From NCBI GenBank assembly GCA_943736015.1, contig OX031059.1, positions 58,725,159 to 58,789,158 of the forward strand: a stretch of DNA of 64,000 bases. Direction: 5' to 3'. The DNA is from Tridacna crocea. Its lineage: Eukaryota > Mollusca > Bivalvia > Cardiida > Cardiidae. This document shows positions 1 through 64,000 of this stretch, piece by piece. The first letter of the stretch is position 1; every line of letters begins with the position of its first letter. The notes beneath the pieces were generated by a model. The model saw nothing but the letters and a program-made list of their open reading frames with translations, searched no databases and had not been told where the DNA came from. Made by a program: the position numbers and the translations under genes.

Positions 1-630
1 TCCCCGTCAAGCCGCGATATTTTTTTCACCACCTGTTATTTTACGCCCGATCTGAATGTACAAAATACATCGGTAGCTTCTTAACTTTGATATGTAATAA
101 GCAAACAGGACAAATTCATGATGTCGCAATCTTTAAGTGAACAATTACAGAAATATTGAATCTATTGTAAATTGTAATACCTCCTTTTGTTTTTTTCCTG
201 AATATTATGATAAATGGAACTATTAAATTAAAAACATAACAAAAAAGATGGTCGATTTCTAAAGAAAAGCAAGAGCTAAGATAAAAAACCCTAACTCATT
301 TTTGTTACCATCTTTATCATCGTAATTTATAAAGTGATTATGTTACGTCGACCGTGTATTAGCGAGCTTTGAAAAGAGAGAAACTCTGCATTCAAGTACA
401 GCGTTTTCATTTTGTTCCAGTATTTTAAGGGCAAATTTCTATATGGCGTCAAAGGCGATGCTTCGAAATTTAAGTCAATAGTTATTCAAAAAGGTATTGA
501 GATCGTGATTGATGCTGATACATCTATTTATAGAGAGAAAGCATACATCTGTATGTCCATACAAATCTTTAGAAATGAGCCATGCTTTGTGTAAAGGAGG
601 CTTAATGCATCTGCAAAAAGTATCGACTCA

Positions 631-652
631 GGTCAGCCTGCACAGGCTGACC
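631..652. repeat. Perfect 22-bp hairpin in unit U
   Basis: GGTCAGCCTG and its exact reverse complement are separated by CA. In the other copies (about 28,559-28,589 and 37,861-37,891) the same arms enclose about ten extra bases, so the hairpin tip was lost in this copy. The motif resembles the core of bivalve MITEs. Confidence 0.75.
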
Positions 653-841
653 TCGATGGAATTATTTTGCTATTGGTCGATTTTCTGTATGTCGAAAGAA
701 CATTCTACCTAACTATTATGGCAATTGTCTAAAATAGTGGCTATTATGGATCCATAATTATGTGATGACATGCTCGATAAAATGCACCACGAAGGCGTAT
801 TAAAGCCCCATTTATATATTGCATATATGTAAAATATACAT

Positions 842-1512
842 GTTGATCAAATATATATTGCATATGAAGCCCCCTTTTTCCATGATACAGTGATAAATTG
901 CAAAACCCTGACAACACACGCTAAGGTCACATGATCTGTGAAAATTTCATCCAAATTTGTTGTAATTAAAGTGGTATTGGTGAAAAATGAAATATAACAT
1001 GAAGCCCTCTTATTCCATGATGCAGTAACAAATCCCCAAACCTTGACAACCTGCGTTAGGTCACATGATTCTGTGAATATTGCACCGAAATCTGCCAAGA
1101 AATGTGGAAGGCATTGCGTTCACAAGAAATAGAGTGAAAAAACATGAAGCCCTCTTTTCCCATGATGCAGCTACAAATCACCAAACCTTGACAATATGCG
1201 ATAGGTCACATGACGAGAAAACATTCTGTGAAAATTAAATTCAAATTCGTCAAAGAAATGTGGGAGGAGTTGCGATCACAAAAAAATGGAATTGAAAAAA
1301 AAAACAAAACAAAAAAAACATGAAGCCCCCTTTTCGATGATGCAGCTACAGGTTTCAAAACAAAACATTGACAATATCCGATGACGAGGAACATTCTGTG
1401 AAAATTTGATTCAAATCCGTCACGAAATGTAGGAGGAATATTCACAAGAAGCAGAATGAAATATACCATGAAGCCCCCTTTTTTCATGACGTAGCTAGTA
1501 ATCGCAAAAGCA
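842..1512 (-). repeat. Tandem array, about five units of roughly 150-170 bp
   Basis: Five diverged units each contain, on the + strand, a block like CATGAAGCCCCCTTTTTCC followed by ATGATGCAG, TTGACAATATGCGATAGGTC and TTCTGTGAAAATT. Unit starts lie near 860, 1,007, 1,143, 1,318 and 1,468. The array recurs at 22,590-23,110, 28,800-29,430 and (reversed) 37,020-37,670. It is absent from P-right, where the sequence jumps across it. Open frames here (for example 847-1,098 on the minus strand) are repeat translations, not genes. Confidence 0.8.
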
Positions 1513-1795
1513 TTGACAGAGTTGCGAAGGCAATCTGGGTTAAACTTTTTTTCCTTCATTTCCTAATGGTGGTAGATAGATGTGACAAGTTGAACGTAAA
1601 AATTCTGTACAATTTTTTTTTAAAATAAGACTGAAAACATTACAAGTGCACTGAACCGCGTAACTTAAAACTCGTTCCAAGTCGGCCATTTTGCATCGAA
1701 TAAAAAAAAAAAGTGTCTCGGGAGAATGGCTTATTGTACACATGGTATAAAGTTTCACGAAATTCCGTCCAGTGGAATCGGAGATATTTGCCGGG

Positions 1796-1876
1796 CCGGA
1801 CACACGGACGGACAAGCGGACGGACGGACGGACAGGCGGACGGACAAACAGACGGAAGGACGCACGGACGAACAAC
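1796..1876. repeat. GGAC/GACG microsatellite flanked by conserved body
   Basis: Irregular (GGAC)n with CAGGCG and CAAACAG interruptions, preceded by a conserved stretch reading, on the minus strand, CCGGCAAATATCTCCGAT. The same pair of blocks occurs at 14,500-14,560, 23,400-23,470, 29,735-29,805 and 36,640-36,730. It is a known type of dispersed invertebrate repeat by appearance. Cys/Pro/Ser/Val-rich frames across it are artefacts of the tetranucleotide repeat. Confidence 0.8.
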
Positions 1877-1889
1877 GCTAAAACTATAA

Positions 1890-2075
1890 AAGCTTTTTAA
1901 AAGTGATAAAATTCGTAAATGGGACAAAAACAGATAATGTTACGACCACAAAAGCTTTACTGGCAATAATAATGAATTAAATTATGACTGATTAGTCCCC
2001 AACTCTTACGTCCTCACGACACACCACTCTTCAATTTTGCAAGGCATGTTCGCTTTTTAGAAAATTATGCATGTA
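1890..2075 (-). repeat. GAGGACG module M1
   Basis: On the minus strand it reads GTGTCGTGAGGACGTAAGAG, then GTCATAATTTAATTCATAAT, then CAGTAAAGCTTTTGTGGTCG. It is closest to module M4 (7,485-7,525, and complete at 26,845-27,000), which lies in opposite orientation on the far side of the unit. Confidence 0.75.
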
Positions 2076-2829
2076 TTAGACTTAAAAATATCTGTGTTTA
2101 GGGCTTCCCTAAGGTACCCTACCTAGAAGATGCTGCCGATCCTTAACTGTTTACGCTACGATTGGAAAAAAGATCTGTCGGGTATGATTTCGGTACAAGT
2201 TCCATGAAAAGAATCTGGAAAAAAAATCATAAATCCCTACTTACCCTACCTACAGCATATCGGACCAAAACCCTACACACAGATTTTTGGTAAGGCCTTA
2301 GGGGTATTATACGGCCTATAGATATGAATCTACACGGATAAAAAAAAGTATGGACATAATTCTGCGTTATGGCATTTACTTTGCTGAGTTATATCTAACA
2401 CGTTGTGTCAGCTCAGGATTTGTGAACATTTCTAAAGCCTCCTAAGGTTAGTAAAACGCTTGTCGACAACCAAACTGTTCTGAAGCCAGAAAATTAAACT
2501 GTTAGCGGGTTTAAACAAGATAAAGGACTTCAAAGATTATCCGGAAAACAATGCACAGTTCTAATTGATAAGAATAAGATCAGGCATTCCTTCCTATAGA
2601 AAACTAAAACACACTTTGTCACTTAGATCCGGTCATAACCAGGAATAAAGCGAATAGTACTTTGGCAAGGGATGACTGATAGGACAAGAGTTAAGATTCA
2701 GATGCGAGCAAACAAACCAACAGCACGGCCTTTAACTTAGTATAGCTAATCAGTCATCATCCATATTTTTTATATGATGAATAAAGCATTTAAATAGGAC
2801 GGGATTTATTCCCTTCAAAAAATCTTGCC

Positions 2830-3350
2830 GTCAAGATTATGTATTGAGTTATAACAGACAAAACATTTAAATGAGGCAGAAAATTATACAGATTATAAAT
2901 TCATGCCGCTAAGATTATAAATCAAGTAATCACTGATAACTCCCGACCCGTCACGTCCTCATAACGTCATACTCACACTTTAAACTCTGTGGAACATGTC
3001 TCTCCATATGTATGGTTGGTAGCGGTCTTATTCAGTCCAATCTAAATCTACCCAAATCGTCAATATCTTCTTAGTTTTTACATGTAAGTGAACAGAACGG
3101 GCCCCAATCTTATAGCGAAAATGAATAGACCTATCACGTCCTCACAACGTCACACCCGCACTTCTCCAATGTATGGTTGGTAGCGTTCTTATTCAGTCCA
3201 ATCTAAATCTACCCAAATCATCAATATTTTCTTAGTTTTTACATGTAAGTGAACAGAACGGTCACCGATCTTATGCGAAAATGAATTGACCAATCTGCAA
3301 ATGTCTGATGCAATCTGTTCTTACTAATTGGTTCATAATGCTTATCTCGA
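2830..3350 (-). repeat. GAGGACG module M2 and left arm of the old inner palindrome
   Basis: Reverse-complemented, this stretch runs parallel to 6,280-6,640. Shared blocks are CTATTCATTTTCGCT, TAGATT-AGATTGGAC, CCGCTACCAAC, GAGGACGTGA-AGGTC, GAGTTATCAGTGA and TTTTCTGCCTCATTTAAATG. A partial second copy of the core (GAGGACGTGATAGG, minus strand) sits at about 3,125-3,145. Divergence from the right arm is much greater than between the P arms, so this palindrome is older. Confidence 0.7.
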
Positions 3351-3539
3351 ATAGTGTGCTAAAACTCCGTGGCTTTTCCAATCATATAAAAATAATGTAC
3401 GTAGCAGGCGGTCCGTATTGCAAAAATACAGTATTGTAAGAAAAACGATTTAACGAAGATTACATCGCTTTAATCATTTCTTTTTTGCGGGGCTGCTATT
3501 ATGTTGTTCTACTCTCCATGAAGGATTTCAAACATATTA

Positions 3540-3900
3540 TTTCGATCTCGAGGTTTTTGTCTAGTCTGCATTTGTTTCAAAATGCATGAAAAACATCTTA
3601 TAACTACAACAGAACTGAAAGAAACTTATCTTCTTCTATACACAGGCCCTTAGGAGCAACCATGGTAATTGAAATTACCCTTTGTCCCAGAGAATTTCAA
3701 TCGACGCAAAATTTTCCAAAAAATACAAGTTAGCCCCCCCCCCCCCCAACCTTGAATTGCTTCCTACGTGCCTGATTATTACATTAGAATCTTGTAATAC
3801 AATGACCTTTGAACACACTGCTTCAATTGGGAGAACTTGGCGAAAAATTCAACGGAGTCTATGTTAAAGAGAAATTTCAAATTGGAATCGAATATACATG
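3540..3900. repeat. Inner part of the left arm of the old inner palindrome
   Basis: The reverse complement of this stretch tracks 5,890-6,040. Shared words are AACATAG, TTTTTCGC, GCAGTGTGTT, AAGGTC-TTGTATT, TTTCTTTCA and GCATTTTGAA. The arms are diverged, with indels, including a poly-C run at 3,734-3,747. No coding frame is convincing. Confidence 0.5.
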
Positions 3901-4021
3901 TATTTATTTATTCATTGTCTACTTATTAATTTCCAAAATCAAATGCTAACTGAAGAGTGAAAAATTGAAAAAGTTTAGGATAACTTGCTGAATTTATCTA
4001 ACCTGACCCAGTCACTTTTTC

Positions 4022-4520
4022 CAAACTCACTTTGTGACAGGCCAAAATTTCCATTTCTCACATCTGGTAATGTAATGGAAAACTGCACATTAAACTTTAT
4101 GTTTTATACAATATCTATACAGTTTCTATGTAGTTTCCGTTTCGTGTAACTGTAGAATGGACCGAAGATCGGGTGGTACAAAACTTGCAGCCCGATCTTT
4201 GATCAATCCTGCTCGCTAAGAGAAGCAATTTTATTTGAATCGCAGTATTACGGGATCTGGTGCTGACTGGATATTTCCATTTCTACCATCCAGTAATGTA
4301 GTGGAAATTTGCACATTAATTTTTAAATCATATATTTTTATACAATATCTATGTTGTTTTCGTTTCGTATTACTGTAGAGTGGACCGCTGATCAGGTGGT
4401 ACAAAACTTGCAGTCTGATCTTCGATCTATTTTGCCCGTTCACGGACACAATAATTCGAAATTTTTCGTAATATTTGTTCTAGAACTGGCTGAAAGTTTC
4501 CATTTCTCCTATCGAGTAAT
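4022..4520. repeat. Diverged tandem repeat, about 230 bp, two to three units
   Basis: Units near 4,022-4,210 and 4,240-4,450 share TTTCCATTTCT, GTAATGTA-TGGAAA, TACAATATCTAT, GTTTCGT and GGTGGTACAAAACTTGCAG. A third partial unit starts near 4,475. The same pair recurs at 31,740-32,180 and (reversed) near 12,060-12,240. Short open frames on the minus strand encode look-alike peptides only because the DNA units are related. Confidence 0.65.
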
Positions 4521-4699
4521 TTAGTGGGAATTCGTCCATGTACTCATGTACTTCCTTTCTATATGCTTCCATATACTTTACTATATTCTGAAATAATCTC
4601 AACTCTACGATCATCTTCCATTTGAATTAACGTCTATTGAAATTATATCTATATCATCTGAAATAGTAGAGAAACCTGAAAAGATTGTTAACATTTATT

Positions 4700-4856
4700 C
4701 GTCTATTTTTTTTTATGTTGTTAACAAATCAATCCAACAACTTTATGTCTTTATATCTATTTGTTTTCCACGTATGTATTGAATTTATTTGTATTATCTG
4801 ACAATGAGCTGTATGCTTTAATTCCAAAATAAAATGTTATGTTATGTTATGTATAC
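4700..4856 (+). mobile_element. LINE/SINE-like 3' end with (ATGTT)n tail
   Basis: It ends ATTCCAAAATAAAATG followed by TTATGTTATGTTATG, a poly(A)-signal-like hexamer plus a short tandem pentamer typical of non-LTR retroelement 3' ends. Other copies of U have it at about 11,665-11,830 (reversed) and 32,420-32,575. In the 24,000 copy the tail is missing. The rest of the element is not recognisable. Confidence 0.5.
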
Positions 4857-4876
4857 AGACTACTTACAACATACTT

Positions 4877-5055
4877 ATGATATACGAGTATATACGACGA
4901 AACATGTCCTACATAATTTTTACAGTGAGTGTATCAATGTGAGGACGTAAAGGTCGGGATTAATTAATAATAAATTTATTCGTCATCTTATCAGCAAGAA
5001 CTTGTGATCGGTAAAGTCTTTTTCTCTAATCAAGTGTTTTGTCATTTTTATAGGC
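4877..5055 (+). repeat. GAGGACG module M5
   Basis: It contains AGTGTATCAATGTGAGGACG, ATCTTATCAGCAAGAACTTG and AAGTGTTTTGTCATTTTTAT, the same order of blocks as the other modules. It is missing from P-right. There, at about 11,650, TGACAAAA is followed directly by TGTTGTAAGT, so about 160 bp has been removed at the module edges. Confidence 0.75.
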
Positions 5056-5639
5056 TTTTGAATGTTAAAAGGTCCATCATGTTAATTAATACTTGATTAC
5101 TTTTACATTTCTATGGCCAACTCCTGAAGACCAAATTTGCACATATCTGTAGGTTGACCAGTGCATATTCTCCTGATTATTTGGTTGATCAATTGTACGG
5201 TGCTATATGCTACAGCTGCAATAGCTACAAAATATTGATGTTTGTCTAATTCTTGTCTGGAAGTCATTTTGGTTATTTCAATTTTGTGAATTGCACTTGA
5301 GCATGAATAAAGTTGTTCGTATTTGTAACAATTCTGAAAAAAATAAACAGGTTAATCCTCCCAATAATGATGAAATATGTGCGTAATTTAGATGACCTGA
5401 CTAAGTATCTAGCACAGCATTCATGAAGATTAAAAACTCCAGTCATGACGTAGGATTGGTCGTTTGTTTAGGGTTCGAGGGCGTGCGAACAGTGTATATA
5501 TATATCATGAATGACGGCTGTTCAAATGTTTATGTTTTCTAATCTCTTGTTAAGTCTATCATTCCGTCCCTGCAACAGTGCCTTAAGTGTCTCCAACGCC
5601 AAAATCCCGAATGTCAGTTCCTAAGTATGACTTAGTCAG

Positions 5640-5710
5640 GAATCGAACTAACGATCTTTCACACATATGTGTCTGTTTGATAAGTTTCTATTTTTTTTCT
5701 GACAGATAAG
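5640..5710 (-). repeat. tRNA-like fragment inside unit U
   Basis: On the minus strand the segment contains GTTAGTTCGATTCCTGAC, which matches the T arm / B box of a tRNA. No good A box or acceptor stem is visible. It is probably the decayed head of a tRNA-derived SINE. Confidence 0.4.
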
Positions 5711-6279
5711 ATTACATCATTCTAGCCAATAAATTAGATGGCCTAGACAATGCAGTAGAGTATTATAGTTTATATCAGCCTCGACCAGTTTTCTGTTGAG
5801 AAATCAATACAAAATTAAATTCTAACGATTCAAAAAGGGTCTAGATGATATAAACATTGTTTCCTCTGTTTCTGTCTCTCTGTTCGTCTCGCTCTATCAT
5901 TTCAACATAGCCATTGGCTTTTTCGCTTAGTTTTTTCGTTTGACGCAGTGTGTTTTAAGGTCTTTGTATTTTAAAAGTCTAATATTCAGTTGAAGGCAGG
6001 TTTCTTTCATTTAAATGTCTGCTATGATTTTTGTGCATTTTGAAGTAAACACTGGTTTATATAAAAGTCTTCGAATATCTAAATAGCGTGAATCTAAGCT
6101 TCTCCAAGGGGACAATTAGATTAGACCAGTCTGAAAAAAGAAAATAGCTGAAAACGAATTACTGTTTGTTTAGTCTTGAAAGACTTGAAATGTTGTTTTT
6201 ACAGAAAGTCTAGGTTTCTGCTAAGTACAGCAGGATTACTTGACTGGAATGTTCGTGGAATTTAAGAAAGAAATGCGAG

Positions 6280-6650
6280 GTGTTACCATATGAATCAGTT
6301 AGTAAGAAAATATTGCACCAAACATTTGCGACCAGTGAAATTCGGAATCAGCCTATTCATTTTCGCTGTATATAAGATCAGGGTCCTTTCTGTTTACTTA
6401 CCGCATGTTAAAGCTTTGACAATATTCGTGATTCAGGTAGATTCAGATTGGACCTAAAAAGACCGCTACCAACTACGCATATTGACATATCCTACAGAAG
6501 TTATGTTGAGTGTGTCATTGTGAGGACGTGATAGGTCAAGAGTTATCAGTGAAAACTTGATTTACGGTGTTATCGGTATGAACTTATAATCGGTATAATT
6601 TTCTGCCTCATTTAAATGTTTTGTCTGTTATCAAATAAAAAGTAGTGATC
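6280..6650 (+). repeat. GAGGACG module M3 and right arm of the old inner palindrome
   Basis: It contains TGTCATTGTGAGGACGTGAT, GAGTTATCAGTGAAAACTTG and TTTTCTGCCTCATTTAAATG, and pairs with the reverse complement of 2,830-3,350. M2 and M3 are the most similar pair of modules and lie in inverted orientation, as expected for the two arms of one long-terminal-inverted-repeat element. Confidence 0.7.
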
Positions 6651-6956
6651 GCTGATGACTGATTATTAAATAAGGTCTAAGTCTATGTCACAGGGTTTTT
6701 TAATATAATTATTATGTATCACCATGGACGACATGAATATTCGTGTTTCTGAACCTTAAGTCTTTCTAATAATCATGGATCGAAACAAAGACCGTATGTT
6801 ATTACAGCGGTTTGTCTGTTTAATTGAACATCAGTCGTATTAATATTTGTTAAAGGTCTTTTTCATTCTCAGCAATGACACAAACGACTCGAGTAATAAA
6901 TGATTGAGTGTGTAAGTTTTTTGTAGGAAATATCACACGTATTATTATCATATCAC

Positions 6957-7183
6957 TAAGATTGATTGCATGGTGTTTGATGTCGCTTTAAACACAATTT
7001 GAGTCATATCACGGTAACATCACACATTCATGTATTTCCTGGGTTTCACAAACACAAGGGTAAGGCTCTGAAGTGTCCTACCCGAGGAAACTCCCTCTAA
7101 AACTTAGTGGATCCACTGAGGCTCGAATTCGCGGTCTCCAATTCACAAGTCCTGCTCTTTACAACTGAACCAAGCAGGACGTC
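6957..7183 (-). mobile_element. tRNA-derived SINE within unit U
   Basis: Read on the minus strand, it starts with a tRNA-like head (TTGGTTCAGTTGTAAAGAGC, then CGAATTCGAGCCTCAGTG as a degenerate B box). It continues through a body containing CACTTCAGAGCC and TATGACTCAAATTGTG and ends GTTTAAAGCGACATCAAACA then CAATCAATC. Head, body and the CAATCAATC tail match the order of the SINE at 61,053-61,325. Further copies are at 26,309-26,540 (-), 34,020-34,255 (+) and 8,480-8,705 (+). Confidence 0.7.
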
Positions 7184-7484
7184 CTATCTATTTGAACAAG
7201 GCACTGTATCCCGGGATATGATAAGTCTATTATTTTATCAAACTTGCTTATAGTCTCATTTCTATTTTCTGACTTAATATCAGTTCTTTAGTTGAGGCAC
7301 ATGTCACTAGTGTTAAAATATTTAGGAACATTCTAAAACCGTTAGCCGACTGGACGGTTCAGACCCAACTCCGCATCATAAACGTGTATAACTCAGAGTT
7401 AATTCAATTGTTTGTGAACTGATAGATTCAGATAGGAGTGGTTGATTTTGCCAACACGAATGATTTCTTAAAGGTCGAAACATG

Positions 7485-7524
7485 TCCTGCAAAAGTTGAG
7501 AGTAAGTGTATCATTGCGGGGACG
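7485..7524 (+). repeat. GAGGACG module M4, truncated at the palindrome junction
   Basis: It reads TGCAAAAGTTGAGAGTAAGT and CATTGCGGGGACGAGAT, then departs from the sister copies. The complete version is at 26,845-27,000. The mirror-image copy reaches the same point at about 8,152. This marks the inner boundary of the large palindrome. Confidence 0.7.
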
Positions 7525-8151
7525 AGATTTGCAGATAGGTTTTTTTCCTATTTCTGCGTTATCTATTACACTTTTTTTACTATTAAAGAAAACAATGTTT
7601 ATAAGAAAGTCCTCGAGACTGAAACATTATGAATAAAATTCAATACAGGATGCAGAACAAAGTAAGACTAAGTAAAATTATACACAACTAGATCAGGGTC
7701 TGTAGTGTACAGAGCGAGCATATATGTCCATACAAACCTCAGTACATATGTCGAATAATGTATGAATTAATGATTTTGACCATTACGAGATTATTCCCTA
7801 CCATATCGTTCAAATCGTGCAATCACGACCACTGCCACGAACCTCCCCCCCCCCCCCGCCCCCCGCCTCCACACACACATCCAACAATTGACGTGTCTGC
7901 ATTAGACGATCCTTGAAAGCAGTGTGAAAAAAAACGACGAGCAATTCTTCCTATTGTCTCAATTTTGTGCAAAAAGTGCAGTCTACATTTACCACGCAAA
8001 TTAAAAACCAATACGTTTCGAGAGAAGCAAGGGAACGTCTACAGTAAAGAAAGTTTGTACAAAATAAATATGAAAAACAAAGTCTTGCTGACAAGATTAT
8101 GAATTAAAATATGACTTCTTAGTCTCAATCTATCTCGTCCTCGCAATGTTA
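7525..8151. repeat. Spacer at the centre of palindrome P; end segment of unit U
   Basis: This stretch is present once in the palindrome. Its reverse complement follows module M4 directly at 26,880-27,740, so it belongs to the right-hand copy and is the terminal part of a complete U. It contains a poly-C tract with CCGCCCC at about 7,845-7,868. No gene is visible. Confidence 0.7.
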
Positions 8152-8556
8152 CACTTACTCTCAACTTTTGCAGGACATGTTTCGACCTTTTAAGAAATCA
8201 TTCGTGTTGGCAAAATCAACCACTCTTTTCTGAATCTATCAGTTCACAAACAATTGAATTAACTCTGAGTTATACACGTTTATGATGCGGAGTTGGGTCT
8301 GAACCGTCCAGTCGGCTAACGGTTTTAGAATGTTCCTAAATATTTTAACACTAGTGAAATGTGTCTCAACTAAAGAACTGATATTAAGTCAGAAAATAGA
8401 AATGAGACTATAAGCAAGTTTGATAAAATAATAGACTTATCATATCCCGGGATACTGTGCCTTGTTCAAATAGATAGGACGTCCTGCTTGGTTCAGTTGT
8501 AAAGAGCAGGACTTGTGAATTGGAGACCGCGAATTCGAGCCTCAGTGGATCCACTA

Positions 8557-9442
8557 AGTTTTTCGAGAGAGTTTCCTCGGGTAGGACACTTCAGACCCTT
8601 ACCCTTGTGTTTGTGAAACCAAGAAATACATGAATGTGTGATGTTACCGTGATATGACTCAAATTGTGTTTAAAGCGACATCAAACACCATGCAATCAAT
8701 CTTAGTGATATGATAATAATACGTGTGATATTCCCTACAGAAAACTGTTACACACTCAATCATTTATTAATTGAGTCGTTTTTGTCATTGCTGAGAATGA
8801 AAAAGACCTTTAACGAATATTAAAACGACCGATGGTCAATCAAACAGACAAACCGCTGTAATAACTGGTGGTCTTTGTTTCGATCCCAGACCAGATCATA
8901 TCTACGAATTACGAGAATAGTACTATGGCAAGAGATGACTATTAGGAAGATTTAGGGTTCAGAAACACGAATATTCATGTAGTCCATGGTAATACATAAA
9001 GTTTTTCAAGAGAGTTTCCTCGGGTAGGACACTTCAGACCCTTACCCTTGTGTTTGTGAAACCCAAGAAATACATGAATGTGTGATGTTACCGTGATATG
9101 ACTCAAATTGTGTTTAAAGCGACATCAAACACCATGCAATCAATCTTAGTGATATGATAATAATACGTGTGATATTCCCTACAGAAAACTGTTACACACT
9201 CAATCATTTATTAATTGAGTCGTTTTTGTCATTGCTGAGAATGAAAAAGACCTTTAACGAATATTAAAACGACCGATGGTCAATCAAACAGACAAACCGC
9301 TGTAATAACTGGTGGTCTTTGTTTCGATCCCAGACCAGATCATATCTACGAATTACGAGAATAGTACTATGGCAAGAGATGACTATTAGGAAGATTTAGG
9401 GTTCAGAAACACGAATATTCATGTAGTCCATGGTAATACATA
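8557..9442. repeat. Tandem duplication, 443 bp, two near-identical copies
   Basis: The sequence from GTTTTTCGAGAGAGTTTCCT to GGTAATACATAA is repeated immediately, starting at 9,001. Only scattered single-base differences are seen (for example GAAACCAAG versus GAAACCCAAG). No other copy of U carries the duplication, so it is recent. Confidence 0.9.
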
Positions 9443-10560
9443 ATAATTATATTCAAAAACTCTGTGACATAGTCTTAGACTTTATATAGATTATCAGTCA
9501 TCAGCGATCACCACTTTTTATTTGATAACAGACAAAACATTTAAATGAGGTAGAAAATTATACCGATTATAAGTTCATACAGATAACACTGTAAATCAAG
9601 TTTTCACTGATAACTCCTGACCTATCACGTCCTCACGATGACACACTCAACATAACTTCTGTAGGATATGTCAATATGCGTAGTTGGTAGCGGTCTTTCT
9701 AGGTCCAATCTGAATCTACCTGAATCACGAATATTGTCATAGCTTTAACATGTGGTAAGTGAACAGAAAGGACCCTGATCTTATGTACAGCGAAAATGAA
9801 TAGGCTGATTCCGAATTTCACTGGTCGCAAATGTTTGGTGCAATATTTTCTTACTAACTGATTCATATGGTAACACCTCGCATTTCTTTCTTAAATTCCA
9901 CGAACATTCCAGTCAAGTAATCCTGCTGTACTTAGCAGAAACCAATACTTTCTGTAAAAACAACATTTCAAGTCTTTCAAGACTAAACAAACAGTAATTC
10001 GTTTTCAGCTATTTTCTTTTTTCAGACTGGTCTAATCTAATTGTCCCCTTGGAGAAGCTTAGATTCACGCTATTTAGATATTCGAAGACTTTTATATAAA
10101 CCAGTGTTTACTTCAAAATGCACAAAAATCATAGCAGACATTTAAATGAAAGAAACCTGCCTTCAACTGAATATTAGACTTTTAAAATACAAACACACTG
10201 CGTCAAACGGGAAAACTAAGCGAAAAAGCCAATGGCTATGTTGAAATGATAGAGCGAGACGAACAGAGAGACAGAAACAGAGGAAACAATGTTTATATCA
10301 TCTAGACCCTTTTTGAATCGTTAGAATTTAATTTTGTATTGATTTCTCGACAGAAAACTGGTCGAGGCTGATATAAACTATAATACTCTACTGCGTTGTC
10401 TAAGCCATCTAATGTATTGGCTAGAATGATGTAATCTTATCTGTCAGAAAAAAATAGAAACTGTTATCAAACAGACACATATGTGTGAAAGATCGTTAGT
10501 TCGATTCCTGACTATGTCATACTTAGGAACTGACATTCGGGCTTTTGGCGTTGGAGACAC

Positions 10561-11106
10561 TTAAAGGTGGCCCTTTAGATATTGGGACAAAATTTAAAAA
10601 AAAATACAAAAAAGTCATCCTTGTACTCCCAAAGCCTTATAATTTTCATTCATTAAACCCCAGGAGTCGAAAGCCATCCGACAGCTAGATAAATTAGAGA
10701 TTTGCTACAGCCCAGGTCGACACTGAAGGGAAATAGAGTCTATTTTTACATGAGCAACTCGCTCATTTACATACCGGAAATATACAGACGAAGCTTCAAA
10801 CATAGCATCCGAAATTCTTGACATTATGGAAAATAATTAAATGTTTGTTATGTTATGGAATTAAAAAGTCATAAGTCACGTGCAAGTCACTTAACATTCC
10901 CAGAATGCTTTTTTGATTTTGGTGGGAAATCTAAATATAGCTTAAGAGGCTACGTAGCCTTTTAAGGGAATAACACCAAAACTTTTTTTTTGCAATTTTA
11001 AAATTCTTAATTACTGATGATTTGTATTGTTTTTTCATATAAATTTCAGTGACATATATATCTTTTAATTTGGTGTGATGTGAAAATTCCAAATACCCAC
11101 CTTTAA
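10561..11106. mobile_element. TTAA-flanked non-autonomous DNA transposon, 538 bp
   Basis: The insert (10,565-11,102) is flanked by TTAA on both sides. The other copies of U have a single TTAA at the same place (ACACTTAAGGCAC in P-left, reverse complement near 5,590). The ends read AGGTGGCCCTTTAGATATT and, reversed, AGGTGGGTATTTGGAATTT, giving short imperfect terminal inverted repeats. Precise TTAA duplication is the signature of piggyBac-type transposition. There is no transposase frame, so it must have been mobilised in trans. Confidence 0.85.
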
Positions 11107-12402
11107 GGCACTGTTGCAAGGACGGAATGATAGACTTAACAAGAGATTAGAAAACATAAACATTTGAACAGCCGTCATTCATGATATATTTAAACACTGT
11201 TCGCACGGCCTCGAACCCTAAACAAACGACCAATCCTACGTCATGACTGGAGTTCTTAATCTTCATGAATGCTGTGCTAGATACTTAGTCAGGTCATCTA
11301 AATTACGCACATGTTTCATCATCATTGGGAGGATTAACCTGTTTATTTTTTTCAGAATTGTTACAAATACGAACGACTCTATTCATGCTCAAGTACAATT
11401 CACAAAATTAAAATAACCAAAATGACTTCCAGACAAGAATTAGACAAACATCAATATTTTGTAGCTTTTGCAGCTGTAGCATATAGCACCGTACAATTGA
11501 TCAACCAAATAATCAGGAGAATATGCACTGGTTAACCTACAGATATGTGCAAATTTGGTCTTCAGGAGTTGGCCATAGAAATGTAAAAGTAATCAAGTAT
11601 TAATTAACATAATGTGCATTTTAACATTCAAAAGCCTATAAAAATGACAAAATGTTGTAAGTCGTCTGCATACATAACATAACATAACATTTTATTTTGG
11701 AATTAAAGCATACAGCTCATTGTCAGATAATACAAATAAATTCAATATATACGTGGAAAGCAAATAGCTATAAAGACATAAAGTTGCTGGATTGATTTGT
11801 TAACAACATGAAAAAAATAGATGAATAAAATAACGTTAACAATCTTTTCAGGTTTCTCTACTATTTCAGATGATATAGATATAATTTCAATAGACGTTAA
11901 TTCAAATGGTAGATGATCGTAGAGTTGAGATTATTTCAGAGTATAGTAAAGTATATGGAAGCATATAGAAAGGAAGTACATGAGTAAAATGGACGAATTC
12001 CCACTAAATTACTCGATAGGAGAAATGGAAACTTTCAGCCAGTTCTAGAACAAATATTACGAAAAATTTAGAATTATTGTGTCCGTGAACGGGCAGAGTA
12101 GATCGAGGATCAGACTGCAAGTTTTGTACCACCTGATCTCCGGTCCACTCTACAGTAATACGAAACGAAAACAACATAGATACTGTATAAAAATATATGA
12201 TTTAAAAATTAATGTGCAATTTTCCACTACATTACTAGTTCTCCCGATTGAAGCAGTGTGGTCAAAGGTCATTGTATTACAAGAGTTGAATATAATAAAC
12301 AGGCACGTAGGAAGCAATTCAAGATTGGAAAATTTTGCGTCGATTGAAATTCTCTGGGACAAAAGGCAAATTCAATTACCATGGTTGTCAAAATTAATGA
12401 GT

Positions 12403-12438
12403 GGGGGGGGGGGGGGTTTAGCCCCCCCCCACCCCCCT
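12403..12438. repeat. Poly-G followed by poly-C
   Basis: A G run, TTTAG, and a C run face each other and could fold as a hairpin. The sister copies have a shorter poly-C or poly-G tract at the corresponding place (3,734-3,747 and 34,675-34,687). Length variation by slippage is likely. Confidence 0.7.
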
Positions 12439-12784
12439 GTTCCTACGGGCCTGTGTATAGATGAAGATAAGTTTCTTTCAGTTATGTTAACGTTATAAGA
12501 TGTTTTTCATGCATTTTGAAACAAATGCAGAATAGACAAAAACCTCGAGATCAAAATAGTATGTTTGAAATCCTTTACGGAGTGTAGAACAACATAATAG
12601 CAGCCCCCGCAAAAAAAAGAAATAATTAAAGCGATGTAATCTTCGTTTAATCATTTTTCTTACAATACTTTTTTTTTTTCAATACGGACCGCCTGCTATG
12701 TACATTATGTTTATATGATTGGAAAAGCCACGGAGTTTTAGCGCACTATTCCAGATAAGCATTATGAACCAATTAGTAAGAACA

Positions 12785-12982
12785 GGGTGCGTATTCACCA
12801 ACCATTCTTGAGAATATTCTTGGTCTTATTCTCCAAGGTTTTCCAAATTTGTAAGTAACACAACTTCTGATTGGCTAAACCGAATGGTTTAGCCAATCAG
12901 AAGTCGTGTTACTTACAAATGTAGAAAATTCTGGAGAACATTACCAAGAACGTTCTTATGAATGGATGGTGAATACAGGCCC
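12785..12982. mobile_element. Hairpin MITE, about 198 bp
   Basis: The ends read GGGTGCGTATTCACCAACC and, reversed, GGGCCTGTATTCACCATCC. The centre (12,847-12,920) is a near-perfect hairpin with arms containing GTAAGTAACAC and CTGATTGGCTAAACC. Every other copy of U lacks it: AGTAAGAACAGATTGC is continuous there. The target duplication is at most one or two bases, so the superfamily is uncertain. Confidence 0.8.
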
Positions 12983-15236
12983 AGATTGCATTAGACATTT
13001 GCGGATTGGTCAATTCATTTTCGCATAAGATCGGGACCCTTCCGTTCACTTACATGTAAAAACTAAGAAAATATTGATGATTCGGGTAAATTTAGATTGG
13101 ACTGAGTAGGATCGCTACCAACTATACATGTACATATGGAGAAATATGTTCTACAGAAGTTAAGTGCGGGTGGAACGTTGTGAGGACGTGATAGGTCCAT
13201 TCATTTTCGCTATACGATCGGGACCCTTCCGTTCACTTACATGTAAAAACTAAGAAAATATTGATGATTTGGGTAGATTTAGATTGGACTTAATAAGACC
13301 GCTACCAACCATACATATGGAGAGCCATGTTTCACAGAGTTTAAAGTGTGAGTGTGACGTTATGAGGACGTGACAGGTCGGGAGTTATCAGTGATTACTT
13401 GATTTATAATCTTAGCGGTATGAATTTATAATCTGTATAATTTTCTGCCTCATTTAAATGTTTTTTCTGTTATAACTCAATACACAATCTTGACGGCAAG
13501 ATTTTTTGAAAGAAATAAATCCCGACCTATTTATATGCTTTATTCATCATATAAAAAATATGGTTGATGACTGATTAGCTATACTAGGTTAAAGGCTATG
13601 CTGTTGGTTTGTCAGATACATGTATTACGAAGACAATATTTTTTATTATGTATCTGCTCGCATCTGAATCTTAACTCTTGTCTTATCAGTCATCCCTTGC
13701 CAAAGTACTATTCGCTTTATTCCTGATTATGACCCGATCTAAGTGACAAAGTGTGTATTAGTTTTCTATAGGAAGGAATGTCTGATCTTATTCTTATCAA
13801 TTAGAACAGTGCATTATTTTCCGGACAATCTTTGAAGTCTTTAATCTTGTTTAAACCCGCTAAAAGTTTCATTTTCTGGCTTCAGAACAGTTTGGTTGTC
13901 GACAAGCGTTTTACTAACCTTAGGAGGCTTTAGAAATGTTCACAAATCCTGAGCTGACACAACGTGTTAGATTCAACTCAGCAAAGTAAATGACATAACG
14001 CAGAATTATGTCCATACTTTTTTTTTATCCGTGTAGATTCATAGCTATAGGCTGTATAATACCTCTAAGGCCTTACCAAAAATCTGTGTGTAGGGTTTCG
14101 GTCCGATATGCTGTAGGTAGGGTAAGTAGGGATTTATGATTTTTTTCCAGATTCTTTTCATGGAACTTGTACCGAAATCATACCCGACAGATCTTTTTTC
14201 CAATACTAGCGTAAACAGTTTAGGATCGGGAGCATCTTCTAGGTAGGGTACTGTAGGGAAGCCCTAAACACAGATATTTTTAAGTCTAATACATGCATAC
14301 TTTTCTAAAAAGCGAACATGCCTTGCAAAATTGAAGAGTGGTGTGTCGTTGTGAGGACGTAAGAGTTGGGGACTAATCAGTCATAATTTAATTCATAATA
14401 TTTTCAGTAAAGCTTTTGTGGTCGTAACATTATCTGTTTTTGTCCCATTTACGAGTTTTGTCACTTTTGAAAAGCTTTTATTATAGTTTTAGCGTTGTTC
14501 GTCCGTGCGTCCTTCCGTCTGTTTGTCCGCCTGTCCGTCCGTCTGTGTGTCCGGCCCGGCAAATATCTCCGATTCCACTGGACGGAATTTCGTGAAACTT
14601 AATACCATGTGCACAATATCCCATTCTCCCGAGACGCTTTTTTATTATTATTCGATGCAAAATGGCCGACTTGGAGCGATTTTTAAGTTACGCTGTTCAG
14701 TTCACTTGTAATGTTTTTAGTCTTATTTAAAAAAAAAAACTAAACAGAATTTTTATAACTATTGACTTAAATTTCGAAGCATCGCCTTTGACGCCATATA
14801 GAAATTTGCCCTTAAAATACTGGAACAAAATGAAAACGCTGTACTTGAATGCAGAGTTTCTCTCTTTTCAAAGCTCGCTAATACACGGTCGACGTAACAT
14901 AATCACTTTATAAATTACGATGATAAAGATGGTAACAAAAATGAGTTAGGGTTTTTTATCTTAGCTTTTGCTTTTCTTTAGATATCGACCATCTTTTTTG
15001 TCATGTTTTTACTTTTCCCCTGCATTATAGTTCCATTTATCATAATGTTCAGGAAAAAAACAAAAGGAGGTATCACAATTCACAACAGATTCAATATTTC
15101 TGTAATTGTTCACTTAAAGATTGCGGCATCATGAATTTGTCCTGTTTGCTTATTACATATCAAAGTTTAGAAGCTACCAATGTATTTTGTACATTCAGAT
15201 CGGGCGTAAAATAACAGGTGGTGAAAAATATGTCGC

Positions 15237-15309
15237 GGCTCGACCGTGACTCGAGCCCAGGGCCTCACGAATACCGTTCCTGCACTCTAACCAACTGAGC
15301 TACCGAACC
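15237..15309 (-). ncRNA. tRNA-like sequence at the start of unit U (P-right)
   Basis: See the better preserved copy at 27,881-27,953. Here the T arm has decayed to GGGCTCGAGTCACGG and it is unlikely to be a working tRNA gene. Confidence 0.4.
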
Positions 15310-15439
15310 ACATGTCGACACGGCCGCACGATATATCACCAAACACCTGTACCCGACTTCATTATACCTTTACATCTATCTATGGGATAGACCAGTATAC
15401 TACAGTAATAAGACTTATTATCGTGTATGGTTTCTCTAT

Positions 15440-15600
15440 GGCGAGGCATGTCCTGCATTACTTAATAGTGTAGAGTTCAGAGGACGTGATGTGTCGATGA
15501 ATAAGTATTGTAAAATTCATATTCTTATCATCGAGAATAAGCCAAAGGCATAATATTACGTTTTATGCAAGTATTTTGTCTGCTTTAAAATTCGAAATTC
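15440..15600 (+). repeat. GAGGACG module M6
   Basis: It contains GGCATGTCCTGCATTAC, TTCAGAGGACGTGATG, ATTCTTATCATCGAGAATAA and AAGTATTTTGTCTGCTTTAA, in the same block order as the other modules. It forms the outer edge of P-right. Confidence 0.6.
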
Positions 15601-15960
15601 TCTTATATTTCATGAGAGAAATATGTCCAATCTTCAACGAAAGGGATACCCTATGGTTCGTCATCCTGTCAACTTTTTTAAAAATAGACATAAGGTCATG
15701 ATGGTCCCATTTCTAAAATTAATGACATTACAAAGTTAGTTACATGTATTAGCTTAGACTGATTGGGGTTTTAAGCCGAGTTAAACACGAATTCCGTTTT
15801 ATTGTTGCCGTCAGTACACCTTTTCATGTGTCCCTAACATCAGTTTTCCACTGCTCACCACTGCTCATACAACTCTTCCAAGCTATTAACTGCTCTTTAG
15901 ATAGCAAAGATGAGAGGGAAATTAAAATTGCCAGAAAGTTATCGAGAGGTATCGAGAGCG
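15601..15960. other. Gene-free stretch
   Basis: AT-rich sequence between the end of unit U and a SINE. I see no gene, no repeat shared with the rest of the window and no strong hairpin. Confidence 0.6.
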
Positions 15961-15962
15961 CC

Positions 15963-16175
15963 ATGGGTACTGTGTGGCTCAGTAGTAAAGCGTAGGACTC
16001 GTGACCTGAAGGTCCCGGGCTCGAGCCCTCCTCAACGGGCTTTTTCACGGGAGCGTCCTTAGGTAAGAAGCCTTTGAACCCTAGCCTAATACTGCTTAAA
16101 ACCAGAAATTACATAAATATGTGAGTTGTTACTGAAATATGACTGAAATAATATTGATAGGTGTGTAGAACTTCA
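15963..16175 (+). mobile_element. tRNA-derived SINE
   Basis: The head reads TGTGTGGCTCAGTAGTAAAG (A-box region) and GGTCCCGGGCTCGAGCCC (B-box region). The body ends near ATATGACTGAAATAATATTG, which parallels the TATAACTGAAATAATGTTG near the end of the SINE at 61,053-61,325. The 3' tail is degraded. Confidence 0.6.
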
Positions 16176-16849
16176 ATCGACCAGGTATAGAGCCTGTGTC
16201 CTTCACATAAATTTACATACAATATATAATGTCGGAGAAGAATACACCTGTTCACTTCATAAAGATAAAGTCAATCGCAGGATATATAATTTAATCCTTT
16301 ACCGCAAAGTATTTATTTCAGACGCCACCTGATTTTTTTTCTTTTTTATGGGGAATGATGCGGGATACAGGATGAAACCTTTCCTAAATTACGCCTGGTT
16401 CTTTAATGTGCTCGGTTTACAGAGACGATACAGTGGAGCTCTTATATCTCATTCGAACGCCTATTAGTAATTTGAGATGAATGAAAGCACAATAATAGAG
16501 TTATCAAAAAATCTATGTAAGGTATAGGCATTAGTTTGAAGATGTAAGAAACAACGAAAAGAGAATCATGATTACCAGAATCTGAAACCTTTGCAATATA
16601 TCTAGACTATTCTCACTTAGTTCTACCCTTTGTATTCTAGAATTGTTCAGCGGACAAAGTAGAACTTCCTACTTTGCGCGAGGCAATACCGGAATTGTCT
16701 GGATTCTTACATTGCGCAGAACCTATATTTAATATTTAACCCGAACGATAACCAGAAAAACAACGCCTTTAAAGTTTGGTTTGATATCAATTTGGTTTTC
16801 CAGTTTATAAATCGCACTTTCCAACATAATCATAGTCGAAACAACGGTC

Positions 16850-16985
16850 ATGGGTGAGACAGGAATGAATCTTGTCAAATTGACTATCATCAATACTCGG
16901 AAAGAAATTGGCCAAGCCGTGGATCGAACCCGAGACCCTTATTTCTTAAGTCCTGCACGCTACCGACTTGGCCACCGGGGCTCGG
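16850..16985 (-). mobile_element. tRNA-derived SINE, head and part of body
   Basis: On the minus strand it reads CCGGTGGCCAAGTCGGTAGC (A box), then TCTCGGGTTCGATCCACGGC (B box), then a body with TATTGATGATAGTCAA and GATTCATTCCTGTCTCACCC. That body also occurs in the SINE at 61,053-61,325. The 3' part is missing. The same copy is present in segment B at about 43,070-43,220. Confidence 0.65.
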
Positions 16986-17429
16986 CTTAGTATGTAGCAT
17001 AACTCTTCTTGAAACAGAAATAAAAACGAGATCTTATAATCCCAACCCGGACCAGCCTACGCGGTTTGCACAGACGATTACGGCACCTTCATATACATGT
17101 ATTTAATGCAGAGACTACAGATTACATTTTGCCTGTCTTTTTCCTCTAAACATTTCTGGTAGGTTGCAGACTTCTCACCTTTATAAATACACATTTAGGA
17201 CAGGACAGAAAACTACTATCATACTATCATATTAAGTTTGTTACCATTTTCAAATACATTCGCTATTTTATCCCACTTTACCTGGAAGCAGTACTCAGAA
17301 TACCTATCCTTCTGCAAACAAGTTATTTCGTTGAAATGATATCCCCTGCTATCCCCCCGCGGATTTTTATATAGAAATGAATAAGAGGTGTATATTACCT
17401 ACACGTGGCCCTTTTTTGTTATTGGTCCA

Positions 17430-17625
17430 TAATGAATTCATACATTAAGCCCTCCTTTTCCATGACATGGCATTTCATCCATTAAAAAAGTGATTGTCTG
17501 TGGCTTGTAATATACTATATAAAAACGAAGAAATTGTGTCTTGTAGTTAGATATTGGTACATAATGAAAAGATACATCAAGCCCCCCCCTTTTCCATGAC
17601 ACGGCATTAAATACTACTACTAGTA
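17430..17625. repeat. Two tandem blocks with a CCTTTTCCATGACA motif
   Basis: ATTGGTCCATAATGAA..CC followed by CCTTTTCCATGACATGGCAT appears twice, about 125 bp apart. It recurs in segment B (46,000-46,190) and three times at 22,050-22,240. The motif resembles the repeated core of the 842-1,512 array. Confidence 0.6.
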
Positions 17626-17894
17626 CTGCATACTACTACTGCTACTATATTATAGCATAGTATTCTGACACACACAACTTGTTTTTGAAAAGGACGAGTA
17701 TTCTTATGAAAAGGATGTATAAGTAAATGTTAAATTTCGCTCGTCGATTAACCCCAGCTGGTGACCTTTTTGTGTTAATTAAATTAGAGCAAGTATAAAA
17801 GATAACCAAAGGTGATGGAAAGTGAGAAAATCTGTTAACTGAGAGTTTCTGACCAATCAATAACAATAAACCAAACACACTTTCAATATAAATC

Positions 17895-18560
17895 GCTGTT
17901 GCGAGGACGTGAAGTATTTTATGTGGACACCGGTTACAAATGGATTTGATTGGATAAAGCTTCCGGTGATACTACATTCTGATTGGCTATCTAAGCACAC
18001 TTTTGCACTTCAAGTCACGTGATATTTTTACCTCGAGTAAATTGTGTGTTGGGCAGGGAGTGCATGATTTTTTTGCGACATTATGAGGACTTTTTAAAAT
18101 TTGCAAATTTTAAACATACAGCTAAAAATGAACATTTCTATTGAAAATCATTGTGAGGACCAGAGTGCAAGTCCTCTCATTGCAAACAGTCCTCGGGATG
18201 TTGGTGCGCGTCAAGGGTCGGGTCCTCGCAAGTCAGCAAATACACACACACACACATACACACACACACACACGTATTGCATTCGTTCTGAGGACCTTGA
18301 AACTTTACGTCATTATGAGGACTCACTGAAGCCATAGAGCTACAGAACTGGCAGTTTGTAATTACAATAATGTTCACATCCAGAAAAAGATTTTTTACAA
18401 ATATCAACGTTACACTCGACTAGTATGACCTAAAAACGTTCTGAGGACTCTACCTATTTTCCATACAAAGTGAGGACACGTTATGAGGACGTTGAATTCT
18501 TCCATCAAAACGAGGACCTTGCTTGCACACTTGCAATTTAACAACATTGTGGGGACTTAC
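17895..18560. repeat. Cluster of GAGGAC hexamers
   Basis: GAGGAC or its complement GTCCTC occurs twelve times between 17,903 and 18,517, mostly in the context TTRTGAGGAC, with GGGGAC at 18,551. The first six positions are also present in segment B. A random sequence of this length would contain less than one. The spacing is irregular (about 13-180 bp), so this is not a simple tandem repeat. The same hexamer is the core of the modules in unit U. Confidence 0.8.
18239..18274. repeat. (CA)n microsatellite
   Basis: Pure CA dinucleotides with one AT interruption. Segment A loses its match to segment B at this tract, which may have been the breakpoint of the duplication. Confidence 0.95.
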
Positions 18561-19555
18561 GTGAGAATCACAAGATATGCGAAATACACTGATATTGTTT
18601 ACTAATTACATACTGTACAGAACATACGCTCTTTTTCATATCAACATAATTGTATTACTTTTCACTCACACGGCAAACCCATGGTGGTAGCGTGGAAAAT
18701 GTAAATTCAAAACCATTTCAAATGTTAACATCTTAATATTTTAGCATCAAATTCAAAATAATATCAAAAAAGATTATTTAAGGATACAATTTTTGAGAAT
18801 GAACTGAATGAGAAATAGTCATATGGTATATTTAGCTAACTGAAGCAGAACAGTAAAGTTCAGACTGAACAAAATAGGAACTGGCATTGCTGCACTGTTT
18901 TAGTGTTTCTTTATCTACAGTCGACTTTTTTTTCAAATGTCTTATTCTGATTTTCAGATGTCTTATTCTGATCTTTTGGACAATGATTTTGATAGTGTAC
19001 GTCAAGCTCTTGACTTTTTTCCCCCTCTGCTACATTTACAAGAAATCCATTTATACCAGTAAATCTCCTTTTACCAAAGAATTCTGTGATTCAACAACCA
19101 AAATGATGAGGGTTTTTAAAATACGATTTTTCGAAAAAAATTGTTAAATCCTTAAAGAGTTAAAGCGCCGAATTAATTAAATGGATTTAAATTTCAATAG
19201 AGAAAAGCAGCCGAAATTTTGCCATTTCAAGCCTCGATCGTTCTAGTCTAAAAAGAGCAAAGTAAAAAAAAAGTAGAACCAAGATTAGGCTGCACATTTC
19301 ATGTAGTCTGATCCTGATACACTCTATCCTCAAAACAACTAAATCCGTTTCAGCGCTGAAAGGGTTGTGAAGGATCTAATACTCGTAAATTGCGTGCCCT
19401 TTTAATATTTCTTCCTAAATCAAGTGTTATCCAGTTACTTGAAAAAACAAAAGTTTAGAACATAATTTATCTTCGAACCGATACATGAATGCAGAGAAAA
19501 AAAGTTACGGAAAAGAGTGACGAACAATTTCTTCTGTTACCACAATCCCGTCAAA
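18561..19555. other. Gene-free stretch
   Basis: AT-rich sequence. An 86-codon open frame at 18,887-19,147 is rich in Leu, Ile and Phe from poly-T runs and I do not consider it real. Confidence 0.5.
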
Positions 19556-19608
19556 ATGTCGTCTGATGTAAGGCGCAAAGGCGCAGAAAAATACCCGACT
19601 GCAGGAGG
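19556..19608 (+). CDS. Candidate first exon (weak)
   Basis: ATG at 19,557 in the context GTCAAAATGTC opens a 17-18-codon stretch (MSSDVRRKGAEKYPTAG) of balanced codon use. It ends at a plausible donor, CAGGAG|GTAATG. Without splicing the frame closes after about 28 codons. I see no partner exon downstream. It could be the start of a gene whose other exons are outside the window, or chance. I do not recognise the peptide. Confidence 0.22.
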
Positions 19609-19727
19609 TAATGCTTCAATTAATGAATGGTGTTTTTTGTAAGCAATAGCATAATTGTAGAACAAATCATTTCTGATACAACACCACATTAATTAAACAT
19701 TTATCTCTACATGTGTATATACATGCA

Positions 19728-19939
19728 TTAACCCTTGGGCTGCTAAGCGGTACTTACTGACCTTTTTGCATGCGGTGTGGATCAAGATCAGACAGCAATA
19801 TTCATTTTGTCTGATCATTGATCTATGTACAACGTCTGATAAGGGTATGGTTTCCTTCAAAAAGATATTCGAAATAGCCAATTTTGGGTTTTTACTATCG
19901 GTTTAAAAGTTCCATTTACTTTAGCAGGATAAGAGTTAA
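19728..19939. mobile_element. TTAA-flanked MITE (family 2)
   Basis: It is bounded by TTAA at 19,728-19,731 and 19,936-19,939. The ends read CCCTTGGGCTGCTAAGCGG and, reversed, CTCTTATCCTGCTAAAGT, an imperfect terminal inverted repeat. The interior holds GGATCAAGATCAGACAGC and TGTCTGATCATTGATCTATG, which face each other. A sister copy lies in the intron at 47,993-48,195. Confidence 0.75.
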
Positions 19940-20965
19940 ATTGCATCTGGGGATTTCTGTAAACAGTCTATGGGTTCCCGCAATAAGTACCATGTCGATA
20001 TCAAAGATTAAATACACAGAACGAATCGCAGTAAGGGCGTAAAATAATTATCACTCCCATCTCCTTAACACCTTTCTGCAATATGGAGTTAAATGATTTG
20101 ACCGGCCGATTTATAGATGCCATTTCCGGATTTCACCCTTTTCCAGACGATCGCAAGTTAATATGTAGTTGTTAAAACCTAGATCACAATCAGCCCGCAG
20201 ATTCCTGCAATTCAATCTTGATATTCACAATTCGATTGTTTTAACCTATTTAATTATATGATAGATGTGGAAAAAAGATGATCGTAACTGAACGAATGTA
20301 AAGGCTTCTGCATAAATTCAGCTGAATACCGTGTATCATATCAATATATTGGATGGTTCCTTTTGTCACGTGGGGATTTTCTGATTAATATTATCATTTT
20401 CCTTCTCCTTATTTATAATTGAGAATTATTGCAGCATTTCTTCCAGAAAACATGTAGACTCTGATCAGATGCCACATGTCGCATGATGACTATCTATGCT
20501 TGGCAGTACCCTTTTTTCGGTGACGCTTAACCATTCATTGTCTAACATCATTAGGGATTTAGCATGGCGGGAAATCATACTGACCGAGGGCGGAGAAACG
20601 AAATTTTGCACAACACTAAACATGTCAATAGACGGTACCGTGAAGTTTCCCTCTAATTTTCTGCAGTTACATAACTACCATCTTGATTTAGATAATTGAT
20701 AAAATGCAGAGTTTTTCCCAAGGATTGTAAAGCTAGAGCAAGATTGTTGCATTTGTCCATTCTTTATATCAATTATCAGTTCTGTTTTATGCATTGCTTC
20801 CTGTCTGTTTCCTTTTCTATTTAGAGAGAGAGAGACAGACAGATAGACAGAGGGTTACTTCCCAAAAAATTGTTAACCGTTAGTTTTCAGTATATATCAA
20901 TAAAATGTATCATCAAAATATATAATAAACCTCTGTGAACAATAGAACTATTATCTGTTGAAAAT
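19940..20965. other. Gene-free stretch
   Basis: AT-rich. It contains a short AGAG/ACAG microsatellite near 20,824-20,851. A 67-codon frame at 20,496-20,699 resembles nothing I know. No gene called. Confidence 0.5.
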
Positions 20966-20971
20966 AATGAT

Positions 20972-21175
20972 ACCAGGATTGATTGATTGATTGGTGTTTA
21001 ACGCCGTTTTCAACATTATTCCAGTTATATCGCGGCAACCAGTAAACCTATCAATAAATTCCTTGAGTTCCTTTTACCGGTACACGGCACAATATTCTTT
21101 CCAAGCCACTGGCTACTTTCCCACGTAGCCAGCGTCGGAAAAGTGGTCAGCGGTGAGCGAAGAATGAATCGTATC
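20972..21175 (-). mobile_element. tRNA-derived SINE, 3' part
   Basis: On the + strand it opens with GATTGATTGATTGGTGTTTA then ACGCCGTTTTCAACATTATT and runs to AAGCCACTGGCTACTTTCCC and GAATGAATC. It is therefore a minus-strand SINE whose tail is (CAAT)n. Body blocks match, in reverse, the SINE at 61,053-61,325. The tRNA-like head is missing. Confidence 0.75.
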
Positions 21176-21214
21176 TTTCAGACGGTTTTGTTAATACGCT
21201 TTATCTTTCAGAAA

Positions 21215-21229
21215 AAGGGGGAGAGAGAG

Positions 21230-21261
<32 letters not shown>

Positions 21262-21310
21262 TACAGACAGAAATACAGACAGACAGATAGACCGAGAAAC
21301 AGACATGTTG
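21215..21310. repeat. (GA)n and CAGA-type microsatellite
   Basis: Purine-rich GAGAGAGA tracts grade into ACAGACAG and ATAGACCG motifs. The 156-codon frame that crosses it (21,143-21,613) joins microsatellite to a unit-U fragment and is not a gene. Confidence 0.9.
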
Positions 21311-21322
21311 TTCGGCAATACT

Positions 21323-21700
21323 TCGAAATTTAAGTCAATAGTTATTCAAAAAGGTATTGAGATCGTGATTGATGCTGATACATCTATTTATAGAGAGAAA
21401 GCATACATCTGTATGTCCATACAAACCTTTAGAAATGAGCCATGCTTTGTGAAATGGAGGCTTAATGCATCTGCAAAAAGTATCGACTCAGGATTGCGCA
21501 GGCTGACCTCAATGGAAATATTTTGCTATTGGTCGATTTTCTGTATGTGGAAAGAACATTCTACCTCACGATTATGGCGATTGTCTAAAATAGTGGCTAT
21601 TATGGATCCATAATTATGTGATGACTTGCTTGATAAAATGCACCACGAAGGTGTATTAAAGCTCCATTTTGACAGAGCGTGGCTCATATATTGCATATAT
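21323..21700 (+). repeat. Fragment of unit U (matches about 460-835)
   Basis: It carries TTCGAAATTTAAGTCAATAG, ATGGATCCATAATTATGTGA and AAAATGCACCACGAAGG in the same order as the unit. It is separated from the next copy of U by about 900 bp of related but rearranged sequence. Confidence 0.8.
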
Positions 21701-22589
21701 GTGAAATGTACGTATTGATCATTACTAGAACATACCCTACGTGCAACCACGACGACTAGAACTAACCTTAAGCCAAACATAGTCAACTATTGATGTGTCT
21801 ACAGCAGACGACTTTTGAAAGCAGTGAGAAAAATAACGGGCATAATCTCCTTTGTCTCATGTATTTACCAGCTGAGAAAAGTAAATCTAAAACTGCAATT
21901 CGAGTCGACCAAAGAAACGTACTCACTACAGAAAGCAATATGGAAAGTAACACAAAGAATGTAATAAGAAACAAGCAATTTCGTTGAAATGATATTCCCC
22001 GCCGAAAAGACCTTTTTTTTTTTATATTTGTTTTGCATGTAAATGTGGCCTTTTTTTATTGGTCCATGATGAAATGATAAATTAAGCTCCCTTTTTCCAA
22101 GGCACAGCATTTCATTACATAAAAATGTATATAAATGGTCCATAACAGGATTATACATTAGTATCCTTTTTCCAGAAATTGGCATTTCATGAAATGAAAA
22201 CAAATAAAGAAAAAAGACCCTTTTTCCATGACACATTATATATAAAGAAAAAAATTGTATCATCAGACTATCCAATGGAAGACATGCATGAAGTTTCATC
22301 AAGTTTTATGAAGGACTTGAGAAGATATCCCTCTAACAATAAATGCTGCAACATTTCTGCCATTTCAAGCAGCTATAGCTGGAGACTAAAGTGTTGGCAT
22401 TTTTAACATCTGACTGGGTAGCTCAATGGATATATTGTGTTACTTGTGATCTAAAAGGGTTACCAATAAAATGAAGGATAGACAGATGGATGGACAGACG
22501 GATGCACAATAGACTCATCAATCAACCAATAAAAATATGAAGTTTCATGAAACTATTTGCATAAGTTGGAGATAATTTATAAAAAAAAT
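21701..22589. repeat. Rearranged repeat blocks, no gene
   Basis: At least three blocks with TTGGTCCAT or GGTCCATAA followed by CCTTTTTCCA-GACAC at 22,050-22,240 relate to 17,430-17,625. Several frames of 60-145 codons exist on both strands over the same bases, with no recognisable protein. Confidence 0.5.
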
Positions 22590-23399
22590 TAAATTGATAT
22601 AAAACATGAAGCCCCCTTATTCCATGATGCAGTAACAAGTCCCAAAACCTTGACAATGTGCGTATGGTCATATGATTCTGTGAAAACTGCACCGAAATCT
22701 GCCAAGAAATGTGGAACGCATTGCGTTCACAAGAAATAGAATGAAAAAACATGAAGCCAGCTTTTTACATGATGCAGCTACAAATCACAAAACCTGACAA
22801 TATGCGATAGGTCACATGACGAGAAACATTCTGTGAAAATTCTATTCAAATCCGTCAAAGAAATGTGGGAGGATTTGCGATCACAAGAAATGAAAAAAAA
22901 AATTATAAAGCCCCCCTTTTCCATGATGCAGCTACAAATCGCAAAACATTGACAATATGCGATAGGGCACATGACGAGGAACATTCTGTGAAAATCTTAT
23001 TCAAATCTGTCAAGAAATGTATGACGAATTGTGTTCACAAGAAGTAGAATGAAATATAACATGAAGCCTCCTTTTTCCATGACGCAGCTAGTAATCATAA
23101 AAGGATTGGCAGAGTTGCGAGGTCAATCTGGGTTAAACTTTTTTTTTTTCCTTCATTTCCTAATGGTGGTAGATAGATGTGACAAGTTGAATGTAAAAAT
23201 TCTTTATAGTTTTCAAAAAAAGACTAAAAACATTACAAGTGCAGAGAACCGCGTCACTTAAAAATCGCTCCCAGTTGGCCATTTTGCAATGAATCAAAAA
23301 AACAAAACAAAAAAAGCGTCTCGGGAGAATGGGTTATTGTACACATGGTATAAAGTTTCACGAAATTCCGTCCAGTGGAATCGGAGATATTTGCCGGGC

Positions 23400-23512
23400 C
23401 GGACACACGGAGAGACGGACGAACAGGCGGACGGACAAACAGACGGAAGGACGCAGGGACGAACAACGCTAAAACTATATCCCTCCGCCTTCAGCGGGGG
23501 ATAATAAAAGCT
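23400..23512. repeat. GGAC microsatellite plus CCGCC..GGCGG hairpin
   Basis: After the GGAC repeat comes ATCCCTCCGCCTTCAGCGGG, a GC hairpin next to ATAATAAAAGC. It corresponds to 29,817-29,846 and 36,611-36,640. P-left and P-right lack the hairpin. Confidence 0.75.
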
Positions 23513-25630
23513 TTTAAAAGTGACAAAACTCTTAAATGGGACAAAAACAGATAATGTTACGGCCACAAAAGCTTTACTGACAATATTATGAATTAAATTA
23601 TGACTAATTAGTCCCTATCTCTAACGTCCTCGCAACGACACACTTACTCTTCAAGTTTGCTAGGCATGTTCGCTTTTCAGAAAATTATGCATGTATTAGA
23701 CCTAAAAATATCTGTGTTTAGGGCTTCCCTACCCTACCTAGAAGATGCTGCGGATCCTAAACTGTTTACGCTACGATTGGAGAAAAATCTGTCGGGTGTG
23801 ATTTCGGTACAAGGTCCATGAAAAAAATCTGGAAAAAAATCATAAATCCCTGCTTACCCTACCTACAGCATCTCGGACCCTACACACATGTTTTTTTTGT
23901 AAGGCCTTAGAGGTATTATACAGTGTATAGATAGGAATCTACATGGATAAAAAAAGTATGGACATAATTCTGCGTTATGTCATTTACTTTGCCGAGTTGA
24001 ATCTCACACGTTGTGAAATAGTAGAGACTGAACCTGAAAAGATTGTTAACATTTAATCATCTCTTTTTTTTATGTTTTTATCGAATCAATTCAACAACTT
24101 TATGAATATATATCTATTTGCTTTCCTCGTATGTTTTGAATTCATTTGTATTATCTGACAATTAATTAATGATAAATTTATTCGTCATCTTATCAGCAAG
24201 AACTTGTAATCGGTAAAGTCTTTTTCTCTAATCATGTCTTTTGTCATTTTTGTAGGTTTTGAATGTTAAAAGGTACATCATGTTAATTAATACTTGATTA
24301 CTTCTTCATTTCTATGGTCAACTCATGTTCAAAGTCCAAATTTGCACATGTCTGTAGGTTGACCAGTGCATATTCTCCTGATTATTTGGTTGATTAATTG
24401 TACGGTGCTATGTGCTACAGCTGCAGTAGCTACAAAATATTGATGTTTGTCTAATTCTTGTCTGGAAGTCATTTTGGTTATTTCAATTTTGTGAATTGCA
24501 CTTCAGAGCATGAATAAAGTCGTTCGTATTTGTAACAATTCTGAAAAAAATAAACAGGTTAATCCTACCAATGATGATGAAATATGTGCGTAATTTAGAG
24601 GACCTGACTCAGTATCTAGCACCGCATTCATGAAGATTAAGAACTCCAGTCATGACGTAGGATTGGTCGTTTGTTTAGGATTCGAGGGCGTGCAAACAGT
24701 GATTAAATATATCATGAATGAGGGCTGTTCAAATATTTATGTTTTCTAATCTCTTGCTAAGTCTATCATCTCGTCCTTGCAACAGTGCCTTAAATGTCTC
24801 CAACGCCGAAAGCCCGAATGTCCGTTCCTGAGTATGACTTAGTCAGGAATCGAACTATCGATCTTTCACACATATGTGTCTGCTTGATAACAGTTTCTAT
24901 TTTTTTCTGACCGATTATTATTTTGAGTTTTATAGACTAAGTATTATAGTTTATATCAGCCTCGACCAGTTTTCTGTTGAGAAATCAATACAAAATTAAA
25001 TTCTGACAATTCAAAAAGAGTCTAGATGATATAACCATTGTTTTCTGTGTTTCTGTCTCTCTGATCGTCTCGCTCTATCAGTTCAACATAGACTCCATTT
25101 TTTCGGTTAGTTTTCCCGTTAGACACAGTGTTTTTAAAGGTCTTTGTATTTTAAAAGTCTAATATTCAGTTGAAGCCAGCATTCTTTCATTTAAATGTCT
25201 GCTATGTTTTTCGTGCATTTTGAAGTAAACATTGACTTATATAAAAGTCTTCGAAGATCTAAATAGCGTGAATCTAAGCTTCTCCAAGCCGGCAATTAGA
25301 TTAGACCAGTCTGAAAAAAAGAAATAGCTTAAAACGAATTACTGTTTGTTTAGTCTTGAAAGACTTGAAATGTTGTTTTTACAGCAAGTCTAGGTTTCTG
25401 CTTAGTACAGCAGGATTACTTGACTGGAATGTTCGTTGAATTTAAGCAAGAAATGCGAAGTGTTACTATATGAATCACTTAGTAAGAAAATATTGCACCA
25501 AACATTTGCGACCAGTGAAATTCGAATCAGCCTATTCATTTTCGCTGTAAGATCGGGGTCTATTGTTTACTTACCACATGCTAAGCAATGACAATATTCG
25601 TTATTCAGGTAGATTCAGATTGGACCTAAA

Positions 25631-25769
25631 AAGTCTTCGAAGATCTAAATAGCGTGAATCTAAGCTTCTCCAAGCCGGCAATTAGATTAGACCAGTCTGA
25701 AAAAAAGAAATAGCTTAAAACGAATTACTGTTTGTTTAGTCTTGAAAGACTTGAAATGTTGTTTTTACC
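25631..25769 (+). repeat. Templated insertion, 138 bp copied from 25,245-25,382
   Basis: The block from GTCTTCGAAGATCTAAATAG to TTGAAATGTTGTTTTTA is an apparently identical copy of sequence about 386 bp upstream. It is spliced into the middle of GACCTAAAAAGACCGCTACC. The left junction shares AAAAG between donor and target. Such microhomology fits template switching rather than transposition. Confidence 0.85.
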
Positions 25770-26844
25770 GCTACCAACTTTGCACATTCACATATTCTAC
25801 AGAAGTTATGTTGAGTGTGTCATTGTGAGGACGTGATTGGTCAGGAGTTGTCAGTGAAAACTTGATTTACAGTGTTATCGGTATGAACTTATAATCGGTA
25901 TAATTTTCTGCCTCATTTAAATGTTTTGTCTGTTATCAAATAAAAAGTGGTGATCGCTGATGACTGATTATCTATATAAGGTCTAAGACTATGTCACAGA
26001 GTTTTTGAATATAGTTATTATGTATTACCATGGACGACATGAATATTCGTGTTTCTGAACCCTAACTCTTCCTAATAGTCATCTCTTGCCATAGTACTAT
26101 TCTCGTAATTCGTAGGTATGATCTGGTCTGGGATCGAAACAAAGACCATCAGTTATTACAGCGGTTTATCTGTTTGATTGACCATCGGTCGTTTTAATAT
26201 TCGTTAAAGATCTTTTTCATTCTCAGCAATGACAAAAACGACTCAATTAATAAATGATTGTATGTGTAACAGCTTTCTGTAGGGAATATCACATGTATTA
26301 TTATCATATCACTAAGATTGATTGCATGGTGTTTAATGTCGCTTTAAACACAATTTGAGTCATATCACGGTAACATCACACATTCATGTATTTCCTGGGT
26401 TTCACAAACACAAGGGTAAGGCTCTGAAGTGTCCTACCCGAAAAAAACTCCCTCGAAAACTTAGTGGATCCACTGAGGCTCAAATTCGCGGTCTCCAATT
26501 CACGAGTCCTGCTCTTTACAACTGAACCAAGCAGGACGTCCTATCTATTTGAACAAGGCACTGTATCCCGGGATATGATAAGTCTATTATTTTATCAAAC
26601 TTGCTTATAGTCTCATTTCTATTTTCTGACTTAATACCAGCTCTTTAGTTGAGGCACATGTCACTAGTGTCAAAATATTTAGGAACATTCTAAAACCGTT
26701 AGCCGACTGGACGGTTCAGACCCAACTCCGCATCATAAACGTGTATAACTCAGAGTTAATTCAATTGTTTGTGAACTGATAGATTCAGATAGGAGTGGTT
26801 GATTTTGCCAACACGAATGATTTCTTAAAGGTCGACACATGTCC

Positions 26845-27000
26845 TGCAAAAGTTGAGAGAAAGTGTATCATTGCGAGGACGAGATAGATTGAGACTAAGT
26901 AGTCATATTTTAATTCATAATCTTGTCAGCAAGAATTTATTTTTCATATTTATTTTGCATTCCATTTTAAGTGTTTTGTCAGTTTTAAAAGTCTTTTATT
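26845..27000 (+). repeat. GAGGACG module M4, complete
   Basis: It contains CATTGCGAGGACGAGATAG, GTCATATTTTAATTCATAAT, CTTGTCAGCAAGAATTTATT and TTTTAAGTGTTTTGTCAGTT, followed by AAAAGTCTTTTATTTCTTAT. It is the clearest full-length example of the roughly 160-bp module. Confidence 0.75.
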
Positions 27001-27311
27001 TCTTATACCTCTTTTTACATATGTACAAACTTTCATTCTGTAGACGTTCCCTTGCTTCTCTCGAAACGTATTGGTTTTTAATTTGTGTGGTAAATGTAGA
27101 CTGCACTTTTTACACAAAATTAAGATAATAGGAAGAATTGCTCGTCGTTTTTTTGTTTTGTTTTTTTTTCACACTGCTTTCAAGGATCGTCTGCTGCAGA
27201 CACGTCAATTGTCGGATGTGTGTGTGGGGGTGGAGGGGGGGGGGAGGGGGAGATTCGTGGGAGTGGGCGTAATTGCACGATTTCAACAATATGGTCTCGT
27301 AATGGTTAAAA

Positions 27312-27475
27312 TGGGCTATTATATTGATTTAACATGCAAAAAAAAATCAGAAATTTGCAAGCTTTTCTTCATATTCATATTGTCACTCTTGTAAAACTGT
27401 ATATGTAAAGTATATGTAAAATGGGCCGGAGGCCTAACTTACGGAAATAAAATATGTTATGTTATGTTATGTTAA
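27312..27475 (+). mobile_element. 5'-truncated retroelement 3' end with (TATGT)n tail
   Basis: This 160-bp insert interrupts sequence that is continuous in P (CGTAATGGTCAAAATCATTAATTC as read from the reverse of 7,763-7,787). It ends GGAAATAAAATATG then TTATGTTATGTTATG. A GTTAAA(A)T repeat flanks both sides, consistent with a short target duplication. The size and tail suit a LINE or SINE 3' end. Confidence 0.7.
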
Positions 27476-27880
27476 ATCATTAATTCATACATTATTCGAC
27501 ATACGTACTGAGGTTTGTATGGACATATATGCTCGCTCTCACCTTCTCCGTCCAATCACCTCCGGTTGACACTACAGGTCTTGATCTAGTTTTGTATAAT
27601 TTTACTTAGTCTTACTTTGTTCTGCATCCTTTGTTGAATTTTATTCATAATAATTCAATATTGAGGACTTTCTTAAAACATTGTTTTCTTTAATAGTAAA
27701 AAAAAGACTAATAGCCAACACAGAAATGGGAAAATTAAGTAATGCAGGACATGCCTTGGCACAGAGAAACAACACACGATAATAAGTCTTATTACTGGTC
27801 TATCCCACAGATAGATATAAAGGTATAATGTAGTCGGGTACAGGTATTTGGTGATATATCGTGCGGCCGTATCGACATGT

Positions 27881-27953
27881 GGTTCGGTAGCTCAGTTGGT
27901 TAGATTGCAGGAACGGTATTCGTGGGGACCTGGGTTCGAATCCCGGTCGAGCC
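27881..27953 (+). ncRNA. tRNA-like sequence at the start of unit U (best copy)
   Basis: The 73 bases can be drawn as a cloverleaf: acceptor GGTTCGG / TCGAGCC, D arm GCTC..GATT, and a clean T arm CTGGG-TTCGAAT-CCCGG. The anticodon stem has a mismatch, and the loop ACGGTAT lacks the usual U33 (anticodon would be GGU, Thr). The copy at 38,513-38,585 has a better acceptor and D stem. This is probably a tRNA-derived promoter head or a tRNA pseudogene rather than a working tRNA. Confidence 0.45.
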
Positions 27954-28799
27954 GCGACATATTTTTCACCCGATCTGAATGTACAAAATACATCGGTAGC
28001 TTCTAAACTTTGATATGTAATAAGCAAACAGGACAAATTCATGATGCCGCAATCTTTAAGTGAACAATTACAGAAATATTGAATCTATTGTAAATTGTAA
28101 ATACCTCCTTTTGTTTTTTTCCTGAATATTATGATAAATGGAACTATGATGCAGGGTAAAATTAAAAACATAACAAAAAATATGGTTGATTTGTAAAGAA
28201 AAGCAACAGCTAAGATAAAAAGCCCTAACCCATTTTTGTTACCATCTTTATCGTCGTAATTTATAAAGTGATTATGTTACGTCGACCGTGTATTAGCGAG
28301 CTTTGAAAATAGAGAAACTCTCCATTCAAGTACAGCGTTTTCCTTTTGTTCCAGTATTTTAAGGGCAAACTTCTATACGGCGTTAAAGGTGATACTTGAA
28401 ATTTAAGTCAATAGTTATTCAAAAAGGTATTGAGATCGTGATTGATGTTGATACATCTATTTATAGAGAGAAAGCATACATCTGTATGTCCATACAAATC
28501 TTTAGAAATGAGCCATGCTTTGTGGAGGCTTAATGCATCTGCAAAAAGTATCGACCCAGGTCAGCCTGCGCAATCTGCACAGGCTGACCTCCATGGAATT
28601 ATTTTGCTATTGGTGGATTTTCTGTATGTCGAAAGAACATTCTACCTCACGATTATGGCGATTGTCTAAAGTAGTGGCTATTATGGATCCATAATTATGT
28701 GATGACTTGCTCGATAAAATGCACCACGAAGGCGTATTAAAGCCCCATTTATATATTGCATATATGTGAAATATACATGTTGATCAAATATATATTGAA

Positions 28800-29430
28800 T
28801 ATGAAGCCCCCTTTTTCCATGATACAATGATAAATTGCAAAACCCTGACAACACACGCTAAGGTCACATGATCTGTGAAAATCTCATCCAAATTTGTTGT
28901 AATTAAAGTGGTATTGGTGAAAAATGAAATATAACATGAAGCCCTCTTATTCCATGATGCAGTAACAAATCCCCAAACCTTGACAATGTGCATTAGGTCA
29001 CATGATTCTGTGAATATTGCACCGAAATCTGCCAAGAAATGTGGAAGGCATTGCGTTCACAAGAAATAGAGTGAAAAACATGAAGCCCCCTTTTCCCATG
29101 ATGCAGCTACAAATCACCAAACCTTGACAGTATGCGATAGGTCACATGACGAGAAACATTCTGTGAAAATTAAATTCAAATCCGTCAAAGAAATGTGGGA
29201 GGAGTTGCGATCACAAAAAAATGGAATTAATAAAAAAACCATGAATCCCCCTTTTCGATGATGCAGCTACAGGTTTCAAAACAAAACATTGACGACAATA
29301 TGCGATTGGGCACATGACGAGGAACATTCTGTGAAAATTTGATTCAAATCCGTCACGAAATGTAGGAGGAATTGTATTCACAAGAAGGAGAAGGAAATAT
29401 ACCATGAAGCCCCCTTTTTCCATGACGCAG
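28800..29430 (-). repeat. Tandem array in Q2, about five units
   Basis: Same repeat as 842-1,512, with CATGAAGCCCCCTTTTTCC units. Frames such as 28,784-29,035 are its translations. Confidence 0.8.
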
Positions 29431-29734
29431 CTAGTAATCGCAAAAGCATTGACACGAAGTCAATCTGGGTTAAACTTTTTTTCCTTCATTTCCTAATGGT
29501 GGTAGATAGATGTGACAAGTTGAATGTAAAAATTCTGTACAGATTTTTTTTTTTAAATAAGACTAAAAACATTACAAGTGCACTGAACCGCGTAACTTAA
29601 AACTCACTCCCAGTCGGCCATTTGGCATCGAATAAAAAAAAAAAAAGTGTCTCGGGAGAATGGGTTATTGTACACATAGTATAAAGTTTCACGAAATTCC
29701 GTCCAGTGAAATCGGAGATATTTGCCGGGCCGGA

Positions 29735-29850
29735 CACACGGACAGACAAACGGACGGACGGACAGGCGGACGGACAAACAGACGGAAGGACGCACGGACG
29801 AACAACGCTAAAACTATATCCCTCCGCCTTCGGCGGGGGATAATAAAAGC
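29735..29850. repeat. GGAC microsatellite plus CCGCCTTCGGCGGGGG hairpin
   Basis: The GGAC tract is followed by ATCCCTCCGCCTTCGGCGGG, a perfect GC hairpin with a TTCG-type loop, then ATAATAAAAGC. It is the intact form of the block. Confidence 0.8.
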
Positions 29851-32800
29851 TTTTTAAAAGTGACAAAACTCTTAAATGGGACAAAAACAGATAATGTTAC
29901 GACCACAAAAGCTTTACTGACAATATTATGAATTAAATTATGACTAATTAGTCCCCAACTCTTACGTCCTCACAACAACACACCACTCTTCAATTTTGAA
30001 AGGCATGTTCGCTTTTTAGAAAATTATGCATGTATTAGACTTAAAAATATCTGTGTTTAGGGCTTCACTTCAGTACCCTACCTAGAAGATGCTGCCGATC
30101 CTTAACTGTTTACGCTACGATTGGAAAAAAGATCTGTCGGGTATGATTTCGGTAAAAGTTCCATGAAAAGAATCTGGAAAAAAAATCATAAATCCCTACT
30201 TACCCTACCTACAGCATATCGGACCGAAACCCTACACACAGATTTTTGGTAAGGCCTTAGAGGTATTATTCAGCCTATAGATTATGGATCTACACGGATA
30301 AAAAAAAAGTATGGACATAATTCTGCGTTATGTCATTTACTTTGCTGAGTTGAATCTAACACGTTGTGTCAGCTCAGGATTTGTGAACATTTCTAAACCC
30401 TAAGGTTAGTAAAACGCTTGTCGACCAACCAAACTGTTCTGAGGCCAGAAAATGAAACTGTTAGCGGGTTTAAACAAGATAAAAGACTTCAAAGATTGTC
30501 CGAAAAACAATGCACTGTTCTAATTGATAAGAATAAGATCAGGCATTCCTTCCTATAGAAAACTAATACACACTTTGTCACTTAGATCGGATCATAACCA
30601 GGAATAAAGCGAATAGTACTTTGACAAGGGTTGACTGATAGGACAATAGTTAAGATTCAGATGCAAGCAGACAAACCAACAGCACGGCCTTTAACCTAGT
30701 ATAGCTAATCAGTCATCAACCATACTTTTTACACGATGAATAAAGCATTTAAATAGGACGGGATTTATTTCCTTCAAAAAATCTTGCCGTCAAGATTATG
30801 TATTGAGTTATAACAGACAAAACATTTAAATGAGGCAGAAAATTATACAGATTATAAATTCATGCCGCTAAGATTATAAATCAAGTTATCACTGATAACT
30901 CCCGACCCTGTCACGTCCTCATAACGTCCCATTCACACTTAAAACTCTGTGGAACATGTCTCTCAATATGTATGGTTGGTAGCGGTCTTATTCAGTCCAA
31001 TCTAAATCTACCCAAATCATCAATATTTTCTTAGTTTTTACACGTAAGTGAACAGAACGGGCCCCGATCTTATAGCGAAAATGAATGGACCTATTACGTC
31101 CTCACAACGTTCCACCCGCACTTAACTTAGAACTATAGAACATATTTCTCCATATGTACATGTATAGTTGGTAGCGATCCTACTCAGTCCAATCTAAATC
31201 TACCCGAATCATCAATATTTTCTTAGTTTTTACATGTAAGTGAACAGAAGGGTCCCGATCTTAAGCGAAAATGAATTGACCAATCCGCAAATGTCTGATG
31301 CAATCTGTTCTTACTAATTGGTTGATAATGCTTATCTCGAATAGTGTGCTAAACCTCCGTGGCTTTTCCAATTATATAAACATAATGTACGTAGCAGGCG
31401 GTCTGTATTGCAAAAATACAGTATTGTAAGAAAAACGATTAAACGAAGATTACATCGCTTTAATTATTTCTTTTTTTGCGGGGCTGCTATTATGTTATGC
31501 TGTTCTAAACTCAATGAAGGATTTCAAACATATTATTTCGATCTCGAGGTTTTTGTCTAGTCTGCATTTGTTTCAAAATGCATGAAAAACATCTTATAAT
31601 TTGAAATTGGAATCGAATATATTTATTTATTCATTGTCTACTTATTAATTTCCAAAATCAATGCTAACTGAACAAACTGAACGGTGAAAAATTGAAAAAG
31701 TTTAGGGTAACTTGCTGAATTTATCTAACCTGACCCAGTCACTTTTTCCAAACTCACTTTGTGACAGGCCAAAATTTCCATTTCGCACATCTAGTAATGT
31801 AATGAAAAACTGCACATTAAACTTTATGTTTAATACAATATCTATACAGTTTCTATGTACATGTAGTTTCCGTTTCGTGTAACTGTAGAATGGACCGAAG
31901 ATCGGGTGGTACAAAACTTGCAGCCTGATCTTTGATCTATCCTGCCCTCTTACAGAAGCAATTTTATTTGAATCGTAGTATTATTGGATCTGGTACTGAC
32001 TGGATATTGCCATTTCTACCATCTAGTAATGTAGTGCAAAATTGCACAATAATTTTTAAATCATAATTTTTTATACAATATCTATATTGTTTCCGTTTCG
32101 TATTACTGTAGAGTGGACCGGAGAACAGGTGGTACAAAACTTGCAGTCTGATCTTCGATCTACTCTGCCCGTTCACGGACACAATAATTCTAAATTGTTC
32201 GTAATATTTGTTCTAGAACTGGCTGAAAGTTTCCATTTCTCCTTTTGAGTAATTTAGTGGGAATTGGTCCAGTTTACTCATGTATTTCCTTTCTATATGC
32301 TTCCATATACTGAAATAAACTGAACTCTACGATCATCTACCATTTGAATTAACGTCTATTGAAATTATATCTATATAATCTGAAATAGAAGGAAACCTGA
32401 AAAGATTGTTAACATTTACTCATCTATTCTTTTTTTATGTTGTTAACAAATCAATACAACAACTTTATATCTTTATATCTACATGTATTTGCTTTCCACG
32501 TATGTATTAAATTTATTTGTATTTTCTGACAATGAGCTGTATGCTTTAATTCCAAAATAAAATGTTATGTTATGTATACAGGCTACTTACAACATATTTA
32601 TGATATACGAGTATATACGGCGAAACATGTCCTTCATAATTTTTACAGTGAGTGTATCAATGTGAGGACGTAAAGGTCGGGATTAATTAATAATAATTTT
32701 ATTCGTCGTCTTATCAGCAAGAACTTGTGATCGTTAAAGTCTTTTTCTCTAATCAAGTGTTTTGTCATTTTTATAGGCTTTTGAATGTTAAAAGGTACAT

Positions 32801-35800
32801 CATGTTAATTAATACCTGATTACTTTTAAATTTCTATGGCCAACTCCTGAAGACCAAATTTGCACATATCTGTAGGTTGACCAGTGCATATTCTCCTGAT
32901 TATTTGGTTGATTAATTGTACGGTGCTATATGGATTAATTGTACGGTGCTATACGCTACAGCTGCAATAGCTACAAAATATAGATGTTTGTCTAATTCTT
33001 GTCTGGAAGTCATTTTGGTTATTTCAATTTTGTGAATTGCACTTGAGCATGAATAAAGTTGTTCGTATTTGTAACAATTCTGAAAAAAATAAACAGGTTA
33101 ATCCTCCCAATGATGATGAAACATATGCGTAATTTAGAGGACCTGACTAAGTATCTAGCACAGCATTCATGAAGATTAAGAACTCCAGTCATGACGTAGG
33201 ATTGGTCGTTTGTTTAGGGTTCGAGGGCGTGCGAACAGTGTTTAAATATATCATGAATGATGGCTGCTCAAATGTTTATGTTTTCTAATCTCTTCTTAAG
33301 TCTATCATTCCGTCCCTGCAACAGTGCCTTAAGTGTCTCCAACGCCAAAAGCCCGAATGTCCGTTCCTAAGTATGACTTAGTCAGGAATCGAACTAACGA
33401 TCTTTCACACATATGTGTCTGCTTGATAACAGTTTCTATTTTTTTCTGACAGATAAGAGTACATCATTCTAGCACATTAGATGGCCTAGACAACGCAGTA
33501 GAGTATTATAGTTTATATCAGCCTCGACCAGTTTTCTGTTGAGAAATCAATAAAAAAATAAATACTAACGATTCGAAAAGGGTCTAGATGATATAAACAT
33601 TGTTTCCTCTGTTTTTGTCCCTCTGTTTGTCTCGCTCTATCATTTCAACATAGCTATTGGCTTTTTCGCTTGGTTTTCGAGTTTGAGGCAGTGTGTTTTA
33701 AGGTCTTTGTATTTTAAAAGTCTAATATTCAGTTGAAGGCAGCTTTCTTTCATTTAAAGAAAAATCAACCACTCCTATCTGAATCTATCAGTTCACAAAT
33801 AATTGAATTAACTCTGAGTTATACACGTTTATGATGCGGAGTTGGGTCTGAACCGTCCAGTCGGCTAACGGTTTTAGAATGTTCCTAAATATTTTAACAA
33901 TAGTGACATATGCCTCAACTAAAGAACTGATATTAAGTCAGAAAATAGAAATGAGACTATAAGCAAGTTTGATAAAATAATAGACTTATCATATCCCGGG
34001 ATACAGTGCCTTGTTCAAATAGATAGGACGTCCTGCTTGGTTCAGTTGTAAAGAGCAGGACTCGTGAATTGGAGACCGCGAATTCGAGCCTCAGTGGATC
34101 CACTAAGTTTTTCGAGAGAGTTTCCTCGGGTAGGACACTTCAGAGCCTTACCCTTGTGTTTGTGAAACCCAGGAAATACATGAATGTGTGATGTTACCGT
34201 GATATGACTCAAATTGTGTTTAAAGCGACATTAAACACCATGCAATCAATCTTAGTGATATGATAATAATACATGTGATATTCCCTACAGAAAAATTACA
34301 CACTCAATCATTTATTAATCGAGTCGTTTGTGTCAGTGCTGAGAATGAAGAAAACCTCTAACAAATATTAATACGACCGATGTTCAATTAAACAGGCAAA
34401 CCGCTGTAATAACATACGGTCTTTGTTTCGATCCATGACTATTAGAAAGACTTAAGGTTCAGAAACACGAATATTCATGTCGCCCATGGTGATACATAAT
34501 AATTATATTAAAAAACCCTGTGATAAATATATTCGATTCCAATTTGAAATTTCTCTTTAACATAGACTCCGTTGAATTTTTCGCCAAGTTCTCCCGATTG
34601 ACGCAGTGTGGTCAAAGGTCATTGTATTACAAGTTTCTGATGTAATAACCAGGCACGTAGGAAGCAATTCAAGATGGGGGGGGGGGCTAACTTGTATTTT
34701 TTGGAAAATTTTGTGTCGATTGAAATACTCTGGGACAAAGGGTAATTTCAATTACTAGGGTTGTTCCTACGGGCCTGTGTATAGATGAAGATAAGTTTCT
34801 TTCAGTTCTGTTGTAGTTATAAGATGTTTTTCATGCATTTTGAAACAAATGCAGACTAGACAAAAACTTCGAGATCGAAATAATATGTTTAAAATCCTTC
34901 ATGGAGTGTAGAACAACATAACAACATAATAGCAGCCCCGCAAAAAAAGAAATGATTAAAGCGATGTAATCTTCGTTTAATCGTTTTTCTTACAATACTG
35001 TATTTTTGCAATACGGACCGCCTGCTACGTACATTATGTTTATATAATTGGAAAAGCCACGGAGTTTTAGCACACTATTCGAGATAAGCATTATCAACCA
35101 ATTAGTAAGAACTGAGTAGGACTGAGTAGGATCGCTACCAACTATACATGTACATATGGAGAAATATGTTCTATAGTTCTAAGTTAAGTGCGGGTGGAAC
35201 GTTCTGAGGACGTAATAGGTCCATTCATTTTCGCTATAAGATCGGGGACCGTTCTGTTCACTTACATTTAAAAACTAAGAAAATATTGATGATTTGGGTA
35301 GATTTAGATTGGACTGAATAAGAACGCTACCAATCATACATTGGAGAAGTGCGGGTGTGACGTTGTGAGGACGTGATAGGTTTATTCATTTTCGCTATAA
35401 GATCGGGGCCCGTTCTGTTCACTTACATGTAAAAACTAAGAAGATATTGATGATTTGGGTAGATTTAGATTGGACTGAATAAGACTGCTACCAACCATAC
35501 ATATTGAGAGACATGTTCCACAGAGTTTAAAGTGTGAGTGTGACGTTATGAGGACGGGAGTTATCAGTGATTACTTGATTTATAATCTTAGCGGCATGAA
35601 TTTATAATCTGTATAATTTTCTGCCTCATTTAAATGTTTTGTCTGTTATAACTCAATACATAATCTTGACGGCAAGATTTTTTGAAGGAAATAAATCCCG
35701 TCCTATTTAAATGCTTAATTCATCGTGTAAAAAGTATGGTTGATGACTGATTAGCTATACTAGGTTAAAGGCCGTGCTGTTGGTTTGTCTGCTCGCATCT

Positions 35801-36610
35801 GATTCTTAACTATTGTCCTATCAGTCATCCCTTGCCAAAGTACTATTCGCTTTATTCCTGGTTATGACCGGATCTAAGTGACAAAGTGTGTATTAGTTTT
35901 CTATAGGAAGGAATGCCTGATCTTATTCTTATCAATTAGAACAGTGCATTGTTTTTCCGGACAATCTTTGAAGTCTTTTATCTTGTTTAAACCCGCTAAC
36001 AGTTTCATTTTCTGGCCTCAGAACAGTTTGGTTGTCGACAAGCGTTTTACTAACCTTAGGAGGCTTTAGAAATGTTCACAAATCCTGAGCTGATACAACG
36101 TGTTAGATATTACTCAGCAAAGTAAATGACATAACGCAGAATTATGTCCATACTTTTTTTTATCCGTGTGGATTCATAATCTATAGGCTGTATAATACCC
36201 CTAAGGCCTTACCAAAAATCTGTGTGTAGGGTTTCGGTCCGATATGCTGTAGGTAGGGTAAGTAGGGATTTATGATTTTTTTTCCAGATTCTTTTCATGG
36301 AACTTTTACCGTAATCATACCCGATAGATCTTTTTTCCAATCGTAGCGTAAACAGTTAAGGATCGGCAGCATCTTCTATACTGAAGGGAAGCCCTAAACA
36401 CAGATATTTTTAAGTCTAATACATGCATAATTTTCTAAAGAGCGAACATGCCTTGCAAAATTGAAGAGTGGTGTGTCGTTGTGAGGACGTAAGAGTTGGG
36501 GACTAATTAATCATAATTTAATTCATAATATTGTCAGTAAAGCTTTTGTGGTCGTAACATTATCTGTTTTTGTCCCATTTAAGAGTTTTGTCACTTTTAA
36601 AAAGCTTTTA

Positions 36611-36730
36611 TTATCCCCCGCCGAAGGCGGAGGGATATAGTTTTAGCGTTGTTCGTCCGTGCGTCCTTCCGTCTGTTTGTCCGTCCGCCTGTCCGTCCGT
36701 CCGTTTGTTCGTCCGTGTGTCCGGCCCGGC
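36611..36730. repeat. CCGCC hairpin plus GTCC microsatellite (inverted copy)
   Basis: TTATCCCCCGCCGAAGGCGG is followed by TTTTAGCGTTGTTCGTCC and a (GTCC)n tract. It is the reverse complement of 29,735-29,850. Confidence 0.8.
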
Positions 36731-37019
36731 AAATATCTCCGATTTCACTGGACGGAATTTCATGAAACTTTTATACCATGTGTACAATAACCCATTCTCC
36801 CGAGACACTTTTTTTTTATTCGATGCAAAATAGCCGACTGGGAGTGAGTTTTAAGTTACGCGGTTCAGTGCACTTGTAATGTTTTTAGTCTTATTTAAAA
36901 AAAAAAATCTGTACAGAATTTTTACATTCAACTTGTCATATCTATCTACCACCATTAGGAAATGAAGGAAAAAAAGTTTAACCCAGATTGACTTCGTGTC
37001 AATGCTTTTGCGATTACTA

Positions 37020-37670
37020 GCTGCGTCATGGGAAAAGGGGGCTTTATGGTATATTTCATTCTGCTTCTTGTGAATACAATTCCTCCTACATTTCGTGACG
37101 ATTTTGAATCAAATTTTCACAGAATGTTCCTTGTCATGTGCCCAATCGCATATTGTCAATGTTTTGTTTCGAAATCTGTAGCTGCATCATCGAAAAGGGG
37201 GCCTCATGTTTTTTTTTTTTAATTCCATTTTTTTGTGATTGCAACTCCTCCCACATTTCTTTGACGGATTTGAATTGAATTTTCACAGAATGTTTCTCGT
37301 CATGTGACCTATCGCATATTGTCAAAGATTGGTGATTTGTAGCTGCATCATGGGAAAAGAGGGCTTCATGTTTTTTCCCTCTTTTTCTTGTGAACGCAAT
37401 GCCTTCCACATTTCTTGGCAGATTTCGGTGCAATATTCACAGAATCATGTGATCTAACGCACATTGTCAAGGTTTGGGGATTTGTTACTGCATCATGGAA
37501 TAAGAGGGCTTCATGTTATATTTCATTTTTCACCAATACCACTTTAATTACAACAAATTTGGATGAGATTTTCACAGATCATGTGACCTTAGCGTGTGTT
37601 GTCAGGGTTTTGCAATTTATCACTGTATCATGGAAAAAGGGGGCTTCATATTCAATATATATTTGATCAA
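37020..37670 (+). repeat. Tandem array in Q3 (inverted copy)
   Basis: Reverse complement of the 28,800-29,430 array. The 83-codon frame at 37,415-37,666 is almost the same as those at 847-1,098 and 28,784-29,035 because the DNA is the same repeat. Confidence 0.8.
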
Positions 37671-38512
37671 CATGTATATTTTACATATATGCAATATATA
37701 TATAGAGCTTTAGTACGCCTTCGTGGTGCACTTTATCGAGCAAGTCATCACATAATTATGGATCCATAATAGCCACAATTCTAGACAATCGCCATAATCG
37801 TGAGGTAGAATGTTCTTTCGACATACAGAAAATCGACCAATAGCAAGATATTTCCATCGAGGTCAGCCTGTGCAGATTGCGCAGGCTGACCTGGGTCGAT
37901 ACTTTTTGCAGATGCATTAAGCCTCCTTTACACAAAGCATGGCTCATTTCTAAAGATTTGTATGGACATACAGATGTATGCTTTCTCTCTATAAATAGAT
38001 GTATCAGCATCAATCACGATCTCAATACCTTTTTGAATAACTATTGACTTAAATTTCAAATATCGCCTTTGACGCCATATAGAAGTTTGCCCCTAAAATA
38101 CTAGAACAAAAGGAAAACGCTGTACTTGAATGGAGAGTTTCTCTATTTTCAAAGCTCGCTAATACACGGTCGACGTAACATAATCACTTTATAAATCACG
38201 ATGATAAAGATGGTAAAAAAAATGGGTTAGGGTTTTTTTTTTATCTTAGCTTTTGCTTTTCTTTAGAAATCAACCATCTTTTTTGTTATGTTTTTACTTT
38301 TCCCCTGCATCATAGTTCCATTTATCATAATGTTCAGGAAAAAAACAAACGGAGGTATCACAATTTACAACAGATTCAATATTTCTGTAATTGTTCACTT
38401 AAAGATTGCGGCATCATGAATTTGTCCTGTTTGCTTATTACATATCAAAGTTTAGAAGCTACCGATGTATTCAGATCGGGCATAAAATAACAGGTGGTGA
38501 AAAATATGTCGC

Positions 38513-38585
38513 GGCTCGACCGGGATTCGAACCCAGGGCCTCACGAATACCGTTCCTGCACTCTAACCAACTGAGCTACCGAGCC
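38513..38585 (-). ncRNA. tRNA-like sequence at the start of unit U (Q3)
   Basis: Minus strand: acceptor GGCTCGG / TCGAGCC, D stem GCTC / GAGT, T arm CTGGG-TTCGAAT-CCCGG. All pair well apart from one G-T wobble in each of the acceptor and D stems. The anticodon stem CAGGA / TCGTG has one mismatch and position 33 is C. It is the best-folding of the three copies but the loop argues against a functional tRNA. Confidence 0.45.
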
Positions 38586-38690
38586 ACATGTCCATAGGGC
38601 CGCACGATATATCACCAAATACCTGTACCCGGCTACATTATACCTTTACATCTATCTATAGGATAGACCAGTATACTACAGTAATAAGAC

Positions 38691-38979
38691 TTAATACAAT
38701 ATATAACAAGAGAAAAAGAAGACGCAAGGGCGTCAAGGTCGCCCGAAAATGATTTTTTTTCCCATTATTAAACTGAGAAATATGTAGACAACAGAATTGA
38801 TCTGACTCCAATTTTTTCAGTTATTTTTCATTTGTGATAAAAATAGCTAGATCTATTGTTTTCCAATGAAATTGACATGACAATAGTAACCTCCAATGTC
38901 ATAAATTTGCCATATGACCAACTGTCAAAATAAAGTATGGGCTTTCGCACTGCAAAACGTTCAAATGCCCGATTTACAT
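38691..38979. other. Gene-free stretch beside unit U
   Basis: Begins with a purine-rich run and GCAAGGGCGTCAAGGTCGCC. Nothing else recognisable. Confidence 0.5.
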
Positions 38980-39261
38980 TTTATTCTACTTTTATGCCAG
39001 TACTCAATTTCGCCATCTGAGAATAACTGCATAATTAAAAAAAAATGCTACAAATACATTTTTTTCAGCCATGAGTATAAAAATATTGTATTTCGTTTAT
39101 AATTGGAGATACATGTATACTTTATAATTGGTCAATGATTACAAAATATACATGTGGTTACTAAATATATAGTTTATTTTATAACTTACATTCAAGTTAT
39201 ATTTCCCTTGTGAAGTTTCTTTTTCCATTGCGCCGGTCCCGTGCAATGGTAATTTAGAAGT
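38980..39261. repeat. Dispersed repeat, about 270 bp, copy 1
   Basis: It shares TTTCGCCATCTGAGAATA-CTGCATAA, GCTACAAATACATTTTTTTC, TTTCTTTTTCCATTGC and CCGGTCCCG with 41,345-41,603 and 41,940-42,175. The LINE fragment at 39,262 begins where this block ends (GCAATGGTAATTTA). Confidence 0.6.
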
Positions 39262-39963
39262 TTAATGATCTGGGTACTCAATAGGTATGGGGAAAAAGTT
39301 TCAGCTTATTTAACTTATAACTTATCAAGTAATATCATCTTTATTATATATATTATCAACCATAAACTCATTCTTTTTTTCAAAATGGTCAATTGTCTAG
39401 TTCCAAACTACCTATGCTATCTTGTCCCGCCCACTATTGGAAGTAACGCAACGTATAATCTTCGTAATTCTAATGACTTGGCAAACATAGTTTGTAGAAC
39501 TAGGGTTTATATGAATTCCTTTCTGCAATCAGGTGTAAACGCATGGAACTCTTTGCCACAAGCTACAAGAGAAACTGACTCTCTCTCGTCGTTTAAACGT
39601 TTGCTGAACATAGACAAACCCACTCCTTGTAAACTGTATTTTTATGGGGAAAGAAAAATGCAAATTATTCATACTCGACTTAGAAATACATGTAAATGCA
39701 GCGATCTAAAACAACATCTCTTCTGGAAAAATAGTGTGGCTTCTCCTCTTTGTCGTTGCGGGGAAGTTGAATCTAATACACACTACTTCTTTGAATGCAG
39801 ATTTCATCATTCGAACAACACTCGGACAACATATTAGTGCAAAATCTGCTTTTAATATTGATTTGTAATTCTTTTTGGAGACAATGAACTCTCCCTTGTC
39901 GAAAACAAACAGATCTTCAATGCAGTTCATGAATACATTGATAAAAGCAAGAGATTCTCTTAG
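39262..39963 (+). pseudogene. LINE reverse-transcriptase C-terminal fragment
   Basis: A 190-codon frame (39,265-39,837) carries the segment downstream of the RT catalytic core of a non-LTR retrotransposon: LVPNYL..LVPPT, YNLRNSND, NAWNSLP, SLSSFKRLLN, and then the cysteine/histidine knuckle CRCGEVESNTHYFFEC at about residues 162-177. After a frameshift near 39,830-39,862 the family sequence resumes in another frame (ILFGDNELSLVENKQIFNAV) and ends at TAG 39,961-39,963. The last part matches the fragment at 63,758-64,000, so both are one family. The first 30 residues are not convincing, so the 5' truncation lies near 39,360. Clade (CR1/Jockey-like) is inferred. Confidence 0.8.
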
Positions 39964-40345
39964 TTTTAATCAATACATTAAAAGTCCTCTTTTTTGACAA
40001 TGCAACACGTTACTGTCGAGAACATATAAATTATATACATGTACAAGTATAATTTTGTATCTTTTGTTGCCACTCTGCTCAAACACTCAATCACCAATCA
40101 CCATTCCTTTTTTCTTTTTACTTTTTTACTTTTCAGATAATGAAGCCTTTTTGTTCTTTACATTCATTACTTTCTGTTTTTTATGATAATCTTTTCTCTT
40201 CTTGATATGTTTTGATAGTATTGGCGTATCATGTGATTTAGCTTGGGGAGGGGAACTATATAAGCAATATGCTCTCGTCCCGATCCTTTTCACATTTATT
40301 TCTTGTATTATCTATGTATAGCCAATACAAAATATAGTTTAACAA
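39964..40345 (+). mobile_element. Probable LINE 3' untranslated region
   Basis: T-rich sequence following the LINE stop codon, ending near TATGTATAGCCAATACAAAA. The true 3' end is not clear because no tail repeat or target duplication was found. Confidence 0.4.
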
Positions 40346-40839
40346 GATATGTAAGACATGAGAAAAGACAAAAATGCATGTATATCAGTATAATTTGGAA
40401 AAAATAAGTGTGTGTCGGCATTACATGAAATACTTCGTGTTTTCCGAAGGAATAATGGAAAAGATAATTACAAATTACGTTGTTTACGTTGAAAAACCAA
40501 AAACCGTTGACATACAAGAATTCAAACATCACCAAAACTATCTGCTGCTGAGCGCGCCTAAATATGGTATTGCAAATGTTGTGCATCAGGACCAGACAGC
40601 ACGCAATGTGCAGTCTGATCGCTAATCCACAAAGTCTGAAAATTAACGGTTCGAACAACTCAATCTTCAGCTTTTCTTTCCTGAAAAATTTTCAATTACA
40701 TTCATAAATACGAGGAAAGTCTGATAACATTTCCAATATCTGAAATTAAAAAAAAAAAAGATTAACATTTCATGTACAATGTACATTTATACAAATAATC
40801 AACTGCGAATGATAAAACATATACATGTATACTGATAAT
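40346..40839. other. Gene-free stretch with a MITE core remnant
   Basis: Frames on both strands (40,308-40,658 and 40,374-40,625) overlap and neither is convincing. AGGACCAGACAGCACGCAAT then GTGCAGTCTGATCGC near 40,590-40,622 looks like a decayed family-2 MITE core. Confidence 0.45.
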
Positions 40840-41280
40840 TGCAACCAAATTCTGTAGGTGAAGTTTCTGAGGACAGTGTAGATTAAGATCAGTCTTACAA
40901 GAAATGCTCCGTGATCCTAGATCTGCACAGTCCAATACACTGATCAACACGCTGAACTACGTACATGTATATGAATTCATATATAACCTGACAAAATAAG
41001 TATAATAATTATGGATATTGCTAAACATGTAAGCTGGCATGTAAACTGATTAATGTAACCAAAGCCAGTCAGTGAAATATCTGAGGACGGTGTATATCAA
41101 GATCAGACTTACCAAAATTACAATCTGATCCTAGATTCACGCAATCTAATGTATTAAGATGATACATGTGACCAAAGCCGATCAGTGAAATATCTGAATA
41201 GGGTGTAGATCAAGATCAGACTTACCAAAATTGAAGTCTGGTCCTAGATTCACGCAGTCTAATGCATGTAAGCTGATATT
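40840..41280 (+). repeat. Tandem repeat, three units of about 105-110 bp (first unit separated)
   Basis: Units at about 40,845-40,955, 41,055-41,165 and 41,168-41,275 share AACCAAAGCC-TCAGTGAA, TATCTGA, GTGTAGATCAAGATCAGAC, TTACCAAAATT, CTGATCCTAGATTCACGCA and TCTAATG. The core is again the AGATCAAGATCAGAC word of the family-2 MITEs, so this may be a MITE interior that amplified in tandem. Confidence 0.75.
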
Positions 41281-41344
41281 TAAATCAAGTTATTATCCAT
41301 TTTAAAATTCAATCTGAACTTTAAGACCTGTGTTGGGTGCATTA

Positions 41345-41602
41345 TATTGTACTTGTTTGAACTTGGTAATTTTTCCATTTCCCCTTCTGAGATTACCTGC
41401 TTAAAGAAGGAAATATTGCTACAAATATGTTTTTTTAACCGTAAAAACTTTATTTTTCAATATTCCTGTAGATATACCCTAGGAAAGATATATGAGTACA
41501 AATACACACATTTGAAATACATATTTACTTTATATAGTAACAAATGTGTGATGACTATTGCGTACTTTCTTTTCCATTGCACCAGTCCCGCACAAAGGAA
41601 AT
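41345..41602. repeat. Dispersed repeat, about 270 bp, copy 2
   Basis: Same block order as 38,980-39,261. It ends at CGCACAAAGGAAATT, immediately before a TTAA MITE. Confidence 0.6.
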
Positions 41603-41830
41603 TTAACCCTTTCCCAAACAATCCCTGGTTTTTACGGATCTAGAATAGTAGCCTTTTGAAAACATTGTGGGAAAAGAAGAAAATGCTGGTAACCAGCATT
41701 TTCTGCTTTTCCCACAATGTTTTCTACCCTATCAAAGACAGAAATCATCTTTTCAGCAAGAGTTGAAATTTCGTCTGCTAATGCTTTCAATTTGGTCTAG
41801 TCCAAAAGTTTGTCGTTTGGAAAGGGTTAA
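41603..41830. mobile_element. TTAA-flanked MITE (family 1), 220 bp
   Basis: TTAA at 41,603-41,606 and 41,827-41,830 flanks an element with ends CCCTTTCCCAAAC and, reversed, CCCTTTCCAAACG. The centre is a strong hairpin around ATGCTGG-TAA-CCAGCAT with arms GGGAAAAGAAGAAA / TTTCTGCTTTTCCC. A second intact copy in opposite orientation is at 55,678-55,905. TTAA duplications and CCC-starting ends fit piggyBac-type mobilisation. Confidence 0.9.
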
Positions 41831-41939
41831 AAGGTTTTAACATTTGTACTTATAAGCATAAAGAAATTCTAATCATTTTCTTCAATTAACTACCCATAAG
41901 AAAATACATTAAAGACCTGTAACACTTTAGGTACAATAT

Positions 41940-42175
41940 ACTGTTGGTAAATTTTTCATTTCGCCATCTAGGAATACGTGCATAAAGGAAAAATATCACT
42001 ACAAGTACATTTTTTTCAGCGGTACAAAAACATAATTTTTGGTTTTTACTTGTAAATTACCATTAATGGGTAGAAAAAAAAAACATGTTTCAAATCATTA
42101 TTGTTATTCTATTTAATAAACAGGCACAATATATTTCCATGCGTATTTTCTTTTCCATTCCGTCCATTGTTCTAA
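41940..42175. repeat. Dispersed repeat, about 270 bp, copy 3 (diverged)
   Basis: It shares TTTCATTTCGCCATCTAGGA, ACTACAAGTACATTTTTTTC and TTTTCTTTTCCATTC with copies 1 and 2. Confidence 0.55.
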
Positions 42176-42645
42176 AATATTTCCATTCCGCTCTTTAGGC
42201 CTACCGGTAAAGAGTCATTATCTCTCGCTAGATGGCATTCTATAAATACTCAGATCATCGAAGAATATGACATGCGCAGACAACGGTAAAGAGTAGGAGC
42301 AGTTCTGCATTTCCATTGGTTCCCAAGATCATGTGACTGGACGAGTTCATTTTGCGTTAAAAATAGATGCATTCTGCACAAGAACATTAATTGTTTCAAA
42401 AATGTTGCGCAGCAGACCTTTAATAATTCTTTCACGATTCTTTATCGGTTTAAAAACAAGTAAACAACCTCAAAAGAGGTGAAGAAAACCCCACACAACA
42501 ACTTCACAAACATTCACACCTATTTTACCAAATTAAACCTGGCGAATATGACGAAAGATTTCAACCGGAAGTACCTACACTCTCCATGAACATCTCTTCT
42601 GAACTATATTAAATATAAGGTCGCCGGCTTCTGCCGGGCGACCAA
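42176..42645. other. Gene-free stretch
   Basis: No gene seen. A hairpin GGTCGCC..GGGCGACC lies at about 42,619-42,643 immediately before segment B begins. Confidence 0.5.
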
Positions 42646-42844
42646 TGACGGAGAAGAACACACCTGTTCATTTCATAAAGAACTTCCTACTTTGCGCGAG
42701 GCAATACCGGAATTGTCCGGATTCTTACATTGCGCAGAACATGTATTTAATATTTAACCCGAACGATTACCAGAAAAACAACGCTTTGAAGTTTGGTTTG
42801 ATATCAATTTGGTTTTCCAGTTTATAAATCGCACTTTCCAACAT

Positions 42845-43074
42845 AATCATAGTGGTGTCCGTGGTCGTGAGGTAGAGCGTCAGCCTCATAACCTAAGGGT
42901 CCTGAGTTCGATTCCCGGGAGCGGGAATCAACTTTGGGATTTTTCATTGGCCCACACATTCGGCGCGAGTACTGGTGTAGTTCCCAGGAAGCAGAATCGA
43001 GAGAGATTAGTATAAGTCGTAAGAACTTGTTTCTCAATCGATGTAAAATAAATATGTTTAAACTAAATCATAGT
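42845..43074 (+). mobile_element. tRNA-Met-derived SINE with 9-bp target duplication
   Basis: The element (42,854-43,065, 212 bp) is flanked by AATCATAGT on both sides. Segment A has a single AATCATAGT at the same place (about 16,840-16,848). The head GGTAGAGCGTCAGCCTCATA then GGGTCCTGAGTTCGATTCCC closely resembles an elongator tRNA-Met (CAU anticodon, A and B boxes of a Pol III promoter). The 3' end, GTAAAATAAATATGTTTAAACT, has no long tail. The 68- and 71-codon frames over it are artefacts. Confidence 0.9.
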
Positions 43075-43471
43075 CGAAACAACAGTCATGGGTGAGACAG
43101 GAATGAATCGTGTCGAATTGACTATCATCAATACTCGGAAAGAAATTGGCCAAGCCGTGGATCGAACCCGAGAGGCTTGTTTCTAAAGTCCTGCACGCTA
43201 CCGACTTGGTCACCTGGGCTCGGCTTAGTATGTAGCATAACTGTTCTTGAAACAGAAATAAAAACGAGATCCTATAATCCCAACCCGGACCAGCCTACGC
43301 GGTTAGCACAGACGATTACGGCACCTTCATATACAATTATTATATTGTATTTAATGCAGACACTACAGATTACATTTTGCCTGTCTTTTTCCTCTAAACA
43401 TTTCTGGTAGGTTGCAGACTTCTCACCTTTATAAATACACATTTAGGACAGGACAAAAACTATTATCATAT

Positions 43472-43927
43472 AAATAAAATAAATATAGTCACTCAGTTTT
43501 TCAATATTTCGGCCAGCGGCCTTTCTCAAGAAAAAGAAACGTAAATTTATCTACTTTGTAGATGCACGTCGTATGCCATTGTTGTATACAGGATGTGACG
43601 TCACTGTGAAATACACAACGTTTGATCCCGCGCTAATTAAATTAACGTTAATTGATAGCGGGAATCTTTGACGTTACACCCCGCCGGCCGGTGAGTCCGT
43701 AATTTCTGTATCCAATTTGATTCGTACATCAATCTTTCTGTCTTGCAGCCTGACTTTATTTGTTGTAATATAGAAAAAATAGCATCCGCTTCTGAATGGT
43801 CTTTCTTTGAAAAATGACCGTTAATCGGCTTGTCTCTCTCTTTTCTTTGAAAAATGACCGTTAATCGGCTTGTCTCTCTTTTTCTTTGAAAAATGACCGT
43901 TAATCGGCTTGTCTCTCTCTGGTTGAT
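43472..43927 (-). repeat. Inverted arm of the Penelope-like element
   Basis: Reverse complement of 45,382-45,748, including the last 66 or so codons of the ORF, the stop, the GTGACGTCAC motif and the hammerhead-like motif. The minus-strand frame 43,637-43,969 is therefore a duplicate of the ORF's C-terminus and not a separate gene. Confidence 0.9.
43802..43920. repeat. Three tandem copies of a 39-40-bp unit at the inversion junction
   Basis: TTTCTTTGAAAAATGACCGT followed by TAATCGGCTTGTCTCTCT occurs three times in direct tandem (starts 43,802, 43,842 and 43,881). The unit occurs once in the 3' arm (45,382-45,420). The triplication sits exactly where the inverted copy meets the truncated ORF, suggesting repeated template slippage during insertion. 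Confidence 0.9.
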
Positions 43928-43930
43928 AAG

Positions 43931-45583
43931 ATGCATAAGGAAGGGGTGATCACAAAGGAAATGAAACAATATCTAATGCCAAAATATGCAACTGCTGGAA
44001 AACTTAAAGGGAACCCAAAAATACACAAAAAGGACATACCGTACAGGACAATTGTCAGTGGTATAAACACACCTACTGAGAGAATAGCAAAACTAGTAGA
44101 ACATGAACTAAATCAGTACGTCCAATCTTCACCAAGCTATATACAAGACACAAATGACTTTATCAATAAACTTGCAGATTTTAATGACAGAATACCAAAA
44201 GATAGTATTTTATTCTGCTTTGATGTTTGCAAACTTTACCCATCAGTTCCTAGGAAAGAGGGATTGGCTGCATGCAAAGAAGCTTTAGAAACGCGCTCGA
44301 CAAAATTAATTTACACCGAAAATGCTATGAAACTGATCGAGGCTGTACTTGACAACAACATATTCGAATTTGGCGACAACTATTTTATTCAAAGAAAAGG
44401 GGTGGCTATTGGTTCCAAATTAGGGAAAAACTTTGCATGTTCCTACATGCGAAAATGGGATGAGGAACTTCTGAAATATTCAAAACAGCCACTCTTCTAC
44501 AAGAGATTCATTGACGATGGTTTTGGTATTTGGTGTGGGAGTGTAGAAGAACTTCAGGGGTTTGCAAAACATGCCAACAGCATACATAATGACATCAAGG
44601 TTGAGTTGAGAATGGACACGAGACAGATAGAGTTCCTAGATACTCTAGTGAAGATAGAGGATGGTAAGATCTATACGGACCTATACGTCAAACCAACTGA
44701 TAAACAACTTTATTTAAATAGCAAATCTTGCCATCCTCCATCAACAAAGAAAGGTCTGGCATTTGGATTGGGTTTACGGCTAAAAAGAATATGTGAAAAA
44801 CCACAAGACTACGAATATCAAAGGAGAATCCTGATAAAGAAATTAAGACAGCGTGGTTATAGTGGCAAAACAATAAATTCACAAATGGCGAAAGTAGACA
44901 AACTAGATAGGGGCGAACTATTAAAGAAGCGAAAACGTAAAAAAGAATCGGACAGAGTGCCGATGACCGTAACCTATTCAAACCTCCTCCCAGACTTGAA
45001 CCATATCATCCGTAAACACACGAGAGTATTATATAAGTCAGAGAGAATGACAAAAGTGTTTCAAGAACCTCCTATGGTTGCATACAGAAGGGACAGAAAT
45101 CTTGGCGACTCTTTAGTTCATGGAAAGACGAATAAACAGGTTAAAAAATCAAGCAAACCATGCAAATTAGATTGCGACAAATGTGCCCACATTTCCGACA
45201 GCGATAAAATTATTAGTACATCAGGAGAAGGGTTCAAAATCCCGAATTACAACAATTGTAGACAGCACAGCGTAGTCTACTCAATAAGCTGTAAGAAGTG
45301 TGAAACGGTGGTATATGTTGGAGAGACTGAACGACAGTTAAATGAGAGGATGACGGAGCAGTTACGTGACATCAAGCTGCAGAGAGACAAGCCGATTAAC
45401 GGTCATTTTTCAAAGAAAGACCATTCAGAAGCGGATGCTATTTTTTCTATATTACAACAAATAAAATCAGGCTGCAAGACAGAAAGATTGATGTACGAAT
45501 CAAATTGGATACAGAAATTACGGACTCACCGGCCGGCGGGGTGTAACGTCAAAGATTCCCGCTATCAATTAACGTTAATTTAA
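43931..45583 (+). CDS. Penelope-like element protein: reverse transcriptase plus GIY-YIG endonuclease (N-terminally truncated)
   Basis: A 550-residue uninterrupted frame. RT motifs in order: region 1 around GNPKIHKKDIPYRTIVSG (27-44); motif A FCFDVCKLYPSVP (95-107, catalytic Asp98); motif B GVAIGSKLGKNFA (157-169); motif C RFIDDGFGIW (192-201, Asp195-Asp196); IEFLDTLV (233-240); CHPPSTKKGL (267-276). A basic linker (331-340) and a cysteine cluster CKLDCDKCAH (411-420) lead to a GIY-YIG nuclease: VVY (448-450), YVG (462-464), Arg468 and Glu523 in YESNWIQKL. This domain order defines Penelope-like elements, which copy RNA at nicked DNA. Family proteins are usually 700-850 residues, so roughly 150-300 N-terminal residues are missing and the start is the first in-frame Met after the junction. 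All catalytic residues I can check are present, but the element is probably not autonomous. Confidence 0.93.
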   Translation: MHKEGVITKEMKQYLMPKYATAGKLKGNPKIHKKDIPYRTIVSGINTPTERIAKLVEHELNQYVQSSPSYIQDTNDFINKLADFNDRIPKDSILFCFDVCKLYPSVPRKEGLAACKEALETRSTKLIYTENAMKLIEAVLDNNIFEFGDNYFIQRKGVAIGSKLGKNFACSYMRKWDEELLKYSKQPLFYKRFIDDGFGIWCGSVEELQGFAKHANSIHNDIKVELRMDTRQIEFLDTLVKIEDGKIYTDLYVKPTDKQLYLNSKSCHPPSTKKGLAFGLGLRLKRICEKPQDYEYQRRILIKKLRQRGYSGKTINSQMAKVDKLDRGELLKKRKRKKESDRVPMTVTYSNLLPDLNHIIRKHTRVLYKSERMTKVFQEPPMVAYRRDRNLGDSLVHGKTNKQVKKSSKPCKLDCDKCAHISDSDKIISTSGEGFKIPNYNNCRQHSVVYSISCKKCETVVYVGETERQLNERMTEQLRDIKLQRDKPINGHFSKKDHSEADAIFSILQQIKSGCKTERLMYESNWIQKLRTHRPAGCNVKDSRYQLTLI

Positions 45584-45689
45584 TTAGCGCGGGATCAAAC
45601 GTTGTGTATTTCACAGTGACGTCACATCCTGTATACAACAATGGCATACGACGTGCATCTACAAAGTAGATAAATTTACGTTTCTTTTT

Positions 45690-45714
45690 CTTGAGAAAGG
45701 CCGCTGGCCGAAAT
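45690..45714 (+). ncRNA. Hammerhead-ribozyme-like motif in Penelope-like element 3' region
   Basis: CTTGAGAAAGGCC-GCT-GGCCGAAA shows a four-pair stem II closed by GCU and followed by the GAAA box. Family elements usually carry CUGANGA before this stem. Here the core reads UUGAGAA, which would replace the C3-G8 pair by U-A. Stems I and III are not clear to me. An inverted copy is at about 43,505-43,531. Hammerhead motifs in Penelope-like elements are established; activity here is inferred only weakly. Confidence 0.4.
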
Positions 45715-46995
45715 ATTGAAAAACTGAGTGACTATATTTATTTTATTTAAGTGTTGAATTCCCTACGGAATTATTTGTATTGATATTATCATATATACTA
45801 TCATATCAAGTTTGTTACCATTTTCAAATACATGTACATTCGCTATTTTATTCCACTTTACCTCGAAGCAGTGCTCAGAATACCTACCCTTCTGCAAACA
45901 AGTTATTTCGTTGAAATGATATCCCCCGCTATCCCCCGCGGATTTTTATATAGAAATGAATAAGAGGTGTATATTACCTACACGTGGCCCTTTTTTGTTA
46001 TTGGTCCATAATGAATTTATACATTAAGCCCTCCTTTTCCATGACATGGAATTTCATCCATTAAAAAAGTGATTATCTGTGGCTTGCAAGATACTATATA
46101 AAAACGAAGAAATTGTGTCTTGTAGTTAGATATTGGTACATAGTGAAAAGATACATCAAGCCCCCCTTTTCCATGACACGGCATTAAATACTACTACTAG
46201 TACTGTAGACTACTTTTACTACTATATTATAGCATAGTATTCTGACATACACAACTTGTTTTTGAAAAAGACGAGTATTCTTATGAAAAGGATGTATAAG
46301 TAAATGTTAAATTCGCTCGTCCATTAACCCCAGCTGGTGACCTTTTTGTGTTGATTAAATTAGAGCAAGTATAAAAGATAACCAAAGGTGATGGAAAGTG
46401 AGAAAATCTGTTAACTGAGAGTTTCTGACCAAACAATAACAAATAAATCAAACACACTTTCAATATAAATCGCTGTTGCGAGGACGTGAAGTATTTTATG
46501 TGGACACCGGTTACAATTGGATTTGATTGGATAAAGCTTCCGGTGATACTACATTCTGATTGGCTATCTAAGCACACTTTTGCACACCAAGTCACGTGAT
46601 ATTTTTATCTCGAGTAAATTGTGTGTTGGGCAGGGAGTGCATAATTTTTTTGCGACATTATGAGGACTTTTTAAAATTTGCAAATTTTAAACATACAGCT
46701 AAAAATGAACATTTTTATTGAAAATCATTGTGAGGACCAGAGTGCAAGTCCTCTCATTGCAAACAGTCCTCGGAATGTTGGTGTGCGTCAAGGGTCGGGT
46801 CCTCGCAAGTCAGCAAATACACACACGCGCACTAAAAATATGCGTTACCCATTAACAGACGAAATCATTTTGTCTATCCAAAATCGAAGTTGGTGCGCAC
46901 ACGTTTCAATAATGCAAGTAAAAATGTGAGATAAGGAAAAATTGCTCGATGGGAGCAAATTTCCATTATCTCAGCATTTTTTTTTTTCAAAACAC

Positions 46996-47001
46996 TTTAT
47001 T
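46996..47001 (-). promoter_or_regulatory. Poly(A) signal AATAAA of the coiled-coil gene
   Basis: AATAAA on the minus strand lies 56-61 bases past the stop codon of the gene at 47,057-48,779. An A-rich run follows about 8-20 bases further on. Confidence 0.7.
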
Positions 47002-47056
47002 CCTCAGACAAAAAAAATACAAAGAGATTAATGTGTTAATGGGTAATGATACAGTT

Positions 47057-47529
47057 TTAGACTTCATTGGCCTGTCTTGTTGCAATATATATTACATCTT
47101 TGTCACTGTTTTCTCCCCCATTGTCCTCTGGTTCTGAAATGTTTTCAAACTCCATTTGTACACTTGACATTTCTCCTTCATTTTCAGTTCCCCCTACTTC
47201 CCCATCATCTACTATATCCTGGATCTGTACAAGACTGTTTATAAGGTTATATAACCTACGCTCATATATTGTACTTGTATTTTTCCATTCTCCTATTTCT
47301 CTCTCCTGCTTTTTTATCTGCTCGGCCAATTTTTTGGCCGAGGCACAATACCTCTTGTTCTCAAGTTTTAATGCGCGGTTTTCTGCCGTTAACTCCGTCA
47401 GTTGGTGATTTAACTGCGACGTTCGGTGTTCAGCTTCGCTAATTTTCTTTCGTGCTTGGGCTAACCCCTGTTGTATGCGCAACTTTTCTTGCTGCGCGGT
47501 AGAAAGTTCTTGCCTTGCCGCCAGAGTAT
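47057..47529 (-). CDS. Exon 2 of the coiled-coil gene
   Basis: 473 bases, opening with AT-ACT-CTG-GCG after the acceptor AG at 47,530-47,531. It encodes the remaining 156 residues and the stop. The internal Met at 47,482 is not needed as a start, because the open frame continues upstream to the acceptor with good coiled-coil sequence (LAARQELSTAQQEKL). Confidence 0.8.
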
Positions 47530-48779
47530 CTATAAAAAAAAAAAGAATGACAATTAACTTTTATCCTTCTAAATTCCCATCTTTTCCAATAATGTTTTCA
47601 AAAGTTTTTTACCCCAGGGTCATAAAAACATCGGCAAATCTGGTAAAGGATTAAGTCTGGAGTATTAGCAAATGCTTATGAGCATGTTTTATCTGAACGT
47701 TTTAACGGGAGAAATTCTTAACTTAGAATATGTCAGGTATTATGAAATATCTCAGTTTCACAGAAAGTTATCTACCTGAACGTCTATCTGAACGTTTTAA
47801 CGGGAGAAATTCTTAACTTAGAATATGTCAGGTATTATGAAATATCTCAGTTTCACAGAAAGTTATCTACCTTGTTAGAAGAGAAATTAGACCATTCAAG
47901 CCACGCATAATTTCTAGTCAATTGCTGATTCACAGTTCACGCGTCAGTGTAGAATTCTCAAAGTCTTAAAAAGCAAGTCGGCATACTTCCTATTAACCCC
48001 TATTGCTACTTCTGACACATTTTGCGAACAGTAGATCAAGATTAGTGCATGATACATACATACAGTCTGATCTTGCTCTGCATTGCTCACACGTTTTTGA
48101 AACAGTCCCCAAAACCTCTTAACTACAGCTGACAAACTAAAGTTTGAAAAAAATTTAACATTCTATATTTTAAATGTAGCAGGATAAAAGTTTAACTGGC
48201 ACACGCGTCTGCATACCACATCTTAGCATAATTGCCTTGAAATTATCTCGGTCACTGGTTTACTTCAACACAAATCTCTCGTTTAATTTGAGAAATTGAG
48301 GAACTGAAGTAGACTGCTTTTGAAATCATGGAAAATGGAGAAAAAGCTCCTTATAAACATTTTTTTTTTCCGTTTCCCACCACGTTTTCTACCCCTTTAA
48401 AGAGAAATAACAGCATTTAAGTCGAATTTAGTTTGTCGTCTGCATAAACTATCAAATTGGACGCAATCAAAACCGTTTCTCTCCGGAACTGAATTTGGCT
48501 GCATTTGTGAGACAAAACGCAAATATAATGTTCAAATTATGTCCCACAGACTATGCACATAGTGTTGTCATAAGTGAATAAAAGAAAAAGATTTTATTTC
48601 TAAAAAACAAATAAAGGGAAAGAAAATACATTTTACTAACCTTGATGGGATTCATACAAATCTCGATTTAATCTATCCACTTCATCCTTTAAGTGTTTGA
48701 TTAAATCACTGCTACTGTCCCTAGAATATTCAAACATATTGTTTGACATGTTGAGAAATCTGTTCATAAAATGATCCAT
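47057..48779 (-). CDS. Two-exon gene encoding a coiled-coil protein of about 203 residues
   Basis: Exon 1 is 48,779-48,641 and exon 2 is 47,529-47,057, both on the minus strand. The intron has a GTTAGT donor after CATCAAG and a TTTTTATAG acceptor after a long pyrimidine tract. Phase 1 is kept across it: G from exon 1 plus AT from exon 2 makes Asp47. The protein starts MDHFMNRFLNMSNNMFEYS. From about residue 25 to 125 it has heptad-like Leu/Ile/Lys/Glu/Gln patterning (for example LNHQLTELTAENRALKLENK), typical of an extended coiled coil. The last 55 residues are acidic (EDNGGENSDKD). No catalytic domain, signal peptide or membrane segment is seen. It lies just past segment B. I do not recognise the family; a small structural or adaptor protein is possible. 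The exon structure is strong evidence that it is, or recently was, a real gene. An additional 5' non-coding exon cannot be excluded. Confidence 0.8.
47691..47880. repeat. Tandem duplication, 95-bp unit, in the intron
   Basis: ATCTGAACGTTTTAACGGGA through TTTCACAGAAAGTTATCTAC is repeated at 47,786 without visible change. It is recent and probably neutral. Confidence 0.9.
47993..48195. mobile_element. TTAA-flanked MITE (family 2) in the intron
   Basis: TTAA at 47,993-47,996 and 48,192-48,195. The ends are CCCCTATTGCTACT and, reversed, ACTTTTATCCTGCTAC. The interior contains GTAGATCAAGATTAGTGCAT and ACAGTCTGATCTTGCTCTGC facing each other. It is related to 19,728-19,939. Confidence 0.7.
48325..48410. 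repeat. Decayed hairpin related to MITE family 1, in the intron
   Basis: CTTTTGAAATCATGGAAAAT..GAAAAAGC and TTTCCCACCACGTTTTCTAC echo the central hairpin of 41,603-41,830. Confidence 0.5.
48641..48779 (-). CDS. Exon 1 of the coiled-coil gene
   Basis: 139 bases: 46 codons plus one base, ending AATCCCATCAAG before GTTAGT. The ATG context is AAACATGG, a good eukaryotic start (A at -3, G at +4). The frame is too short to stand out on its own, and only joining to exon 2 reveals the gene. Confidence 0.75.
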
Positions 48780-50200
48780 GTTTACTATTGAACCCTTGCA
48801 ATCGAACAGTGACGAGTGGTCTGCAAAGTCCGCTTTATGTAGGGATCAGACCCTGGAGAACGTGGGAACGTCGATCTATTCCCAGACTTTTGCACAAAGA
48901 AACATGTTATGAATTCAATTTCCCTTCATTAATGTATATTTCAGAATTAAGTTAGATTACCAGATAAGAAGACATGGTAGCATGGAAACTGGAACGAAAG
49001 AAAAAAACGTACTTAACAAGTACTCTTACCCCTTAACGCTTTCTCATTCATACACGTTTTCATTGTTGCAAAGACATTATGCTATCATTTGCAGCAATGA
49101 TGTCTGCCAAATGTATCCACTGTGGGCATGTAATGAATTAAAAAAAAGGAAAGAGAAATAATGATTGGAACAGTATTTTTACCCATTTACTTTATTTTTT
49201 GTCTATCCCCTTCCAGATGTACTTTTGAAAATATGGGAAAACAGCTTTCTTATGCATGTATCTGACTCGGACTTTCGCTTTCAATACTCACTGGCCACAA
49301 AAGTAGCATCAATCAATTACACCAAAAATGAGAAAGTTTGTTGATCAGTGACTGTGAAATAGTAGATCGGTTTGTATAATTGGCCCAGCTGCATTATATT
49401 AAAAAATGGAATCTCTCCTGATGCGTGATTATTATTAAGGGAAGCATACAAGATGTTGGATGTTTTTTCTCACAGAAATGAATTTCTTTAACATACCGGT
49501 ATTTTTGTTATCGTAATTCGACATTCCTCCCCAGATTAAATGATTTAATTAATTGTACCACATGTAGATTTTTATCATCCTAATGACTTAACCACCGCTC
49601 TTAACCACCAGTCGTTTTGTACTTGCATCCTAAATCGTCTACCATCAAGTGGTCAGTAAGGAATCCGTTATAAACATTAAACGAGAAGTGACCTTATCAA
49701 AGGTCAAAAAAAGGGGGCAGAGATGGCGCCGAATGGCGCCGATGGCGCAGGCTTCTTCAAAGGGACAACAGACTTTAATCTTTGAGAATTGCAACCTACG
49801 ATTCAATTTATAAGATAATTGATTATCTTATTACCCTTTCTGCTTTATCAAGTACAAACTTGTGCATTATATTTGTTATTTTGATGTTAATTTTTTTAGT
49901 AAAAATTCAACGTCAGCACTTGAAAATTTTTCATGTATTCATTAATTCAGCTTTTATTATAAACATAAAAATCAAATAATACTCTTATAATCATTAACTT
50001 TTTTTTTTCTATCAAATTTTAGACATTCAGCTATTGTTTGTTGAAATTACTCCATGCATAAGTAATTATATTATGGTCACAAAACAATCACTTTAAAAGA
50101 CAGTAATATTGAAAATTATTTTCATAGCTATTGCTTTTTACACCCACCAAAAACATACATGTACACACAAAAATCAAGAGACGCTACTCTAAGTTACTAC
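48780..50200. other. Upstream region of the coiled-coil gene, otherwise empty
   Basis: The first 120 bases presumably hold the 5' UTR and promoter, but no TATA box is obvious. The rest is AT-rich. ATGGCGCCGA occurs in near-repeat at 49,722-49,745. No other gene seen. Confidence 0.45.
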
Positions 50201-50279
50201 TTGCACAGTTACCTCGCCTAATACGGGCAGAATTCGCCCCGTATCGATTAGCTGAACTGGCCACCGTTGTATACCGTGT

Positions 50280-50376
50280 ATTCCTATACACGTAGTGTAT
50301 CAGGGGCGGTAACCAGTCTATCGATTAGCCTGTACCGGTCCCTATACACGTAGTAGTATCAGGGGCGGTAACCAGT
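50280..50376. repeat. Direct repeat, two copies about 60 bp apart
   Basis: CCTATACACGTAGT then TATCAGGGGCGGTAACCAGT occurs twice (from 50,282 and from 50,341). GGTACGT-type words continue into the next repeat. Confidence 0.8.
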
Positions 50377-50379
50377 GTA

Positions 50380-50847
50380 AGGAAAGGGGTTTATCAGCGG
50401 TACGTCATTCAAAGAAGCTATCCGATTGGTTAGTTCTGGGATAATACATTTACATGTACGATCCCATTGGTTAGTTGTTTATGCGTTGTGAAGTGGAAGT
50501 AGGTCCGAATGACGTCATGTTAGTAGCTTTCGATTGGCTTATAATAGCTATGGTTTATTTGTTGCTGTAGCAACGTGATTATAATCAATGAACTGATCCA
50601 AAATATTTTGCATTTGTCAAAAACGATGCTTTTTACGAATTCGATTTCATTCCTTCTAGAAACTTGAAGTTTCTTCTTGCTGTTCTGATTAAATTTACAA
50701 TGGTCTCGGCATTATTTTGTCCTAATGTACTCGAGAAGTATCGAACTATTTGAAAGGCGTTTTGATAATGCTGTTCAGAGGCATTTTCAGCAAGCTGCTG
50801 AGCGTTGACATATGAAGGCGAGAATGAAAATCTCGCCTTCCAAAAAC
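50380..50847 (+). repeat. Dispersed repeat C, copy 1, with promoter-like motifs
   Basis: It matches 59,899-60,376 along its whole length. It contains three ATTGG (reverse CCAAT) words, a full cAMP-response-like TGACGTCA (50,510-50,517) and a perfect palindrome GTTGCTGTAGCAAC (50,561-50,574). It ends with an inverted pair GAAGGCGAGA..TCTCGCCTTC. It abuts the truncated LINE RT. No coding frame. Confidence 0.8.
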
Positions 50848-51987
50848 GATGTCATAGAACAGCTAATACCTTTTTGGAAACCAAATTGCAATGGGTTTAA
50901 TTTTACAGTCATTTGAGATTTTACTTCATTAAGTAATAACAACTCGTATACTTTCAGTATAGTAGACGACAATGTGATGGCTCGATAATTGTTGGGGTCA
51001 CTTTTCTTCTTTCTGCCACCTTTATGTAATGTAATAATAATGCCATTTTTAAGTTTCTTAGGTATGTAAGAGTAATGGTACATCCAGTTATAAAACTTTA
51101 GTAAAAACCGATGAAAAACAGTACCACCATAAATTATGTGCTCATTGTACACTGAGTCATGAGAACATGCTTTATTCTTGTTCAGACTTGAGATCGCGTT
51201 TTTGATATCGTCAATATCAAATCGATCGATATCAGAAGCGCGATGGGTGTTTTTTATACGATTAACAGCTAGCTCTATTCCAGCTGTAAACGTCGAGTTA
51301 TCGTTTGTTTCTGACTTCGACTTGTACAAGATATGATCTATCAAGGACTGTGATGTCATACTGTAGGACAGAAATGTTGTTGGTGCCCCGGTACATTCCG
51401 GTAACACATTGGCAGAAACATAGCTATTTGTATTCAACAGTTGTTGTAAGCAGAAACTTCGCTTATCAAGATGCTCTTGGAATTTTCATCCATTCAAATG
51501 AGCATTGAAATCACCCATTATTATAACTCTGCCTTGCATAGAATATGCATTAATTAAATCATGGCACAAGTCTATGTAATGACAAAAATAATCAAAGCTA
51601 TGATTACTTCTGGAATATGTAATAATTCGAATTATCTTCGGATTGTATACAAATTCCTACTATACGCTCATCGCTTAAATCTAAAACTTGGATACGCTTA
51701 TCCAATACCCTCTTCCATATCAGAGCAACGCCTCCTTTTCGAACTGGATGGCGAGAGGTAATATTCACATCAGGAATGGTTGCAAAGTTACATAAACCTG
51801 TATAGTAGGTATGTATGGTATCAATGAAATGGCCATCCCACGGATAAAGCCATGTTTCAGAAATACCACACACATCGATATTTCTACCCTTGAGAATTTC
51901 ACCTAAATAAAGGCTACTTGACATTATATCAGTACAGTTCCATGTTAAAAGATTTAAGCAGGTCATAATAAGACATGATAAAAACAC
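50843..51987 (-). pseudogene. LINE ORF2: endonuclease and partial reverse transcriptase
   Basis: The N-terminal frame 51,987-51,604 has LLTWNCTDI, CGISETWL (catalytic Glu) and RKGGVALIW. After a frameshift the endonuclease motif GDFNAHLNG (about 51,518-51,495) appears, followed by an in-frame TGA. The same frame then reads LLNTNSYVSA, TTFLSYS, SQSLIDHILY. Only about 40 residues later comes the RT approach region (NKACSHDSVYNEHI), then IPKKLKNGIIITLHKGG, NNYRAITLSSTILKVYE and LNPLQFGFQKGISC. Family members have about 200 residues between these parts, so an internal deletion of roughly 150 codons is likely. RT motifs A to C are absent. Confidence 0.85.
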
Positions 51988-53240
51988 TAATACTAAATAT
52001 ATTCGCAGATAAGTAATTTCTAACCGTGTTTAGTACCTAATATTTTCTACAGGGTCAGATTGCCTGTTTATAATGTTTGAGCCTCTGCCGCGCAATATCT
52101 TCCTCGTAGGCCGATCTCGATTTGTTGCATTATTTGAAGGAAAATCCCTATCCTGTCGGAAACTGTTCACTCTGTTAAACGGTATATGTACATCATCCGA
52201 AAGTTCGTTTCGGGAGTACGAGTTTTCAGTGGTTTTTTGCGACGTATCGCCACTTTGATGACTCTTATTGGCACTATAAGTAAATTCATTATTTTTCATA
52301 TTCTGATCAGGATCGATCTGCACTACTTCTGCGTAGGACTTATTCTCTGTAGATTCACATTGGTTTGCCTACTTTTCTCAAGCTTGCTGACCCGTTTTAT
52401 TAACTGGGCGTGCTTCTCATTTGAACTCTCTATTCTCTTTACATCTGCCTTAGTAGACATTTCATCAGATATTTCCTTAAGATCATTCTTAATGAGTTTG
52501 ATATCAGTTTTAAGAGCAGCATTCCCATTGCTCTTCTCATCAACGATCCTAGAAATCGACTGGGCATTCGTGAAAACTTCGTCACGTAGATCAGACACGT
52601 CCATCTGCAGTTCAATTTTCACCTTTAATATCTTCCGAAATTTCGTTCTTTATTTCGCTGTACTGCTCTTTAAGTGTCAATATATCTGCTTTCATGTCAC
52701 TGACTACTGTTTTAAGGGCATCAAATTCTGCGTTATTTTTAACATTAGTGGACAAAATGCTACTGTCCAAATTTGTGTTCCTTGTTGATGGTAAACTGAG
52801 CAATTCTCTCATCTCCTGAAATTAGGATCCTTCTAACACCTGCACCAACACATAAATATCTTTCGCCAATTTTTGCAGCTTGTTTTCACCTCCATAAGCG
52901 TTTTTCCTTCTTTTAAGGTCAACATTGGGATCATACGGGTAATCAGTAGATGCTTTAACTGCTTTATACAGTCTTAATCTAATGTCTTCTAATTCCGCGT
53001 TGTAATCTGTTATCAACTGATTTACGAATAAGTCTTTCGTTAAGTTACAGGATAGTTCTGTTAACTTGCTTACAAGAGATTAGTCATCATTATCCCTTTG
53101 GCCATTGGTTAACCCTTCTGATTCTATAGACAAATTAAATGTCACTTGACTGATCTCATTCTTCTCATTTGGATCGATTTGCTGTGTTTCAGTACAATTT
53201 GGGTTACCCCCCTTACGCAAGGTGCGCTCCATATTTGCAG
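50848..53240 (-). mobile_element. Decayed two-ORF LINE (3'-truncated)
   Basis: Read on the minus strand: ORF1 (53,232-52,030), ORF2 with an apurinic-type endonuclease (51,987 to about 51,300) and the front of a reverse transcriptase (to about 50,848). The RT stops before the catalytic motif A, where repeat C begins. Frameshifts and stop codons are scattered, so it is inactive. LINEs usually lose their 5' end, whereas here the 3' end is lost, so the break came after insertion. Confidence 0.85.
52030..53232 (-). pseudogene. LINE ORF1: coiled-coil protein, broken
   Basis: ATG at 53,232 opens MERTLRKGGNPNCTETQ. The frame meets TAA near 53,080 and again at about 52,822, shifts near 52,617 and shifts once more near 52,350. 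The pieces read through as a coiled coil (VSDMKADILTLKEQYSEI; LIKNDLKEISDEMSTKADVK) followed by ENKSYAEVVQ, a word typical of LINE ORF1 proteins, and a polar tail ending at 52,030. It would be an RNA-binding chaperone in a live element. Confidence 0.75.
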
Positions 53241-53640
53241 TGAATATTTAACTGTACACCTATATGCTCACTCAAGCGTGACGAAAAGTCGATAATGACC
53301 CCTGGATATGGAGGTAAAAGTGGCAACAAATACCCCACCCATATCTGAAAAAAAGCGACAATTCCACCCAAAGAACTCACTAATTACAGTTTGGAAAGTT
53401 CTCTTCTTAACTTAAATGACCAATGTTACTGCAACGGAACGTATTCTCGCAAAAAACAAGATTGAAACGCCTGAATTGATGTAAATTGTTGACTATTTCT
53501 CTATCAACGAAACAGATCGACCACTACCTCCGCCATCTTCAAGCTTGCCTGCTTCTTCCTCATGATCGAAAGGAGACCACTTATACAAAAATAAACCAAA
53601 CTTTGTCATGAATACTCTCCCTTCAACCGAAAAAGTATTC
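53241..53640. other. LINE 5' flank, no gene
   Basis: May include the LINE 5' UTR: on the minus strand CTTGAAGATGGCGGAGGTAG near 53,526-53,545. The boundary of the element cannot be set, because no target duplication was identified. Confidence 0.4.
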
Positions 53641-54440
53641 ATTTGCTTAGTGGATTGACTTTTATGTCAATATCTGAACAATATGTCTCTGTTTCTTTCA
53701 AACTATTAATTCCACACATGGATTTCCTTGACAAATACCACTTCAGCGTTTTCAACGCTTTGATTAAAAAGGGTCATTCAAGGAACATCTGTATGAGATT
53801 ATTTCAAAATCTGACCAGCGGTTTCAGAGAAGAAGAATTTTTAAGAATTTCTTCATTTCCTTATATTGCAAGTAGCCCCCATTCACCAGAGCCGTGTTTC
53901 TCAACGGATCAAAATTTTGCGAGCATTTTTTGAAAAAGGTGACCCAAGGAACCTCTCTGTGAAATTTTTCCAAAATCTGACCAGCGGTTTCAGAGAAGCT
54001 GAAGAATTTTTAAGAGTTCCTTCATTTCTATTTGGTGCAAGTAGCTCCCATTCACCAGAGCCACATTTTTTGACGGATCAAAATTTTACGAACACTTTTT
54101 GAAAAGGGTCACCCAAGGAACATACCTGTGAAATTATTTCAAAATCTGACAAGCGGTTTCAGAGAAGATTTCCAAAGAATTCCCCCTAAAAATTCCATTT
54201 GGTTACTATGGCAACCAGAGTTTTTGATGGAATCAAATTCTGTGTACAGCTTTTAAAGAGGACCTCCCAAGAAACATTCCAGCCAAGTTTGGTCCAAATC
54301 GGCCCAGCGGTTTAGGAGGAGTTTATCTTTAAAGAGTTGTTGACGACGCATGGCACACTGACGCACGACGGACACTGGGTGATCCTAAAAGCTCCTCTTG
54401 AGCACGTTGTGCTCAGGTGAGTTACCAAAAACAGGTGAGC
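53641..54440 (+). repeat. Molluscan-type tandem repeat, about 170-bp unit, with terminal GAGCAC hairpin
   Basis: Three to four diverged units start near 53,766, 53,936 and 54,105 and share GGAAC-T-TGTGAAATT, TTTCAAAATCTGACCAGCGG and TTTCAGAGAAGA. The end (54,391-54,423) reads GCTCCTCTTGAGCAC then GTTGTGCTCAGGTGAG, an inverted pair. Two frames (53,643-53,933 and 53,866-54,102) give similar peptides because they translate the same DNA unit. I do not call them genes. I recognise this layout from bivalve genomes. Confidence 0.75.
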
Positions 54441-54759
54441 TTGTCATTATTTGTAATCATATGTTCTTATTTCTTTGAAACTGAAAAAAGGAGAATGTCA
54501 TACAATAATCTGGTCTTTCAACGTGTTGTCTACAGTGTAAAATTGTAACAAATATTCGGTGCTGTCTGAATCATTTGTGGCGTGGGTCGACCGTAGCCGA
54601 AATAATACGTCACGGACCTATATTTAGTCTATTATTGCCAGTTAAATGGCAAAAAAGAGAGTCTTGCTGTCCTATAAGCATGAATTTATGTCTTGAAATG
54701 TTATATTCACTGCTGGTAAAGAACTGAGCAGAAATAACGCAAAAATGATAAAAATAAAG
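54441..54759. other. Gene-free stretch
   Basis: Nothing recognisable apart from AT-rich sequence. Confidence 0.5.
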
Positions 54760-54995
54760 AAGGTCTCCGAATATCATTCAGGGATGTTCTGGCAAAAGGG
54801 GGCTTAGTGCATCGCGAAAAGTATCAGGCTGAACTCGGCAGAAAAGTTTGGCTATTGATCAGTTTTGTATGTCAAATGACCAGTCAACCTCATTATCAAG
54901 TAGCTTGTTAAAAAAGGTAGATGCCATGTACCCATAACTATATGAAGACTTATTTGGTACCATGGACAACGGAAATGCATTAAATGCGATTTCAT
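54760..54995 (+). repeat. Old diverged fragment of unit U
   Basis: GGGGGCTTAGTGCATC, AAAAGTATCAGGCTGA, TTTGGCTATTGATCAG-TTTTGTATG, ACCCATAACTATATGAAGAC and GCATTAAATGCG follow the order of 590-835. Substitutions are far more numerous than between the main copies, so the unit has been in this genome a long time. Confidence 0.6.
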
Positions 54996-55080
54996 GTGCG
55001 CTGGCCAACCTAACACCCAATCATAACGCCGTATAGCACATCTCCGCAGAATACAGGGTCAAGAAAGGGTAATGTGTGAG

Positions 55081-55256
55081 AGGTACAACAGATACTACAG
55101 GAGGTATAGAGTGTCTGTTGAACATGCAATCGCTCAGGTAAAGGGGTACAAAAGCTTGAGTTCAGTTTGGCATCACCCCGACAGTTTCTCGGTCTGACCG
55201 TAAGAGTATGCTCGGCTTTGGTATGCCGAAAAAGACGCATCAGTCTCATAATGTAA
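55081..55256 (+). pseudogene. PIF/Harbinger-type transposase C-terminal remnant
   Basis: The + frame from 55,081 reads RYNRYYRRYRVSVEHAIAQV then KGYKSLSSVWHHP. After a one-base frameshift in a CCCC run it continues RQFLGLTVRVCSALVCRKRR and stops at 55,254-55,256. R-x-x-VE-x-A-x-x-x-x-K followed by a Leu/Val/Cys helix is the end of the DDE_Tnp_4 fold (HARBI1-like transposases). The catalytic part is missing or unrecognisable upstream. The minus-strand frame 55,010-55,294 overlaps it and is an artefact. Confidence 0.65.
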
Positions 55257-55389
55257 AAAGGGGGAAGTTGAAAACGTTTTAAGTGAAGACTCAATATACA
55301 AGAATTCTATGACTTATTGAGAAATGCATTATTGGAATATAGTTTTCTTCGAGTTTTTTGCTATTGATGCCTCTTTCGCTTATACCGCC

Positions 55390-55635
55390 GTATGAATACC
55401 TGTTTTAGGGGTGTTTTATTGCCCTAAAATGAGGTGTGCGATGCACAATCGTTTTTTTTTTTTTTGTGTAAATACTTATTTAGCTGAGATCTGTTGAGAG
55501 AATGTTAAGATCAGGACAGAATGTTGCGGTACCATCAAAGTTGTATATTTGGAATGTTAAATTTGTATAATTGACGATGTATTTTGTGTACAAGTCATGA
55601 ATAAATATATGTTCTGTTCTGTTCTGTTCTGTTCA
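55390..55635 (+). mobile_element. Retroelement 3' end with (GTTCT)n tail
   Basis: It ends GTCATGAATAAATATATG then TTCTGTTCTGTTCTGTTCTG. A poly(A)-signal-like hexamer plus pentamer tail is the pattern of a LINE or SINE 3' end. It contains a T run at 55,452-55,466. The body is not recognised. Confidence 0.55.
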
Positions 55636-55677
55636 TCATACTGAAGTGATTAGATCTAGAATGGAGGAATAATTGAC

Positions 55678-55905
55678 TTAACCCTTTCCCAAACGAAAAA
55701 TTTTTGGACTAGACCAAATTGAAAGCATTTGCAGACGACAATTCAACTCTTGCTGAAAAGATGATTTCTGTCTATGATAGGGTAGAAAACATTGTGGGAA
55801 AAAGGAGAAAATGCTGGTTACCAGTATTTTCTCCTTCTCCCATAATGTTTCAAAAGGCCACTATTTCAGAACCGTAAAAACCAGGATTGTTTGGGAAAGG
55901 GTTAA
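55678..55905. mobile_element. TTAA-flanked MITE (family 1), 220 bp, opposite orientation
   Basis: TTAA at 55,678-55,681 and 55,902-55,905. The ends are CCCTTTCCCAAACGA and, reversed, CCCTTTCCCAAACAATCCTG. The centre is GAGAAAATGCTGGTTACCAG then TATTTTCTCC. It is the reverse complement of 41,603-41,830 with a moderate number of changes. Confidence 0.9.
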
Positions 55906-56805
55906 GAAACCGTGAAGGGTTTTACCAAAGGAACTGGTTCATGTTTTTAGTTCATGTTTGGGTGGTTTGGGTAGTTTACTTGTATTGCAATAGACCAAAG
56001 AGTGATAAACTAAAATCCACAATACGATCCAAAGAAGAGTTACGGCCAAACGTAACTCAGTGTGTTACATATGTTACAATTCCTCATAGAAATATTACAG
56101 ACATCGTTTTTATTCTCTGAGAAGTGAAATTTTAGCGTGGTCTATTTAAAAGTACCTTGCAAAAGCAGACAATCGACAGCGAGCATCTCTTAAATAGCAA
56201 ATTACCTTTATCCATACTCCTTGTCAAATATCCGTATTCAGTGTCGGCTTGTACATCACTAATAAGGATTTATGCAGAAATAATATTTTTGCACATTTCT
56301 AACGGATCAGAAATTCCGTTTATGTCTATCTTGAAACCTTTTTTTTTTTATACTTTTGTTTGTTTTCTAAAAAGGGAGGTAATTATTATCTGTTTTTTTT
56401 TTTCAATTGAGAATATAGCGGTTTTAGATTTATAAATGATAATTCAAAGAAGGAAAATGGAAAAAATGAAAAGGTGAAAGTAGTTCAATAATACTCATTT
56501 TTGAAAAAGGTGACCCAAGGAATGGATGACTTTTTCGTAGAAATAACTATTTTCCATTACACAGGTCTTACCTTAATATCCCTTCGTTTGAAATACAAAT
56601 ATTTTCCATTTAAATGCTGAACATAAGAGAAAACCGTGCATTTCATCTGTTACTCTAGTTGTTTACAATCTCGAAAACACTTAAAATGGCCGAAACGCAC
56701 AATAAATTTCCCAGATTACATGTCATAAACGACTTCTACAAGCTTTTAAGATAATGAAAGGTTTAATAATCTACCTTTGGTCATATCAGTTACTTATATT
56801 TAGGC
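55906..56805. other. Gene-free stretch
   Basis: Frames of 77 and 92 codons at 55,887-56,120 and 56,157-56,435 show no recognisable protein. TTTTTGAAAAAGGTGACCCA near 56,500 is a short piece of the 53,641-54,440 repeat. Confidence 0.5.
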
Positions 56806-57020
56806 CCGCCCGGGTGGCTCAGCAGTGAGCGTGTCGGACTCATGACTTGGTGGTTGTGAGTTTGATACCCGGTTGAGGCGGACTTTCTTTCCAGCGTATT
56901 TTCGCCTTTCACCTCTGCTGAAGCATTTGAGAAAAGTAGTTGGTGGCTTTGGAAAGAAAGTTGTGTTAGTACTGATATTTAGTTGCATTTCGCTGCAATA
57001 CAGATTAAACCGACGAAACA
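56806..57020 (+). mobile_element. tRNA-derived SINE
   Basis: The head is CCCGGGTGGCTCAGCAGTGA (A box) and GTGAGTTTGATACCCGGTTG (B box). The body has AGTAGTTGGTGGCTTTGGAA and TTAGTACTGATATTTAGTTG, parallel to AGCCAGTGGCTTTGAAAAAA and GAGTACTGGTTGTAAATG of the 61,053 SINE. The 3' tail is unclear. The minus-strand 159-codon frame 56,800-57,279 overlaps it and is rejected. Confidence 0.65.
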
Positions 57021-57399
57021 GAAAGGCAGTATAGAGCTCTACCTTGGCTACCAGAAAATTTTCGAGGGACTTAAGACGGTACGGTGCACAATAAATGTCC
57101 ATATATGAAAAAATCAAAGTACTGAAAGTACTGTTAGAAGACGAGTTTAGAATATAGGCATAACATATTGAAATACATTTTCCTGTACTTAAATCGCCTC
57201 TCCTGATACAGCAAAGTCTATAGAGTTGTGCAATGTTCCTGTGCAATGAAGACCAGTTTACCATCCTGAGTTTTAACAAACTTGAAGAAGGCTTGTGAAA
57301 ATATGTTGAAAAGAATTAAAACGAATGGACTTCTCTGAACCTCCTTTCCATTTCATTTGAAGGAAGTATAATTTCTGTTACCCGTATATGTTTTTACGT

Positions 57400-58540
57400 T
57401 TTATAGAAACTTAGATCTTGCCCTCTATTACCCCAATAATGAGTTTAAAAGGTCTAGGAAGAAGGCTTGAGAACTTTGGGTCTGAAAAGGAGAATACGGG
57501 TAGGTGCTAATTGACATTTTTTCCTTTTCCTAAAATGTCTTCCATCCTATTTCATACAGGTTCCATCAATGTAGCCAAATCAAAAAGTTGCTACCTGAAA
57601 ATACATTCAATTTTGGAAAGTCTGAATTTTTTTCTTCGTGTAAAAAGTCAAGAAAGTTTCTTCTTTTCAAAAATAAGTTTTTAAATGGCCTCTTTCCCAG
57701 GGTTGTTAAAACTGTACTTGATAGGGTATGGTTAAGGATTAAAGAATAGTTTTTGCTTGAAAATGCAATCAATTTTGATAGATCTAAAACTGTAACTCTG
57801 TAATGAGATGATTAATTTCTTGCAAGTCTTTACCATTTTATTCCATGGATAATTTTATTGAGAGAGCAAAGAGTTTTTAGAAAGGTACATTTTAGAGTAT
57901 AGAAACTGAGATTCAGCCTTTTAGATCACAATACTGACTTTCAACAATGTTGAAGAAGAGGCTTTTCAAAGCATTGTAGGAAAAGTAGCAAATAATGATA
58001 ATCAACCTTTTGTTTGACTTTCACACAATGTTTTCCATCTTAGTAACCCTTTACAAAACCCTTCAGAAAATAACAAAAAATTAGGGCGGTCTACATTAAA
58101 GCAATTAGCAGATTATAAGTTAAGAGCAGCTGAAAATGTGCCGTTTGGCTGGGAAAAAGTACAAAACATGGTTGTAAAAAGAGAAAATACTGGTGACTAG
58201 CGTTTTTTCCTTTTCCAAAAGTATTTTGAAACTTGTTTTCCCTTGAGGTTGTCAAAATTTCAGTGTCGTTCAGTTTTACTTGTTTACCATTTCATTTGAA
58301 ATATACTTTATCAAGACTGAAAAAGACTTGCAAAACAAACGACTTTCAATGTTCAAGATGGAGATTTAACATTTAGATTACAATACATGTGCTGAGTTTT
58401 AATGACCTTAAAGAATGGCGCTTTTTAGAAAGGGAAGGGTATTTTGAAAGCATGCAGGTACATGAGAAAATACTGGCAACGAACATTTTCTCCATTTTAC
58501 GCAATGTCTACCATCCTATCAAGGATAACCAACCAACATC
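57400..58540. repeat. Cluster of decayed MITE family 1 hairpins
   Basis: Four blocks (about 57,470-57,560, 57,960-58,060, 58,160-58,250 and 58,430-58,530) each have a GAAAATACTGG-type arm, a short loop and a TTTTCTCC(T)TTT-type arm, then AATGT-TTCCATCCTAT. Flanks with GATAGG and TAACCCTTTAC recur between them. No gene. Confidence 0.55.
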
Positions 58541-59898
58541 ATTTGACGGTTGACTTCTTAGATCCTATAAGGAACGTCGGAAGGTGTTCTTCGTTTATAC
58601 GATTCTTGTAATCTATGACTCTGTTAACCCTTATACTAGAGTGCTGGATTGATGAAAATGGCATTTTACATCTCGGGAAAAATGCTTAATTATTTCAACC
58701 TCACCCTGGGCTGTTTTGATCGGGTTATTACAATATAGCTAATCCGACATAAGATTGCATATTCTGTGCAGACTATAGAATCGTCTGCCTTGTCTTCAAA
58801 AGAGACATGCGTAATAAGCGATTTAAGGGTTCATTGACATTAACGCTAGTCTTTCATTAATCTCGCGTAACCGGAATGTACGTTCAGCTTGTCTGCAAAC
58901 ATGAAAGCAAAATGATTGCCAACTCGTCAATATTGAGATACACCCTATTCCTTTGTTCGACAAAAATATATCGTGTACAGTTATACACATACAGGCCCTT
59001 GGTCCGTGTTCTTAGAAAATCATGAACACGTCCGATGCACTCTAGGACAGTGGGATTCTCCCTGTCAAGATAATTTTATCATTGTGTTATTCAGTTTTGA
59101 AAAAAAGTGTATAGTTGAAGGAAATTCTTTCGAGGAAAATAAATGGGAATATATAAGGTAAAGATTTCAGTTCTAATAATGACGGAGGTAAGTGATTATT
59201 ATAACAATTCATTGCGATAAGCGTTTATCCTTTACCTGACAAAGAAATTTCAGACTAAGCTGAAATTGAAAGCCATGATTCATACAGATGACAAACTCAG
59301 GGTGGCCCAAATTAGCGACGAAATTTGTTCTTGATAGGGCAGAACAATATGGTAAAATGAAAAAAAAATGCCGGTTTCCGATTGTAATTTCCCCTCTCCT
59401 CTCGATGTTTTCAAAAGCTTGATTTTCAGAGTCGTTGCAAGTGAGTGGTAAAGGGTTAAATATTTATGAATAATTGCTGGACGTTAAGCAACGTGACGAC
59501 CAAAAGAAGAAGTTAAAATTCTTTGCATGTTAAGACGGTTACAGATCATGTTATTGTCATTTTTGACGTAGTAAAATCCGATCATACTCGTATATAAGGA
59601 AAGAAGTGATCAGCCTGGAACCCAGGCTATATATCGGTACATCATACTGACCAGAACTACTTCGAAATGACACATCTATTGTGATTTCAACTGATTTACC
59701 TTTTTCTTTTCACGGGTTTCTGGAATCAAAACTCGGCCACGCCGATGCGTTACAATAACCTAGTAGTCAAGCACAACTTTGATAAAAGAAAAATATTTCT
59801 TTGAAAGAGAAAATTTTGTTTAAACACTTGATGATTCAAAGGAATTTATTTAATTGAAATTTTACTTCTCACAAAGACAGAATAAGGTTGCCAACAGA
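58541..59898. other. Gene-free stretch
   Basis: One more decayed family-1 hairpin at about 59,335-59,440. Frames are short and unrecognised. Confidence 0.5.
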
Positions 59899-60376
59899 GG
59901 AAAGAGGTCTATCAGCGGTACGTCATTCAAAGAATCTATCCGATTGGTTAGTTCTGGGATAGTAAATTTACATGTACGATCCCACTGGTTAGTTGTTTAT
60001 GCGTTGTGAAGTGGAAGTAGGTCCGAATGACGTCATGTTAGTAGCTTTCGATTGGCTTATAATATAGCTACGGTTTATTTGTTGCTGTAGCAACATGATT
60101 TTATCAATGAACTGATCAATCCAAAGTATTTTGCATTTGTCAAAAACGATGCGTTTACGAATTCGATTTCATTTCTTCTTTTATGCAATCTTATGTCAAC
60201 TTGAAGTTTCTTCTTGCTGAAATTTACAATGGTCTCGACATTATTTTGTTCTTATGTACTCGAGAAGTATCTAACTATTTGAAAGGCGTTTTGATAATGC
60301 TGTTCAGAGGCATTTTCAGCAAGCTGCCGAGCGTTGACATATGAAGGCGAGAATGAAAATATCGCCTTCCAAAAAT
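59899..60376 (+). repeat. Dispersed repeat C, copy 2, with promoter-like motifs
   Basis: Matches 50,380-50,847. TGACGTCA (60,028-60,035), GTTGCTGTAGCAAC (60,081-60,094) and the ATTGG words are conserved while other bases and small indels have changed. The terminal inverted pair has one change (GAAAATATCGCC). It is followed after about 70 bp by the foldback element. Confidence 0.8.
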
Positions 60377-60449
60377 CATTGTAGCGTCTCATTATTGAGC
60401 CTACTCAATCTTTTAGACACAGGCAGGGTGTAGCTGAATAAGACAGTAG

Positions 60450-60856
60450 GGAATCCTGTTTCCGCCTTCCACTTTTCGACCTACCAGGAACTCGAAAAGT
60501 AGAAATTAGGCACACTAACTTCCACTTTTCTAGCAAAAAGGTTACCTCGAAAAGTCGAAAAGTTGAAGTTTTTGACCTGACAATTGTCATAAAACTTTCC
60601 ACTTTTCGACCTCACGTTTGTCTAGAAAAGTAGAAATTAGGAAGCGCTAACTTCCACTTTTCGCCTTAAAATGCTAGGTCGAAAAGTAGAAAAGTGGAAG
60701 TTTTTCACATGACAATTGTCAATAAAAATGTCAAAAACTTCAACTTTTCGACTTTTCGAGGTAACTTTTTTGCTAGAAAAGTGGAAGTTAGTGTGCCTAA
60801 TTTCTACTTTTCGAGTTCCTCGTAGGTCGAAAAGTGGACGGCGGAAACAGGATTCC
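60450..60856. mobile_element. Foldback element, 407 bp, built of CGAAAAGT motifs
   Basis: Outer arms 60,450-60,592 and 60,712-60,856 are near-perfect inverted repeats starting GAATCCTGTTTCCGCC. Between them (60,598-60,711) lies a second, nested inverted pair. ACTTTTCG or CGAAAAGT and one-base variants recur about fourteen times, often as CTTCCACTTTTCGACC. AAGACAG occurs close to both ends (60,440 and 60,859) but is not exactly adjacent, so a target duplication is unproven. Frames 60,405-60,602, 60,637-60,885 and 60,716-60,901 are shadows of the repeat. Confidence 0.85.
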
Positions 60857-61052
60857 GTAAAGACAGGACTTGTATCCATCATCATTCAACTTTTATTATG
60901 AAATAAGCAGTGTATATGAAATAGGCTGTCATCCATTGGATGGTCTGAAAAAGTAGGGTGTGCTTATTATGAAATCTTTGCCGAAATAGTCCAATATGGT
61001 CTTAGAATTGTCTGAAGTTAAAGTTTAAACCAGTCAAATTCTATAGTCGTCG

Positions 61053-61325
61053 AGCCCCGGTAGCTCAGTGGTCTCGATCCCGGGCTCGGCCATGTTCTTT
61101 CCTAGGATTGATGATAGTCATTACGACAGGATTCATTCCTCTCCCATTGCTGACCATTGTTTCGATAATGATCATGTGGGAAAGCAGCCAGTGGCTTTGA
61201 AAAAAATTGTGTGAGTACTGGTTGTAAATGAGACTCCAGGAAAGCATGGATAGCTGCACTGGCCGTTGCGATATAACTGAAATAATGTTGAAAACAGTGT
61301 TAAACACCATACAATCAATCAATTA
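61053..61325 (+). mobile_element. tRNA-derived SINE, near full length
   Basis: The head is GAGCCCCGGTAGCTCAGTGG then TCTCGATCCCGGGCTCGGCC, with a deletion between A and B boxes. The body contains GATTGATGATAGTCATTACG, AGCCAGTGGCTTTG, GTGAGTACTGG and ACTGGCCGTTGCGATATAAC. The 3' end is GTGTTAAACACCATACAATC then AATCAATTA. It is the most complete reference copy for the family in this window. Confidence 0.8.
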
Positions 61326-61329
61326 GGTG

Positions 61330-62195
61330 TTCTCAAGCATAAACAGAGCTTAAAAAGTTGGCGATTTATATCAAAGTGCGGTTTTATGCAGCAGGGTACA
61401 AGGCGGTGGTAGTCAGTTATAGAACTTGAAACTTGCTCCTGTTTCCTTGGTGCAGTAATCTTACTGGGATTTTCAGTGACTAATAAAGTATTTGAGTATT
61501 ATAGAAAGTAAAACCAACATTTCAGGGAGAATCTGTCAAATCAATCTACTTAAAAGTTGGTCAAACAAGTCAGACTCTCATATCACTTCAAATAAACAAC
61601 TTTTTGTCGAATTTCCCTTTTCATTCTTCGTATTAAAAGACGTGCTCTTCAAGTGACTGTACAGAATAAAATATTGTAGATCTCAAGTGTTTGTACAACA
61701 GCTTATCAAGTGACAGTACAAATCCACCCTATGTTGACATGCCATTTTAAACAAACGATTAGGAGGATTGTAGTCGACTTTGTAACCAATTCTTTACATG
61801 TTTTCAAACAAAAGTGAATAAAGAAACTGTCTATACATTTTCCGTTCAGCTAAAAAGCTTTTAAGAATGATTAATCAAACAAAATACCTCGTTGTTTCGA
61901 GGCAAAATCATCTGTATTTTAGTATGGTTACATGATCAAGGCATCCCCGTATCTCCAGGAGAGCTTTTCAGAGCACATGAGTGTTCCTGATACGGTCAAT
62001 GATTAACAAACAAACAACTGGATATGAAGGTTTTATAATAGCTATCAAAATAAATGAAAAATCACCAGCTTGACTTACTGTGTGTTAGCAATTTTCAACG
62101 ACCAAGTAACATTTCACAACTGTACAGACTCCCAAGTGACATACAATCTTAAACACTGTACACATCCGGTCCTACACCGTGGTTGTCGTCGTTGC
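61330..62195. other. Gene-free stretch
   Basis: I see no repeat, gene or motif here beyond AT-rich intergenic sequence. Confidence 0.5.
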
Positions 62196-62198
62196 CAC

Positions 62199-62410
62199 CC
62201 AGCGATTGGCCCGCTTTAAAATTCCTAGCAATCGTTACCTATATCTAAAAAAGTCCGAAAATTTCCGAACAAGTCCTTACGAATTTCCCCCTTTTTTCAG
62301 CGCCCAGCGATTGGCCTGCTTTAAATTCCTAACAATCATAACCAACATCAAAGAAGTCCGAACATTTCTGAACCAATTGCTTTCAATTTCGAACGAATAT
62401 TCCTAACATT
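62199..62410. repeat. Tandem repeat, two diverged units of about 105 bp
   Basis: CCCAGCGATTGGCC then CTTTAAA, TCCTA-CAATC, AA-AAGTCCGAA and TTTC-GAAC occurs from 62,199 and again from 62,302. Confidence 0.75.
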
Positions 62411-63113
62411 TCGTGACGAAATCTAACAATTCCTACCAAGAATTGACCAATCAGAGTACAAGCTCGGCCAAGAATCAACCAATCAAAACTGACCAAATGT
62501 TACAAACAAAAAATTAGCGGCCATATTTGATTTTGTTTTACAACGAAGGGACTAGAAACAGGTAGTGTTCGATTTTTGTTTTAATGTTATTTAAATGTTG
62601 CATCTTTGATAAGATCGTATAGTCTGTTAGAAACTGCCCCAAACTAACAACATTTCACAGGTAGATTTGTTTTTCTGTTCTCTTTCCTACATTTTTTTTA
62701 GCACATCAAGGCCGATCTGACCTAGTTTCTGTGTTGTTAATTTCGTTAATTCTCACATAAAATTGCGTACATGTTGCCAAGCGTTTTGGCTTGTTCAAGA
62801 TTGAATTTTGATAACCATGTATCTTATTTTGTACCGTGAATCTAATACTCCATCGCGTTTAGGTACTCGGCAGTATAAAGAGATTGAGTTCAAGTAGTTC
62901 CCGCTTAAATTTTGCCCGAATATCCCGGATGTTTGTAGTTTGAAAATGCTTCAAACGCTTTGGAATATCATTACTATGTTCTCTGTCCTAACCACATACA
63001 AACAGACAAAGCAATGATTATATGCTCTTTTATCTCAAATAAAGCGAGACGGGCTGAAAAACGTAATTTCAAGTGTAATAACTCAGCCTTTTTCAAAAAA
63101 AAGTCGGTCGTCA
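62411..63113. other. Gene-free stretch
   Basis: Contains CAACCAATCA and GACCAATCAG words (CCAAT-like) near 62,440-62,490. These could mark a promoter, but nothing else supports one. Confidence 0.4.
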
Positions 63114-63407
63114 ATGACACTGATAAATGAATCAACCTCCGAAAGGTCCCGAGCTTTAGCGCAAGAATATAAAACTTGGCATAAAGTAGTTCAATTTAAA
63201 TACATGAATATTGCCATTTTCTTCATAATTTGCAGCTATCTAGGACGATATTTCAATTTAAATATTAGTTTAAACATATTTTATTCATCAGTATTAGATA
63301 CAAACTTTACAAAACAAAAAGAAATACAAATATATGATAAATATACTGAGGAAAAGGATAAGAACGGAAGCTATGCTTATAAAGTTCTTCTCCTAGATCC
63401 GGCTTAA
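63114..63407 (+). CDS. Unrecognised 97-codon frame with one possible membrane segment (weak)
   Basis: Residues about 33-47 (IAIFFIICSYLGRYF region) could span a membrane close to a short N-terminal tail, and the rest is polar. There is no splice-site or homology support, and the region is AT-rich, so chance is a real possibility. Confidence 0.2.
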   Translation: MTLINESTSERSRALAQEYKTWHKVVQFKYMNIAIFFIICSYLGRYFNLNISLNIFYSSVLDTNFTKQKEIQIYDKYTEEKDKNGSYAYKVLLLDPA

Positions 63408-63413
63408 GGTTAT

Positions 63414-63757
63414 TATATTAGCATATCCTTACTAATCACTGACAAAGAACGCAATTGAAAGAAAAAGTTGTAAAACATAGTGAATATCCAAAGGGTGTGG
63501 AGTGGTATTGGTGAAGATTTTAATTGAAGACACCTATTTACTAGCTGTAGGAACCTCCAGCTTGACCAAACAAATGACAGAACTAGTGATTGCTTTAAAC
63601 TAAGGGAACCAAAATCGTATAAGGATGTTAGCAAATCGTACTCAAGAGGTCCAAACCAATATTTAATTTTAAAAGAAAAGGTAATGAAATGATTTGAATT
63701 TATACAACAGATCGGGTATAAAATCAACTGTTACATAGGAAACATAAGAATTACATA
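63414..63757 (-). mobile_element. Probable 3' untranslated region of the LINE at the window end
   Basis: Follows the LINE stop codon on the minus strand. No clear tail or target duplication was found, so the end is not fixed. Confidence 0.35.
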
Positions 63758-64000
63758 TCACTTGGTACATCTTTTACTATCGCGGATATAGATGTGCACG
63801 GCGGCAAATAATCTTTGGTTATCAAACAAGTTAAGATTTTCATCTCCATATAAAATGGTTTGGAGTGTTAAGTTTGTTATAGCGTTTACACTGAAACTAA
63901 GACTAATTCTTTGGCTATTATAAAATGGACATTCTAAAAAGAAGTGCTTAGTCGATTCAACCACACCACATCTACAGAGCGGGGATTCCACTAGTTTTTT
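63758..64000 (-). pseudogene. LINE reverse-transcriptase C-terminal fragment, running off the window
   Basis: On the minus strand the frame is open from the window end and reads SPLCRCGVVESTKHFFLECP, then INLTL-type hydrophobics, ILYGDENLNLFDNQRLF and AAVHIYIRDSKRCTK before the stop at 63,758. It aligns with the end of 39,262-39,963 (SPLCRCGEVESNTHYFFEC; LFGDNELSLVENKQIFNAV). This copy has no break in the visible part, so the element beyond the edge may be better preserved. Confidence 0.85.

Follow-up and report, generated by a model that had tools for sequence, protein, structure and literature searches.

Nested palindromes in Tridacna crocea form the interior of a dispersed element of about 28 kb sited in AC microsatellites

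Introduction

Long inverted repeats are generally unstable. A palindrome that encloses an older palindrome raises the question of what it belongs to and how its layers came about. Such a structure occupies the first part of the window analysed here, a stretch of 64,000 nucleotides from Tridacna crocea (contig OX031059.1), where a unit (U) forms one arm of a large palindrome (P1) and is itself folded. The initial annotation took U to be an older inverted structure and offered two origins for the nesting, namely inversion-duplication acting repeatedly over time, or long-inverted-repeat elements inserted into one another.

Methods

U was aligned with itself, and inverted matches were judged against 100 dinucleotide-preserving shuffles of positions 1-7529 (best match 48.2 bits; the maxima had a median of 30.1 bits). 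Counts of GAGGAC boxes were each compared with 200 shuffles. In each genome search only 40 of the first-look candidates (140, 48, 50, 398, 176 and 1104) were scored, and copy numbers are therefore lower bounds. For the comparison of arms by segment, matches covering less than 85% of a segment were dropped, and matches below set bit cut-offs or off the best chain were also removed before counting. Six-frame Pfam scans (stops read as X) covered the left region of copy C6, U minus its last ~0.9 kb, the right region of C6 and 7.4 kb of the sister lineage (B); roughly 22 kb of C15, which spans 30 kb, fell outside them, as did C10, the spacer and the U copies c and e.

Results

Inner and outer palindromes

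Self-alignment confirmed an old palindrome within U. Positions 2851-3128 paired in reverse with 6631-6353 (78.6% identity, 285 columns, 229 bits), 3128-3337 with 6537-6289 (70.7%, 249 columns, 115 bits) and 3783-3868 with 5983-5901 (74.4%, 86 columns, 55 bits); a fourth pair, 2857-3002 with 5043-4899, reached 49.1 bits, just over the best shuffle. The reverse pairing proposed in the initial annotation thus held for both pairs of blocks, except that the second left block had been drawn too wide (3540-3900), significance being confined to 3783-3868. The arms are also less alike than those of P1, as had been proposed, and since the P1 arms are 92.6-96.9% identical by block, as against 70.7-78.6% for the inner arms, the contrast is real. 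The features are listed in Table 1.

Table 1. Features of the palindromes and element copies in the window (positions of the window; a dot marks features without strand).
Feature	Position	Strand	Remarks
Element copy C4a, part in window	1..18243	+	left end 9.24 kb left of window, C4:58715915
P1 left arm = unit U, copy d (outer palindrome)	1..7528	+	self-alignment
~150-bp tandem repeats in U	864..1518	-	with ACGG microsatellite 1797-1874
M1 block, outermost left block of inner palindrome	1951..2063	-	GAGGAC box
Inner palindrome left arm, M2 region	2851..3337	.	self-alignment; holds 161-bp tandem duplication 3001-3295
Inner palindrome second left block	3783..3868	.	self-alignment against shuffles
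M5 block, near axis	4898..5043	+	GAGGAC box
Inner palindrome second right block	5901..5983	.	self-alignment against shuffles
Inner palindrome right arm, M3 region	6289..6631	.	71-79% to left arm in reverse
M4 block, inner end of outer left arm	7476..7528	+	short; box is GGGGAC
Spacer S, centre of P1	7529..8131	.	inverted relative to copies C6, C3a, C3b
P1 right arm = copy e (outer palindrome)	8132..15466	-	self-alignment
tRNA-Thr(GGT)-like sequence, outer end of P1 right arm	15235..15309	-	no ARAGORN call; partner straddles left edge of window
Right end of C4a	17903..18243	+	GAGGAC box cluster; last 23 bp GGTCCTCGCAAGTCAGCAAATAC
(AC)n common to C4a end and C4b start	18244..18273	.	between head-to-tail copies
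Element copy C4b	18274..46820	+	both ends present; later insertions inside
C4b palindrome P2, left arm	27734..33760	+	tRNA-like 27881-27955
C4b palindrome P2, right arm	33761..38696	-	tRNA-like 38511-38585; centre and spacer lost

The annotated affinity of M1 for M4 was recovered as well, the best partner of M1 being an M4-type block (1951-2063 against 8079-8197, 72.5%), and the right-arm equivalents of this pair were 75.6% identical. The left-arm M4 of the window measures only about 50 bp, a consequence of the centre being flipped there. In copy C6 the M1-M4 pairing extended over 185 columns (72.4%, 86 bits), and six blocks, this pair included, have a common axis at 18065-18274 (joined C6 coordinates); three weaker pairs, of M-type blocks with one another, fall off it. 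The centre of the outer palindrome is its unstable part, flipped or deleted in individual copies: among seven copies the spacer had the same orientation in three, was inverted in one and was lost in three. The tandem repeats of U and the ACGG microsatellite look like a captured module of the Pearl/HINE type.

A dispersed element and its ends

A dispersed element of about 28 kb has U and the outer palindrome as its interior. At least 35 end-paired intervals were found in the 1.05-Gb genome, with a median of 28.3 kb and 34 of the 35 within 21-37 kb; interiors were read in a minority of them. The window holds most of one copy (C4a) and the whole of a second (C4b), head to tail. C4b is interrupted by a reverse-transcriptase element.

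The ends of the element, GTATTGCATTCGTTCTGAGGACC and GTATTTGCTGACTTGCGAGGACC, have GTATT(T)GC and GAGGACC in common, a candidate terminal inverted repeat that is short and imperfect; when the outer 3 kb on the two sides of C6 were compared, no longer inverted match was found. A search for the terminal 23 bp of the right end, with up to 3 mismatches allowed, gave 48 matches, of which 41 were exact; among the exact ones are 8 of 11 matches with 84-94% identity. Three right ends (C6:588, C7:327 and C6:595) had been missed by a longer probe, and the first two were read over 1.2 kb each. At C6:588 the right end directly abuts interior sequence from the left part of the element, present as an 88% copy, and at C7:327 the right end is adjoined by tandem repeats unlike C6, C15 or C10.

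Blocks M1-M5 bear a motif that clusters at the ends of the element. GAGGAC boxes numbered 7 in U (shuffle mean 0.90, maximum 5), 6 in the L region (0.46, maximum 3), 5 in the R region (0.27, maximum 3) and 15 in the interior of lineage B (1.37, maximum 4), the counts in U and B not being independent because both contain duplications.

Target sites

At 25 loci, taken without the tandem neighbours on C3 and C4, an (AC) run of at least 8 bp lay within 60 bp of the left end in 24 cases and of the right end in 22. The joined flanks of one copy gave 41 matches, and at no fewer than 35 places they matched end to end; scoring covered 40 of 398 candidates. These uninterrupted sites are one host repeat family, and all six that were read already have (AC)n. 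The same (AC)n of this host repeat is occupied at two filled loci, whose right ends belong to different lineages, and a third match of the joined flanks adjoins the right end at C6:31.94 Mb. A non-autonomous DNA transposon is recognised by dispersed copies with constant ends and by empty target sites, and both were found here.

No clear target-site duplication was seen at the loci read, where the flanks are mostly (AC)n and a duplication would escape notice because it would be hidden in them; at a locus on C1 with little AC none was seen by eye. A long candidate duplication at C12w was rejected, the target being a minisatellite that carries AC. The loci C7 and C11z have both flanks in common, and segmental duplication therefore accounts for at least one of the insertions.

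Coding content

No Pfam domain exceeded its cut-off in the parts scanned, and the element is apparently gene-free. Matches to ESCRT-II (E 0.053, 14.2 bits) and to an apicomplexan microprotein (E 0.0039, 17.7 bits) were rejected at a cut-off of 27. An autonomous partner or enzyme was not found in the pieces at C6:588 and C7:327, whose sole frame of 90 codons or more crosses the right end into the flank. The right-end pattern, the only pattern scanned against viral contigs, gave 0 matches there.

Relative ages of the layers

The initial annotation expected divergence to grow from outer to inner palindromes, and K2P distances in the window did so, from 0.03-0.05 between the outer arms to 0.20-0.28 between the inner arms; M1-M4 stood at 0.58, a value from no more than 66 bp. 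Across five young copies, like arms were 97.2-99.6% identical (0.4-2.8% apart), as against 94.2-97.5% (2.5-5.8% apart) for outer arms d and e inside one copy, from which we infer that the palindrome predates the spread of the young copies. Pieces of U and of the sister lineage are mostly 86-92% alike. The inner palindrome is older than the split from that lineage, and the outer palindrome appears younger than the split. Lineage B has the same right end, yet it has nested palindromes of its own (own arms 95.8%, centre 92.2%, older pairs 78-80%), and self-inversion therefore occurred more than once. The proposal that inversion-duplication acted repeatedly over time is accordingly supported by the inner and outer K2P ranges, the identity of like arms among young copies and the palindromes of the sister lineage.

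Gene conversion can make arms look young; an example is segment S4, in which d of C3a, C3b and C11 resembles c more closely than does the d of C6. Over its first 370 bp the B piece comes nearest to copy c (94.9%), not to d or e, and the direct c-d duplication may therefore predate the lineage split there.

Discussion

Origin of the nested palindromes

We consider it probable that the nested palindromes make up the inside of a giant transposable element of ~28 kb, non-autonomous and apparently non-protein-coding, that moved by means of its ends and was refolded by self-inversion. An enzyme made elsewhere would recognise the ends (GTATT(T)GC...GAGGACC with the GAGGAC box cluster) and would insert the element within (AC)n microsatellites, the target itself being observed. 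Movement would require the ends only, so that the interior would be free to rearrange, and repair or replication of the long element may now and then switch strand and copy back, giving an inverted duplication. The inner arms of U would have formed first and, after the lineage split, the outer palindrome here and separate ones in the sister lineage; the finished structure would then have spread recently as a unit, and individual copies have their palindrome centres flipped or deleted.

Passive spread is an unlikely alternative. Here a block of ~28 kb, excised as circles or duplicated in segments, would reinsert by homologous or microhomology recombination of the (AC)n that flanks it with (AC)n elsewhere in the genome, and would need no dedicated enzyme. 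(AC)n at both ends, the head-to-tail pairs C3a-C3b and C4a-C4b, each with one common (AC)n, the lack of a clear target duplication and the shared flanks of C7 and C11z all agree with it. C4a and C4b also group together in an unrooted tree of the left region (support 0.999), although this split is the one that sets off the young copies. Against it, the right-end 23-mer is exact in 41 of 48 matches though neighbouring sequence is 14-16% apart in lineage B, and the border falls at the same base despite differing adjoining interiors (A, B, and those of the C6:588 and C7:327 types). Nor are the tandem pairs especially alike in the left region, where C4a-C4b (96.9%) compares with C4b-C6 (98.0%), and C3a-C3b (99.0%) with C3b-C6 (99.2%).

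That separate long-inverted-repeat elements inserted into one another, the second origin offered in the initial annotation, is improbable. Nested insertion does happen in the window, as the reverse-transcriptase element within C4b illustrates; M blocks appear repeatedly, in either orientation, three M-type pairs depart from the common axis, and two inner-arm matches (C2:262125 and C2:284470) are near no listed end. The inner palindrome is, however, coaxial over six blocks in C6, and when the best 40 matches of each sequence are counted, end-paired intervals contain 36 for the inner arm and 38 apiece for the tRNA-like end and for the M4 block with spacer; of the eight outside, C2:62.4 Mb accounts for four and C6:31.9 Mb for two, a right end being known there. 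For these arms the proposal is unsupported, since the best-40 matches lie mostly inside the intervals of one larger element. Long palindromes are difficult to assemble, but false palindromes from collapsed haplotypes or hairpin reads are extremely improbable given arms 2.5-5.8% apart within copies but 97.2-99.6% identity between like arms of different young copies, and given both orientations in 14 of the 24 elements that hold the best 40 tRNA-like matches.

Comparison with known mobile elements

The favoured reading, a transposable element moved by its ends, invites comparison with several known systems. Very long inverted repeats, differing from copy to copy, are common to the present element and to foldback-type and long-TIR DNA transposons (FB and Galileo of Drosophila, for example). 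In Foldbacks these run up to the element ends, whereas the palindrome arms here are nested and, in the copies compared, internal; an imperfect repeat of about 23 bp stands at the termini, and the target is (AC)n. Teratorn and Maverick/Polinton are giant animal mobile elements that encode proteins. The present element resembles them in spanning tens of kilobases, in its dispersal and in the conservation of both ends, but differs in showing no protein domain in the parts scanned; polymerase B, integrase and capsid domains, typical of Maverick/Polinton, were not found in six-frame scans of L, U minus its last ~0.9 kb, the C6 right region and 7.4 kb of B. With the tyrosine-recombinase giants Starship and Crypton, which are large and insert at specific targets, it has size and target specificity in common, but not a recombinase domain (in the parts scanned), and it has imperfect inverted ends. 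In non-autonomous Helentrons (HINE), among them the Pearl family of bivalves, ~150-bp repeats adjoin an ACGG/GTCC microsatellite (PMC7492417), and by that description U is like them in its repeats at 864-1518 and the adjoining 4-bp microsatellite (ACGG, 1804-1870), central repeats of ~150-170 bp being found within U only, but the module is about 1 kb of 28 kb and the element's own ends are an imperfect inverted repeat in (AC)n.

More speculatively, and with low probability, the element could stand for a class of giant mobile DNA that consists of ends plus folded filler. It would need no genes inside, would move by site-specific exchange at (AC)n, and would grow by inverting itself time after time, so that its layers form a record that can be dated. 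The junction of the two ends would then have the form GCAAATAC-(AC)n-GTATTGC, in which a recombinase-like inverted pair flanks (AC)n as spacer, and the interior GAGGAC boxes, as putative binding sites of the enzyme, may also be points where copying turns.

The locus provides a clear case of a ~28-kb element sited in AC microsatellites, whose layers would be a record of growth by self-inversion. It bears on how large non-coding mobile elements gain palindromic interiors and persist as long inverted repeats, and this can be tested by means of the 48 right ends, at least 35 end-paired copies, relative layer dates, sister palindromes, empty sites, and flipped or deleted centres.

Inner and Outer Palindromes

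The initial annotation had proposed that unit U, whose copies d and e form the outer palindrome P1, contains an older inverted structure with arms less alike than those of P1. In the window self-alignment three inverted inner pairs were recovered at 70.7-78.6% identity (Table), against 92.6-96.9% per block for the outer arms, and all three scored above the top inverted match (48.2 bits) of 100 dinucleotide shuffles of 1-7529. The proposed nesting of the blocks holding a GAGGAC box (M1-M2-(M5)-M3-M4) was borne out by this alignment and by the U copy of C6, a copy elsewhere in the genome, in which six blocks, M1-M4 included, have one axis in common (18065-18274, C6 coordinates). The M1-M4 pair there is 72.4% identical across 185 columns, and three weaker M-type/M-type block pairs sit off the common axis. 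M4 appears short in the window because the spacer S at the centre of P1 is inverted there.

Features of the window (window coordinates)
Feature	Position	Orientation	Observation
Giant-element copy C4a	from 9.24 kb left of window to 18243
Giant-element copy C4b	18274-46820
Inner pair of U	2851-3128 vs 6631-6353	inverted	78.6%, 229 bits
Inner pair of U	3128-3337 vs 6537-6289	inverted	70.7%, 115 bits
Inner pair of U	3783-3868 vs 5983-5901	inverted	74.4%, 55 bits
Spacer S	7529-8131	reverse of three other copies
Palindrome in P1 right arm	12791-12976		186 bp, 82.8% to own reverse; possibly a MITE-like insert
Insertion in C4b	38706-42679		about 4 kb, absent from C6
Reverse-transcriptase element inserted in C4b	43471-45794
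Non-LTR retrotransposon fragments	50787-52029	minus	weak, sub-cut-off RVT_1 and Exo_endo_phos matches
Palindrome outside giant elements	60447-60859		413 bp, 82.6%

A Dispersed Element of About 28 kb

The genome (1.05 Gb; window at C4:58725159-58789158) was searched with the inner arm, and the best 40 of 140 candidates were scored, the query itself counted. Genome size, retroelement remnants and HINE-like repeats suggest a eukaryotic source, probably a bivalve. A complex layout is common to all four other loci examined: left end, a shortened U copy c, spacer S, copy d, in some copies S again, the inverted copy e, and right end. C6 matched the copies C3a, C3b, C11 and C5 at 95.4-98.9% per block over most of the 28 kb. 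The two window copies are separated by (AC)n only. Pairing of ends by place and orientation, with a minority of interiors read, gave 35 intervals spanning 21.1-62.1 kb; the median is 28.3 kb, and all but one fall within 21-37 kb.

Several loci stand out. At C15:30803941-30866064 the paired ends enclose 62 kb, double the usual length. At four loci (C2:75.52, C2:72.33, C6:38.49 and C9:55.90 Mb) a second left end lies inverted 3.5-5.2 kb inside the first; in these copies a palindrome appears to have formed from the left end. The copies at C7:40.51 and C11:37.38 Mb have both flanks in common, so this insertion appears to have been copied as part of a segmental duplication. Inner-arm matches (92%) at C2:262125 and C2:284470, with no listed element end nearby, may be either truncated copies or independent fragments of U.

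Element Ends and Target

At the left end the sequence is (AC)n-GTATTGCATTCGTTCTGAGGACC; the reversed right end is GTATTTGCTGACTTGCGAGGACC. Using these ends as probes, the best 40 of 50 candidates (left, 227 bp) and the best 40 of 48 (right, 233 bp) were scored. Both flanks were read at 25 loci; an (AC) run of 8 bp or longer was present no more than 60 bp from the left end in 24 of them and from the right end in 22. As background, of 2000 60-bp pieces drawn at random from window positions 47501-64000, 27 had at least three AC units on either strand. The elements at C4:17.03 Mb and C7:50.97 Mb, whose right ends come from two separate lineages (98% and 86% identity with the probe), sit within copies of one host repeat. 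The joined C4:17.03 Mb flanks retrieved 35 uninterrupted host-repeat copies among 41 matches (best 40 of 398 candidates scored); all six that were read carry (AC)n at the insertion point, which demonstrates empty sites.

The terminal 23 bp of the right end were exact in 41 of 48 matches (up to three mismatches allowed). Their exactness even in 8 of the 11 matches that are 84-94% identical to the 233-bp probe points to a functional right end. At two more right ends the adjoining interior is of yet another kind.

Content of the Element

A six-frame scan, with stops read as X, gave no Pfam domain above cut-off in the parts covered: the left and right regions of C6, U up to its last ~0.9 kb, and two stretches of the sister lineage B totalling 7.4 kb. 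Within the C6 copy, stop-to-stop frames reach at most 182 codons. A tRNA-Thr(GGT)-like sequence lies at the outer end of each arm. ARAGORN called it in each of the two arms for C6, C5, C3a and C4b and in a single arm for C11 and C4a, and both C4b sequences were scored by Rfam; one of the C6 sequences, folded at minimum energy, did not form a cloverleaf. In a genome search with this sequence and its flank, 38 of the best 40 matches (1104 candidates) fell inside paired intervals, and among these best 40 both orientations were present in 14 of the 24 elements holding matches.

The GAGGAC box of M1-M5 (GGGGAC in window M4) also clusters at both element ends. C6 holds 30 boxes and C15 holds 33 in 29.4 kb, versus 6.0 and 5.6 expected from base composition. 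Counts in four regions exceeded every one of 200 shuffles each; those in U and B are inflated by duplicated stretches, but the excess is present independently in the left and right regions.

Among other repeats, the reverse-transcriptase element in C4b has a 559-codon frame (43904-45583) matching RVT_1 below the 29.6 cut-off (E 2.6e-06, 27.7 bits), and its first 369 bp recur inverted near its end (99.7%); from the YVGETERQLNERM stretch it appears Penelope-like. Frame 39253-39837 of the other C4b insertion resembles a non-LTR tail by eye and had no Pfam match. A second self-palindrome, besides that in the P1 right arm, lies in C3a (13336-13611).

Order of Palindrome Formation

Among the five young copies, like arms share 97.2-99.6% identity and are closer than d and e within one copy (94.2-97.5%; c versus d 93.0-96.6%, in the segments compared), and the outer palindrome therefore predates the spread of these copies. 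The window copies are more diverged members: across the left and right regions, C4a is 96.0-96.8% and C4b 97.5-98.4% identical to the young group.

Lineage B (C15, C10) is ~86% identical to lineage A, that of the window and C6, at the right end and mostly 86-92% in pieces of U. One of these pieces matches the other inner arm of A in reverse at 76.5%, close to the 78.5% within A, which places the origin of the inner palindrome before the A/B split. Lineage B is about equally distant from d and e (87.3% each over 1455 bp), which in C6 share 97% identity over this stretch; judged from these distances, the outer palindrome appears younger than the split, unless rejuvenated by gene conversion. Over its first 370 bp the B piece is 94.9% identical to copy c, so that the direct c-d duplication may be older in that stretch, which counts against a simple order. 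Outside its U pieces lineage B has its own palindrome (13900-17555 vs 22870-19205, 95.8%) and further layers (centre 92.2%, third copy 92-93%, older pairs 78-80%). The initial suggestion of repeated inversion-duplication is thus supported, and at least three rounds of palindrome formation across the two lineages are needed.

Mechanism and Relation to Known Systems

The element has dispersed as a whole unit into (AC)n with an exact right end, and its palindromes are stepwise, with flipped or lost centres: among seven copies the centre spacer has the same orientation in three, is inverted in one and lost in three. The 28 kb element, taken as a whole, lacks the features tested for foldback elements and, in the parts scanned, those tested for Polinton; a module inside U has the layout described for bivalve Pearl/HINE elements. 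Open-licence PubMed Central papers yielded neither an equivalent of the 28 kb element nor literature on strand-switching gap repair.

Spread of the element by passive recombination via (AC)n, the main rival explanation, would account for head-to-tail pairs, but leaves the exact 23-bp end in diverged lineages unexplained, and tandem neighbours show no special closeness to each other (C4a-C4b 96.9% vs C4b-C6 98.0%; C3a-C3b 99.0% vs C3b-C6 99.2%). An unrooted left-region tree places C4a and C4b together (support 0.999), a grouping that fails to decide the matter since the same split sets off the young copies. We consider passive spread unlikely. The best explanation, which we hold to be probable, is an element of ~28 kb with ends read by an enzyme supplied in trans and an interior grown by self-inversion; the U-arm matches on C2, the likeness of part of the B piece to copy c and the result of the tree slightly lower our confidence in it and raise that in passive spread. 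Such an enzyme would read both ends and boxes. Transposon gap repair would provide a basis for duplication by strand switching, and the inverted duplications may have arisen from strand-switching copying during repair or replication of the long element.
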